Source: a virus
Length of the DNA: 41,871 nt
Reading direction: 5' to 3' (one strand)
IMG/VR virus record: IMGVR_UViG_3300009506_000079
Span: 1 to 41,871 of that record
Notes under the pieces: generated by a model
Database searches by the model: none
Told to the model about the DNA's origin: nothing
What the model saw: the letters and a program-made list of their open reading frames with translations, nothing else
Made by a program: the position numbers and the translations under genes
Part shown: positions 1 through 41,871 of the stretch, in pieces
How positions within the stretch are numbered: position 1 is the first letter of the stretch
Layout of the letters: every line of letters begins with the position of its first letter

Positions 1-2
1 AA

Positions 3-530
3 CCGGGATATACTTCTTATTGGGGTGGTAGTGCAGGAAGTGTTATCACGGAAATTCCATCTTCGGGACCAAATAATTATTGGTGTTTTCAACAAGGTGA
101 CAGCACTTACATTGTCGTGCAGCAATCTTCAGCCCAATATCAATACTTATGTTTTGGTCAGATTCAAAAATCAGGTGCTTGGACCGGAGGTATTTACAGA
201 ACAGGTTCTTTTAGTCATTATGTACCGTGGTACACCTATATTTATGGTTCAGGCAATTCAAGAAACGAACATAGAGGGGCAACTTTTGGTTATGAAGCAG
301 ATATTTCTAATTTCCACCCACACGGTGCAATGTATGCAGATATACCGGGAAGATCGGCAGGTTGGTGGAATAGTAATTCAGACCTTGTGATGTCTGCTTA
401 TATGCCCTATGCAAGCTCTGAACCCGGTAGAAATGCAGTCATGGCACTTTCCGCTTATGCAGTGACACGTTGTCCAAATGATTTCAACGGGTTAGCTGTT
501 TTAGTTCCAATATATATACGTTCTTATTGA
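3..530 (+). CDS. Tail/virion structural protein, 5' end outside the window
   Basis: The frame is open from the first bases of the window to a TGA at 528-530, so the start lies upstream. The visible 175 residues are rich in Tyr, Trp, Ser and Gly, as is usual for exposed phage tail or baseplate proteins; no enzymatic motif is visible. The protein stops abruptly after a (TA)n tract at about 510-518, and the sense continues in another frame in the next entry. The two parts read naturally as one protein: skipping one TA unit gives an uninterrupted ...VPIYTFLLNQNSRW... reading. Family knowledge: a C-terminal block with a WSF-GTPEGIR segment and a DTWKLFP segment resembles the ends of phage minor structural proteins, but this is recalled by eye. 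The structural role is fairly sure, the exact part is not. Confidence 0.7.
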   Translation, partial: PGYTSYWGGSAGSVITEIPSSGPNNYWCFQQGDSTYIVVQQSSAQYQYLCFGQIQKSGAWTGGIYRTGSFSHYVPWYTYIYGSGNSRNEHRGATFGYEADISNFHPHGAMYADIPGRSAGWWNSNSDLVMSAYMPYASSEPGRNAVMALSAYAVTRCPNDFNGLAVLVPIYIRSY

Positions 531-721
531 ATCAAAATTCACGATGGTCTTTCGCGGGAACTCCAGAAGGGATTCGTCAAGTAAATGTGGCTAACTACTC
601 TCCTGCATCTGAAATGACGATTGACTCCGACACTTGGAAGCTATTTCCTGCATTTAGAAAGGAGACAGAAGGAAGCTATAGTTGTAGGTATAACACAGGT
701 TTTGCATTTTTGAAATCTTGA
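527..721 (+). CDS. C-terminal part of the preceding structural protein (frame-shifted continuation)
   Basis: This 64-codon frame could start at a TTG overlapping the previous TGA (TTGA), but it is open back to about 482 and has no good Shine-Dalgarno sequence. It contains GTPEGIRQVN and a DTWKLFPAFRKE block, ends in NTGFAFLKS, and has the composition of the upstream protein. I therefore read it as the C-terminus of the same structural protein, separated by an indel in the (TA)n tract at 510-518 or by a recoding event. Translational coupling through TTGA is the alternative; the same overlap occurs at 22816 and 36377. The coding character is clear, the relation to the neighbour is inferred. Confidence 0.6.
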   Translation: MNQNSRWSFAGTPEGIRQVNVANYSPASEMTIDSDTWKLFPAFRKETEGSYSCRYNTGFAFLKS

Positions 722-732
722 AAGGAGTTAGG

Positions 733-1131
733 ATGTCATTTAGTGACTATCTTGAACTTGAAATTCTGGACCACGTTTTTCTGACTGGTTCTTATGCACA
801 ACCGAGCAATATCTATATTGCGTTGTGCAAATCAACCATTGATGACGCGGACACTGGTTCAACACTTCCAAGTGAAGTTTCTGGTGGTTCGTATGCAAGG
901 AAGTCTTGCGGAACGTGGGACACTGCTTCAGCAGGTTCAACGAAGAACGGTGTGGCGATTACATTTACTCAGGCAACGGCACAGTGGGGAACTGTCACTG
1001 ACTTTGCTGTTGTCGATGCTTCGTCTGGTGGAAATGTTTTGGCGTATGCCAAGCTTACCACCGCAAAGAGCATTGCCACGGGTGACACTGCCAAGTTTGC
1101 CACAGGTGACTTGAAGGTGTCGATCAACTAA
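733..1131 (+). CDS. Small phage tail-fibre-like structural protein (132 aa)
   Basis: The start is the ATG at 733, because a strong AAAGGAG Shine-Dalgarno lies at 721-727; an in-frame TTG at 718 lies ahead of it. The protein begins SFSDYLELEILDHVF and continues with an IYIALC strand, a GGSYAR segment, a WGTVTDFAVVDASSGG segment and a final GDTAKFATGDLKVSI strand. This order matches a widespread family of 120-140-residue phage proteins usually annotated as tail fibre or virion protein, located among distal tail genes. It sits between the split structural protein and the glycosyltransferase fusion, which fits. No signal peptide or membrane segment is present. Family match by recognition, so moderately sure. 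Confidence 0.65.
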   Translation: MSFSDYLELEILDHVFLTGSYAQPSNIYIALCKSTIDDADTGSTLPSEVSGGSYARKSCGTWDTASAGSTKNGVAITFTQATAQWGTVTDFAVVDASSGGNVLAYAKLTTAKSIATGDTAKFATGDLKVSIN

Positions 1132-1167
1132 ACTTGTACCTTCCAGTGAGAAAGGACTCGTTATAAT

Positions 1168-2382
1168 ATGAAGAAAGTATATCTTGCAACTTTGAATGGT
1201 GGGACACTTAGACGTGAATTCTCTTGGCACGTTTTACCAGCGATGCAAAACACGAAAGGTGTTGAATTGGAATGGGAAAACCCCGGTTTAACTTGGGCAA
1301 ACCCAATATCAAGCAATCGCAATCTGATTACAAAAAGGTTCTTGCAGACAGATTGTGAGTTTATGATTCAGCTTGATGATGATGTAGTCCCTTTGTGCAA
1401 TCCTGCTGAACTTGTCCATGCGAACAAAGACATTATTGGTCTTCCTGCTTTGGTTCGTTCTACTGGACAAACAATTGTCTGGACTGCTTACAGGGACCAC
1501 CCGTCCGGTGATTGCTATTCAGCAATTGACTTTACACAGTTAGATGACATGGTGGATTTGATGCAAGTTGAAATAGTTGGCACAGGTTGCATCATTGTTC
1601 ATCGAAGGGTTCTTGAAAAACTGAAAGCACCTTTTCATTCTGAATTCGATGAAGACGGTGTGCAGAAGTTTGGAACTGACTTTGCGTTTTGTCGAAAGGC
1701 AAGAGCAGCAGGGTTTAACATATACACTGCACCAAACTACCCTTGCGAACATTACAAGAAGGTCGGTTTGTGTGACATTCAAGGTTGGGACTCAATACGT
1801 CACTTCGACAAGAGCAATGCAAAATATGAGTTGCCTTGGGGAGGGTGGTCAATCAGCCAGAAGGATTGGAAATTTATTCAGCAAGTGATAAGTGAACTGC
1901 AACCGGAAAGAATACTTGAATTTGGTGCAGGGCTTTCGTCATTGCTGATGTCTGAAAAGGTTCCTGTTGTGACCTACGAAACAAATGAAGGCTACGCAAA
2001 GGAAATAAACGACAAACGCACAGATTACAACAAACTTGAAATCAGAATGTGGGATGGTGTCAACTTCCCACAAACAAATGAAAAGTTTCAACTTGCGTTT
2101 GTTGATGGACCACCGGGAGAATCTACAGGTGGAATAGGTAGGCAACATTCACTTACAGAAGCAGCAAAACTCTGTGATGTGATTATCCTTCACGATGCAG
2201 GGCGTTATCCTGAACTGCATTGGCAAAGAGAAATTCTTAGGGGAAAGTTTGCAAGGATTCGGAACAGTGGTGACCACGAAACACGCTGTGCTTTGTGGGC
2301 AAGAAGACCAAAGGCGGTGACAAACAGTGACTTCTTCACAGCAGCAATCCAAGCAGGAGAACCTATCAAACCAGCAAAGTAA
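1168..2382 (+). CDS. Glycosyltransferase (GT-A) fused to a methyltransferase-like domain
   Basis: The protein has 404 residues and two domains. Residues about 1-215 look like a GT-A glycosyltransferase: a beta-strand start, then MIQLDDDVVP with a DxD-type metal/nucleotide-sugar motif at 70-72, an EIVGTGCIIVHRRVL strand near 135-149, and GTDFAFCRKARAAGF around 169-183, typical of GT2-like acceptor-side residues. Residues about 225-380 resemble a Rossmann-like class I methyltransferase: ILEFGAG at 249-255, a YET acidic end of strand 2 at 270-272, VDGPPG at 312-317 and VIILHDAGR at 338-346. It lies among tail genes with a 37-base gap upstream and overlaps the next gene by 56 bases. Likely role, inferred: sugar modification of virion or host surface components. 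The GT call is firm, the second domain less so. Confidence 0.75.
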   Translation: MKKVYLATLNGGTLRREFSWHVLPAMQNTKGVELEWENPGLTWANPISSNRNLITKRFLQTDCEFMIQLDDDVVPLCNPAELVHANKDIIGLPALVRSTGQTIVWTAYRDHPSGDCYSAIDFTQLDDMVDLMQVEIVGTGCIIVHRRVLEKLKAPFHSEFDEDGVQKFGTDFAFCRKARAAGFNIYTAPNYPCEHYKKVGLCDIQGWDSIRHFDKSNAKYELPWGGWSISQKDWKFIQQVISELQPERILEFGAGLSSLLMSEKVPVVTYETNEGYAKEINDKRTDYNKLEIRMWDGVNFPQTNEKFQLAFVDGPPGESTGGIGRQHSLTEAAKLCDVIILHDAGRYPELHWQREILRGKFARIRNSGDHETRCALWARRPKAVTNSDFFTAAIQAGEPIKPAK

Positions 2383-2728
2383 ACCTAAATGTGGAAGATG
2401 TGGCTTATGTTGCCACACTGCTTTTTTAGCTTTGCACAGTGTAGATATTGAAGATGAAAAGGAAATCGGTAAATGGTTAAGGTTACATAGGTGTGATGTT
2501 TCAAAATATCAATCAGGTGACAAAGAAGTGTTAGGGGTGGCAATCCCTATCGTTTGTGCTTGGTTGAGTTTTGACCGTGAGGAAGGCAAATATAAATGTG
2601 AACACTATAAAGAAAGACCTTTAGTTTGCAAAGAGTATTTCTGTAGTACAAGTAAAAGAGAAAAGTATTTGCAAGCTCAAGAAATGTTGAAAAGAGTTGC
2701 AGAACAACTTAAAGAAAGTAAGCAATGA
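2327..2728 (+). CDS. YkgJ-type cysteine-cluster protein (Zn/Fe binding)
   Basis: The 133-residue protein has a CGRCGLCCH cluster at about residues 22-30 and a later C-x-HY-x-ERPLVCKEYFC block. Together these are the signature of the YkgJ family (Cys-rich, thought to bind zinc or an iron-sulfur cluster; function unsettled). The start is a GTG at 2327 preceded by AAAGGCGGTG, which places the first 56 bases inside the end of the glycosyltransferase fusion. The stop overlaps the ATG of the next gene (ATGA), so the three genes are translationally coupled. In this position the protein may assist modification or maturation of the neighbouring tail proteins; that is inference. Confidence 0.7.
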   Translation: MTSSQQQSKQENLSNQQSKPKCGRCGLCCHTAFLALHSVDIEDEKEIGKWLRLHRCDVSKYQSGDKEVLGVAIPIVCAWLSFDREEGKYKCEHYKERPLVCKEYFCSTSKREKYLQAQEMLKRVAEQLKESKQ

Positions 2729-5700
2729 GTTTCACATACGAAGGAAAAGACACTAATGGCCCAACAACGTCTGCGGTGTCTTTTTCGTCTTCAATCCCGG
2801 CTGCAACAGACCTTGCAATTCTTGCAATAATGCAGAATGAGAATCAGTTGCGAACAGGTAGTGACCCCACTATCAATTCACAACCGATGACCGAAGTTTC
2901 TGGTTCTCCTATCTACCACGTTACAGGTTCAGAAACCGCCTGTGAACTTTGGTATCTAAAAAGCCCGCCTACAGGCACACAGACAATTGCTTATGGTAAC
3001 GATGCAAGTTTAGAAGTTGTCACGCACATGGCATACTTTTCTGCCGAAGGTACGCCAATTGAAAGACCGGACCATGAATTTAGCACATACCTTACTTCAA
3101 CATCTGTAAGTGTCCCTTACCCCGGTAACATAGGACCGGGAGGGATTGTGTTTAATGTTTGCACAGGTGGTTATAAAGACACGCCAACGTCACGCACAGG
3201 AAATACAATTTATGAACAAGATCAAGGTGCTTGGACTACCAATACGCAGTACCACATTGCGGATTGGGACGCAGGAACAGTAAGTTTTGTATTTAACGGC
3301 AGTGATGAAATATCTTTCATTTCTGGTCACTTTGCAGATATGACGGACAATGACTGTAGTGATGCAGTTAGTCATTGGCTGTTAAACAATAATGGTTCGG
3401 GCGGTATAAGCGGGACAGATGAAAATGGAAATAACACCCTTACTAATATCTCAGGTTGTAGTTTACAAACTTTAGACGTTCAAAAAGGGGATGGTTGTTT
3501 AGAAGCAACTGGTGGCACTGCTGTTATGCGGATTCTCAGCGGTAGTCAGTCTTCGGGATTTCCTTTTGTAAGTGGTGGAAGTAATGGACAAGTAACACTT
3601 TGTTTCTGGTTTAAGTGTAGCTCTGTCTCTGCTACTGACAAGAACGTTGTTCATAAAGGAACACTTGCAAGCAACAACTTCTCTTTTGGAGTAGTGATTA
3701 ACGGCAATACTCTGAAGTGGTGCGTTGGTTATAGTAATGGTTCCAGCATGGAAACGCTATGCACCACAGGTGCTATTTTAGGCACTGCACTTTGGATGCA
3801 CATTGCTGCAACCTACGATGCTTCAACAAAAGCGTGGACTTTTAGAGTATTTGACGCAACTAACAACACGGTTGATTACAATGGAAGTGGTACAGGGACG
3901 CAAGATGTTGATGTGCAAGATGATGGTGACTTTATTCTTGCAGATTCAAATTCTTGGACTAAGTATATTGATGAAGTAGTAGTTTTCAACAAAATACTTG
4001 ATTCAACAGATACAGACGCAATTCGTGATGGTATCTATGCCCCCACAGTCACTACACATTCTCTTGACGGAAACCCTGCTGCAACTGTCACCACTACAGG
4101 TGCATTATCAGTTGCAAATGAATTACATGGTACAGCAGAGGCAACAGTTACCACAACAGGAAATCTTGGAAAGACCACAAATCTTGCAGGTGAATCAACT
4201 GCAACAGTTACAACAACTGGTGACCTTGCAAAACTTCACACACTTGCAGGAACAGTAACAGCAACAGTTACAACAAGTGGTGCATTGTCCTTTGACCCAC
4301 CTTGGCTTGTTGAAACTTTTGAAGCGTCTGAATTCGATCAATCTTGGTACAAGGTTGAAAATGGCACTGCAACAATAGATGGTGACTATCCTACTTCTTC
4401 TGTTGCGGGAGCTCCCGTTTCTTGGGGTTCTCTTTGCTGTAGAATGTTCACAGATGGAACTTCAAATGCAATTATCCATGAAGATATACCTTCAGAAGTA
4501 CCGGATTACTTCTGTAAGTTTGAATTGATTGTTAGTGAAATGTCGGCTGGCACAAGACAGATTATGCAACTGACTAACATAAGTGTCGCCGCAAACAACT
4601 TCATTCTTCTACTCTACAATAGCTCAGGGACATTACGTCTTCAACTTGTAGCTTACTATGATGGAAGTTATCATTCTTTCAACAGTGTAACAGTACTCTC
4701 GCTTGATACTCGTTACATTGTTGAATTGAAATGGGATTCAACAAACGATGTTTGGGCATGGAGAATAAACGGTGTAGATCAACCTAACAACGTTGATTCA
4801 GTAGACCCTATCACTTCGGAAGGAACACTTTCAGGTTCGCACACTTCGGACTTTCAAAGAATCTATACAGGGATTTCAGGTGCAGGTGGCGTTCCTGTTT
4901 GGTATCTTGACAACTTATATATTGGGGACGGATGGCAACATTATTGCGAAGGAAGTGCAGCAGCAACAGTTTCAACAACTGGAAACCTTACAAAAGAACA
5001 TGCACTTGCGGGAGTATCAACAGCAACAGTTTCAACCACTGGTGACCTTACAAAACAACCAGGGTTAGTTGGGGAAACAGCAACAACAGTCACCACAGTT
5101 GGAAACCTTTCAATTGAAACAACTCTTGCGGGTTCTGTTTCGGCAACAGTTACTTCAACTGGTGACCTTGATGTTATCACAGAATTGCAAGGTTCTGTTT
5201 CGGCAACAGTTACTTCTGAAGGTGATTTGACCGTTACTGCTGGTTTTACGGTTCTTGAAGGAAGTGTTGTAGTAACAGTAACAACCACAGGTTCACTTGA
5301 TGCACAACCGGAACTTGCGGGTTCTGTTTTAGCAACAGTTTCAACAACTGGTGACCTTGATGTTTCAACTGAACTGCAAGGTTCAGTTTCAGCAGCAATT
5401 ACAACAGTTGGTGACCTTGATGTTATTACAGGGTTGCAAGGCTCTGTTTCGGTAACAGTTACAACAACAGGGACAGTTGAAGTTATAATTGGTCTTCAGG
5501 GCGAATCAATTACAACTGTGACAACTGAAGGGGATGCTTCAGTTGAAACAACTCTTGCAGGAACTTCGGCAACAACAGTTTCGACAACTGGTGTTCTTGG
5601 TGTAACAAAAGAACTGCAAGGTTCTGTTTCTGTAGTTGCAACCATTACAGGTTCGCTTGATTCACAACCGGGATTGGTGGGCAATCCAACAGCAACAGTT

Positions 5701-6126
5701 ACAACTGAAGGTGCGTTGACTGTTCCGACTGCAATTTACTCCCGTGGACAAGTTTTGTTTTCTGATGAATCAGACGAAGCAACTTTGTTCTCTGGTCAAG
5801 ATTATTCAGACGTTTCAAGTGACGATGGTGTTAGGGTAGATCAAGCAGGGGATATTGTCCCGGCGGTTTTTGTATTCAAAGACAAGTTTGTCACAGAAGG
5901 AAACATTAGTGTCACTTGGAACGGGCAAAGCAGTCTTGCACCTTCGGACGTTGCAGTTAAGTTGCAAATCTACAATCATACAGATTTGCAATGGGATGAC
6001 GTAGATGAGGAAAACGGAGTAGCAGCAGATACAGACTTCAACTTGTCAGGTGACATAACAATTGACCTTGACAAATACTTTGATGAAAACTCTTGGACAA
6101 CATTCAGAGTTTATCAGGCGGTCTAA
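2725..6126 (+). CDS. Giant repeat-containing tail protein with LamG-like domain (1133 aa)
   Basis: Residues 1 to about 212 form a beta-rich N-terminal domain of a type common at the start of phage tail proteins. Residues about 214-440 resemble a LamG/concanavalin-like lectin domain (SHWLLNNNGSGGIS start, VTLCFWFK strand, WMHIAATYDAS, YIDEVVVFNKIL end). Four copies of a 20-residue repeat follow, then a second jelly-roll-like insertion (about 527-735, ending VWYLDNLYIGDG), thirteen more repeats and a non-repeat C-terminal domain. The repeat consensus is L-x-G-x-V-x-A-T-V-T-T-T-G-D-L with a variable five-residue end. It starts with ATGA overlap on the Cys-cluster gene and is followed directly by its sister gene at 6127. 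Likely an extended tail-tip or fibre protein binding glycans; the structural role is strong, binding is inferred. Confidence 0.75.
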   Translation: MSFTYEGKDTNGPTTSAVSFSSSIPAATDLAILAIMQNENQLRTGSDPTINSQPMTEVSGSPIYHVTGSETACELWYLKSPPTGTQTIAYGNDASLEVVTHMAYFSAEGTPIERPDHEFSTYLTSTSVSVPYPGNIGPGGIVFNVCTGGYKDTPTSRTGNTIYEQDQGAWTTNTQYHIADWDAGTVSFVFNGSDEISFISGHFADMTDNDCSDAVSHWLLNNNGSGGISGTDENGNNTLTNISGCSLQTLDVQKGDGCLEATGGTAVMRILSGSQSSGFPFVSGGSNGQVTLCFWFKCSSVSATDKNVVHKGTLASNNFSFGVVINGNTLKWCVGYSNGSSMETLCTTGAILGTALWMHIAATYDASTKAWTFRVFDATNNTVDYNGSGTGTQDVDVQDDGDFILADSNSWTKYIDEVVVFNKILDSTDTDAIRDGIYAPTVTTHSLDGNPAATVTTTGALSVANELHGTAEATVTTTGNLGKTTNLAGESTATVTTTGDLAKLHTLAGTVTATVTTSGALSFDPPWLVETFEASEFDQSWYKVENGTATIDGDYPTSSVAGAPVSWGSLCCRMFTDGTSNAIIHEDIPSEVPDYFCKFELIVSEMSAGTRQIMQLTNISVAANNFILLLYNSSGTLRLQLVAYYDGSYHSFNSVTVLSLDTRYIVELKWDSTNDVWAWRINGVDQPNNVDSVDPITSEGTLSGSHTSDFQRIYTGISGAGGVPVWYLDNLYIGDGWQHYCEGSAAATVSTTGNLTKEHALAGVSTATVSTTGDLTKQPGLVGETATTVTTVGNLSIETTLAGSVSATVTSTGDLDVITELQGSVSATVTSEGDLTVTAGFTVLEGSVVVTVTTTGSLDAQPELAGSVLATVSTTGDLDVSTELQGSVSAAITTVGDLDVITGLQGSVSVTVTTTGTVEVIIGLQGESITTVTTEGDASVETTLAGTSATTVSTTGVLGVTKELQGSVSVVATITGSLDSQPGLVGNPTATVTTEGALTVPTAIYSRGQVLFSDESDEATLFSGQDYSDVSSDDGVRVDQAGDIVPAVFVFKDKFVTEGNISVTWNGQSSLAPSDVAVKLQIYNHTDLQWDDVDEENGVAADTDFNLSGDITIDLDKYFDENSWTTFRVYQAV
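4063..5737 (+). repeat. 20-aa (60-nt) coding repeat, 17 copies, interrupted
   Basis: Four copies at about 4063-4292 and thirteen at 4945-5737 encode the unit L-x-G-x-V-x-A-T-V-T-T-T-G-D-L-D-V. The segment between them encodes a non-repeat, lectin-like domain. At nucleotide level the units share GCAACAGTTACAACAACTGG and GGTGACCTTGATGTT, so the DNA is a substrate for recombination and copy-number change. The same unit recurs in the next two large tail genes. Confidence 0.9.
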
Positions 6127-9100
6127 ATGTCCGAAGTAAATTTATATGTCAATGGTATTCAGTCTGCTGGTTCGTGGACTCAGGTTGGAACTACTCCTTA
6201 CCTGAACGCACAAGATCAACCGACGAACTACGTTCACAGCAATTCAAGAAACGCTAATTCAGACGTTTTCACTTTTGCTTCAAGTAGTGACCTTGGAACA
6301 ATCACTAAAGTTGAGCTTTTTATCTATGCTGTAGACGGTGGTGCAGCAAGTGATTTTGAAGCTTATGTGAATTCAACTGCAACCGGATTGAATCCCCCTG
6401 CTGCTTGGGGTTGGGTGTCGGTTGATGTCACTTCAATAGTTGGGACAACTTGGGCGGGAGTTAATGCAGCAACCGTCTTCTTCGATAAGTCCAACACAAC
6501 AAATGACCCGTCTGTTGACGCTGCTTACCTTAAAGTTACTTACACAGCAGCAGTAACACACCCACTTGCAGGAAACGTTGCAGCAACAGTTACAACAACT
6601 GGTGACCTTGATGTTATCACTGAACTTGTGGGTAGTCCATCTGTAACAGTTACCACAACTGGTGCAATGGCTTTGACAAAAGGTTTGACCGGGACAGTAA
6701 CAGCAACAGTTACAACAACTGGTGACCTTGATGTTTTAACCACCCTTGCAGGAACAATTGTTGCAACTTCCCCTGCATTGACAGCAGATTTAACAGTTGA
6801 ATCGGCTGACAAACTGATTGCGGGTGAAGTAACAGTAACAGTTACAACAACAGGTTCACTTGATTCACAACCGGGGCTTGTCGGTGAAGTAACTGTCACA
6901 GTTACAACAACTGGTGCAATCTCTGGAACGGTTCCACTTCAAGGTTCAACACTTGCAACAGTTACAACAACTGGTGACCTTGATGTTATCACTGAACTTC
7001 AAGGCACTATAACAGCAACAGTTGTTTCAGTTGGTGACTTAGCAGTTGGAACACCTTTCACACTTCGCACAGATTATTGGCTAACAGAGCTTTCAACGGG
7101 AGTTGCTCTTGCAGGGACAGCAACGGCAACGGTTACAACAACAGGCTCTCTTGAAGCTAACTTTGCTCTTGTGGGTTTGTCAACCGTCACTGTTACAACC
7201 ACCGGCACTTTGAAGAAAGGATTGGTTCTTTCTGGAAGCAGTGTCACGCTTGCAACATTGTCTGGAAACCTAAACGTATCAACAGGGCTGGAAGGTTCTG
7301 TGACAGTGGCGGTTGTTTCTTCTGGTGATGTTAAAGTTTTGACAACACTTGCGGGAACGGCAACAGCAACAGTTACTTCAACTGGAAATCTGACAACACT
7401 TGGACAAGTAACACTTGCGGGAACGGCAACAGCAACAGTTTCCACGTCTGGTGACATTCAAGTTTTAACAACTCTTGAGGGAACAGTTTCAGTTGTTGTT
7501 ACAAATACTGGTTACCTTTCAAACAAGCAATCAGTTTCGGGAACGGCAACAGCAACAGTTACAACAAGTGGTGACCTTGATGTTATCACAGGGCTGACCG
7601 GAACAGTAACAGCAACAGTTACAACAACTGGTGACCTTGATGTTTTAACCACCCTTGCGGGAACAGTAACAGCAATTGTTACAACCGAAGGTCAGATTAC
7701 AACCACAGGGGAACAACTTCTTTCAGGAACAGTATCGGCAACAGTTACTTCAACTGGTGACCTTGATGTTTTAACCACCCTTGCGGGAACAGTAACAGCA
7801 ATTGTTGTAACAACAGGTGCAATTGGTCAGAAACATTCTGTTTCAGGAACGGTGACCGTTGTTTCAACAGTCACAGGTGACCTTGATGTTTTGACCACAC
7901 TTGCGGGAACAGCAACAGCAACAGTCACAACAAGTGGTTCGTTGTCCTTCCTTCCTGATTATTTGGCTGGGAACGCTGCTGCAACAGTTTCAGTTAATGG
8001 TGCGTTGTCCGTCTTAACAACTCTTGCAGGAACAGTAACAGCAACAGTTACAACAACTGGTGCAATCTCAGGGACGGTTCCCCTTCAAGGGACAAGCACT
8101 GCAACAGTTACAACAACAGGTGACCTTGATGTTGCTCTTGGGCTTATCGGTGCTTCGGCAACAACAGTTACAACAACTGGAAATGTAAGTCTAACGCTTT
8201 CTCTTGTGGGGGCAATAACTGCAACAGTTACAACAACTGGTGCGTTTATTGAATATCCTAACTTTTCGGGAGTAGTAGTTGTTACAACTACCACCACAGG
8301 TGAAATTACAGTTGGAAACTTGCAAGGTGTAGTGATAGTTACTACAACTGCCACAGGCACAATTAAGAAGTACAAAAGTCTTGCAGGTGAAGTCTTAGTA
8401 ACAGTTACAACATCTGGTGATTTGTGGTCACCAAGTGGGCTACAAGGGATAATTGTTGCAACAGTTACAACAACTGGTCAATTAAGCGGACCCTATGCAG
8501 GAAAGATTTTTGCCACAGTTACCACAACAGGTTACTTATCAGCAATCGTTTCTCTTGCAGGTGAAGTGACAGTTGAAGCAACAATCGAAGGTGAGATTGA
8601 AGGGGTTCACGTAGGGCTTCGGGGAGTTGTCCCGGTTAATGTCACAACAGAAGGTTGGTTAAACTCTCTTGCAGGTGGTTTGGTTCCTTCTTGGATTCCA
8701 ACAGACTTAGAAGCTTCTGCAAGCATTACAGGTTGGGTTTTTCCAGCACCAAACATTGAAGATATTGAAGATATAACCCCGACGTTTGTTGTTCCTGCAC
8801 CTACTCCTGATTTTACTCCTGATGAAGATGCAGAAACAGGTTATCTTGTGCAGTCTTTCTTACAAGATTACTACTACAGGATTCATATTTGGTCAAACCC
8901 GAAGAATCTCGGTGCAATAGTTAGTGACGTTTCTGCTTATGTTTACGTTTGGAATACTTTCTTTGTTGAGAAAGTTTTGACAGACGTGAATCAGTCAGGT
9001 GACTACATTGAAGTTAATACAGAGGCACAACCTTTCACTTTCAAACCTTTATGGTGGGAAAAAGTGGAATTGGTTGTCTCTGGTGTTGGTGACCCTTTCT

Positions 9101-10332
9101 TAGAAACAGAAATAGATTTTGAATTCGATAGTGGTGCAACTCCTACACAAACATTGCTTGTCACCGGACAAAGACTTGCACTGCTTTACTGGAAACCCCA
9201 AAGAAACATAACTGAAACGTTGGTGACAAAGACTGATGTTTTGCAAAGCAGTAATGGTACAGAGCAAAGAATTCAAGTTAGGCCGACCCCAAGACAACAA
9301 TTTGGTATTCGTTGGCTATTCTCCAACATTAAGGATGCAGTGACTTATGATATGTTTTTGCACAGGTGGCAAAAGCTTTATTGGGGTGTTCCACTTTGGC
9401 AGGAAGCAGTTAAGAAGCAAAACGTTTCAATCTCTGCAAGTGACCTTGTTATTATCGTGGACACAACAAAAGCAGATTTTAGGGACGACAGCTTTGCTTT
9501 CATCTGGAAATCTAACACAGAATATGCAACAGTTGCGATTGAAACAAAAACAGACTCACAATTGAACTTAGCGTTTCCAATAGGTACAGCGTTCACCGGG
9601 ACGGTTGAAATTATGCCTTTAAGAAACGCACAGATGATTGCAAGAACAATTAGGAAGCAGCACAATTCGGGAGCAGTGGAGTTTGCAGCAAGGTTCCAAG
9701 TTGTTGACAACATTTCAATCACTGGTTACGTTCCAGTGACAACTTATGACGGTTATGAGGTATTGACTCAACCAACATTCATCGACCCTGTTCAGCACGA
9801 AGATTCAGAGTCAGAATGTTTTATCACAGACTATGACACAGGGTTGGTTGAGATTTTCAGTTACAGCAGTTTCAATAAGCAAAGGCAATCACACATTTGG
9901 TACAACGATAATGCGGAAGCTTGTTGGGAGTTTAGAAAGTTTCTACATGATAAAGGTGGTCAGCAAAAGTCTTTCTTGGTTCCTACTTTTCAACATGAAC
10001 TAACATTGATGCAAAAGATTCTACCTTCGGATGATTACATCTATGTTGAAAGTGTCAAGATGACTAACAATATGGGTGTCAATGATTTGAGAACCTATGT
10101 TGCATTTATAGTTGACGGGACAGTATATGTCCGCAAGATTGTAAACATGGTGAAGATCAATGACATTAAGGAACGTTTTGATATAGATGCTTCGTTAGGT
10201 GTCACAATTGAAATGGGTTCTGAATGGATATGCTTTGTTGATAAAGTAAGATTTGATTCAGATGAAGTGACATTAGAGTGGGACTTTGCAGGGCGAAACC
10301 GATGTCAGTCAGTTTTAGCAAGGGTGACATAA
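6127..10332 (+). CDS. Giant repeat-containing tail protein (1401 aa)
   Basis: The ATG follows the preceding TAA without a gap. Residues 1 to about 140 form a beta-rich domain (DVFTFASSSDLGTITKVELFIYA, then VSVDVTSIVG, ending DAAYLKVTYTA) resembling small domains of cell-surface and tail proteins. About 34 copies of the 20-residue repeat fill residues 147-855. The remaining 540 residues are non-repetitive (QRIQVRPTPRQQFGIRWL, SASDLVIIVDTTKAD, SHIWYNDNAEACWEFRKF) and look like a tail-hub or minor-tail domain. The next gene is a DUF2163-type protein, so by gene order this C-terminal part occupies the place of the protein preceding DUF2163 in siphovirus and GTA tails. I cannot assign its family by eye. 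The repeats probably form a stalk or solenoid. Confidence 0.75.
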   Translation: MSEVNLYVNGIQSAGSWTQVGTTPYLNAQDQPTNYVHSNSRNANSDVFTFASSSDLGTITKVELFIYAVDGGAASDFEAYVNSTATGLNPPAAWGWVSVDVTSIVGTTWAGVNAATVFFDKSNTTNDPSVDAAYLKVTYTAAVTHPLAGNVAATVTTTGDLDVITELVGSPSVTVTTTGAMALTKGLTGTVTATVTTTGDLDVLTTLAGTIVATSPALTADLTVESADKLIAGEVTVTVTTTGSLDSQPGLVGEVTVTVTTTGAISGTVPLQGSTLATVTTTGDLDVITELQGTITATVVSVGDLAVGTPFTLRTDYWLTELSTGVALAGTATATVTTTGSLEANFALVGLSTVTVTTTGTLKKGLVLSGSSVTLATLSGNLNVSTGLEGSVTVAVVSSGDVKVLTTLAGTATATVTSTGNLTTLGQVTLAGTATATVSTSGDIQVLTTLEGTVSVVVTNTGYLSNKQSVSGTATATVTTSGDLDVITGLTGTVTATVTTTGDLDVLTTLAGTVTAIVTTEGQITTTGEQLLSGTVSATVTSTGDLDVLTTLAGTVTAIVVTTGAIGQKHSVSGTVTVVSTVTGDLDVLTTLAGTATATVTTSGSLSFLPDYLAGNAAATVSVNGALSVLTTLAGTVTATVTTTGAISGTVPLQGTSTATVTTTGDLDVALGLIGASATTVTTTGNVSLTLSLVGAITATVTTTGAFIEYPNFSGVVVVTTTTTGEITVGNLQGVVIVTTTATGTIKKYKSLAGEVLVTVTTSGDLWSPSGLQGIIVATVTTTGQLSGPYAGKIFATVTTTGYLSAIVSLAGEVTVEATIEGEIEGVHVGLRGVVPVNVTTEGWLNSLAGGLVPSWIPTDLEASASITGWVFPAPNIEDIEDITPTFVVPAPTPDFTPDEDAETGYLVQSFLQDYYYRIHIWSNPKNLGAIVSDVSAYVYVWNTFFVEKVLTDVNQSGDYIEVNTEAQPFTFKPLWWEKVELVVSGVGDPFLETEIDFEFDSGATPTQTLLVTGQRLALLYWKPQRNITETLVTKTDVLQSSNGTEQRIQVRPTPRQQFGIRWLFSNIKDAVTYDMFLHRWQKLYWGVPLWQEAVKKQNVSISASDLVIIVDTTKADFRDDSFAFIWKSNTEYATVAIETKTDSQLNLAFPIGTAFTGTVEIMPLRNAQMIARTIRKQHNSGAVEFAARFQVVDNISITGYVPVTTYDGYEVLTQPTFIDPVQHEDSESECFITDYDTGLVEIFSYSSFNKQRQSHIWYNDNAEACWEFRKFLHDKGGQQKSFLVPTFQHELTLMQKILPSDDYIYVESVKMTNNMGVNDLRTYVAFIVDGTVYVRKIVNMVKINDIKERFDIDASLGVTIEMGSEWICFVDKVRFDSDEVTLEWDFAGRNRCQSVLARVT
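6565..8682 (+). repeat. 20-aa (60-nt) coding repeat, about 34 copies
   Basis: This is a tandem array of the unit also found at 4063-5737 and 13562-13798. Most copies are exactly 20 codons; a few carry 1-3 extra residues, and one is followed by a 17-residue insertion near 7057-7105. A perfect 56-base direct repeat lies at 7625-7680 and 7751-7806, which indicates recent duplication. Long open frames on the opposite strand across this array come from the repeat's codon pattern and are not genes. Confidence 0.9.
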
Positions 10333-11121
10333 GTGGCTTTTTTAGACTTAGAAAAATCTCTGGCTTCAAGTCAACCAACTGAATTGTATTTGTTCACGTT
10401 GGGTTCAACTTATTGGGCTCAGAATTCAGGTACGGAAGAACTTTCTTGGGATGGTAAGATTTGGTATCCTAAACTGATTGGAAGGTCTTCAAAGAACTTA
10501 ACTACGAACTCATTGAAAAGTAAAATGGCAATTGAAACGTCACTTACTAATGAGTTTGTGCAACTCTATCTTACTGCAACCTTAGATGGGATTGTTTCTT
10601 TTACGCTGTACCGTGGTCAAGGTGGTGACTATGTTGCATATTGGAGAGGCTTTGTTGAGAAGGTAGTATTTTCGCCAACAGGTGCAGCAATCACTTGTTC
10701 TCCGATGACAAGCAGATTAAAGAGGACCGGACTGCAAAGAAGGTTTTCCCGCAATTGTGGTATAGCTGTTTATAGTTACAGATGCAGATTAGTTACAGGG
10801 GACTACCAAGTTTCAGGGGTGGTTGATGCTGTATCGGGAAACACAGTGACAAGCTCTACATTTGGAACTAAGACAGATGGTTACTTTGTAGCAGGTTACA
10901 TTGAAACCGAAGACTATTCAAGGATGATAGTTGCTCACACAGGAAATGTTGTAACATTAAGCACACCAATTCCATCATTAGCAGTTGGAGAATCTTTCAA
11001 CGCTTATAGGGGTTGTGACCACACGTTGTCAACGTGTACGTCACTAAGCAATAATCTCAACTTTGGTGGTCACCCTTGGTTACCACACAAAAACCCGTTC
11101 ACAGGTGACGCAATTGCTTAA
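10333..11121 (+). CDS. Phage tail protein, DUF2163 / BR0599 family
   Basis: The 262-residue protein starts at GTG 10333, one base after the previous TAA, with GGGTGAC as Shine-Dalgarno. N-terminal features (TELYLFTLGSTYW, LSWDGKIWYP) and the C-terminus GCDHTLSTCTSLSNNLNFGG followed by a PWLPHKNPF motif match the DUF2163/BR0599 tail family (the gene 13-like protein of gene-transfer agents, in the place of lambda gpL). These proteins belong to the tail-tip complex next to the hub and often carry conserved Cys that may bind metal or iron-sulfur; Cys residues are present near 142, 151, 229 and 236. It overlaps the tail-tip gene, consistent with joint translation. Family call is confident. Confidence 0.85.
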   Translation: MAFLDLEKSLASSQPTELYLFTLGSTYWAQNSGTEELSWDGKIWYPKLIGRSSKNLTTNSLKSKMAIETSLTNEFVQLYLTATLDGIVSFTLYRGQGGDYVAYWRGFVEKVVFSPTGAAITCSPMTSRLKRTGLQRRFSRNCGIAVYSYRCRLVTGDYQVSGVVDAVSGNTVTSSTFGTKTDGYFVAGYIETEDYSRMIVAHTGNVVTLSTPIPSLAVGESFNAYRGCDHTLSTCTSLSNNLNFGGHPWLPHKNPFTGDAIA

Positions 11122-13801
11122 CTTCATAATACAAGCAGCAATCATGTTTGCGATTGCAATGTGGTTGGCTCCAAAACCGAAGATTACAAAACGCAATCCG
11201 TTAGGGTTAGACGATTTTGATATACCTACAGCGGAAGAAGGCAGACCACTTGCAGTTGTATTCGGTAAGAGAAGATACAGCGGACCAAACGTGATTTGGT
11301 ACGGTGACCTTCGTGTGGTTGCTGTGAAAGATAAGATCAAGACCGGATTGTTTTCATCTAAGAGCGTGACAGTTGGTTACAAATATTATCTTGGTATGCA
11401 CATGATTTTGGGTTATTCCCGTGTAGATGGAATAAAACAAATCATTGTTGGTGAAAAGGTTGTTTGGCCGACACCTAATGAACAAGAAACAGAAGCAAGT
11501 GACGGTGCAACTTCTGCAACAGTAGATGCAGGTGCAATCTTTGGTGGTGACCAAAAGGAAGGTGGCGTTAGTGGGACCGTTAGCTTTGCCTATGGTGACT
11601 ACTCACAAACGCAAAATGCTTACCTTGTCTCTAAGCTTGGTGCAAACGTTCCTGCTTTTCGTGGACAGACAGGGGTAGTTCTTGAAACAGTTTACTTAGG
11701 GACAAGCGGTTATCTTAAACCTTGGGCTTTTCTTTGGAAAAGGACAGACCACCTAATTAGTGGTGACGTGCAATGGTATCCTGCAAAGGCAAACATTGGT
11801 GACGATTCGTTGAACGTTGCTCACGTTATTAGAGAGATTTTAACAGACAGTGAAGCAGGATTAGGTTACAACGTTGCTTACATTGATGACACTAACTTCA
11901 AATCCGTTGCTGATACTCTTTACACAGAAGGTTTTGGTGTGTCACTTAATTGGGACAACACTACTTCTTGTGAAGACCTTATTGAAAATATGTTAGCAAT
12001 CATTGACGGGGCATTGATTCAAGATCAAACTACCGGATTATTTCAGCTTAAACTTGCAAGAGAAGACTACACCCCCGAAGCTTTGACAATATACGATGAA
12101 AATGATATTGCCGAAGTCACAGAATTTGTCAGACCGGGGTTCGGTGAAGTTGCAAGCAGAGTGGTTGTAAATTGGACAGAGATTTATTACAACGAAACAA
12201 GACCTGCAATGGCAGAAGATGTTGCAGTAATGTTGAAGCAGCAGGGTAACGTTGTTGAAACAAGTTTTGACTACCAAGCAATTGTAGATGGTGACCTTGC
12301 AACAAACATTGCGAACAGAGAATTGAAGCAAGCAACGTCGATGCTTGCAACAATGAAACTGAAATGCTTAAAGACTATGGCAGGGGAAGGACCGCTTTCA
12401 GTCTTCAAAATATCTTGGGCTAAGTTAGGATTAACAGAAGTAACTGTAAGGGTGATGGGCATTGACTACGGTGAACCAAGTGACAACTATATCACAATGG
12501 ATGTCACCGAAGATGTTTTTGGTGTTGCTTACAACATATACTCAAACCCACCTGATTCACTTTGGACAAATCCCATTTCAAATCCGGTTGATGCAACAAA
12601 CAAGAAAGTGATAGAGTCACCTTATTATGAACTTTACAAGCAATACAACGGTTCATCTTTGCTTGACAGTCTTGATAATGATGCAACGTTTATGCTTGCA
12701 AGTGCAGATGCTCCTTCGTCCGATGTGCTTGGTTGTGAACTGTTGGTTGAAGATTACACAGGGAGTGGCTATGTAAGTGAGGGAATGGGAGTCTTCACCC
12801 CGTCTGCAACCTTAGTCAGTGACTTAGCAATTGACGGGGCTCAAGCAACAAATGTTGATTTACAGAATTCAATGATGCTTGAAGCGGTTGAAGTTGGAAC
12901 TTATGCTCTGATAGATAGTGAACTTGTTGTCATTGAAGCAATAGATGTTGCAAATGAAGAAGTGACATTTGGCAGGGCGATTCTTGATACAATCCCTGCT
13001 GCACACAGTGCGGGTGCAAGAATCTGGTTCCTTGGTTCTCTATCCAATTTCATAGATCGAGAATATACAAACGGAGATTCACCAAGAGTTAAGTTTTTGA
13101 CTCAAACGGGTAACGGTGTCCTTGCAGAAGGCTCTGCAAATTATGCTGAACCTGCTGCATTTGATTCAAGGATGATAAGACCTTATGTCCCTGCACGATT
13201 GCTCATTAACGGTTCTTATTATCCTGAATTCTTTACAGGACAACCAACACTTTCTTGGCGGCACAGGGATAGAACAAACGCAACACAACTTTCAACCATA
13301 GTGAGGCACACTACAGATGCAAACTATGGACCGGAAGTAGGAACAACTTACACACTTTATATTTATGATGAAGATAACGGGCTTGTAAGAACTGAAACAG
13401 GGTTGACCGGGACTTCTTACACTTATAGTGAAGTTAATGAACGGGCTGATTGTAGTCTTGGGGCAGGTGACCCGTTGAATTCAACTTTAAGGTTTGTGTT
13501 AAAAGCGGTGCGTGGTGGTTATGACAGCTTTCAACAATACGATGTTACAATTGAGCGTTCGTTATTAGGCTCTGTTACTGCAACTGTCACAGTATCAGGT
13601 GACCTTGATGTTCTTAAAGCTATAGTGGGTGATGTTGCTGCAACAGTCACCACAACAGGTGACTTGTCTATTCGTGGGGAATTGTTAAAAGGGGAGATTA
13701 CAATTCTTGTCACTACAACTGGTTACTTGGAAGGGGAATTAGAACTAAGTGGAACATCGGAAGTGACAGTAACTTCAACTGGAAACTTGACGATGGCATA
13801 A
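11105..13801 (+). CDS. Tail-tip / central fibre protein with C-terminal repeats
   Basis: About 898 residues. The chosen start is the GTG at 11105; a TTG at 11063, a TTG at 11114 and an ATG at 11143 are alternatives, with no decisive Shine-Dalgarno. The N-terminus carries a hydrophobic stretch (LLNFIIQAAIMFAIAMWLAP), then RPLAVVFGKRRYSGPNVIWYG and a GYKYYLGMHMILGYS strand typical of phage tail proteins that follow DUF2163 genes. The middle has hub-like segments (VAHVIREILTD, SVSLNWD-type NWDNTTSCEDLIENML). The last 80 residues hold four copies of the same 20-residue repeat as the two giant proteins upstream. By position it corresponds to the lambda gpJ or GTA gene 15 class, which contacts the receptor. 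Role well supported, exact start uncertain. Confidence 0.75.
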   Translation: MTQLLNFIIQAAIMFAIAMWLAPKPKITKRNPLGLDDFDIPTAEEGRPLAVVFGKRRYSGPNVIWYGDLRVVAVKDKIKTGLFSSKSVTVGYKYYLGMHMILGYSRVDGIKQIIVGEKVVWPTPNEQETEASDGATSATVDAGAIFGGDQKEGGVSGTVSFAYGDYSQTQNAYLVSKLGANVPAFRGQTGVVLETVYLGTSGYLKPWAFLWKRTDHLISGDVQWYPAKANIGDDSLNVAHVIREILTDSEAGLGYNVAYIDDTNFKSVADTLYTEGFGVSLNWDNTTSCEDLIENMLAIIDGALIQDQTTGLFQLKLAREDYTPEALTIYDENDIAEVTEFVRPGFGEVASRVVVNWTEIYYNETRPAMAEDVAVMLKQQGNVVETSFDYQAIVDGDLATNIANRELKQATSMLATMKLKCLKTMAGEGPLSVFKISWAKLGLTEVTVRVMGIDYGEPSDNYITMDVTEDVFGVAYNIYSNPPDSLWTNPISNPVDATNKKVIESPYYELYKQYNGSSLLDSLDNDATFMLASADAPSSDVLGCELLVEDYTGSGYVSEGMGVFTPSATLVSDLAIDGAQATNVDLQNSMMLEAVEVGTYALIDSELVVIEAIDVANEEVTFGRAILDTIPAAHSAGARIWFLGSLSNFIDREYTNGDSPRVKFLTQTGNGVLAEGSANYAEPAAFDSRMIRPYVPARLLINGSYYPEFFTGQPTLSWRHRDRTNATQLSTIVRHTTDANYGPEVGTTYTLYIYDEDNGLVRTETGLTGTSYTYSEVNERADCSLGAGDPLNSTLRFVLKAVRGGYDSFQQYDVTIERSLLGSVTATVTVSGDLDVLKAIVGDVAATVTTTGDLSIRGELLKGEITILVTTTGYLEGELELSGTSEVTVTSTGNLTMA
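13562..13798 (+). repeat. 20-aa coding repeat, 4 copies, at the end of the tail-tip gene
   Basis: Four copies of the tail repeat (SVTATVTVSGDLDV, DVAATVTTTGDLS and two more) end the gene. They show that one repeat type has spread across three tail genes of this locus. Confidence 0.88.
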
Positions 13802-13816
13802 AAGGGAATGAAGAAA

Positions 13817-14185
13817 ATGGCAATAGTAAAACCTATTTGGATTCTGCAATCAATGGGAGTAATAGCGGTGGGAGCAGTACAGGAAGAAACTTGGTTGAAA
13901 ATATTGGTGTGCTTATGCGGTGTAATAAGTCTTATTCTGTCAGTGACGTTCGCAACACTTATTAAACACTTGCAGGGACACAACGATTCACAGAAAGCTT
14001 TGCAAGATCAACTGAAAGAGTTAAGATCAAAAGTTGAATGTGAAGCTATGCACGAAAGCACCGTAGAAATCATGACGGCCAAATTTGAAAACGTTGGTGG
14101 TAAGTTTGAGTCTATCGACGGCAAATGTGACACTTTAACACAAGACCTGAAAGCGATTAAACAGTTGCTACAGAATCAACTGTAA
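13817..14185 (+). CDS. Small membrane protein with coiled coil, holin-like
   Basis: I choose ATG 13817 over ATG 13808, because AAAGGG at 13801-13806 is too close to the first. The 122 residues start with two closely spaced hydrophobic segments (about 7-20 and 27-48) and then turn to a charged, heptad-like region (KALQDQLKELRSKVE; FENVGGKFESIDGK; LTQDLKAIKQLLQNQL). The gene is the last of the tail module, directly after the tail-tip gene, where lysis genes often lie. Hence a holin-like role is possible, but no endolysin is visible nearby and a membrane-anchored virion or superinfection protein is equally possible. Confidence 0.5.
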   Translation: MAIVKPIWILQSMGVIAVGAVQEETWLKILVCLCGVISLILSVTFATLIKHLQGHNDSQKALQDQLKELRSKVECEAMHESTVEIMTAKFENVGGKFESIDGKCDTLTQDLKAIKQLLQNQL

Positions 14186-14604
14186 GATCAATCAGTGACC
14201 GGGAAATCGCCCAACAGATTAAACAGTGCAAAAGTGGGCTCTGGAACGGGGCTCTGTGAGGCTCTGTGAGGCTCTAAAAGGGTTGGGCGGGTACTATTTA
14301 CACCCCTGTTTACGCTGTAGGGGCTCTCAGGCGTTTGGACTTGTAAGTGCTTGTCAGGTAAGGACTTATGGGCGTTAAAATGGGTAAGGTCACCTTGTCC
14401 CGGCAGGGTGAACCCCGGTTTTTGACCCCTTGGGGGTGGTGACATTGGACCGTCCTAAGTGCTTATGGGACGGGACGTTACAATTGAAAATTTCTTGAAA
14501 ATTTTCCTGTTTTGTTCTTGACATTTTGACCAGACTATGTTAATTTGTGTTTTGTAGTTGATTAGAATATTAGAACATTAGAACAATAGAACGGAGAAAA
14601 GAAA
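14186..14604. other. 419-base intergenic region between tail and replication modules
   Basis: No gene is visible. The stretch holds a short tandem repeat (GCTCTGTGAG twice at 14251-14270 plus a partial third), an 8-bp hairpin TCACCTTG/CAGGGTGA at 14390-14411, a 6-bp hairpin CCGTCC/GGACGG at 14450-14473 that could end tail transcription, and an 8-bp A/T inverted repeat GAAAATTT/AAATTTTC at 14486-14506 just upstream of a promoter. It separates late from early genes, so it is also a candidate origin or control region; nothing here proves that. Confidence 0.55.
14518..14546 (+). promoter_or_regulatory. Sigma-70-like promoter for the replication operon
   Basis: TTGACA at 14518-14523, a 17-base spacer and TAATTT at 14541-14546. 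The spacing and the perfect -35 match the three other promoters found here. An A/T inverted repeat 12 bases upstream of the -35 could be an UP element or operator. The first gene starts 58 bases downstream with an ACGGAG Shine-Dalgarno. Confidence 0.65.
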
Positions 14605-16704
14605 ATGGCTACCCAAACTCAAGAAATTAAAATTCCTGCTTTACCTTTGCTTGAACCTTTGAGCAAAGCCACTTCCACAACACTTTCTCCCGTTGCACTT
14701 CGTGATACAGACTTTTTAGAAATTGATGTTGATAAGCAAACGGGTGAAGATTTTATCTGCAAGGGTGTCTGCTTAAAAAAGGCAAACACAATGCTTGCAG
14801 GTGACGTTGCCACAGAATTCGTTCAAGTTGACGGTGAAACATTCGTCAAGGATGAACGTTTTTATAATTATCCTTCCTACAACGCTTCAATCACTTGGTT
14901 CCGCAAGGTTCCCGAACGTAAGCAGATCAGTTACGGGACTTGGAAACTTGCAGGAACAGACTTCACTGCACTTGTCATACACCACGTATGGAAAGGAAGT
15001 CACCTTATATTCAGAAGTGAAGAAGCGGCACTTCTTTATGAATTTCTTCTCAAGCGTTTTCTTGTGCAATCAAAGTCTGCTTTGATTGCAGCAACGTGGA
15101 AGACCACGCAAGAAACCCCTACAATGCCTGATGATTTCATTGAACACCCTACGTTGCCTTTAGCACCTTATCAAAAGGTTGCTCTGCTTGCAAGCATAAC
15201 AACTCCCGTCTATTCTCTGTTGATGGAGCAGGGAACAGGCAAGACTGCAATTGTTGTAAACCGGATTTGTTATGAAGGTGGTAAGAAACGCAAAAGCAAA
15301 AAGGGAATGTATCGTGCTTTAGTTGTTTGCCCCCGGCAAGTCAGAAGAAATTGGGTGAAGGAACACGAACGCTTTGCAACAACACCGGGAAAGGTTGCAG
15401 ACCTTCGGGGTGACAAGCTTGCAAAGATTAAAGAATTGATTGATGCAGTGCGTGACGAAGATGATTGCTGCTGGTCAACTGCAATCATTAGTATTGATTC
15501 AATCGACTCAATATGGGAAGCAATCGGAAAAGTAAAATGGGATTTGGTGGTTATTGATGAAAGCCACAAGATCAAGTCACCGAAAACAAAACGTTTCAAA
15601 ACAGTGATGAAGATTGATGACGTTAGGACAAAATCTAAAATGATTTTGACCGGGACTCCGATTACTAACACAGTGTTTGACTTGTGGGCTCAATTTGAAT
15701 GGTTGGGCAAAGGTTTAAGCGGATTCAAAACGTTCAGCAACTTTAGAAGCTTTCACGGTAGATGGGAAAGCTTTATGCAAGCAGGGACAGCGGTTCAAAG
15801 GCTTATCGGTTTTCAAAATGTCCCGTTGATTCAGGAAAGACTTGCAAGACTTGCGTTCTTGATTCGGAAGAAAGATGCAAACTTGAATCTTCCTGAAAAG
15901 CTTTATGATGTTTCTGAAACTGAAATGACTGCTGTTCAAGCACAGATTTATAAGAAAATGGCAACACGTCTTGTTGTTGAAATTGATGAACTTATGGCAA
16001 ACGCAACTGCAACAGGACAGAAAGTCAGCGTTGACCACGTTCTAACAAAACTTCTTCGTCTTGCACAGATTTGCAGCGGACACATTAAACTTGATGACGC
16101 ACCTGATTTTGAAGCAGGTGAAATGAAAACAGGTGCAGTTATTCAAATTGGTGACACTAACCCCAAAGTTGAAGACCTTATCACTTTGATTAGAGAACAA
16201 TGGGAAAGTGACCCCAACTGCAAGTTTCTTGTGTGGGCTTGTTTTGTTGAAGATATGCGAGTGATTAGTGAAAGACTTGCAGAAGAAGGAATTAACCACG
16301 TTGGTTATCACCCTGTGATTCAAAAAGAGTACAGGGTTGCACAACCTGAACTTGCGGAAGAACGTTTGAACAGCGATGACAATTGCATGGTATTTGTTGG
16401 CAATCCTGCTTCTGCGGGTGTCGGATTGAATATGTTAGGTTATGACAAAGAAAACCCTGATGCTTCTGAAAAGTATGTGGGGCATGAAGTTTTCTTTTCC
16501 TGCAACTGGTCTGCTGTTGATAGGATTCAAGCAGAAGACAGGGCTCACAGACGGGGAACAAGAAGCACACTTCAAATTACTGACCTTTTGATTCCTAACA
16601 CGATTGATGAAGAAATCAGAAACAGAGTGACACAGAAAAGACAAATGGCTTTGACGATTCAGGATGTAAAAGACATTCTGCAAAGCATTTTGAGAAGCTA
16701 CTAA
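14605..16704 (+). CDS. SNF2/DEAD-type superfamily 2 helicase
   Basis: The 699-residue protein has a complete set of SF2 helicase motifs: a PYQ segment at 188-190 before motif I, MEQGTGKT (Walker A) at 207-214, VIDESH (motif II) at 316-321, LTGTP (motif III) at 348-352, a C-terminal RecA-like lobe with GNPASAGVGLNM, and motif VI as Q642-x-EDRAHRRG651. The CNWSAVDRIQAEDRAHR pattern is that of SNF2-like phage helicases. The first 180 residues form an N-terminal extension without recognised motifs. ATG 14605 is preceded by ACGGAGAAAAGAAA. It opens the replication operon, followed by a J-domain protein 17 bases on. Likely role: ATP-driven remodelling of DNA or protein-DNA complexes during replication or recombination. 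Family call very sure, task inferred. Confidence 0.92.
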   Translation: MATQTQEIKIPALPLLEPLSKATSTTLSPVALRDTDFLEIDVDKQTGEDFICKGVCLKKANTMLAGDVATEFVQVDGETFVKDERFYNYPSYNASITWFRKVPERKQISYGTWKLAGTDFTALVIHHVWKGSHLIFRSEEAALLYEFLLKRFLVQSKSALIAATWKTTQETPTMPDDFIEHPTLPLAPYQKVALLASITTPVYSLLMEQGTGKTAIVVNRICYEGGKKRKSKKGMYRALVVCPRQVRRNWVKEHERFATTPGKVADLRGDKLAKIKELIDAVRDEDDCCWSTAIISIDSIDSIWEAIGKVKWDLVVIDESHKIKSPKTKRFKTVMKIDDVRTKSKMILTGTPITNTVFDLWAQFEWLGKGLSGFKTFSNFRSFHGRWESFMQAGTAVQRLIGFQNVPLIQERLARLAFLIRKKDANLNLPEKLYDVSETEMTAVQAQIYKKMATRLVVEIDELMANATATGQKVSVDHVLTKLLRLAQICSGHIKLDDAPDFEAGEMKTGAVIQIGDTNPKVEDLITLIREQWESDPNCKFLVWACFVEDMRVISERLAEEGINHVGYHPVIQKEYRVAQPELAEERLNSDDNCMVFVGNPASAGVGLNMLGYDKENPDASEKYVGHEVFFSCNWSAVDRIQAEDRAHRRGTRSTLQITDLLIPNTIDEEIRNRVTQKRQMALTIQDVKDILQSILRSY

Positions 16705-16721
16705 TTAGAAAGGATAGTGCA

Positions 16722-17096
16722 ATGAGAAGACCGCCAAAGTATATGCACCCACAAGAAGCGTTGGTTGTGCTTGGGCTTGACAAAGAACAAGACTTGGACA
16801 CAAACAAGGTGAAGGTTGCTTATCGAAAATTAGCAATGAAGCACCACCCCGATAAAGGTGGTGACGCTGAAATGTTCAAAAGGATTGCTGCTGCATACGA
16901 AAGTCTTTGTCACGATATTGAAAGAGCGAAGAACTTCGTTCGTGGTCCCGAAGAAAAAGGTGGAGAATATGTAAACGTTGCAGGGATTCACGTTAGAGTT
17001 GTAAACTGGTCTGAAATCTTTTCTTCGGGAACGTTCAGATCAAGTTACACAACTTGGAGAAGAAGTGACACGGCAACCAACAACACAACGGGGTGA
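16722..17096 (+). CDS. J-domain (DnaJ-like) co-chaperone
   Basis: The 124-residue protein has a J domain at residues about 10-75: VLGL near 15, KVKVAYRKLAMKHHPDKGGD with the invariant HPD at 42-44, and FKRIAAAYESL of helix III. The remaining 50 residues are polar and unrecognised (no zinc fingers or Gly/Phe-rich region), so this is a minimal J protein. J domains stimulate the ATPase of host Hsp70 (DnaK). Phages use chaperones to remodel replication-initiation complexes, and the position between helicase and primase genes suggests such a role. The start has the AGAAAGGATAG leader that recurs before many genes of this phage. Confidence 0.88.
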   Translation: MRRPPKYMHPQEALVVLGLDKEQDLDTNKVKVAYRKLAMKHHPDKGGDAEMFKRIAAAYESLCHDIERAKNFVRGPEEKGGEYVNVAGIHVRVVNWSEIFSSGTFRSSYTTWRRSDTATNNTTG

Positions 17097-17099
17097 CAA

Positions 17100-17255
17100 A
17101 TGAGCTTTGACAAAGACCACAGAGCAGGGTTTTACAGTTATGGTTTAACCCTGCTGCTTATCGCCGGGGCGATTGTTGCGGTGTTTGCCGTGACAGTTTG
17201 GTTTACACTTTGGGGTGTAACAAGTTATTTGATTAGGAAATTAGAAAATGCTTAG
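17100..17255 (+). CDS. Small single-pass membrane protein (51 aa)
   Basis: ATG 17100 follows GGGGTGACAA, a good Shine-Dalgarno, three bases after the J-domain gene's stop. After a charged start (SFDKDHRAG) residues about 15-43 are hydrophobic (LTLLLIAGAIVAVFAVTVW), enough for one membrane span, and the tail YLIRKLENA is basic. It overlaps the next gene by eight bases. No family recognised; a holin, host-takeover or membrane-anchor function would be a guess. Confidence 0.6.
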   Translation: MSFDKDHRAGFYSYGLTLLLIAGAIVAVFAVTVWFTLWGVTSYLIRKLENA

Positions 17256-17451
17256 AACTAACGAAGAAATCATTGAAGACTTGCAAAAGAGTGACACTGA
17301 CTTAGGGACAGAAGCAGCGTTGCGAATCAAAACCCTGCAAAACAAAATAGACCTTGCAGCGGTGACCTTGAGAATGTTTCGACAATTGGAAAACACGTTG
17401 CATAATGCAATAAAATCCTATCAGGGAGTTTACGAACAACTAACGGAGTGA
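17248..17451 (+). CDS. Small helical protein of unknown function (67 aa)
   Basis: The ATG at 17248 lies inside the end of the membrane-protein gene, with AGGAAATTAGAAA upstream. The sequence (EEIIEDLQKSDTDLG, IKTLQNKIDLAAVTLRMF) is charged and helical with no Cys or catalytic motif. It is part of a chain of small overlapping genes between the J-domain protein and the primase. Function not recognised. Confidence 0.55.
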   Translation: MLRTNEEIIEDLQKSDTDLGTEAALRIKTLQNKIDLAAVTLRMFRQLENTLHNAIKSYQGVYEQLTE

Positions 17452-17456
17452 CTGCA

Positions 17457-17678
17457 ATGATGGATATATCACAACACGCATTTTCTTATCAGGGTGGTTT
17501 TGTCGATGACAATAGTGGGATGATGAATGGTGGGCCTGTTCCGAATCCTAAAAATCTTGAATATATGCGTCAAGCGTTGGAACTGCTGCAAGGCAATGTG
17601 AGAGGTATGCAAGAGAAGATTAGAACATTAGAAGAAAGGATAGTGACATTAGAAAATGAAACAGGAACAATCCCTTGA
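17457..17678 (+). CDS. Small coiled-coil protein (73 aa)
   Basis: ATG 17457 is preferred over an in-frame GTG at 17448, since the GGAG at 17445-17448 is correctly spaced for the former. The first half is Gly/Asn/Met-rich and probably flexible (GGFVDDNSGMMNGGPVPN). The second half is a heptad helix (ALELLQGNVRGMQEKIR, LEERIVTLEN) suited to oligomerisation. It overlaps the next gene by 23 bases. Unknown function. Confidence 0.55.
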   Translation: MMDISQHAFSYQGGFVDDNSGMMNGGPVPNPKNLEYMRQALELLQGNVRGMQEKIRTLEERIVTLENETGTIP

Positions 17679-17961
17679 AAAACTGTTGGAGTTGATAATA
17701 ACTCCAGTGACAAGACCAAAGGAAGAAAGAATGACAATCGAAAAGTTTGAAGCTGTGCGAGAAATGATTGCAGAGCGACAAGGAAAACTAAATTCGGTTT
17801 GGCGTTACAAAAACAAATTGAATCAGCAGTTTATGTTTGCAATGTTTCTTACTGCTGCTGAATGTGACATTTACAGTAGTTCCTATGTTGAAGCCCCTGA
17901 ACTGATTTGGGCTCAAGGAAAGTTTCTTGGGACTTGGGAAAGGTACAACGATGGGATTTGA
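17656..17961 (+). CDS. Hypothetical protein (101 aa)
   Basis: ATG 17656 lies within the previous gene; an internal ATG at 17731, preceded by AAAGGAAGAAAGA, is an alternative start that would give a 76-residue product (MTIEKFEAVREMIAERQGK). The protein is helical with aromatic residues (VWRYKNKLNQQFMFAMFL, APELIWAQGKFLGTWERY). No family recognised. It belongs to the overlapping small-gene run of the replication operon. Confidence 0.5.
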   Translation: MKQEQSLEKLLELIITPVTRPKEERMTIEKFEAVREMIAERQGKLNSVWRYKNKLNQQFMFAMFLTAAECDIYSSSYVEAPELIWAQGKFLGTWERYNDGI

Positions 17962-18235
17962 ATATAGTGTAGATGCACAAAGCAGGAAATTAAGTCTTGT
18001 AGAAGACTTGTTAGTTCAAATCATGGACTTAAAGTGTGCGGTGTTTTTGGAATACAACTACATTCTTACAGATGAAGAAATGGAAAAGGTAAGAACATTA
18101 TCAGAACAAATACCTGCACACCTTGTTCAAGAACCTATACAAGCCTTCAAAGCTTTAGTTGCACTTTGTGACTTAGTAGGTAAAAGAAGATTTCCGAAAC
18201 TTCGTGACCCCTTTACAGGAATAGAAATAGAATGA
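17951..18235 (+). CDS. Hypothetical protein (94 aa)
   Basis: ATG 17951 with AAAGG at 17939-17943 is the likely start; it overlaps the previous stop by 11 bases. An in-frame TTG at 17927 is less supported. The protein is a mixed helical one (LSLVEDLLVQIMDLKCAVFL, LTDEEMEKVRTLSEQI) with the end RFPKLRDPFTGIEIE. The stop overlaps the next ATG (ATGA). Function not recognised. Confidence 0.55.
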   Translation: MGFEYSVDAQSRKLSLVEDLLVQIMDLKCAVFLEYNYILTDEEMEKVRTLSEQIPAHLVQEPIQAFKALVALCDLVGKRRFPKLRDPFTGIEIE

Positions 18236-18621
18236 GAGTTATTGTAGTACAAAAAGACCACAAGCTTGATTCCTCAGCAGCAGAAGAATATGGAACAAGG
18301 CATTACATTCTTGACAACTTTGCGGACCCTTTCGACACTGACCAACTTTTGAATCAGTATCGAAATAAGTTGAAAGAAATTAAATTCAATCCTAAGAATG
18401 ATGTTGTTTGCTTAACTGGTCCGTCAATTCTGCTGCAACTGTTGCTTGCAACGATTGCAAGTAGGTTTAAGAAGATCAAAGTGTTGATGTTCTATGCACC
18501 GGACAGCAAATACAAATTAAGGGAGTTGAACCTTGAACCCACAAGTAACAGTGAAAGAAATGCAAAGCCTGTACGAAGAAATGCACCACGCTTACAATCT
18601 GCTAATAGGAAAGTTGATTGA
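18232..18621 (+). CDS. Hypothetical protein, alpha/beta (129 aa)
   Basis: It starts with an ATGA overlap on its neighbour. The first 100 residues look like an alternating strand/helix fold (MRVIVVQKDHKL, DVVCLTGPSILLQLLLATI, IKVLMFYAPDS), possibly Rossmann-like, but no nucleotide-binding or catalytic motif is evident. The last 30 residues overlap the next gene by 89 bases and are low-complexity and basic, as expected where one frame is shaped by the other. Function unknown. Confidence 0.5.
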   Translation: MRVIVVQKDHKLDSSAAEEYGTRHYILDNFADPFDTDQLLNQYRNKLKEIKFNPKNDVVCLTGPSILLQLLLATIASRFKKIKVLMFYAPDSKYKLRELNLEPTSNSERNAKPVRRNAPRLQSANRKVD

Positions 18622-19078
18622 AGTCACCGGACCTATTAAGAACAAGCAACTGCCAAATGAAGCTTTAGTAGATGTGGGCTTTCTGTGCAGAGAAGTAAAA
18701 CTAATGTGTGATGAAATGAGAAAGGAGGCAAAAGTTAGAGAAGACCTGTGCAGCAGTATCATTGCTTTTAGTAGAACAAAAGACCTTATCAATGACCCGT
18801 CACTTGACCCTAAAGTGAAGGGGACATTAGCAACAGGAACACCTGATTGCAAGATGCAAGCAAAGTTACCAAAAAAGGGTTCCCCTGAATACCTTGCCTT
18901 TTGTGAATTCTTGAAGATTCCAAAAGACATTGCAGAAAAGGGAGTGGTTAAACCGGATTGGAACGAAGTGACAAACTTTGTCACCGAAGAATTAGGAAAA
19001 GGTCACAGTGTTCCACCGGGATTAGGACAGCAATATCCATTATACACGGTGACATACAGGAGACTTAATAATGGCTGA
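18533..19078 (+). CDS. Hypothetical replication-operon protein (181 aa)
   Basis: TTG 18533 is preferred because AAGGGAGT lies 8 bases upstream; ATG 18560 is an alternative. The N-terminal half is helical (VKEMQSLYEEMHHAYNLLIGKL). The C-terminal half contains SPEYLAFCEFLKIP, PDWNEVTNFVTEELGKG and ends PLYTVTYRRLNNG, a compact segment that looks conserved but that I cannot name. It overlaps both neighbours and is coupled to the following protein by an 8-base overlap. Confidence 0.55.
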   Translation: MNPQVTVKEMQSLYEEMHHAYNLLIGKLIEVTGPIKNKQLPNEALVDVGFLCREVKLMCDEMRKEAKVREDLCSSIIAFSRTKDLINDPSLDPKVKGTLATGTPDCKMQAKLPKKGSPEYLAFCEFLKIPKDIAEKGVVKPDWNEVTNFVTEELGKGHSVPPGLGQQYPLYTVTYRRLNNG

Positions 19079-19925
19079 TAGGACTCAATCAAATATCAAA
19101 AAAGTTGGTGGCGTTGACCCGAACTTTCTTGCCGACTACATCGAAAAGGATGATAGTTTGGAGTTACTAAAGGAACATCGAACAGTGCCGAGAATCAAAC
19201 TTATGCAGAGTACAACTGCACAAGAACTGAAATCGGTTTTCGGTGAAGGTTCGGCTGTTCTTCGTCCCGGTGACGCTTTGGTTTGTAAGTACAAAGTTGA
19301 CCCAAACAGTTTTCAGTTTGTCCCGGTGTTCTTCTTCGTTGAATTTGCGAAGTGGATTGACCTTCGGGACGCAAATCAGGGAAAGCCTTCGGTTGAAATC
19401 CGAAGCTTTGACCCCACAAGTGACGTTGCAAAGTGTTGCAGGGATGTCAATAGACGTTACGAAGTTTATCCTGGTCACGATAAGCTTCCTGAAAAAGAAC
19501 GTCACTTCTTTAGGTATGTCGAACACCTTCGTTTTGTTGGCACACTATACGGTGACCACCCGTTAGCTTTGACTCCTGCAACGTTAAGTTTTGAACGTGG
19601 GGAGTTTCAGCAGGGAAAGAATTTCATTTCTGCAATCACCCTGCGAAGACAAATTATCGGTGAACGTTCTGTGCCTGTTCCGTTGTGGGCTCAAGTGTGG
19701 GAAATTTCACCGATGTTCCATGACCCTGCACCAGATCGGAAATGGTTTGGGTTCAAGTTTGAAGCAGCGGACCCACCGATTATCACACCAAACCAAGCAC
19801 AATTCTTCCAAGGTCTTCACAAGGAATTCAAAGAGTTGTTTGAGGCACAACGTCTTACGGTTGACGATGAACCGATTGAAGACCCTGCTTCGGAAGGTGA
19901 CACACCTGCTTCTTCTGAATTTTAA
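19071..19925 (+). CDS. Possible ssDNA-binding-type replication protein (284 aa)
   Basis: The protein is beta-rich (IKLMQSTTAQELKSVFG, PGDALVCKYKV, FVPVFFFVEFAKW, HPLALTPATLSFERGE) with many aromatic and basic residues. It ends in an acidic, disordered tail closing with Phe (DDEPIEDPASEGDTPASSEF). Single-strand binding proteins typically carry an acidic tail with a terminal Phe that recruits partners, and the gene sits directly before the primase-helicase and polymerase genes. That makes an SSB-like role attractive, but no OB fold can be proven by eye; proteins beginning with a GEGxAVxRPGD region occur in phage replication loci without known function. The start overlaps the previous gene by 8 bases. 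Confidence 0.5.
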   Translation: MADRTQSNIKKVGGVDPNFLADYIEKDDSLELLKEHRTVPRIKLMQSTTAQELKSVFGEGSAVLRPGDALVCKYKVDPNSFQFVPVFFFVEFAKWIDLRDANQGKPSVEIRSFDPTSDVAKCCRDVNRRYEVYPGHDKLPEKERHFFRYVEHLRFVGTLYGDHPLALTPATLSFERGEFQQGKNFISAITLRRQIIGERSVPVPLWAQVWEISPMFHDPAPDRKWFGFKFEAADPPIITPNQAQFFQGLHKEFKELFEAQRLTVDDEPIEDPASEGDTPASSEF

Positions 19926-19951
19926 CAACGTCGATTGCGATTGCGGTGACA

Positions 19952-22819
19952 ATGCTAAGGATAGAGATTGTAAACGCAATTGCCGAATTGGAACGCTACG
20001 GTTGGGGTTATGAACCTGCCGGGAACAATGAAATAAAGTTTCGTTGTCCTTGTCACGACGATTCGTCACCTTCTGCAAGTCTTAACACAGAGAATAATTT
20101 GTGGCACTGTCTTGTGCCTTCTTGTGCTAAGAAGGGTGACATTGTCTCATTGTTAGCCTACATCGGTAGTTGTGAACGCAAAACAGTTATAGTTGACCTT
20201 CTCACCCGCTACCCTGATTTAGAATCTACCAAGGTTATAAATCAGGAGCGGGTGGAGAAGTACCACCAAGACATTTGGAAAGCAGGACCATTCCTGCAAG
20301 CGTTATACGATAGGGGCGTGACAGATGGTGACATAAAAGAAGCAAGACTTGGGTTCAGTGCAAGTGAAGGCAGAATCATTATCCCTGTTTACAACATGCA
20401 GGGACAAGTGGTAAATCTTCGCAAATACCTTCCATCTGCACCGGGACCGGAAAAGTTTCGGAACATTCGTGGTTATACCACAATGGCAATTTATCAACCG
20501 AAACAACTTTCCTACCCTACGCTTTGGATTTGTGGTGGTGAACTGAAAGCGTTAGTTGCAAAACGTTTTTTGAACCCATTACAAACAGGTGCAATATCGG
20601 TGACAGCGGGTGAAGGCAATTGGGACAGCAAGTTTAACCAGTTGCTTAAAGGTAAGCACATCTTTATTTGTATGGACGTAGATAAAGCGGGAGTTGCTGC
20701 ACGTCGAATTCTTGCAAGTGCCTTATATAGTGTTGCAGCGTCCATTCACTTTATCAATCTTCCACTTGATTCAAGCAAATATCCAAAGGGCGACATTAAC
20801 GATTGGGTTGCAAAGGAAGCAGCAGCAGAAGCAGACTTCCAAAAAGCAATGCAAGAAGCAGTTAAGTTTATTCCGCCGACAATAGATGATGAAGACAATG
20901 AAATTATAACCTGCAAATTGATTGATGCAGCAAGAGCGGAACAAATGGGGAAAAGGATTAACTGCAAAGCAATGATTTCTGCTTTGGATTCAGTGCCGTT
21001 TATTGTCCCAAAGGTTTTAGGAGTAAGATGCACAAGAGATCAAGCGTTTTGCACTACTTGCAGAATTAACGCCGAAAGTGTTGACGAACAAACGGGGCTT
21101 GCCTACGTCACACTTAAACCGACGAACGCCGGGATTCTGGAAATGATAAACGTCAATCAGAAAAACCTGAAAGCGGCAATGCAAACTTCGATCAATGCCC
21201 CCGGTTGTCGCAATTGTGATTTCTTTCCACAAGAGTTTTACAACGTTTTAGATTGCAGATTGACAACACCACTTGAATTAGTTGGTGACAATGGCGACAA
21301 CAAAGAACACATTGTTCAACCTGCTTATATGGTGACAAACCGTCACTTAGACCTTAACACACCTTACTGCATACAAGGCAGACCTTTTCCCCACCCGCTA
21401 ACGTCACAAGCTGTTCTGCTTGTTGATAGAATACAAGAAACCGAAGATAGTTTAGCTTCCTGCACCTTTACAAAGACAGATTCCAAACATCTGCAAATCT
21501 TTCAACCTGAACATTGGACCACAGAAAGCCTACAAGAAAAGCTTGAAGATATTTACACAGACCTTGCGTTCAATGTCACCCGTATATTCAAAAGAAGGGA
21601 TTTGCATTTAGCTTTTGACTTCACTTATCATTCTGTCTTGTTCTTCCCATTTGAAGGGAGAATTCAAAACGGTTGGACAAATTGCCTTGTCACCGGGGAT
21701 AGTTCACAAGGCAAAAGTGAAATTGCAATCAGGCTGATTGAACATTACGGTTTAGGGATTCGTCACGATTGCAAGAACGCAACAGAAGCAGGATTGTTAG
21801 GCGGGTTGCAGCAAATTGGTTCACGTTGGTTTGTTGTTTGGGGAATGATTCCTTTACATGATAAACAACTTGTGGTGCTTGAAGAAATTAAAGGTGCAGA
21901 CTTGAAAGTGCTTGGACGTTTAACAGATATGCGTTCAAGTGGCAAAGCACAAATTACGAAGATCGAAAGGCGTAGTGCTTACGCACGAACACGATTGATG
22001 ATGCTTTCAAATCCACGAAGTGACAGGGCTGTTTCTGCTTACACCTATGGAATTGAGATTATCAAAGAACTTATTGGAAACCTTGAAGACATTAGACGTT
22101 TTGACTTTGCGTTGATAGTCTCTGCAAAGGAAATTGATTCAAGGGAAATCAACCAGTTTATCACAGAGAACAAACCACAAGACCCACATTACTATTCAGA
22201 CATTTGCAGAAAAGCGGTTCTTTGGGCTTGGACTCGCACACCTGAACAGATAGAGTTTGAACCTACAGCAGAGAAGCTTTGCTTAGAAAAGTCTTTGATG
22301 CTCTGCAAAGAATTCACAGAGTCAATCCCACTTTGTGACAAAGGGACAATGCGTTATAAATTAGCACGATTAGCAATTGCGTTGGCTTGCAGAACATTCA
22401 GCAGCGATTCAGGGCAAGACTTGCAAGTTAGACCTTGCCACGTTGAATATGTCACTGACTACCTACTTCGCAACTACACCAATTCTGTTTGTGGTTATAA
22501 AGACTTCTCACAGGCAGAAAGATATACTTCGATGATAGATGACGAAGAAGCTATAGTAAAACGTATTACTTCAACCAAATATCCAAAAGACTTTGTTGAA
22601 CAGCTATTGAGAACAAATGAAATTGTGTTGAATGATATTTGTGACTGGTGTGAAGTGTCCCGTGACGTTGGGCAATCAATCCTTTCTCTATTAGTCAGGA
22701 AAAGGGCATTGTTCCGAAACGGTTTGCAGTATGAGAAATCTTCGGGGTTCATTGAACTGTTGAAGAAATTGCTAACACAACCGTTGGAGCAAGTGACTTA
22801 TGAAGGGGATGAATTTTGA
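19952..22819 (+). CDS. TOPRIM primase fused to an MCM-like AAA+ helicase (955 aa)
   Basis: ATG 19952 follows GCGGTGAC; an in-frame GTG at 19946 gives two more residues, and the positions here count from that GTG. Residues about 32-65 form a CHC2-type zinc finger (FRCPCHDD, HC, PSCAKKGD). A TOPRIM domain has GGEL at 197-200 and MDVDKAG at 243-249. A Cys-rich region (C362, C369, C372, C421, C424) precedes the motor. The C-terminal motor has Walker A GDSSQGKS at 584-591, Walker B LVVLEE at 642-647, an LSNPR sensor at 687-691 and an RRFDFALI arginine-finger segment at 717-724. This order and the wording ATEAGLLGGLQ, NPR, RRFD are those of MCM helicases rather than of DnaB/T7 gp4. It would unwind DNA and prime synthesis for the polymerase gene that follows with a TTGA overlap. 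Confidence 0.85.
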   Translation: MLRIEIVNAIAELERYGWGYEPAGNNEIKFRCPCHDDSSPSASLNTENNLWHCLVPSCAKKGDIVSLLAYIGSCERKTVIVDLLTRYPDLESTKVINQERVEKYHQDIWKAGPFLQALYDRGVTDGDIKEARLGFSASEGRIIIPVYNMQGQVVNLRKYLPSAPGPEKFRNIRGYTTMAIYQPKQLSYPTLWICGGELKALVAKRFLNPLQTGAISVTAGEGNWDSKFNQLLKGKHIFICMDVDKAGVAARRILASALYSVAASIHFINLPLDSSKYPKGDINDWVAKEAAAEADFQKAMQEAVKFIPPTIDDEDNEIITCKLIDAARAEQMGKRINCKAMISALDSVPFIVPKVLGVRCTRDQAFCTTCRINAESVDEQTGLAYVTLKPTNAGILEMINVNQKNLKAAMQTSINAPGCRNCDFFPQEFYNVLDCRLTTPLELVGDNGDNKEHIVQPAYMVTNRHLDLNTPYCIQGRPFPHPLTSQAVLLVDRIQETEDSLASCTFTKTDSKHLQIFQPEHWTTESLQEKLEDIYTDLAFNVTRIFKRRDLHLAFDFTYHSVLFFPFEGRIQNGWTNCLVTGDSSQGKSEIAIRLIEHYGLGIRHDCKNATEAGLLGGLQQIGSRWFVVWGMIPLHDKQLVVLEEIKGADLKVLGRLTDMRSSGKAQITKIERRSAYARTRLMMLSNPRSDRAVSAYTYGIEIIKELIGNLEDIRRFDFALIVSAKEIDSREINQFITENKPQDPHYYSDICRKAVLWAWTRTPEQIEFEPTAEKLCLEKSLMLCKEFTESIPLCDKGTMRYKLARLAIALACRTFSSDSGQDLQVRPCHVEYVTDYLLRNYTNSVCGYKDFSQAERYTSMIDDEEAIVKRITSTKYPKDFVEQLLRTNEIVLNDICDWCEVSRDVGQSILSLLVRKRALFRNGLQYEKSSGFIELLKKLLTQPLEQVTYEGDEF

Positions 22820-24801
22820 TTGTGTTACCTAACAATTCAAAGATTTGTGAACGGGTTGAAGACTTACCTAATTTAACCTTTGCAAAAGAGTTGTTTCTTG
22901 ATGTTGAAACCAAAAGGGTTTTTGACCACAAGAAGTTAGGCGGTCTATACCCGTGGAAAGGTGACCGGATTTGTGGGATAGGTGTCACGGTGGACAACCA
23001 CCGAGAACAATGGTATGCACCTGTGCGGCACACTGCACCGGGTTCAAACAACTTACCTATTGAACCTGTTATGCGTTGGGCTCAAGACCTTGTGTCTTCC
23101 TGCACAGATTGGATTAACCACAACGTCAAGTTTGATGCAATCTGTTTACATGCAGATGGTGTTGAATTTAAGTGCAGACTGATTGACACTGCTGTTATGA
23201 CTCGTCTGCATTACAGCGATTATCCTTCGTATGCTTTGAAGAAGCTTTGTTCTTCGTTGCTTGGTGTTGACACTGGTTCAGAAGATAGAGTCAAGACTTA
23301 CTTAGACAGCATTAAGTCAAAGAATTATGCAGACGTTCCTATTGACCTGCTTGGCGAATACTGTTGTGACGATATTAGAATGAACCGTGTGTTGTATCGT
23401 TTCTTGCAAAAAGAAAGACCACCGGAACTTGCAGACCTTTGGGAAACTGAAACACTTTTAACCCCTGTGCTTTATGATATGGAAGTGCGGGGGATAATCA
23501 TTGACCCACAAGAATGTAAAATTGAAGCAGTCAAGTCACTTAGGAAGATGATTGAACTGTCAACTGATATTGTTGAACTAACAGGTAGGGAATTCACAAA
23601 CAGCAATGATTGTATTTATGATATATTCGTGAATCAGTTGGGCTTACCTGTTCTTGCAACAATAAAAGAGAAAGACGAAGAATCAGGAAGAAAGGTTGAC
23701 ACTGGAAGACCTACGTTCGACAAAGATGCACTGCAATTATATATTGCACACCCACAAGTGACAAGTGACCCAAAGACTTTGCGAATTGTAAAGTCAATTG
23801 CTGAATACAGAATTGAATCAACTTTCAAAAGTCTATACCTTGACACATTTCTTGAACTGAACGTTGATGGAGTCTTACACCCTAACTACAATCAATCAGT
23901 AAGAAGTGGAAGACTTTCGTGCAGCAGACCGAATTCACAGCAACAAAACAAAAGATCAAAACGTTTGATTTACCCCCGCCCCGGTTATGGTTTTATTTCA
24001 AATGACTATAGCCAAATTGAATACCGTTTGATTGTTCATTACATTCAAGATAAAGCGGCAATCAAAGCCTACAATGAAAATCCTGATACAGACTTCCATC
24101 AGTGGGTTGCAGACCTAATGCAAGGTATAGGGCGTGACCCTGCAAAGACTCTAAACTTTGGAATGGCTTTCGGTGGTGGAAAGAAATTGGTGACCACTGA
24201 ACTAATGGCAAATCCTGTAATTATTGATATAGTGACTAAAAGAGTTGATGCACTTGTTGAATCTGGACAACTTGAAGAAAAGTACAAGTTGAAGAAGTTT
24301 CGTGAAATGTGTGCAACATTTGCAAATGATGCTTATGAAAAGTATCACGAAACCTTACCGGGAATTAAAGACACTTCAAATCGTGCAGCGAGAATGTGTA
24401 AACTCCGTGGTTTTGTTTTCAATGCTTATAAAAGACGTGGTTACATACCAAGTGACTTTGCTTACAGGTCATTTAACAGAATTATCCAAAGCACAGCAGC
24501 AGATATAATGAAAGAAAGAATTGTTGCAGTTGCACCACGTTACAACAAAACAACAAAAGATTGGGGCGTTTTTGAATCAGGCAACGTTCACGATGAAAAC
24601 TTAACAGAAGCACCACTTGATGTTTTATATGATGAAAATTTACACAAGCATTTAGTTTCAACACTTGAATCACCAAAGAAACAATTTAGGGTTCCTATTG
24701 TAACTTCGTTGGGAGTTAGTCCTAACAATTGGGCAGAAGCAGCAGGAAAAGCAATCATTAGAGACAGCGAAGGAAACTTTATTGCTGGAAAATTGAAATA
24801 A
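22816..24801 (+). CDS. polA-like: Family A DNA polymerase with 3'-5' exonuclease domain
   Basis: The 661-residue protein starts at TTG 22816, which overlaps the previous TGA (TTGA) and has AGGGG at 22804-22808. The exonuclease motifs are present: LFLDVET with D29/E31, NHNVKFDA with D107, and EYCCDD with Y182/D185. Polymerase motif A is NDYSQIEYRL (D397, E402), motif B is R440-x3-K444-TLNFGMAFG with Phe in place of the usual Tyr, and motif C is VHDE (HDE 592-594). There is no 5'-nuclease domain; that activity is encoded separately at 34225. It is the phage replicative polymerase and closes the replication operon, followed by an inverted repeat and a new promoter. Very sure. Confidence 0.95.
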   Translation: MIVLPNNSKICERVEDLPNLTFAKELFLDVETKRVFDHKKLGGLYPWKGDRICGIGVTVDNHREQWYAPVRHTAPGSNNLPIEPVMRWAQDLVSSCTDWINHNVKFDAICLHADGVEFKCRLIDTAVMTRLHYSDYPSYALKKLCSSLLGVDTGSEDRVKTYLDSIKSKNYADVPIDLLGEYCCDDIRMNRVLYRFLQKERPPELADLWETETLLTPVLYDMEVRGIIIDPQECKIEAVKSLRKMIELSTDIVELTGREFTNSNDCIYDIFVNQLGLPVLATIKEKDEESGRKVDTGRPTFDKDALQLYIAHPQVTSDPKTLRIVKSIAEYRIESTFKSLYLDTFLELNVDGVLHPNYNQSVRSGRLSCSRPNSQQQNKRSKRLIYPRPGYGFISNDYSQIEYRLIVHYIQDKAAIKAYNENPDTDFHQWVADLMQGIGRDPAKTLNFGMAFGGGKKLVTTELMANPVIIDIVTKRVDALVESGQLEEKYKLKKFREMCATFANDAYEKYHETLPGIKDTSNRAARMCKLRGFVFNAYKRRGYIPSDFAYRSFNRIIQSTAADIMKERIVAVAPRYNKTTKDWGVFESGNVHDENLTEAPLDVLYDENLHKHLVSTLESPKKQFRVPIVTSLGVSPNNWAEAAGKAIIRDSEGNFIAGKLK

Positions 24802-24807
24802 GATTGA

Positions 24808-24822
24808 TTTTTAGCTCAAAAA
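24808..24822. promoter_or_regulatory. Inverted repeat TTTTTAGCTCAAAAA upstream of first leader
   Basis: A 5-bp A/T stem around AGCTC lies just after the polymerase stop. An almost identical, longer version (CGTTTTT/AAAAACG) lies in the same place before the second leader promoter at 27085-27103. Conservation of both position and sequence suggests an operator or a weak terminator of the upstream unit. Confidence 0.5.
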
Positions 24823-24858
24823 CAGCGATAAATTTTTAACATTTTGGGGATTTTCTTG

Positions 24859-24887
24859 TTGACAAATTAAACGGTTTGTGTTATTCT
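24859..24887 (+). promoter_or_regulatory. Sigma-70-like promoter of the first leader/tRNA-like cluster
   Basis: TTGACA at 24859-24864, 17-base spacer, TATTCT at 24882-24887. Transcription would begin near 24894 and pass through a leader of about 220 bases before the first ATG at 25113. AAATTTTT stands upstream of the -35, as at the other promoters. Confidence 0.75.
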
Positions 24888-25112
24888 GTATTTCAGAATA
24901 AGAGTTAATTAACAAGTGAATAATACGGGGCTCAAAGCAAAAGCCTGATACAACAAGCTTGGAACACCAGTGCTGATGATAATCGGCTGGAAAACAAAAG
25001 CAAAGCGGATTGCCCACCCTTAACGGTTGCCTTGAAAGTTTCAAGGTTGCGGGTTCGATTCCTGCAAAGGGCTTACTTCGACAATATCAACTCTAATAGA
25101 AAGGATAGAAAG
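24888..25112 (+). ncRNA. Structured 5' leader, copy 1
   Basis: The transcribed leader has no conserved reading frame but is closely similar to 27167-27381. Shared blocks are GTATTTCAGAATAA, AAGTGAATAATACGGGGCTC, AAAAGCCTG and a hairpin CCA-GCTGAT/ATCGGC-TGG with loop GATA near 24967-24990. It ends with a tRNA-like element (separate entry) and then TACTTCGACAATA and the AATAGAAAGGATAG Shine-Dalgarno block. An ORF beginning GTGAATAATACG stops after 10 codons here and runs on to 33 codons in copy 2, so the RNA and not a peptide is conserved. Likely a regulatory leader. Confidence 0.65.
25017..25071 (+). ncRNA. tRNA-like element 1 (with extra hairpin)
   Basis: Acceptor-like CCCTT (25017-25021) pairs with AAGGG (25067-25071). 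A T-arm of 5 bp (GCGGG/CCTGC with one G-T pair) has loop TTCGATT at 25054-25060, giving the universal GTTCGANNC signature. Before it stands a hairpin CCTTGAA/TTCAAGG (25030-25046) placed like a long variable arm. D and anticodon arms are absent. Copy 2 at 27288 keeps the fold with a compensating A-T to C-G change in the hairpin. Confidence 0.7.
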
Positions 25113-25439
25113 ATGACAACTTGCGAAACACTTCACATTGACCACAATGAATATCAGAAGAAAGTGGTTTGGATGTCAGACAATGAATTAAGATGGACGA
25201 TTGAAGATGCAAAGAAAGCAATTGAAGCGATGCCCAATAATCCGAAGTGCGGGATTTATCAGGATGAAATAAATTACTGCACGATGGAGATTGCAAGAAG
25301 AACAAAAGCCCATTACACAAACATAACAAAGAGACTCAAGAAGAAAGAGTTTGTTTGTCTTGAATGTGGCAAGACATTTAGCAAACCAGTTGGACGTTGC
25401 AGCAAGTGTCACGGTGTTGACATTGATGTAAATATTTAA
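25113..25439 (+). CDS. Small zinc-ribbon protein (108 aa)
   Basis: ATG 25113 follows the AATAGAAAGGATAG block. The N-terminal two thirds are helical and charged (NEYQKKVVWMSDNELRW, EDAKKAIEAMP). The C-terminus has a CLECGKTF...CSKCHG zinc ribbon (CxxC, 10-residue spacer, CxxC). This suggests nucleic-acid or protein binding. Its stop codon is followed without a gap by tRNA-like element 2. First gene of the leader 1 transcript. Confidence 0.65.
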   Translation: MTTCETLHIDHNEYQKKVVWMSDNELRWTIEDAKKAIEAMPNNPKCGIYQDEINYCTMEIARRTKAHYTNITKRLKKKEFVCLECGKTFSKPVGRCSKCHGVDIDVNI

Positions 25440-25480
25440 CCCCTGAACGGTCTTGTGCGGGTTCGACTCCCGCACAGGGG
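25440..25480 (+). ncRNA. tRNA-like minihelix 2
   Basis: CCCCTG (25440-25445) pairs with CAGGGG (25475-25480). TGCGGG (25456-25461) pairs with CCCGCA (25469-25474) around the loop TTCGACT. The two 3' strands are contiguous, so the 12-bp coaxial length of a tRNA acceptor/T-arm half is kept. A 10-base bridge AACGGTCTTG replaces the D, anticodon and variable arms. It begins on the base after the stop codon. No U-run follows, so it is not a usual terminator. Confidence 0.75.
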
Positions 25481-25522
25481 CTTACTTCGACAATATCAAC
25501 TAACATTAGAAAGGATAGTGAA

Positions 25523-25732
25523 ATGAAGATTGCAGGTGAAATCAAAATTGATGATGAAGTCAGAGTTATCAGCGGACCCTTTGAAGGTAGAGTTGCGTTT
25601 GTCTCTGCAATGTGTTACAACTCTGTAACAAAAGAGATTGACAGTCTGATGATAAGTAATGCAACTGATGATGATGAAATGATAAACCCTGATGATGTTG
25701 AGACAACAGGCAACGTCTTCACCATAGATTAG
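25523..25732 (+). CDS. Small KOW-like protein (69 aa)
   Basis: ATG 25523 follows ATTAGAAAGGATAGTGAA. The start KIDDEVRVISGPFEGRVAFVSAM resembles a KOW motif (basic/hydrophobic strand, then G-x-F/x-G-x-V), found in NusG, SPT5 and ribosomal proteins that contact RNA or the ribosome. The second half is acidic. A second KOW-like protein is encoded three genes on (26092). The role is unknown; KOW is a moderate call because the motif is short. Confidence 0.55.
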   Translation: MKIAGEIKIDDEVRVISGPFEGRVAFVSAMCYNSVTKEIDSLMISNATDDDEMINPDDVETTGNVFTID

Positions 25733-25745
25733 AAAGGATAGTAAC

Positions 25746-26009
25746 ATGAAAGCGGTTCGATACAATAAGAAGAAAGGTTGCATGTTTTGCCCTGATTGCC
25801 AAACATACGAAGTGAGTTGTGTTGGTTCAGGGACATTAACAATCCCAACGGGATTCGGTTTTCTTCCCGGTGACCACAAGTTTTCAATCGGTGGTTACAA
25901 ACTCAAAGGTTGGATTGGTGTTTGTGAAAAGTGTCACAAAGAAGTTATGAACTATACTTCAAAACGTTCTTTCAAGAAGTTTCCGAAGCTTGGCAAGAAA
26001 GCTTCTTAA
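25746..26009 (+). CDS. Small zinc-finger protein (87 aa)
   Basis: ATG 25746 has ATTAGAAAGGATAG just upstream, 13 bases after the previous stop. Two Cys pairs, CMFCPDC near residues 12-18 and CEKC near 60-63, could form one zinc site around a Gly-rich beta segment (SGTLTIPTGFGFLPGDHKF). The end is Lys-rich (SKRSFKKFPKLGKKAS), suggesting nucleic-acid contact. tRNA-like element 3 starts on the base after its stop. Confidence 0.6.
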   Translation: MKAVRYNKKKGCMFCPDCQTYEVSCVGSGTLTIPTGFGFLPGDHKFSIGGYKLKGWIGVCEKCHKEVMNYTSKRSFKKFPKLGKKAS

Positions 26010-26050
26010 CCCCTGAACGGTCTTGTGCGGGTTCGACTCCCGCACAGGGG
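26010..26050 (+). ncRNA. tRNA-like minihelix 3
   Basis: The sequence is identical to element 2 over all 41 bases: CCCCTG/CAGGGG acceptor, TGCGGG/CCCGCA T-stem, TTCGACT loop, AACGGTCTTG bridge. It again begins directly after the stop codon of the gene before it. Sequence after the element (CTTGAACAAATCGACAAC) leads into another TTAGAAAGGATAG start block. Confidence 0.75.
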
Positions 26051-26091
26051 CTTGAACAAATCGACAACAACTTATTAGAAAGGATAGTAAC

Positions 26092-26670
26092 ATGATTATC
26101 AACATAGCAAGCAAACTAAGTGACATTCCGCAAAGAGCAATCTTTATCAGGTTCCACAGAGACAGCAGCAGTCACGGTTATTGGACTTATGGAACGTATT
26201 ACAGGAAGTGTGTGCGGGACCGTGAAGCAAATCATTACAATGACAGTGATTTCTATATGACAGTCTTTGACGAAGAAAAAGACTGCTTCAAAGAAATCGA
26301 ATATGCAACAACAAGAGCTTGGACTTACCCTGCAATGGGCTCCAACGTTGATGCAACCGACGAACTCAAAGAAAGGTATGCAAAGGTGCAAGCAGCAATT
26401 GCGGCACACTACAAGAAGTTAAGAGAAGAAGCAGAAGCAAAAAGACCCGCTAAAGGAAAACGGGTTAGGGTAGTCAAAGGGAGAAAGCACGTTGGGAAAG
26501 AAGGGAAAGTGTTTTGGCAGGGAGCAAATCAGTTTCGGACGTATTACAAGAACGGTTACAACAAGCCAAGTGACGATTGCAACCAAAGGTTAGGAATTCA
26601 ACAGGACGATGGAACAAAATTCTTTGTTCCGTTTCAATATGCAGAAGTGATTCAACAAAGTGACAATTAA
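26092..26670 (+). CDS. Protein with C-terminal KOW-like motif (192 aa)
   Basis: ATG 26092 has TTAGAAAGGATAGTAAC in front. The first 110 residues are mixed (RAIFIRFHRDSSSHGYW, FDEEKDCFKEIEYATT), followed by a charged helix (AHYKKLREEAEAKRPAKGK). Then GKRVRVVKGRKHVGKEGKVFW forms in essence a KOW motif, with a C-terminal beta region. KOW proteins bind RNA, RNA polymerase or ribosomes, so the operon may act on transcription or translation; that is inference. Confidence 0.6.
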   Translation: MIINIASKLSDIPQRAIFIRFHRDSSSHGYWTYGTYYRKCVRDREANHYNDSDFYMTVFDEEKDCFKEIEYATTRAWTYPAMGSNVDATDELKERYAKVQAAIAAHYKKLREEAEAKRPAKGKRVRVVKGRKHVGKEGKVFWQGANQFRTYYKNGYNKPSDDCNQRLGIQQDDGTKFFVPFQYAEVIQQSDN

Positions 26671-26676
26671 ATAGAT

Positions 26677-26719
26677 GCCCCTAAAGGTAAGTGTGCGGGT
26701 TCGACTCCCGCACAGGGGC
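26677..26719 (+). ncRNA. tRNA-like minihelix 4
   Basis: GCCCCT (26677-26682) pairs with AGGGGC (26714-26719). The T-arm TGCGGG/CCCGCA with TTCGACT is kept, while the bridge differs (AAAGGTAAGTG region). Compared with elements 2 and 3 the acceptor pairing is shifted outward by one pair: an added G-C at the end replaces the lost inner G-C. It lies six bases after the stop of the KOW-like gene. Confidence 0.7.
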
Positions 26720-26757
26720 TTTCAGTTTTCGACAACTCTATTAGAAAGGATAGAACA

Positions 26758-27051
26758 ATGGCAAAGACTTACAAAGTGACAATCAGTTTTCCAGTGATTG
26801 CAGACAATCAAGCAGATGCAATCAGAATTGCAAAGAACGCTTTGGAAATCTATTCTGGTGGTGAAGTGGTCACCGTGGAAGTTGTAAAGCCAACATTAAA
26901 ACTCCGTTACCTTTCAGGTTGGGGTGAATGGTGCGTTAAGTGGTATGACGAAGATGGAAAGTTTGACGAAACCAAGTCTTATTACACCGATGACAAGCAG
27001 GACGCAAAAGACACAATGAAGATGATGCAAGCAGAGATTGACAAAGCTTGA
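26758..27051 (+). CDS. Hypothetical small protein (97 aa)
   Basis: ATG 26758 follows ATTAGAAAGGATAGAACA. The protein starts with strands and a helix (TYKVTISFPVIADNQADAIRIA) in the style of small ferredoxin-like folds, then YLSGWGEWCVKWYDEDGKF and a charged C-terminal helix. No family recognised. It is the last gene of the first cluster; 33 bases after its stop a hairpin and the second leader promoter begin. Confidence 0.55.
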   Translation: MAKTYKVTISFPVIADNQADAIRIAKNALEIYSGGEVVTVEVVKPTLKLRYLSGWGEWCVKWYDEDGKFDETKSYYTDDKQDAKDTMKMMQAEIDKA

Positions 27052-27084
27052 ATCAGGAAAATTTAGAGTAGGTGCTAAAATCCC

Positions 27085-27103
27085 CGTTTTTAGCTCAAAA
27101 ACG
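27085..27103. promoter_or_regulatory. Inverted repeat CGTTTTT-AGCTC-AAAAACG before second leader
   Basis: A perfect 7-bp stem around AGCTC is followed at once by a second pairing, CCGAAAA (27104-27110) with TTTTCGG (27121-27127). It corresponds in position and core to 24808-24822. It may end the first cluster's transcript or serve as operator of the promoter 35 bases on. Confidence 0.55.
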
Positions 27104-27137
27104 CCGAAAAATTTTTCATATTTTCGGGATTTTATGC

Positions 27138-27166
27138 TTGACATTTTCGATGTTCTGTGTTAGACT
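27138..27166 (+). promoter_or_regulatory. Sigma-70-like promoter of the second leader/tRNA-like cluster
   Basis: TTGACA at 27138-27143, 17-base spacer, TAGACT at 27161-27166. The flanks (GGGATTTT upstream, GTATTTCAGAATAA downstream) match the first leader promoter, so the two are duplicates. Confidence 0.75.
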
Positions 27167-27381
27167 GTATTTCAGAATAAAGGATATGACAAGTGAATAA
27201 TACGGGGCTCAAAACAAAAGCCTGTTTGCAGAGAAGTTTGAAACCAGTGCTGATGATAATCGGCTGGAAACGAAGACAAGTCACCCACCCTTAACGGTTA
27301 CCTTGCAGGACGCAAGGTTGCGGGTTCGATTCCTGCAAAGGGCTTACTTCGACAATACTAACCATTAGAAAGGATAGGACA
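27167..27381 (+). ncRNA. Structured 5' leader, copy 2
   Basis: It is a diverged copy of the leader at 24888-25112, with the same order of blocks: GTATTTCAGAATAA, ACAAGTGAATAATACGGGGC, AAAAGCCTG, CCAGTGCTGATGATAATCGG hairpin, CACCCTTAACGGTT, tRNA-like element, CTTACTTCGACAATA and the Shine-Dalgarno block. Differences are concentrated in loops and linkers, while stems are kept or compensated. This is the pattern of a functional RNA leader controlling the gene at 27382. Confidence 0.65.
27288..27342 (+). ncRNA. tRNA-like element 5 (with extra hairpin)
   Basis: CCCTT (27288-27292) pairs with AAGGG (27338-27342). T-arm GCGGG/CCTGC has loop TTCGATT. The extra hairpin is ACCTTGC/GCAAGGT (27300-27318) with loop AGGAC. 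Relative to element 1 the sixth pair of the hairpin changes from A-T to C-G on both sides and the loop is fully different, so pairing has been selected. Confidence 0.7.
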
Positions 27382-27687
27382 ATGCAAGTTGCACAAACAA
27401 TCTTGAATCAAATCGGAAAACAAGCTTTGATGATGATAGGTGCAAAACAGTTTGTTGCAGACAGAGATTCGGTTAGATTTCGAATTGGCCGAAACTGCAA
27501 GGGCTGGAACATGATTCAGATTCACCTGAATTATGCTGATGACCTTTACAGAGTTTCGTTTTTCAGGATTCGGAGCAAGAACGGTGTCCCGATGATTGCA
27601 CAGACTCACACAGAGTTTGGAATTTACTTCGATCAACTGCATGAAGTGATTGAACGCAACACAGGAATGTATACAAAACTGTTTTGA
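27382..27687 (+). CDS. Conserved phage hypothetical protein (101 aa)
   Basis: ATG 27382 follows ATTAGAAAGGATAGGACA. The sequence (VAQTILNQIGKQALMMIGAK, FRIGRNCKGWNMIQIHLN, DDLYRVSFFRIRSKNGVP, FDQLHEVIERNTGMYTKL) follows the pattern of a small protein common in phages and plasmids, in which a QTIL-QxGG-F-x-MxTGAK start and a TGLYTSL-like end are typical. Its function is unknown. It is the first gene of the second leader transcript and is followed by tRNA-like element 6. Confidence 0.7.
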   Translation: MQVAQTILNQIGKQALMMIGAKQFVADRDSVRFRIGRNCKGWNMIQIHLNYADDLYRVSFFRIRSKNGVPMIAQTHTEFGIYFDQLHEVIERNTGMYTKLF

Positions 27688-27695
27688 AACGCTTT

Positions 27696-27736
27696 CCCCT
27701 GCTTGGACTTGTGCGGGTTCGACTCCCGCACAGGGG
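27696..27736 (+). ncRNA. tRNA-like minihelix 6
   Basis: CCCCTG (27696-27701) pairs with CAGGGG (27731-27736). T-arm TGCGGG/CCCGCA with TTCGACT is as in elements 2 and 3, but the bridge is CTTGGACTTG. The helices are thus conserved while the bridge is free to change. It starts eight bases after the stop of the preceding gene. Confidence 0.75.
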
Positions 27737-27780
27737 CTTTCGATGAAACTTTATTCACACACATTAGAAAGGATAGTAAA

Positions 27781-28107
27781 ATGAAGGTTACCGGAAACAC
27801 AAATCTTGATGCAAAGAACGTTTTCATTCTGATTGCCGAAGAACTGAAAGAGACTGCAAACAATGCTGCACAGGCTTTAGGTAACTTCGACGTGAAGAAC
27901 GACGACGAAGCAAAGACAAAGGAAAACGCTGCAATTTTCGTTGATGACTTGCGGAGAATTGCGGAACGTGCAGAGAAGAAAGCGGAAAGGATTCAGAAGA
28001 AGATTGACAGTGCTTCGACACAGCAGAACAAAACGAAAGCCAAGAAAGACAAGCTTGCAGCAAAGATTGCTGCACTGAAAGCCAAGCTTGCACAGTTGGA
28101 AGACTAA
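27781..28107 (+). CDS. Small coiled-coil protein A (108 aa)
   Basis: ATG 27781 follows CATTAGAAAGGATAGTAAA. The second half is a long Lys/Glu/Ala coiled coil (RRIAERAEKKAERIQKKID; KDKLAAKIAALKAKLAQLED). It is the first of four small genes (27781, 28324, 29098, 29536) whose products all end in a similar coiled coil and that are each separated by structured RNA. Function unknown; oligomerisation or scaffolding of nucleic acid is possible. Confidence 0.6.
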   Translation: MKVTGNTNLDAKNVFILIAEELKETANNAAQALGNFDVKNDDEAKTKENAAIFVDDLRRIAERAEKKAERIQKKIDSASTQQNKTKAKKDKLAAKIAALKAKLAQLED

Positions 28108-28116
28108 GTGACATTG

Positions 28117-28157
28117 ACCCTGAACGGTCTTGTGCGGGTTCGACTCCCGCACAGGGT
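28117..28157 (+). ncRNA. tRNA-like minihelix 7 with compensated end pair
   Basis: ACCCTG (28117-28122) pairs with CAGGGT (28152-28157). Compared with elements 2, 3 and 6 the terminal C-G pair has become A-T by changes on both sides. T-arm TGCGGG/CCCGCA with TTCGACT and the AACGGTCTTG bridge are kept. The change on both sides supports selection for RNA pairing. A TTTT run after it means this copy alone could also act as a terminator. Confidence 0.75.
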
Positions 28158-28160
28158 TTT

Positions 28161-28267
28161 AGACTTGACCACCGTAAAAAACGAAAAGCATTAACAATAT
28201 GCTGGGTTAGTGTCAACGGATTTACTCTTGTCACCCTGAACAGTTACAAGTGTTGGTGGTCAAGTCT
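28161..28267 (+). ncRNA. Structured intergenic RNA, 13-bp closing stem
   Basis: AGACTTGACCACC (28161-28173) is perfectly complementary to GGTGGTCAAGTCT (28255-28267). Inside, AGCAT/ATGCT around TAACAAT near 28187-28203 and CTTGT/ACAAG near 28227-28250 form two more stems, giving a three-way-junction layout. It lies between tRNA-like element 7 and the next Shine-Dalgarno, within the presumed 5' leader of 28324. No frame is open through it. Confidence 0.6.
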
Positions 28268-28323
28268 TCTTATTGTAAACTACAGTTTTTCTAACACAAA
28301 CCTTTTTAACAGGAGTACAGACA

Positions 28324-28797
28324 ATGGCAAAGCGTGTAGGACAGACAGAACCGAACAGTGGCAACGAAGGAACGGATGATGCCGAAGGCAAAGGAAAAGT
28401 TGCTTTCGAGACAGCGGAAGCAAAGTTTCTGAACGACGAAAACAAGATAGTCACTGCCGTAAACAGTGACGGTCTTTTGGTTGCTGTACCGAAACCGATT
28501 GAAGTTTCGGGTGAAGTGGTTTACGAAGGGTTCGACATTCGCCTTCACAAGCCACTGAAAAAGGACCAGTTTGCAGACCTTGCAACTTACCTGCTGCACC
28601 AAGCATACGTTGCAAGGGCGAAAGCAGAGCGGTTCCTTGCAATGGCCGAAGACAAAGAGAAGAAAGCGGCAAGAATACAGAAGTTTGGTGACGAAGCGAC
28701 TCGCAAGAAAGCAATGAAGGTTGCACGTATGCGAGAGCAACTTGCCGAACTGGAAGCACAGTTGAAGGCAGACGGCGTAGAAGTGGACGACATTTAG
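28324..28797 (+). CDS. Small coiled-coil protein B (157 aa)
   Basis: ATG 28324 follows ACAGGAGTACAGACA. An acidic, flexible start (EPNSGNEGTDDAEGKGK) precedes a beta region (NKIVTAVNSDGLLVAVPKPI, GEVVYEGFDIRLHKPL) and a C-terminal coiled coil (AKAERFLAMAEDKEKKAARI; VARMREQLAELEAQLKAD). GC content looks higher than in the genes around it. No family is recognised. It shares the coiled-coil end with its neighbours. Confidence 0.6.
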   Translation: MAKRVGQTEPNSGNEGTDDAEGKGKVAFETAEAKFLNDENKIVTAVNSDGLLVAVPKPIEVSGEVVYEGFDIRLHKPLKKDQFADLATYLLHQAYVARAKAERFLAMAEDKEKKAARIQKFGDEATRKKAMKVARMREQLAELEAQLKADGVEVDDI

Positions 28798-28845
28798 TCC
28801 AACGCCGAAAAGCAAATCACTTTCAGGTATTCTGCAATATCGTCA

Positions 28846-29054
28846 ACGTGGTGACTCGTTGTCACCACGTCTGACCAGTGGTGGCACTGATTAGACGTAG
28901 TGACAACGACAAACTTAATAAGACTATCCTTGTCCCGGTGGTTTGTTATGACCTTGGACTTCCTTGCAAGGCAGAACAAAGCTCAACCACACGGGACACT
29001 AATTGTCGAAGCGTGGTGACAGTGTGTCACCACGTTTGGTCAGTTTCAGAACTG
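28846..29054 (+). ncRNA. Intergenic RNA with a duplicated two-hairpin element
   Basis: Copy 1: ACGTGGTGAC/GTCACCACGT (28846-28870), then CAGTG-GTGG-CACTG (28876-28889). Copy 2: CGTGGTGACA/TGTCACCACG (29012-29034), then CAGTT-TCAG-AACTG (29041-29054). The second hairpin's closing G-C pair became T-A by two-sided change, and loops differ. Between the copies TGTCCCG (28931-28937) pairs with CGGGACA (28992-28998). The 300-base gap between genes is thus almost fully structured. No ORF or promoter is convincing. Confidence 0.65.
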
Positions 29055-29097
29055 ATTGAACGTTGTGACACACTAATTAGAATTCGGAGAAAAGACA

Positions 29098-29430
29098 ATG
29101 GCAACGAGAAAAGAACCTTCAAAGGAGTCTGAAATCAAAGAGATAATCAGGATTGATGAAGCTCTGATTTTAGGCAAAAGAGTATTGCTTGAAGAATTTG
29201 AACAAAGAGTGGAGAAAGCACAAGAAGAAATCAAGAAAGCACAAAAGGCACTTGCAGAACTGTATGCTAAAAGAAAGAAAGCACCGGATGAAATTACAGA
29301 ACTGCAAGCCCACTTGATTCTTATGAAGCAAAAGTTGAAGACAGTGCAGAACAACGACGAAGATAAAATCAAAGCAAAGATCAAAAGTTTGAAGCAACGC
29401 ATTGCAAGGATGGAAAAAGAGTTGGGATAA
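29098..29430 (+). CDS. Small coiled-coil protein C (110 aa)
   Basis: ATG 29098 follows TTCGGAGAAAAGACA. Nearly the whole protein is charged helix (LLEEFEQRVEKAQEEIKKAQ; AELYAKRKKAPDEITELQAH; KIKSLKQRIARMEKELG), with two helices broken at a Pro. It looks like an antiparallel helical hairpin. Third of the four coiled-coil genes. Function unknown. Confidence 0.6.
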   Translation: MATRKEPSKESEIKEIIRIDEALILGKRVLLEEFEQRVEKAQEEIKKAQKALAELYAKRKKAPDEITELQAHLILMKQKLKTVQNNDEDKIKAKIKSLKQRIARMEKELG

Positions 29431-29463
29431 TTCGATTCCTTATTTCTTTACTCCTATGTTGGG

Positions 29464-29494
29464 GTGTCCCGTCTTTCGATGTGGGGCGGGACAC
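29464..29494 (+). ncRNA. Intergenic hairpin GTGTCCCG/CGGGACAC
   Basis: An 8-bp perfect stem (29464-29471 with 29487-29494) has a 15-base loop. It lies in the 105-base gap between coiled-coil genes C and D. No U-run follows directly, so it is more likely a leader or processing structure than a terminator. Confidence 0.5.
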
Positions 29495-29535
29495 TTAGCA
29501 ATCATTCACCTTATTAGGATTAGAAGGGGCTATTT

Positions 29536-29844
29536 ATGGCAAAGAAGAAGAAGAAGACCAGTGCAAAGAAAGACAGCGTTGTTCCTGCAAGTGACTTGGA
29601 TTGCGTTGTTGCTTTGCGGACGTGTGCTGAAACTTTGGGTGCAATCGAATTCCCTGATGCTGCACCAGATTCAGCATTGAACCAACTTGGGACCGTGATT
29701 GCTAAGATCGGCAAAATTGCGGACAAGATACAGAACAGCATGAACAAACTGGAAAAGGACGTGAAGAAACGTCTGGAACGCAAGACAAAGATTGCCCAAA
29801 GAATTGCAGACTTGCAGAAGCAATTGGATGGGCTTTCGGAGTGA
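29536..29844 (+). CDS. Small coiled-coil protein D (102 aa)
   Basis: ATG 29536 follows GAAGGGGCTATTT. The protein begins with a Lys-rich segment (AKKKKKTSAKKDS), then a hydrophobic helix (ASDLDCVVALRTCAETLGAI), and ends in a coiled coil (LEKDVKKRLERKTKIAQRI; ADLQKQLDGLSE). The basic start suggests contact with nucleic acid. Fourth of the four coiled-coil genes. Confidence 0.6.
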   Translation: MAKKKKKTSAKKDSVVPASDLDCVVALRTCAETLGAIEFPDAAPDSALNQLGTVIAKIGKIADKIQNSMNKLEKDVKKRLERKTKIAQRIADLQKQLDGLSE

Positions 29845-29859
29845 AAACCCCAACGTATG

Positions 29860-29963
29860 CTTGGTGACAAATCAATGTCACCAAGTCTGCACAGTGTGTA
29901 ACAGTCTGATGATAGTATCGGCCCTGAAACTGTTGTCAAAATGTTAATCACCCCCTGTGCAGA
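29860..29963 (+). ncRNA. Structured intergenic RNA upstream of the ligase gene
   Basis: CTTGGTGAC (29860-29868) pairs with GTCACCAAG (29877-29885). Directly after it TCTGCACAG (29886-29894) pairs with CTGTGCAGA (29955-29963), enclosing AACAGT/ACTGTT and an inner CTGAT/ATCGG stem. The inner CTGATGATA...ATCGG motif recurs in both cluster leaders (GCTGATGATAATCGGC). It probably belongs to the 5' leader of the ligase mRNA. Confidence 0.6.
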
Positions 29964-30007
29964 CTTCGTGACATTGAACAAAGACAAACCTTAGTGGTGG
30001 GTGGCTT

Positions 30008-30829
30008 ATGGCTTTCTTGATTCCGTTTCCTGAATTCAAAGACTATGCAATGCAGGAAGTATCTTTCTTGCAATTGAAGTATGATGGTCACTTGGGCAAA
30101 ATATACCGTGGACAAGGTGACGTTCAAATTTTCTCAAAGAACGACATTGATATAACAGACAAAGCAATGTCTTGTGAACAAGTTGCAAAAGTTTTGAGCA
30201 ACGTTCCAAAACATTCGATTTTATTTGGTGAGCTTTTCTCCGAAGGTGCAGCGGCAACAGTACCAACGCTGCTCAAACAAGGAAGTCAAGAATTGCAGTT
30301 TAGGGCTTTCGCTGCACCTGTTTTTGCAACTAACAACTGGTTCAATCGTGACTTGATTGATACAGTTGAAGAATTAGAGACTAAAGGAATTACTTGTGCA
30401 TACACTGCACGATTGCAAAACGGTCAAGTAGACCGTGAAGGGCTGCTTGCAAGAGCGGTTCAAAAAGGAATTGAAGGGTGGGTTTTGAAATTAAGCCACA
30501 TGAAAGGGTGGTATAAACTCAAACCCGTCAAGACAGCGGACGTTGTAGTAACTGCAACAAAACAGAGTTGGACTGCAAATCATTTTGGTGACTTGCAGTG
30601 TGTTGTGGTGAGTGTCTACAATGACAAAGGACAGTTAGTGACAGTGGGCAATGTTGGAACAGGGTTCACCGAAGAATTTAGAAAGACTGTAGACCGTCAC
30701 ACCTTACTTGGAAAGGTTTGTGAAGTTTCTTTTGATTCGTTTATGGTGAACGCTATGCGTTTTCCCCGGTTTGTTCGTTGGCGGGAAGACAAAAACCCAC
30801 AAGATTGCAAATGGACGCAATTTGAGTGA
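30008..30829 (+). CDS. ATP-dependent DNA ligase
   Basis: The 273-residue protein has the nucleotidyltransferase motifs of small phage ligases: motif I KYDG with the adenylated Lys at 24, motif III FGELF at 73-77, motif IV EGWVLK at 156-161 and motif V YKLKPVKTADVVV at 169-181. A short OB-fold domain ends with RFPRFVRWREDKNPQDC. The length is typical of minimal viral ligases. It would seal nicks left by the polymerase and 5'-3' exonuclease also encoded here. ATG 30008 has a GGTGGGTGG-type Shine-Dalgarno and a structured leader. Confidence 0.9.
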   Translation: MAFLIPFPEFKDYAMQEVSFLQLKYDGHLGKIYRGQGDVQIFSKNDIDITDKAMSCEQVAKVLSNVPKHSILFGELFSEGAAATVPTLLKQGSQELQFRAFAAPVFATNNWFNRDLIDTVEELETKGITCAYTARLQNGQVDREGLLARAVQKGIEGWVLKLSHMKGWYKLKPVKTADVVVTATKQSWTANHFGDLQCVVVSVYNDKGQLVTVGNVGTGFTEEFRKTVDRHTLLGKVCEVSFDSFMVNAMRFPRFVRWREDKNPQDCKWTQFE

Positions 30830-30843
30830 CATTCACTTCAATT

Positions 30844-30912
30844 GGAATTCCCGGTGACACTTCTCTAAGCACCTTCAATAGAGAACTCTGTACGCTAAAC
30901 GCCGGGAATTCC
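30844..30912 (+). ncRNA. Structured intergenic RNA, 11-bp closing stem
   Basis: GGAATTCCCGG (30844-30854) pairs perfectly with CCGGGAATTCC (30902-30912). Inside, TTCTCTA/TAGAGAA (30861-30885) forms a 7-bp hairpin. It fills the gap between ligase and glycosyltransferase genes and is followed by TAATAGAAAGGATAG. No U-run follows. Confidence 0.6.
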
Positions 30913-30937
30913 TTCTTCTAATAGAAAGGATAGTCAG

Positions 30938-31588
30938 ATGATTATTGTTATTCCGTCAACAGGCAGACCAGACCCCGAAAACCAAACAACTGCAAATCAG
31001 TTGATTCGGGATGGAGTGACAAACAAATTCAATTGCATTATGATTGTTAAGCCTACAGATAGAAGGGCTTATGCGAGAAATTACGAAGCACACTTTACAC
31101 TTCTTTCTGCTGGTTCAAGTGACTTTCGCAATTTCATAATGTATTTTGTCTTTTTGCGAGACAACAGGCTCATTCTTCTTGATGATGATTTGCATTTCTA
31201 TCACGATGATGCAGACGGTGACGCTTTGCAACTTGTGCAAGAAATGCAGAACGCAGTTGAAGATTATGCAGCGGTTGGAATTGGAGAAAACAAACCTTTT
31301 GCGGAAAGAGAAAACGCCACAATTCATCATGCGTTAGCTTTTGACCGGACTATCTTTTGGACAGAGAAGATAGACTTCACAAGTGACCTTCACGGGGTGC
31401 TTAGTTTAGTTGAATTAGGTTACCCAAACTACAGATTAGGTCACTGGTGGTATAAGCACGAACACACAAGAGCAATCCTTAAAAGTAAAAAGATTGCTGA
31501 CCTACGTTCATTGCATCCAAGAACGGTGAATGATAAAGGTCAAATCTTTTGGGAAACAGCGTTGGGTTTGAAAATGAAGAAGCGATAA
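30938..31588 (+). CDS. GT-A glycosyltransferase-like protein (216 aa)
   Basis: ATG 30938 follows TAATAGAAAGGATAGTCAG. It starts IIVIPSTGRPDPEN, has IMIVKPTDRRAYAR and a LILLDDDLHFY segment with a DDD metal/nucleotide-sugar motif at 82-84, and an HHALAFDRTIFW/DFTSDLHGVL region consistent with the acceptor side. This pattern resembles small phage GT-A enzymes, including those linked to hypermodified DNA bases, but no base hydroxylase or other modification enzyme is visible in the window, so the substrate (DNA, virion or host glycan) stays open. A second, larger GT-A protein is encoded at 1168. Confidence 0.75.
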   Translation: MIIVIPSTGRPDPENQTTANQLIRDGVTNKFNCIMIVKPTDRRAYARNYEAHFTLLSAGSSDFRNFIMYFVFLRDNRLILLDDDLHFYHDDADGDALQLVQEMQNAVEDYAAVGIGENKPFAERENATIHHALAFDRTIFWTEKIDFTSDLHGVLSLVELGYPNYRLGHWWYKHEHTRAILKSKKIADLRSLHPRTVNDKGQIFWETALGLKMKKR

Positions 31589-31602
31589 AGGAGAAGGTGA
31601 CA

Positions 31603-32004
31603 ATGGCACTGAATCGGAGAGAAGCACTAAAGCTTGCAATTGCTGCAAGCGTTGGGTTAGTTGAATATCCAACAAACACCGAAGCACAAGAGTTTCCTGC
31701 TGACTTAGCACAGGCAATCGAAGAAGCACAAGAATTCAAATATCAGGTTGCGTTATTTTGTGATGACGTGCAGCAAACAGAGTGGCAACCTTTTATTTGG
31801 AGTTGGGACGGAGAAAGTTATTCCAACGAAAACATTGTTGAATTTAGAACTCTAACCCGAAGACTTGCAATTGATAGTTTCAAGATTAGAGTTGAAAACG
31901 ATGTGGAATACTTTCTTCAACAATGTCTTTGCTGCAAGATTACTGCAAATGAAGGTGACACGTTTGCCTTTAACAAAGGTGAACTTTGTACGGAGATTAT
32001 CTGA
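31603..32004 (+). CDS. Small protein with Tat-like N-terminus (133 aa)
   Basis: ATG 31603 follows AAGGAGAAGGTGACA, a very strong Shine-Dalgarno. The N-terminus LNRREALKLAIAASVGLVEY has a twin-arginine motif (RREALK) and a short hydrophobic stretch, followed by TNTEAQ, which could be a signal-peptidase site. Export by the host Tat system is thus possible but the hydrophobic part is short. The rest (QVALFCDDVQQTEWQPFIW) and a CLCC motif near the end are not recognised. Confidence 0.55.
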   Translation: MALNRREALKLAIAASVGLVEYPTNTEAQEFPADLAQAIEEAQEFKYQVALFCDDVQQTEWQPFIWSWDGESYSNENIVEFRTLTRRLAIDSFKIRVENDVEYFLQQCLCCKITANEGDTFAFNKGELCTEII

Positions 32005-32006
32005 AC

Positions 32007-32429
32007 ATGGAAGAACTGCTAAGAAGATTGGTGCTTACTGTGATTACAAAGTCACAGGACGAATTGTTGATTGTTGATTCTATATTGACGGGGAAGACTC
32101 AATTTCAAGTCAAACTTGTAGGAACAGACGGTGACACTTTGCCACAATCAATTGTGTGGATGCGAACTGCATACGGTTATTCAAATGCGTTCCCTATTAC
32201 ATGGAACACGCCGGGACAGTATAACAAAGCAGTAATTACACATAGTAATGAGGACAGTGACTTTGATAATGTCTTCACTGAAATCGACCTTGGAGAAGTG
32301 AAGACGTGCAAAGCGGGTGAGCAAATAGGGTTCAAACAGTTTGACCTGAATTGGAAGGTGGTGACAGAAGATGACCGAACAGACAATGAGCGGACAAGCA
32401 GTGATGAAACCGAAGAAAAGGGTGATTGA
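32007..32429 (+). CDS. Hypothetical beta-rich protein (140 aa)
   Basis: ATG 32007 has CGGAG eleven bases upstream and begins two bases after the previous stop. The protein looks beta-rich (ELLIVDSILTGKTQFQVKLV, IVWMRTAYGYSNAFPITW, KAGEQIGFKQFDLNWKVV) and ends in an acidic tail (EDDRTDNERTSSDETEEKGD). The tail overlaps the next gene by 59 bases. Unknown function. Confidence 0.55.
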   Translation: MEELLRRLVLTVITKSQDELLIVDSILTGKTQFQVKLVGTDGDTLPQSIVWMRTAYGYSNAFPITWNTPGQYNKAVITHSNEDSDFDNVFTEIDLGEVKTCKAGEQIGFKQFDLNWKVVTEDDRTDNERTSSDETEEKGD

Positions 32430-33003
32430 CTATTCGGAGTTTGAAAAAGTTGCACACGAATTGCAGAAGTATCGAACAGGTTATTATGAAAGGGAGAATG
32501 AACGAATCAAATGGGTTCTTGACCGGATTCTATTTGAGGAAAGGTTAGAGGCACTTCTTAAAGAGAACGCCGAACTGCTGGAAGAAGTGACGGGGTTCAG
32601 AAACCAACACCAACAAATCATAATGGACGAACGGTCTTCAATCTTCAAAGAAGAAAAGACCAAAGCAATAATTGAAGCTAAGGAGTGGGCAAAGAAGGAA
32701 GTTGAAAGACGTTGCAAGGTAACAATGACCACGAACAAACGTCTTGCAAAGGAAAACAAAATTTGGCAAGAACAGTTGAAGGAAGCTGAACAAGAAAACC
32801 TGAAACTGAAAACAACGTTGCATGACACAAACACTGAATGTGAGCAACTGGAAGGAATGTTAAGAGAATCAGCAAAAGAGCGTGGACTTCTTTCAGGACA
32901 ACTCAAAGTTGCTCAAATAAAAGTAACGCTTTATGAATCTTCATCATGGTTTTCAATTATGGTGACACGTTTAAGGAATTGGTGGAATGTCAAGACAAGA
33001 TAG
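32371..33003 (+). CDS. Long coiled-coil protein (210 aa)
   Basis: ATG 32371 follows GGAAGGTGGTGACAGAAG. From residue 25 to about 190 it is almost continuous charged coiled coil (ERLEALLKENAELLEEV, KIWQEQLKEAEQENLKLK, ECEQLEGMLRESAKERG). It ends with an aromatic, basic segment (SSSWFSIMVTRLRNWWNVKTR) that could lie on a membrane. No enzymatic motif. Overlaps both neighbours, so the run is translationally coupled. Confidence 0.65.
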   Translation: MTEQTMSGQAVMKPKKRVIDYSEFEKVAHELQKYRTGYYERENERIKWVLDRILFEERLEALLKENAELLEEVTGFRNQHQQIIMDERSSIFKEEKTKAIIEAKEWAKKEVERRCKVTMTTNKRLAKENKIWQEQLKEAEQENLKLKTTLHDTNTECEQLEGMLRESAKERGLLSGQLKVAQIKVTLYESSSWFSIMVTRLRNWWNVKTR

Positions 33004-33250
33004 GGACGCATTTCTTGCAGCAGCGGAACACTTAAAAGAACTGTTCCCGGCTGAACGTTTTCCAGACTTGAAACACAATCACGAACGCATGATGGAAGCT
33101 TGCAGGTATGTCACTGAAATGCGAAAGATGCTGAGTGACATTCAACTTGTTGACGCAATTGTGACAAGAATTGAAAACCGTCTTGGTGCAGAAGCAGTTG
33201 CACCAGACTATTATAAGGACGTTGCAACTTTTATCAGAAGGGGTGAATGA
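32987..33250 (+). CDS. Hypothetical helical protein (87 aa)
   Basis: The ATG lies 17 bases inside the previous gene, with GGAATTGGTGGA upstream. The protein is all-helical (RDAFLAAAEHLKELFPAERF, HERMMEACRYVTEMRKML, DAIVTRIENRLG). No Cys or known motif. It overlaps the next start by one to four bases. Confidence 0.5.
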   Translation: MSRQDRDAFLAAAEHLKELFPAERFPDLKHNHERMMEACRYVTEMRKMLSDIQLVDAIVTRIENRLGAEAVAPDYYKDVATFIRRGE

Positions 33251-33429
33251 TGCCAAGCAGTGACATAAATGATAGATTCCTTGACCTGAAAGGAATGAAG
33301 ATCAACGAGTTTCGGAAGTATGGAACTTGGTTGCACCGTTACGTTATCCTACGAACGCCAAGCGGGTGGATTTATTCTGTGCGGTGGTTGTGGAAAATTG
33401 ACACTTTCTTTGTTCCTCTAAAGGGGTGA
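33250..33429 (+). CDS. Hypothetical small protein (59 aa)
   Basis: Two adjacent ATGs (33247 and 33250) are possible starts; GAAGGGGTGA lies upstream. The protein has a basic, aromatic second half (YGTWLHRYVILRTPSGWIYS, VRWLWKIDTFFVPLKG). It resembles no family that I recognise. Coding support is the tight packing and good Shine-Dalgarno. Confidence 0.45.
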   Translation: MPSSDINDRFLDLKGMKINEFRKYGTWLHRYVILRTPSGWIYSVRWLWKIDTFFVPLKG

Positions 33430-33432
33430 CAA

Positions 33433-33687
33433 ATGCAGATCGAATTAAGATGTGCAAACTGCAAACAAGAACTTGAAGTAAGTGACACAGAACATGACTT
33501 TGCAACTAATGGGGTTATTCTGATTGTCAAACCACACAAGAACATTGATTGTTATGACTGCAAGGATTGTGAAGAAGTGCCAAGCTTGAAAAAGCAAATC
33601 ACAGAGTTGCAGGAAGCGTTGAAAACCGTAAGGCAAACTATAGTTGAAGAAATCAAGAAAGGAATAGACAACATTTTGAAACCATAG
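33433..33687 (+). CDS. Zinc-ribbon plus coiled-coil protein (84 aa)
   Basis: ATG 33433 follows AAGGGGTGACAA. CANC at residues 7-10 and CYDCKDC near 40-46 can form one zinc site; the remainder is a coiled coil (SLKKQITELQEALKTVRQ). The combination suggests a dimeric nucleic-acid- or protein-binding factor. Unknown role. Confidence 0.55.
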   Translation: MQIELRCANCKQELEVSDTEHDFATNGVILIVKPHKNIDCYDCKDCEEVPSLKKQITELQEALKTVRQTIVEEIKKGIDNILKP

Positions 33688-33723
33688 AGGGGGCATTTGC
33701 TAACTTTTAAGAAAGGGTAACAA

Positions 33724-33819
33724 ATGCCTAAGTACAATGACAAAGCAATTAAGATTTTCAACTATGTAATGTTGGGTTTGATAGTTTTTCTTTGCATGTT
33801 GTCGGAGTGTAGACAGTGA
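33724..33819 (+). CDS. Tiny membrane protein (31 aa)
   Basis: ATG 33724 follows GAAAGGGTAACAA. After a charged start (PKYNDKAIKIFN) one hydrophobic segment (YVMLGLIVFLCML) could span a membrane. The stop overlaps the GTG of the next gene (GTGA). Small, so only moderately supported. Confidence 0.45.
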   Translation: MPKYNDKAIKIFNYVMLGLIVFLCMLSECRQ

Positions 33820-34067
33820 CAATTAGAATTCGTAAAGATGCGTGGGTTGCACACCAAACAAATCAGGCAAGATCAACAGGTTGGGTGACAACACGAAAAG
33901 GTGTCACCTTACCTGTTTGGTGTGCTTTTCGTTGTCTGTATTGCGGAGAATACTTTAACCAAGCAGAAGCGGAAGAACACTTTGGAAAGACAAGAGAAGA
34001 ATTCAATAAAGATGCACCACCAGCAGAGAAGATTGAAGTTGAAACATTAGAAAGGGTAGTAATATGA
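33816..34067 (+). CDS. Small zinc-finger-like protein (83 aa)
   Basis: GTG 33816 overlaps the previous TGA. The protein is basic at the start (TIRIRKDAWVAHQTNQAR) and has CLYCGEYFNQAEAEEHF near residues 40-56, a CxxC followed by a His as in a C2H2-like finger. The upstream Cys near 36 may take part. It ends overlapping the next ATG. Confidence 0.5.
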   Translation: MTIRIRKDAWVAHQTNQARSTGWVTTRKGVTLPVWCAFRCLYCGEYFNQAEAEEHFGKTREEFNKDAPPAEKIEVETLERVVI

Positions 34068-34228
34068 CAGTAAGTAATTTGTTGTTAGAGTTGCAGTTGT
34101 TGGACAAAGCAGAACTTAACAACAAGGTTTTGCTTGAAGGTTCATCGGTAGAGACTGAACTTGTTTCTTTCAGGGTTGACGGTGACACTGTAAAGTTGAA
34201 GTTTGAAAGGAAGACCAGACCGTTATGA
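34064..34228 (+). CDS. Hypothetical small protein (54 aa)
   Basis: ATG 34064 has TTAGAAAGGGTAGTAAT in front, a variant of the common start block. The protein is made of a Leu-rich helix (SNLLLELQLLDKAELNN) and a beta pair (VSFRVDGDTVKLKFERK). Its stop overlaps the exonuclease ATG (ATGA), so it is likely co-translated with it. Confidence 0.5.
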   Translation: MTVSNLLLELQLLDKAELNNKVLLEGSSVETELVSFRVDGDTVKLKFERKTRPL

Positions 34229-35052
34229 TTCTTGTTGATGCTTATTGGATGATGCACAAGTACCGAAACTTGTTGGACTATTTGACCAACAGTGACGGTG
34301 AACCTACCGGGATGGAATACGGAGTGCTAAGAACCTGTGAAGCACTCGACCGGGACTTAAAAGGTGACGTTGTGTTGTGTTGGGAGTCTTCAAGTTTTAG
34401 GTATGATGTTTTTGAAGGCTACAAAGCAAACAGGGGCTTGAAGACTCCCTTAGATTCCAACAGAGTTAAGAAATTCAAAGCTTTCTGCAAGCAAGTTTAC
34501 CACAATGCAGAGTATCAGGGGCTTGAAGCAGATGATGTTATTGCTTGCATAACAGCAGAGCGGAGCAAGGCAGGGAAGAAGACAATCATTTTCAGCAACG
34601 ATAAAGATATGTTGCAATTGATTGATGAACACACTGTGCTTCTAAAAGCGTTCAGGGAAAAGAAGTATCCTTGGAATGTTGAAACAGTTGAAAAGCAAAT
34701 GAACGGACTTTCGCCGTCCGACATGGTGACGTTTCAAGGTTGGGTGGGTGACAGAGTTGATAATATACCGGGAAGTGGTTTACCACAACCGAAGATTGCA
34801 TCTGCTATTCTATGGCAGAAAGAAACAGGCAGGGCTTTCAAACAATGGCCGGGATGGACGACAAGAGAATTAAAAAAGATGATGGTATTCAAACCGCGTT
34901 TTGACTTAGTGACTCTTGTTCGTGACAAGCACATTGAAATTCAAGAACCTTTGTGGCAAAAAGAACAAATTGAAGCGTGGTTAGTCCACATGAATATTTG
35001 TAGCTTGAAAATCTGTGCAAAAGTGGGCATGTTTATGGACGAAGAATTCTGA
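34225..35052 (+). CDS. 5'-3' exonuclease / flap endonuclease (PolI N-domain type)
   Basis: The 275-residue protein has the metal-binding motifs of the FEN/5'-3' exonuclease family: D5 in ILVDAYW, GLEADDVIA with E101, D103 and D104, FSNDKDMLQL with D126 and D128, and GWVGDRVDNIPG with D176 and D179 followed by the helix-hairpin-helix region. It removes RNA primers and flaps. It supplies in trans the domain that the phage polymerase lacks, and works with the encoded ligase. ATG overlaps the preceding stop. Very sure. Confidence 0.92.
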   Translation: MILVDAYWMMHKYRNLLDYLTNSDGEPTGMEYGVLRTCEALDRDLKGDVVLCWESSSFRYDVFEGYKANRGLKTPLDSNRVKKFKAFCKQVYHNAEYQGLEADDVIACITAERSKAGKKTIIFSNDKDMLQLIDEHTVLLKAFREKKYPWNVETVEKQMNGLSPSDMVTFQGWVGDRVDNIPGSGLPQPKIASAILWQKETGRAFKQWPGWTTRELKKMMVFKPRFDLVTLVRDKHIEIQEPLWQKEQIEAWLVHMNICSLKICAKVGMFMDEEF

Positions 35053-35079
35053 ATGTCACCAGTGACAAAAATTTTTCTC

Positions 35080-35108
35080 TTGACAAAAGTGGACAAGTGT
35101 GATATACT
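35080..35108 (+). promoter_or_regulatory. Sigma-70 promoter of the last accessory operon
   Basis: TTGACA at 35080-35085, 17-base spacer, TATACT at 35103-35108: the best match to consensus in the window. AAAAATTTTT lies just upstream of the -35, as at the other promoters. The first clear gene begins 38 bases downstream with AGGAGAT as Shine-Dalgarno. Confidence 0.8.
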
Positions 35109-35146
35109 ATATTCACAATGAAAACTTTTGATTAGGAGATTAGAAA

Positions 35147-35335
35147 ATGTTGCTGAACAGAAGTGCCACAAAGAAGTTTATCTTGCAGCGTCAATCAATC
35201 GTAAGACCGGGATGGAAATTTGAAAGGGTATCTGCACAAGCTCTTGATGACTTAGAATATAAGTTGCAGAGAATCATTGACAGCAGTTTGAAAGGTCACC
35301 CGTCCAAAGGTAAAACTTTTATGCAGGTGTTGTGA
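35147..35335 (+). CDS. Conserved small phage protein (62 aa)
   Basis: ATG 35147 follows TTAGGAGATTAGAAA. The sequence NRSATKKFILQR, RVSAQALDDLEYKLQRII and a final HPSKGKTF segment follow the layout of a small basic protein common in phages (NRSAVKKFAL start, histone-like HPSxGKT end). It may bind DNA, but this is not established. First gene after the strong promoter, so probably strongly expressed. Confidence 0.65.
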   Translation: MLLNRSATKKFILQRQSIVRPGWKFERVSAQALDDLEYKLQRIIDSSLKGHPSKGKTFMQVL

Positions 35336-35356
35336 TGAAAGAAAGAGACAAAGTAA

Positions 35357-35608
35357 ATGCGTATTTGGTTATGTGACGAAGATCAAAAACGAAGGTTAAG
35401 AACTGATTTGATTTTGCCTTTCTTGTTTGCGGGTGAAAGAAGATTAGCCAACGCACAACCTATCGTGTTTCCTGCAAGTCAAGTTGCGTTCATTGCAGCA
35501 GCGATTGACCTTGAGTATTACGGACTTGTTCCGGTGACAAAGTGGGCAGTTGAAAAGGGTGACAAGGTTGTGATTCAAGCAGGAAGTTTGTTTATCAACA
35601 TTCTATAG
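35357..35608 (+). CDS. Hypothetical protein (83 aa)
   Basis: ATG 35357 is weakly supported by AAAGAGACAAAGT upstream. The protein has a basic start (RIWLCDEDQKRRLRTDLIL) and hydrophobic helix (QVAFIAAAIDLEYYGLVPV), followed by a small beta end (KGDKVVIQAGSLFINIL). No family recognised. Confidence 0.5.
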   Translation: MRIWLCDEDQKRRLRTDLILPFLFAGERRLANAQPIVFPASQVAFIAAAIDLEYYGLVPVTKWAVEKGDKVVIQAGSLFINIL

Positions 35609-35616
35609 GTGGGACA

Positions 35617-35883
35617 ATGAATAACTACTTCTTCACTTTTGGTAGTGGTCAAAAATACTATGGGGGTTATCATAAAATTGAAGCAGTAGATGAAGACACT
35701 GCAAGACTGTTTATGACGAAACGCTTTGGTCCGAAGTGGTCAATGATGTACAGGACAGCAGCAGATGCAGGAGTTGATAAATTTCAACTTGTAGAAATCA
35801 CAGTTGAAAGACTACTTAAAGACCTTAGAGAAGAAAAAGAAAAACTTGAACGGAGAATTGCAGACGTTGTTTCGACAACTTAG
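35617..35883 (+). CDS. Hypothetical protein (88 aa)
   Basis: ATG 35617 follows AGGTGGGACA. The start NNYFFTFGSGQKYYGGYHKI followed by AVDEDTARLFMTKRFGPKWS recalls small phage proteins with a Phe/Tyr-rich strand and a helix; the C-terminal third is a charged helix (EITVERLLKDLREEKEKLE). Function unknown. Confidence 0.55.
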   Translation: MNNYFFTFGSGQKYYGGYHKIEAVDEDTARLFMTKRFGPKWSMMYRTAADAGVDKFQLVEITVERLLKDLREEKEKLERRIADVVSTT

Positions 35884-35892
35884 GTGGTGACA

Positions 35893-36213
35893 ATGGGACA
35901 GATAGTTGAAAAAGACAGTTGGCTTGATTCTGCACAGATTGCACTTTATCATAATGGTGACAGAGTGACAGAGTTTAAGTCAATGGGAACTGCAATGATT
36001 GACGAAGCAGAAGGTGTTGTGAAAAACGTCAAGGGTTACTTGTGGGTTGCAACAAAGCGAATGAGAATCAGTCAGGCTTGTATTGTAGTCAAAGGAAAGA
36101 TTGTTGCAATGTGCAGTCTTTATGAGAGTTACATTACAGTTAGGGATGGTGACACGATGCACATTAAACCGGGAGACTTTCATTTTGATTTAGAAAGGTT
36201 GAGACAATGTTAG
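35893..36213 (+). CDS. Hypothetical beta-rich protein (106 aa)
   Basis: ATG 35893 is chosen because TAGGTGGTGACA lies right before it; GTGs at 35884 and 35887 are possible. The protein is beta-rich (AQIALYHNGDRVTEFKSMG, GYLWVATKRMRISQACIVV, SYITVRDGDTMHIKPGDFH). Function unknown. It ends 7 bases into the next gene. Confidence 0.55.
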   Translation: MGQIVEKDSWLDSAQIALYHNGDRVTEFKSMGTAMIDEAEGVVKNVKGYLWVATKRMRISQACIVVKGKIVAMCSLYESYITVRDGDTMHIKPGDFHFDLERLRQC

Positions 36214-36380
36214 CAAGGTGGAAGCAACAAGTTATTCTGTGCATTGCACTTGGTTGGATTTGTGCGGTGCTAATGTGTTTTGTGGGCTCCAAGACTAATG
36301 CAGGGTGGTTGATTGTTCGGTTGATTCTTTACCCTTGTTTGCTTTATCTTGGAGTTAAAGCAGCGGAGAAGTTTCGTTGA
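36207..36380 (+). CDS. Small two-span membrane protein (57 aa)
   Basis: ATG 36207 follows TTAGAAAGGTTGAGACA. After a basic start (LARWKQQ) there are two hydrophobic segments (VILCIALGWICAVLMCFV and AGWLIVRLILYPCLLYLGV) and a basic end (KAAEKFR). This topology fits small phage membrane proteins, including holins. It is coupled to the next gene by TTGA. Confidence 0.5.
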   Translation: MLARWKQQVILCIALGWICAVLMCFVGSKTNAGWLIVRLILYPCLLYLGVKAAEKFR

Positions 36381-36523
36381 CAACGTGGTTGATATTTTGG
36401 GCTGTAGTTGGTTTTGGCCTTTCGATGTTCGGACTTGTCACGGGGAAGCGTCTAAACAATCTTCGTGAACAAAGTGACTACTTGAAAGGTTGGAACAATG
36501 CGAAGGTCAAAATACGAAATTGA
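36377..36523 (+). CDS. Small single-span membrane protein (48 aa)
   Basis: The start is TTG 36377, overlapping the previous TGA (TTGA), with GGAG nine bases upstream. Residues about 3-22 are hydrophobic (TWLIFWAVVGFGLSMFGLV) and the rest is basic and polar (KRLNNLREQSDYLKGW). Placed directly behind another membrane gene, it may act together with it. Confidence 0.45.
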   Translation: MTTWLIFWAVVGFGLSMFGLVTGKRLNNLREQSDYLKGWNNAKVKIRN

Positions 36524-36689
36524 CAAAGAGAATGAACGGGGTGGTGCAAGTCATTCAAGGGGATGTGGTTATCCAAGTGAACCTTGCAGTTGTGAAGTTT
36601 TCAATGAATCAGAGCGAAGAAAGAGTCACGAAACGTGGTGCGACTATCCAAGCGGACCTTGTGATTGTGGTTTGATTAGACCAGCATAG
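36498..36689 (+). CDS. Small Cys-rich protein (63 aa)
   Basis: ATG 36498 follows GAAAGGTTGGAACA and lies inside the end of the membrane gene. Two related modules, GCGYPSEPCSC and WCDYPSGPCDCG, are spaced by a charged linker and can bind one or two zinc ions. I prefer this frame to a competing open frame at 36490-36675, because of the internal repeat and the Shine-Dalgarno. Confidence 0.5.
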   Translation: MRRSKYEIDKENERGGASHSRGCGYPSEPCSCEVFNESERRKSHETWCDYPSGPCDCGLIRPA

Positions 36690-36698
36690 TAACATGAT

Positions 36699-36749
36699 TT
36701 TGTCCCGGTGTGTGGGCGGGTGGGCGTTTTTTATAAACGCAGGGACAAA
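36699..36749 (+). ncRNA. Intergenic nested hairpin
   Basis: TTTGTCCC (36699-36706) pairs with GGGACAAA (36742-36749). Inside, GCGTTT/AAACGC (36724-36740) with loop TTTAT forms a second stem. It stands right before the Shine-Dalgarno of the next gene, so it may control translation. Confidence 0.5.
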
Positions 36750-36765
36750 GAAAAGGTGGGACAAA

Positions 36766-37098
36766 ATGACAGTGAAAGAAATATATAACTCGTTGGACGG
36801 AACGTTGCTTGATGTTGACAGAGAAAGGATTCTTCGACCGTTGATGGGTGTCCTTACTCCTGTATCTTTGAAATCACTGCAAGTGTTCCAAGCAGGATGG
36901 CCGGGACGTGAAAGGTCTTACGAAGATTTTGTCATTGCACAGGACGGAGTTTTGCGGAATTGCCTTGACATAGAAATTACAGAAATTGGGGCTGCTGTGT
37001 GGAAAGCGTTCGGTGCAGAACCTTTGACTTGGGAAACAGAAATTGTAATTGATGAAAGCGAGCGGGAGATTAAAGGGGTGACAGATGAAAGCGAGTGA
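36766..37098 (+). CDS. Hypothetical protein (110 aa)
   Basis: ATG 36766 follows GAAAAGGTGGGACAAA. An in-frame ATG at 36694 would run through the hairpin above and has no Shine-Dalgarno, so I reject it. The protein has a helical start (TVKEIYNSLDGTLLDVDRE) and a central segment (LQVFQAGWPGRERSYEDFV) of unknown family, with an acidic end. Overlaps the next gene by 14 bases. Confidence 0.5.
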   Translation: MTVKEIYNSLDGTLLDVDRERILRPLMGVLTPVSLKSLQVFQAGWPGRERSYEDFVIAQDGVLRNCLDIEITEIGAAVWKAFGAEPLTWETEIVIDESEREIKGVTDESE

Positions 37099-37486
37099 AT
37101 TCATTCGGTTTGTGCAGGATAGTGAGCTTGAAGACTCTGAAATGTTCGTGATGATAAATCACGGTGAAGGTAAGTACAACGTTTTGAATCTTGTCCCATT
37201 ACAAAGCAGTGACCAAAAAGAGTGGTTGTGCTTGCAGTGTGTCACTTGGGGCATTGAATTGAAGAAAGCTGACCTTCCACAGTTTGTGTCACCAGACTTG
37301 AAGGAAGCTTTGCAGCAAGTGTTGGAGCAGCACAAAGAGCAAGGGTTAGAAGCACCTTATGTAATAAGCGAAAAGCTTGTGGGTGACTGCAAACTTGCAG
37401 TGGGGTTGTTGTGGCTAACAAACCATGATGCAGCAAAAGGGATGATTGATGACTTCAAGGAAGAAGGAATTGACTTGCAAGACTAA
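37085..37486 (+). CDS. Hypothetical protein (133 aa)
   Basis: ATG 37085 follows AAGGGGTGACAG. The protein is helical and acidic (ASEFIRFVQDSELEDSEMFV, DLKEALQQVLEQHKEQG, AKGMIDDFKEEGIDLQD) with a beta segment around WLCLQCVTWGIEL. No family recognised. Overlaps the following gene by 38 bases. Confidence 0.5.
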   Translation: MKASEFIRFVQDSELEDSEMFVMINHGEGKYNVLNLVPLQSSDQKEWLCLQCVTWGIELKKADLPQFVSPDLKEALQQVLEQHKEQGLEAPYVISEKLVGDCKLAVGLLWLTNHDAAKGMIDDFKEEGIDLQD

Positions 37487-37835
37487 GAAGGTTTGCTTTT
37501 CTTGGGTTCGTGTCCCTATTTATCGTTTCAACGTTTACTGGAAGCGATGCAGTTTGAAGGACTATGCTTTACTTTGCAAGAATGAGTTTGACGCTTATGA
37601 ACCGCCACACGGTGACGGGGCTTGTCAAGTTTACACGAAGAAAGGTCAAGACATTGTTGTTTTGTGGTTTAGTCCTAAGTGCAAAGGTAAGCATTTGTTG
37701 TTGATTAAAGTGCATGAATGTATTCACGCTGCACATTACATTTTGTCACGAAGGGGCTTGAAGCTTAGTGACGATTCCGAAGAAGCTTATACTTACTTGG
37801 TTGATTTCCTGATGCGAAAGTTGTTACAGATGTAA
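37449..37835 (+). CDS. HExxH metallopeptidase-like protein (128 aa)
   Basis: ATG 37449 (or TTG 37446) is the likely start, inside the previous gene. LLIKVHECIHAAHYIL carries an HExxH zinc motif at 89-93, and SEEAYTYLVDFLM about 18 residues later could give the third ligand (E111 or E112), as in gluzincin-type peptidases. The upstream WFSPKCKGKHLLL strand fits this fold. Small phage proteins of this layout are common and without known substrate. Fold call moderate, activity unproven. Confidence 0.6.
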   Translation: MTSRKKELTCKTKKVCFSWVRVPIYRFNVYWKRCSLKDYALLCKNEFDAYEPPHGDGACQVYTKKGQDIVVLWFSPKCKGKHLLLIKVHECIHAAHYILSRRGLKLSDDSEEAYTYLVDFLMRKLLQM

Positions 37836-37845
37836 GGTGAAAATT

Positions 37846-38079
37846 ATGTTCAAAGGTAAGTGCGTTGGTGGTCCGTTGCATCGAAGAACAGTGGAACACG
37901 ACTTGGACTACTTTTATGCTGATGTCACGCCACCCGTCGAACCACGTTTCCACCCTACACCAGCAGTGATTGACGATTTTGAAACTGTAAAATATGTGTT
38001 TATTAAAGACCCGCCGATGTGGGTGCTTGATGGGATGACCGGGATTGATATTGCTTACGCTTTGTGGTGGGCTTTCTAA
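37846..38079 (+). CDS. C-x-GGP family protein 1 (77 aa)
   Basis: ATG 37846 has TAAGGTGA seven bases upstream. The N-terminus FKGKCVGGPLHRRTVEH belongs to a small family marked by C-[VI]-GGP followed by a G/R-rich turn and a beta strand. Three further members lie at 38255, 38500 and 40750. Small phage proteins with CVGGPLDG starts are widespread, function unknown. The rest contains MWVLDGMTGIDIAYALWWAF. Confidence 0.6.
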   Translation: MFKGKCVGGPLHRRTVEHDLDYFYADVTPPVEPRFHPTPAVIDDFETVKYVFIKDPPMWVLDGMTGIDIAYALWWAF

Positions 38080-38258
38080 TGGCAGACTGGCTATTAGTTT
38101 GGATTGAAGAAAATAGAACAAAGGTTGCACCAAAACCTTGTTGGCTTGTTGGTGTGATTTTCTTCCTGTTTATTACTTTCATTTGTTTTGTCACGCTGAA
38201 CTTCAAAGAGTGGTGGAAGCTCTGCAAAGAAATTAGAAAGGGTGGTGACGTTATATGA
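38079..38258 (+). CDS. Small single-span membrane protein (59 aa)
   Basis: ATG 38079 overlaps the previous TAA by one base; no strong Shine-Dalgarno, so it relies on coupling. One clear hydrophobic segment (CWLVGVIFFLFITFICFVTL) is flanked by charged parts; the end is basic (EWWKLCKEIRKGG). It lies between two members of the C-x-GGP family and may be their membrane partner (inference). Confidence 0.5.
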   Translation: MADWLLVWIEENRTKVAPKPCWLVGVIFFLFITFICFVTLNFKEWWKLCKEIRKGGDVI

Positions 38259-38503
38259 TTGCTGTATGTGTTGGTGGTCCGATGGACAGAAAACGTGTAA
38301 AAACAAATCGAGAAAGTTTTGCAATTGGAACAAGTGGGGAACTGATTACAGACAATCCAAGCAGAAAAGACCACTGCTTATATGTGTTGCAGTATATTGC
38401 AGGAATTGCAATCTTTCGACCTTCAACGTGGACAGTTGAAATGTGTGTTGAAGAATTGATTACAAATTACAGAGTGGTAGGAAAGGATACGATAATTGTA
38501 TGA
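38255..38503 (+). CDS. C-x-GGP family protein 2 (82 aa)
   Basis: ATGA overlap with the membrane gene, preceded by AGAAAGGGTGGTGACG. The start IAVCVGGPMDRKRVKTNRES matches the family, then FAIGTSGELITD, HCLYVLQYIAG and a C-terminal helix (VEMCVEELITNYRVVG). Members differ beyond the first 20 residues, so the GGP turn is the conserved core. Confidence 0.6.
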   Translation: MIAVCVGGPMDRKRVKTNRESFAIGTSGELITDNPSRKDHCLYVLQYIAGIAIFRPSTWTVEMCVEELITNYRVVGKDTIIV

Positions 38504-38769
38504 ACGCAATGTGCATCGGTGGTCCGCTAAGTGGTCGAAGGGTAGTGACAAAGAAAACTGAATTTTGGGTGACGAAAGATGGTGAAGCGTTGAAAGATGC
38601 TCAATCTGCAATAGGTGTTTCCGATGTCACGCACTATACGTTGAAACAGTTTTCAATCATTTGGTATTATTGCCCGTCTTTCTGGTCCCACACGAAGTGT
38701 TGGGAATTTATGATTGAGGAAATCAGAGCGAAGCATAAACCGCACATTAGACTTGATGGGTGGGGATAA
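38500..38769 (+). CDS. C-x-GGP family protein 3 (89 aa)
   Basis: ATGA overlap with member 2, with GGAAAGGATACG upstream. The start NAMCIGGPLSGRRVVTKKTE follows the family, then FWVTKDGEALKDA, THYTLKQFSIIWYYCPSFW and a C-terminal helix CWEFMIEEIRAKH. Alignment with member 2 by eye also suggests a shared end (W-x5-C-x-E), so the two arose by tandem duplication. Confidence 0.6.
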   Translation: MNAMCIGGPLSGRRVVTKKTEFWVTKDGEALKDAQSAIGVSDVTHYTLKQFSIIWYYCPSFWSHTKCWEFMIEEIRAKHKPHIRLDGWG

Positions 38770-39035
38770 TGATGAGAGAACAGTATAGTGAAAATGAATT
38801 GCCGTTGAACCCTGATGACTACTTTGAACCTGAACTGTTTGACGCAATAAAGTTTCTTGCGGAACATGCCACCCTGCTTAACAATCAAGTGGTGCAGTTT
38901 TCCAAAGAACAGTTTGCAGAGCGTGTTGAAACGTTATCCAAAGTGGGAAGCAGGGGCAAAGTATCGAACGCCGAAGCGAAGAAATTAGGAAACTTTATCA
39001 CGAAGTTTGCACCAGGGGCAAAGACACAAACTTGA
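38769..39035 (+). CDS. Hypothetical helical protein (88 aa)
   Basis: Two adjacent ATGs (38769, 38772) follow GGGTGGGGATA. The protein has an acidic start (NPDDYFEPELFDAIKFLAEH), a central helix (VVQFSKEQFAERVETLSKVG) and a basic end (GKVSNAEAKKLGNFITKF). Function unknown. Confidence 0.5.
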   Translation: MMREQYSENELPLNPDDYFEPELFDAIKFLAEHATLLNNQVVQFSKEQFAERVETLSKVGSRGKVSNAEAKKLGNFITKFAPGAKTQT

Positions 39036-39237
39036 ACATATAGACTTCTTACATTTGCTTGATGCAGGGTTGCAGTTGTTGCACCTTTCAAGAGTGGTTG
39101 TGCATTGTGAAAGGTGTGGGAGTGATTGGGTAGACAACGGACTTAATGCGGGTTGCACCTGTGAGTTGATTGCAGAGTTACGAAAGAAAAAAGAAAAGTT
39201 GGACCCTATAACCGGGACAAGACACGAAAGACGGTGA
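39007..39237 (+). CDS. Small zinc-ribbon protein, start uncertain
   Basis: The open frame could start at TTG 39007 or further in (TTG 39055, GTG 39095); no Shine-Dalgarno decides. Its second half HCERCGSDWVDNGLNAGCTC carries two CxxC/CxC pairs of a zinc ribbon, followed by a charged helix (ELIAELRKKKEKLDP). The Cys pattern makes it a likely gene. Confidence 0.45.
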   Translation: MHQGQRHKLEHIDFLHLLDAGLQLLHLSRVVVHCERCGSDWVDNGLNAGCTCELIAELRKKKEKLDPITGTRHERR

Positions 39238-39241
39238 CAAG

Positions 39242-39415
39242 ATGGACGAAGAAAGTAAGTTGACAGACGACGAACTTGCAGAGTTGGAAGCAATCGAAGA
39301 AGAAACAGAGATTGACGAAGACGAAGAAGACGAAGACGATTGGGAAGACGAAGATGAAGATGTTGATGAACTCTTGCGAGACATTGACGAGTTAGGTGTT
39401 GACAGTGAGGATTAG
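39242..39415 (+). CDS. Hyperacidic protein (57 aa)
   Basis: ATG 39242 follows ACGGTGACAAG. Of 57 residues 35 are Asp or Glu and only two are basic (K6, R46). The middle (about 20-43) is nearly pure D/E with a single Trp (EDDWEDEDEDVDE). Highly acidic small phage proteins often mimic DNA and block restriction, nucleases or repair enzymes, but an acidic chaperone-like tail or simple low complexity is also possible. Confidence 0.55.
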   Translation: MDEESKLTDDELAELEAIEEETEIDEDEEDEDDWEDEDEDVDELLRDIDELGVDSED

Positions 39416-39764
39416 AGCTTGTCTAAGTTGTTACTGGTGGGGGCGTAGACCGAAAAACTTTATATGGGGTTGGTGTGTAAAGTGGAATAGGGAAACAAGG
39501 TCTTATTGGCAAGATTGTGGTCTATGGGAGGACAACGGAGAAGAAATGACAGACGAACAAAGAGAAATTCTGATTCACACTGCTGAACGTGCAGCGGGAC
39601 ATTTATATTATGGTGACTCTGCTGCAATGCAAGGATTAGTCACGATGGGCTTTATGGAATTTGTAGGTGAACCGGGATTCTGTGAAGACAAAGTTTTCAC
39701 TTGGACAACGAAAGGTGAAGTGTGGTATCACCATTATGGCAAAGTTAGAAAGCAAAGAAAGTAA
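39405..39764 (+). CDS. Cys/Trp-rich zinc-binding-like protein 1 (119 aa)
   Basis: GTG 39405 is the probable start, with AGGTG upstream (GTG 39396 and TTG 39399 are alternatives). The N-terminus CLSCYWWGRRPKNF, then WGWCVKWNRETRSYWQDCGLW, gives four Cys for a zinc site. A similar Cys/Trp pattern occurs at 39953. The C-terminal part looks like a small winged-helix (QREILIHTAERAAGHLY, LVTMGFMEFVGE, FTWTTKGEVWY). Overlaps its neighbours. Confidence 0.55.
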   Translation: MRIRACLSCYWWGRRPKNFIWGWCVKWNRETRSYWQDCGLWEDNGEEMTDEQREILIHTAERAAGHLYYGDSAAMQGLVTMGFMEFVGEPGFCEDKVFTWTTKGEVWYHHYGKVRKQRK

Positions 39765-39921
39765 GTTACTCACACGCTTGCAGTTGTTGCTTAAAAAACG
39801 AAGATCAATTGAGTTGCGGCGGGTGAACTATGTCCGAATTTGGAAGGTATTCGGTATAGGTGACCGTTGGAACAACATAGGTAAGATTGACACATGCTAT
39901 GGTGTAATTCATTTTTTTTGA
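39736..39921 (+). CDS. Small basic protein (61 aa)
   Basis: ATG 39736 lies inside the previous gene with no strong Shine-Dalgarno. The protein is very basic at first (LLTRLQLLLKKRRSIELRR) and continues VNYVRIWKVFGIGDRWNNIG. It could bind nucleic acid. Support is moderate: it fills an otherwise empty 188-base gap. Confidence 0.4.
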   Translation: MAKLESKESKLLTRLQLLLKKRRSIELRRVNYVRIWKVFGIGDRWNNIGKIDTCYGVIHFF

Positions 39922-39952
39922 AGGTGACATTTGTTTAAGACCTTGTGAACCT

Positions 39953-40135
39953 ATGTGCAAGCATTGTGTTTCGTGGTATACTAATTCACCAAGAGTTTCA
40001 GAAAGTCAACGTGGTTATTGGGGTTGGTGTGCGTGGAATGATTGTTTGTCGGTGTTCGATGGGTGTTGCCCGAAGTTTCGTGACGGGTTACATTCGGAAA
40101 GAAAGTTGCAACGTGTAAATCTTGCGGACGGGTGA
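39953..40135 (+). CDS. Cys/Trp-rich zinc-binding-like protein 2 (60 aa)
   Basis: ATG 39953 gives CKHCVSWYTNSP, then GYWGWCAWNDC and CCPKFRDG, the same C-x2-C...WGWC-x-WN...C pattern as the protein at 39405. A Shine-Dalgarno (AAGGTGAC, 39921-39928) lies 24 bases upstream, directly before an in-frame ATT, and the extended reading adds CLRPCEP. A non-standard ATT start is therefore possible. Confidence 0.5.
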   Translation: MCKHCVSWYTNSPRVSESQRGYWGWCAWNDCLSVFDGCCPKFRDGLHSERKLQRVNLADG

Positions 40136-40196
40136 CTTATAATGATAATTTGCGTGATTCGGAGTGCGTCGATTGTTGTCATTGAAAGGTTGCAGG

Positions 40197-40625
40197 ATGG
40201 GTGAACAGATTCCGAAATACGTGTTAGGCTTTCTTTTCTATCAATACTATCCGGTTGTATACCTGATAGAAAAGAAAAGACCTGAATGGCAAAAAGAAAT
40301 GTTCAACGGGTTTGGTGGAAAGATCGAAGAAGGGGAGTCACCCTTAGAAGCAATTAAACGTGAGGCGTCCGAAGAACTTTCAAACAGTGACACGTTCCAT
40401 TATATGCACTGCTTCACAATGATTTGCAACTTCGGTGTGGTGTGGGTTTACAAAGTTTCAACAAATTGTGACGAAGTAATTTCCTTGGAAGATGAACAAG
40501 GTTCGTGGTTTGATGTTAAGAGTCTTCCTGAAATGTCGATTCCAAACATACGTTGGATGATAGCAATGATGGATAGCAGTATCAAGTTTCCGTTATCCTT
40601 TGAATGTTCGGACCCATTGAAATAG
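40197..40625 (+). CDS. NUDIX hydrolase (142 aa)
   Basis: ATG 40197 follows GAAAGGTTGCAGG. The Nudix box is present: G41-x5-E47-x7-R55-E-x2-E59-E60 (GGKIEEGE, then REASEEL), with Ser instead of the usual Gly near the end. The fold starts KYVLGFLFYQYYPVVYLIEK, as usual. NUDIX enzymes hydrolyse nucleoside diphosphate derivatives such as oxidised dNTPs, ADP-ribose or capped RNA ends. The phage substrate cannot be told. Family call sure. Confidence 0.88.
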   Translation: MGEQIPKYVLGFLFYQYYPVVYLIEKKRPEWQKEMFNGFGGKIEEGESPLEAIKREASEELSNSDTFHYMHCFTMICNFGVVWVYKVSTNCDEVISLEDEQGSWFDVKSLPEMSIPNIRWMIAMMDSSIKFPLSFECSDPLK

Positions 40626-40633
40626 TTGAAAGG

Positions 40634-40744
40634 GTGGTGGGAGAAGAAGAACCTGTTGACGTAAGATGGAAGATCAACAACCACATTGCAATGAAGGCAG
40701 ATGCTCAAACCTACGTCCGACAGATCAAGCAAGGGTTAAGGTGA
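40634..40744 (+). CDS. Hypothetical small protein (36 aa), start uncertain
   Basis: A frame open from before 40616 to TGA 40742-40744 encodes GEEEPVDVRWKINNHIAMKA and DAQTYVRQIKQGLR, which looks like real protein. The likely start is GTG 40634; no clean Shine-Dalgarno. It fills the gap between NUDIX and the next gene and ends six bases before its ATG. Confidence 0.4.
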   Translation: MVGEEEPVDVRWKINNHIAMKADAQTYVRQIKQGLR

Positions 40745-40749
40745 CAGTT

Positions 40750-41295
40750 ATGACAATTGAAACGAACATTAGACTTTGGATAATGACCCTGCAAGAAATT
40801 GCAGAAGAATCAGAAGGGTTAAGTGCGGCTGAAAGTTTCTCTTTGCTTAGTATTGCAGAGTGCTTGCGAAAGATTCCAAGCGGTGACGGTGGTGATGGTA
40901 TTAGAACCACTTGCAGCAATTGTGGTGAGCTTGTTGAATTCAGACAATCAACAAATGAAGTTGCAGAAGTTGAAGAAGTTGAAATTGTGAAAGGAAGACT
41001 TAGACCGCCGTGGAAACATGCTGCAATGTGTGTGGGTGGACCGTGGGACGGAGTGAAAGTCACCGTTGAAAAGGGGATTGGGAGTTTCTATGTTGATGAA
41101 ACAAAAGGGGCTTGGGTTCCTTTTAAGCAGGGACAAATTACAGCAGGCTGCTACCGTTATGATTGGACTTTTCCGGGGCTTTGGTCGAACGTCGAAAAGA
41201 CGAACGTTCAAAGTTACCTTACGTCGAACTATGTTGGCAAAAGACATAGGGAACAAGTAATGGTCAGGAACAATTGTTTAGAAAAAGAGGGTTGA
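40750..41295 (+). CDS. C-x-GGP family protein 4 with N-terminal extension (181 aa)
   Basis: ATG 40750 follows TTAAGGTGACAGTT. Residues 1 to about 55 are helical (RLWIMTLQEIAEESEGLSAA), a CSNCGEL pair follows near 56-62, then an acidic linker (EVAEVEEVEIVKGRL). From about 95 a GGP module follows: AAMCVGGPWDGVKVTVEKG, with FYVDETKGAWVPF and a YDWTFPGLW segment. It is thus a fusion of an extra domain with the small family of 37846, 38255 and 38500. Confidence 0.6.
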   Translation: MTIETNIRLWIMTLQEIAEESEGLSAAESFSLLSIAECLRKIPSGDGGDGIRTTCSNCGELVEFRQSTNEVAEVEEVEIVKGRLRPPWKHAAMCVGGPWDGVKVTVEKGIGSFYVDETKGAWVPFKQGQITAGCYRYDWTFPGLWSNVEKTNVQSYLTSNYVGKRHREQVMVRNNCLEKEG

Positions 41296-41302
41296 AGATA
41301 AA

Positions 41303-41686
41303 ATGAGAGAATCAGAGTTTCAAAGAAAAGTTGTTGCAGAGTTGAAGCAGCGTTGTTGCTTTGTGTTTAACTCTTGCGGTGGGTTCTTCCAAAGAAGGGG
41401 TATGCCTGATTTGTGGGTTGCTCACAAAGTGTGGAACGGGTGGTTGGAGTTAAAGGTTGAAGGTGGGGTGATTGAAGACCACCAGATAGAAACGATGCGA
41501 AAGATTTGCGAACGTGGTGTGGGGTGCTACGTCCTAACGCCGAAGTGGATTTGCAACTATAAAGGTAGTTGCTTACTTCCTTGGGGTTTTGACAGCCTTT
41601 TAGTGCAATTGAGCAGTGCAGATAGTTGTAAGCTATATTTGCCCGATAGAAAGCCTGTAGAGGACTGCAAAGGAAGTGTTGCTTAG
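41303..41686 (+). CDS. VRR-NUC-like PD-(D/E)xK nuclease (127 aa)
   Basis: ATG 41303 follows AGAGGGTTGAAGATAAA. The sequence has E5 in ESEFQRKVVAELK, GGFFQRRGMPDLWV with D36, WLELKV with E49/K51 and Q61, that is the E...D...ExK...Q pattern of VRR-NUC and related phage nucleases. Enzymes of this family cut branched DNA (Holliday junction resolution) or flaps. It would serve recombination or the trimming of replicated DNA. Family call fairly sure, substrate inferred. Confidence 0.8.
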   Translation: MRESEFQRKVVAELKQRCCFVFNSCGGFFQRRGMPDLWVAHKVWNGWLELKVEGGVIEDHQIETMRKICERGVGCYVLTPKWICNYKGSCLLPWGFDSLLVQLSSADSCKLYLPDRKPVEDCKGSVA

Positions 41687-41871
41687 TAATAGGTATGATA
41701 GGACTTAGGACTTAGAACGTCGAACGTCGATTGTGGGCTATTGTAGGACTTGCAGGAGAAAGTGCAGGAATTGCAGGGGAAATCTGCAAGGAGTGAGGAA
41801 TTATTCAAGTCTCACGCAAAAGTGTCGATTACAGTAGTTGTGTAGAGGTTTTCAGGTTGCACCATGACCCT
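41687..41871. other. Non-coding end of the window with short tandem repeats
   Basis: No gene is visible in these 185 bases. They contain AGGACTT twice in tandem near 41709-41724, GAACGTC twice near 41727-41740, and several TGCAGGA/TGCAGGG words between 41750 and 41790. A Shine-Dalgarno-like AAGGAG near 41788 has no lasting ORF behind it. The end of the window may cut the next regulatory region. Confidence 0.4.

Follow-up and report, generated by a model that had tools for sequence, protein, structure and literature searches.

Punctuation of polycistronic RNA by tRNAs is textbook knowledge for mitochondria; for the protein-gene operons of phages we know of no description of it, and our literature search found no report. 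The t-elements of plant mitochondria are incomplete tRNA-like structures beside genes that define mRNA ends (PMC8003010, PMC4125048, PMC4368725). Some of them are substrates of PRORP1 (RNase P) (PMC4125048), although their cleavage is not universal, since the mRNA of a cox1 t-element was unchanged under RNase P knock-down in one plant study (PMC4368725). The phage elements described here share this incomplete tRNA-like form and position, but they occur in a prokaryote DNA phage, form a seven-copy array with near-constant start-codon spacing, and consist of acceptor and T-arm only, with putative cleavage. As described in PMC11143913, the model RNase P minihelix substrates of the AT1 type (McClain, Guerrier-Takada and Altman) likewise comprise only acceptor stem, T-stem, and T-loop in a 12-pair stack; these are synthetic and carry a 3' CCA, whereas the phage elements are natural, include a 10-nt bridge as a bulge, and have no RCCA. 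The same paper lists M3 RNA, P1/P7 C4 antisense RNA, and T4 gene 32 mRNA, all of phage origin, and bacterial his operon mRNA as natural non-tRNA substrates of RNase P; these are single sites, with no acceptor/T-arm repeat per gene junction.

Other phage RNAs bear on the comparison as well. Intergenic type II hammerheads (Perreault 2011, PMC3088659; RF02276) are cleavage elements that in related phages lie at junctions of the same operon, but the elements studied here are structurally unrelated to them and would depend on host enzymes. Theta ribozymes, HDV-like RNAs next to the tRNAs of phages (Kienbeck 2024, PMC10879173), also tie phage RNA processing to tRNA-type structures, but they are self-cleaving, with a proposed role in trimming the 3' trailers of real suppressor tRNAs, and are not tRNA mimics between protein genes. 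The YrlA Y RNAs (RF02553) are tRNA mimics with a T-arm that are present in some phages, but they differ in architecture and have a Ro-like protein partner; a search of 24780-30000 for RF02553 gave nothing at E<=5.

The window, the whole 41,871-nt stretch of viral DNA analyzed here, carries a small-gene operon for which the original prediction claimed seven acceptor/T-arm copies without D or anticodon arms (Table 1). All 7 T-arms were found where it had placed them, 7 on the plus strand and 0 on the minus strand, against a mean of 0.05 and a maximum of 1 per window in shuffled sequence. The T-loops, predicted as TTCGACT or TTCGATT, fit TTCGANT in 7/7 copies with a G-C closing pair, and the 3' strand of each element runs on unbroken from the T-stem. 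D and anticodon arms are indeed missing: the compact copies have a 10-nt bridge, too short for an anticodon arm, and neither ARAGORN nor Rfam (RF00005) calls a tRNA gene. The elements have the acceptor/T-stem stack with TTCRANY loop of an RNase P/Z minihelix substrate, and also the incomplete tRNA-like structure adjoining a gene end of a t-element, with T2 and T3 abutting their stop codons, as had been noticed for two copies, and T4, T6, and T7 starting 6, 8, and 9 nt past theirs. From the end of the element to the next ATG the gap is 38-44 nt in six of the seven copies and 166 nt at T7.

Table 1. Promoters, leaders, genes, tRNA-like elements, and hairpins of the operon, in window coordinates.
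Feature	Position	Strand	Remarks
sigma-70-type promoter 1	24859..24887	+	TTGACA-17-TATTCT; duplicated at 27138
Leader 1	24890..25016	+	very like leader 2; start CAAGTnnATAATAyGGrGCTC common to L009
T1 tRNA-like element	25017-25071	+	acceptor CCCTT/AAGGG, extra hairpin, T-arm
Small gene 1	25113..25439	+	108 aa; weak zinc-ribbon-like match
T2 tRNA-like element	25440-25480	+	first base directly 3' of TAA
Small gene 2	25523..25732	+	69 aa; weak KOW-like match
Small gene 3	25746..26009	+	87 aa
T3 tRNA-like element	26010-26050	+	identical to T2; first base directly 3' of TAA
Small gene 4	26092..26670	+	192 aa; unknown, phrog_30881
T4 tRNA-like element	26677-26719	+	extra outer G-C pair; predicted minimum is the tRNA-like fold
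Small gene 5	26758..27051	+	97 aa; unknown, phrog_7884
sigma-70-type promoter 2	27138..27166	+	TTGACA-17-TAGACT
Leader 2	27167..27287	+	copy of leader 1
T5 tRNA-like element	27288-27342	+	copy of T1; extra hairpin with compensatory A-U to C-G change
Small gene 6	27382..27687	+	101 aa; unknown, phrog_9437
T6 tRNA-like element	27696-27736	+	
Small gene 7	27781..28107	+	108 aa; charged/coiled-coil
T7 tRNA-like element	28117-28157	+	outer pair A-U, not C-G
MAKRVGQ gene	28324..28797	+	orthologs in L009 (60%), L253 (54%), others; synteny anchor
Long dsRNA hairpin X1	28840..28915	+	next junction; z -4.9
Long dsRNA hairpin X2	29005..29080	+	z -5.6
GC-rich hairpin	29455..29500	+	next junction; z -4.7
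Long dsRNA hairpin X3	29855..29985	+	upstream of DNA ligase gene; z -7.8
DNA ligase gene	30008-30829		

Some parts of the prediction had to be narrowed. Its picture of elements punctuating the operon holds for T2-T4, T6, and T7, which lie near stop codons, but T1 and T5 are not intergenic, each closing a near-identical promoter-plus-leader segment (24859-25016, 27138-27287), and the junction between the genes at 25523 and 25746 has no element. The window's remaining junctions have long double-stranded hairpins instead of tRNA-like elements, and these could be RNase III sites. The claim that U-runs are generally lacking stands for the copies flanked 3' by CUU or UUU, but not for T7, the only one followed by UUUU; no plus-strand intrinsic terminator (GC-rich stem with U-run) was called at any element. 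Acceptor and T-stem do amount to 11-12 pairs per copy, a tRNA-like number, but the compact copies are split 6+6 and not 7+5, because the 5'-side break comes after 5-6 acceptor pairs, and a tRNA-like energy minimum is confined to T4. Among other candidate structures, RF02276 (CUGAUGA/GAAA core) has 0 matches in the window; a hammerhead-like CUGAUGA core in the leaders (24973, 27250) is a plain hairpin with no GAAA, stem III, or Rfam match. Leader 1 folds no better than shuffles, leader-pattern matches in four contigs other than L008 and L009 are due to chance, and a ribosome-binding-site pattern was too frequent to carry information.

T4 is the one copy for which nearest-neighbour folding favours the tRNA-like fold. 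For T2, T3, T6, and T7 the energies prefer, by 1.2-3.7 kcal/mol, a continuous hairpin that leaves out the 5' acceptor strand, and for T1 and T5, which each have one additional hairpin, a shifted register, (G)CCC/GGG(C). The bulge penalties in such energies leave out coaxial stacking. Having arisen by recent duplication, the seven copies in the window are not independent, but once the single copy from the 71%-identical relative L009 is added, compensatory two-sided changes appear at 5/11 pairs, counted in a hand-registered alignment of the window copies and L009 in which the bridge is variable. In this register 96% of alignment cells pair, against 43-62% in slid registers. Covariation thus supports the predicted acceptor pairing despite the thermodynamic ambiguity of most copies.

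Of the refuting conditions set by the original prediction, a lack of homologues with conserved pairing is the one open to sequence comparison, and it does not hold: L009 has a homologue, with compensatory pairing, at 12261-12307. It differs in sequence from the window copies, keeps the exact tRNA T-loop, is followed by a short U-run, and lies in the leader upstream of the orthologous MAKKVGQ gene, a place that corresponds to the window. At the next three junctions of the L009 operon, all those other than the element's, stand type II hammerheads with scores of 53-61 bits (cut-off 37), and each begins within a few nucleotides of a stop codon. The RF02276 cut-off is passed in 6 of about 29 polymerase-relative records (L009, L027, L036, L041, L052, and L253, the last with a hammerhead directly 3' of the MAK ortholog), with weaker scores in further polymerase relatives. 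L010, L030, and L041 have non-canonical tRNA-like RNAs at gene ends, in which acceptor and T-arm are retained and the anticodon arm is replaced by a large insert; those of L030 and L041 start 6-8 nt past a stop codon or overlap it. Together with the L009 homologue and the hammerheads, these RNAs lend support to the proposal that the phage marks its operon mRNA with minimal tRNA mimics. In an architecture scan with shuffles most polymerase relatives had no T-arm at all; the compact form has one carrier among close relatives, L009, with no closer homologues. The distant relative L077 has an intergenic compact minihelix with a 3' ACCA, which shares its architecture but not its sequence with the L009 copy. 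The element pattern had no match in viral contigs or genome contigs, neither the operon nor individual elements matched cultured phages by blastn beyond the T-arms of tRNAs and tmRNAs, and a polymerase search of genome contigs, made for the host, had no match.

The elements might instead stabilise 3' ends or act as weak intrinsic terminators, as GC-rich hairpins would by blocking 3' exonucleases or halting RNA polymerase, with a tRNA likeness that is incidental or borrowed for exonuclease resistance. Their position close behind stop codons, the short U-runs after T7 and the L009 element, and the continuous hairpins predicted as minima for T2, T3, T6, and T7 would all fit. We nevertheless regard this as unlikely, since in most copies the stem is followed by just two or three U, every copy and the L009 element have the exact tRNA T-loop, the 5' acceptor strand is kept with compensatory changes although a terminator does not need it, and termination at T1, T5, or the L009 element, which lie in 5' leaders, would silence the operon. 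Slightly less likely still would be protein-binding or tRNA-decoy elements, to which a phage protein or host enzymes acting on tRNA (RNase P, CCA-adding enzyme, TruB, TrmA, EF-Tu) would bind for translation control or titration, with cleavage not the point. Several enzymes of tRNA modification need no more than the T-arm as substrate, and the near-constant start-codon spacing in six copies would suit such a role, but a decoy would not need a position directly behind stop codons, and the hammerheads that relatives have where genes of this operon meet are known for cleavage.

Two further readings seem to us very improbable. Phage att sites are often tRNA 3' ends, the copies are near-identical, and for most genes lying between them L009 has nothing corresponding at that position, all of which could point to recombination or gene-cassette sites through which small genes are gained. 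Yet there is no integrase or recombinase among the window proteins scanned (a subset of ORFs), the exact T-arm/acceptor string is in no genome contig, the L009 and L077 copies are alike in architecture and unlike in sequence, and compensatory changes in both acceptor strands point to selection on RNA pairing and not on DNA identity. As for decaying remnants of tRNA genes, duplicated along with their neighbours, a tRNA origin is itself likely, and copies in L077, L338, L351, and L374 resemble tRNAs with an internal deletion; decay, however, would not keep two-strand pairing, a perfect T-loop, and a gene-end position in 7/7 copies as well as in a relative of 71% identity.

We consider it reasonably probable that these elements serve as RNA-processing signals by mimicking tRNA, as t-elements of a phage, and that host RNase Z and/or RNase P cuts them. 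Since comparable boundaries of this operon are occupied in relatives by ribozymes that cut themselves, the look-alikes probably mark cut sites of host tRNA enzymes. The structure, covariation, and placement, the L009 homologue, and the hammerheads between genes of this operon in relatives are observations, while cleavage, the enzymes, and any effect on mRNA stability or stoichiometry are inferred. The two sigma-70-type promoters would drive transcription of the operon, and the mimics would fold in the nascent polycistronic RNA, retaining only that half of the tRNA which RNase P and RNase Z recognise, namely the 12-pair acceptor/T-stem stack, the TTCRANY T-loop, and the unbroken 3' strand. Host RNase Z would cut on the 3' side of the acceptor, close to the CUU tail, and RNase P on its 5' side, 0-9 nt past the stop codon. 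An RCCA at the 3' end is preferred by E. coli-type RNase P, and the window elements have none directly after the acceptor (flanks CTT/TTT), so RNase P might act directly or might have to wait for trimming by RNase Z and the addition of CCA. The products would be one- or two-gene mRNAs, each having about 40 nt of 5' leader and a 3' end defined at the stop codon, an equivalent job being done in related phages by self-cleaving type II hammerheads.

The best reading of the window elements is thus as functional equivalents of plant-mitochondrial t-elements and of the relatives' ribozymes. More broadly, and here we lean slightly against, this phage group may use interchangeable RNA-cleavage modules to punctuate its operons (anticodon-less tRNA mimics borrowing host RNase P/Z, self-cutting type II hammerheads, and long hairpins for RNase III), with such mimics at gene ends recurring independently in unrelated phages, overlooked by tRNA finders. 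The data suggest that phage genomes contain a class of tRNA mimics lacking an anticodon that escapes those programs. Should the mimics be cut, the phage would have made its mRNA processor out of essential tRNA-maturation enzymes of the host, and the hammerheads of its relatives would gain a concrete biological role, the punctuation of operons.

The 41.9-kb virus record encodes a tail, an SNF2-type helicase, a primase, a polA-type polymerase, an ATP-ligase and a 5'-3' exonuclease; a further region (see table) weakly matches TET-associated glycosyltransferase (TAGT), slightly under the cut-off, raising the possibility of hypermodified DNA. Downstream of the polymerase gene, seven elements (T1-T7) with the tRNA T-arm GCGGG-TTCGAYT-CCYGC separate small genes, as originally predicted, and all seven T-arms lie on the + strand; 0.05 such T-arms per window are expected from shuffled sequence. 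Two start on the base directly 3' of a stop codon, again as predicted and in both cases after TAA, three others start 6-9 nt 3' of a stop, and in 6/7 the distance from element end to the next ATG is 38-44 nt. Two duplicated promoter-leader segments end in T1 and T5, respectively.

Coordinates of the features discussed
Feature	Record	Position	Remarks
Polymerase gene	window	22816-24801	small genes and elements downstream
T1 leader	window	24890-25016
T5 leader	window	27169-27287
Long hairpins (3)	window	28840-28915, 29005-29080, 29855-29985	at least 23 pairs, z -4.9 to -7.8
TAGT match	window	30938-31588
Element leader	L009	12095-12260
Type II hammerheads	L009	12832-12896, 13223-13289, 13647-13712	Rfam
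Tandem tRNA-like RNAs	L010	15946-16182
YrlA-like RNAs	L324	677-772, 1153-1261
RNA with T-arm	L325	549-929

The compact copies (41-43 nt) consist of a 5' acceptor strand, a bridge of ~10 nt and a T-arm whose stem continues into the 3' acceptor strand, with the predicted 11-12 pairs in total; T1 and T5 each carry one extra hairpin. No tRNA or Rfam family was called at the seven elements. Nearest-neighbour folding is ambiguous across copies: the tRNA-like fold is the optimum for T4 and for a copy in the distant relative L077, a continuous hairpin lacking the 5' acceptor strand is better by 1.2-3.7 kcal/mol in T2, T3, T6 and T7, and T1 and T5 prefer a shifted acceptor register. Comparison of the copies with one another and with L009, a viral record carrying one homologous element, resolves this ambiguity in favour of the acceptor pairing, as judged from aligned sequences. 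Pair 1 is C-G, A-U in T7 and G-C in L009, pair 6 is G-C or, in T1 and T5, U-A, and three further pairs differ on both sides between window and L009, so that 5/11 pairs are compensated. In this alignment 96% of cells pair, against 43-62% in slid registers, a count that leans towards structure because the register was set by hand and the bridge removed; the sequence changes as such are clear. Conservation does not extend to the continuous hairpin, whose pairing partner is missing in T4 and L009.

L009 and L008 are the closest polymerase relatives (71% identity) and share with the window a downstream set comprising the MAKxVGQ gene (60% identical), two small coiled-coil-type genes and a DNA ligase. 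The single L009 element, CGCTCTG-15 nt-GTAGG TTCGAAT CCTAC-A-CAGAGCG, lies within the promoter leader ahead of MAKKVGQ, the L009 form of that gene. This leader and those of T1 and T5 have the 5' start CAAGTnnATAATAyGGrGCTC in common; the L009 leader also contains a hairpin that resembles a D-arm and has UUGGUA in the loop, as well as a further GCTCTG copy, a possible competitor for the acceptor 3' strand. Type II hammerheads (53-61 bits, cut-off 37) occupy the remaining three junctions of the L009 operon, each starting a few nucleotides or less from a stop codon. Among ~29 polymerase-relative records, six have hammerheads above the cut-off (L009, L027, L036, L041, L052 and L253) and further records have weaker matches; the same search found none in the window. 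The L253 hammerhead starts 2 nt 3' of the stop of the MAKxVGQ ortholog. Intergenic placement was read directly in L009, L027 and L253, the automated ORF context being messy. At the window junctions after MAKRVGQ, the window form of the gene, long, nearly perfect hairpins (z -4.7 to -7.8) take the place of tRNA-like elements; each of the three tabulated overlaps a preceding GGTGAC...GTCACC hairpin, the two being mutually exclusive. The early mRNA of phage T7 has RNase III sites, and by analogy the long hairpins are candidate RNase III sites.

Among 19 polymerase-relative records, the T-arm pattern occurs in only a few beyond the window and L009. RNAs in L030 and L041 combine 8-10 acceptor pairs and a T-arm with a larger structured insert in place of the anticodon arm, and one L030 copy additionally has a D-arm; they overlap a stop codon or start 6-8 nt 3' of one, and the partner search against shuffled upstream sequence gave 4/300, 2/300 and 0/300. 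In L010 a tandem pair of tRNA-like RNAs, each with a large insert, precedes a small coiled-coil gene, with true tRNAs and a tmRNA alongside; in L077 two genes are separated by a compact minihelix that carries ACCA at its 3' end. A scan of viral contigs for a T-arm preceded by a D-arm start too closely to accommodate an anticodon arm returned 51 contigs, a pattern-found set and not an unbiased sample; about one third have a fully complementary 7-bp acceptor and are missed by ARAGORN. Several of these anticodon-less RNAs lie directly 3' of a stop codon, and some precede terminators and may be stand-alone small RNAs. Anticodon-less RNAs that ARAGORN misses in diverse viral contigs, several of them directly 3' of stop codons, are RNAs with acceptor, D-arm and T-arm but no anticodon arm (L331, L344, L348, L365, L367, L371, L372, L377) and with acceptor and T-arm only (L338, L351, L361/L077, L374). 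Xanthomonas phage Alcala (L324) has two YrlA-like RNAs in an unannotated intergenic gap (50 and 39.6 bits, under the 69-bit gathering score), and in Mycobacterium phage Chaser (L325) an unannotated RNA with a T-arm, likely a Y RNA, adjoins a gene for a Ro-like RNA-binding protein.

All these RNAs keep the portion of tRNA that RNase P and RNase Z recognise, whereas the portion used in translation is variable or missing. Minihelices of the acceptor/T-arm half alone are cleaved by E. coli RNase P (PMC11143913). Plant mitochondria have t-elements, tRNA-like as the window elements are, some of which are PRORP1 substrates (PMC4125048, PMC8003010); in one study RNase P knock-down was without effect on a t-element mRNA (PMC4368725). 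RCCA is absent from the elements, which suggests that RNase Z and CCA addition would act first, or RNase Z alone. Given that related phages have hammerheads at comparable boundaries, processing of polycistronic RNA, with cleavage at the elements, is probably the most economical explanation. At the level of sequence, the L009 homologue and these hammerheads support the original prediction that tRNA mimics punctuate the operon. We found no earlier report of such punctuation in phage operons in the open-access literature, and the elements apparently represent a t-element or tRNA punctuation type not previously described for them.
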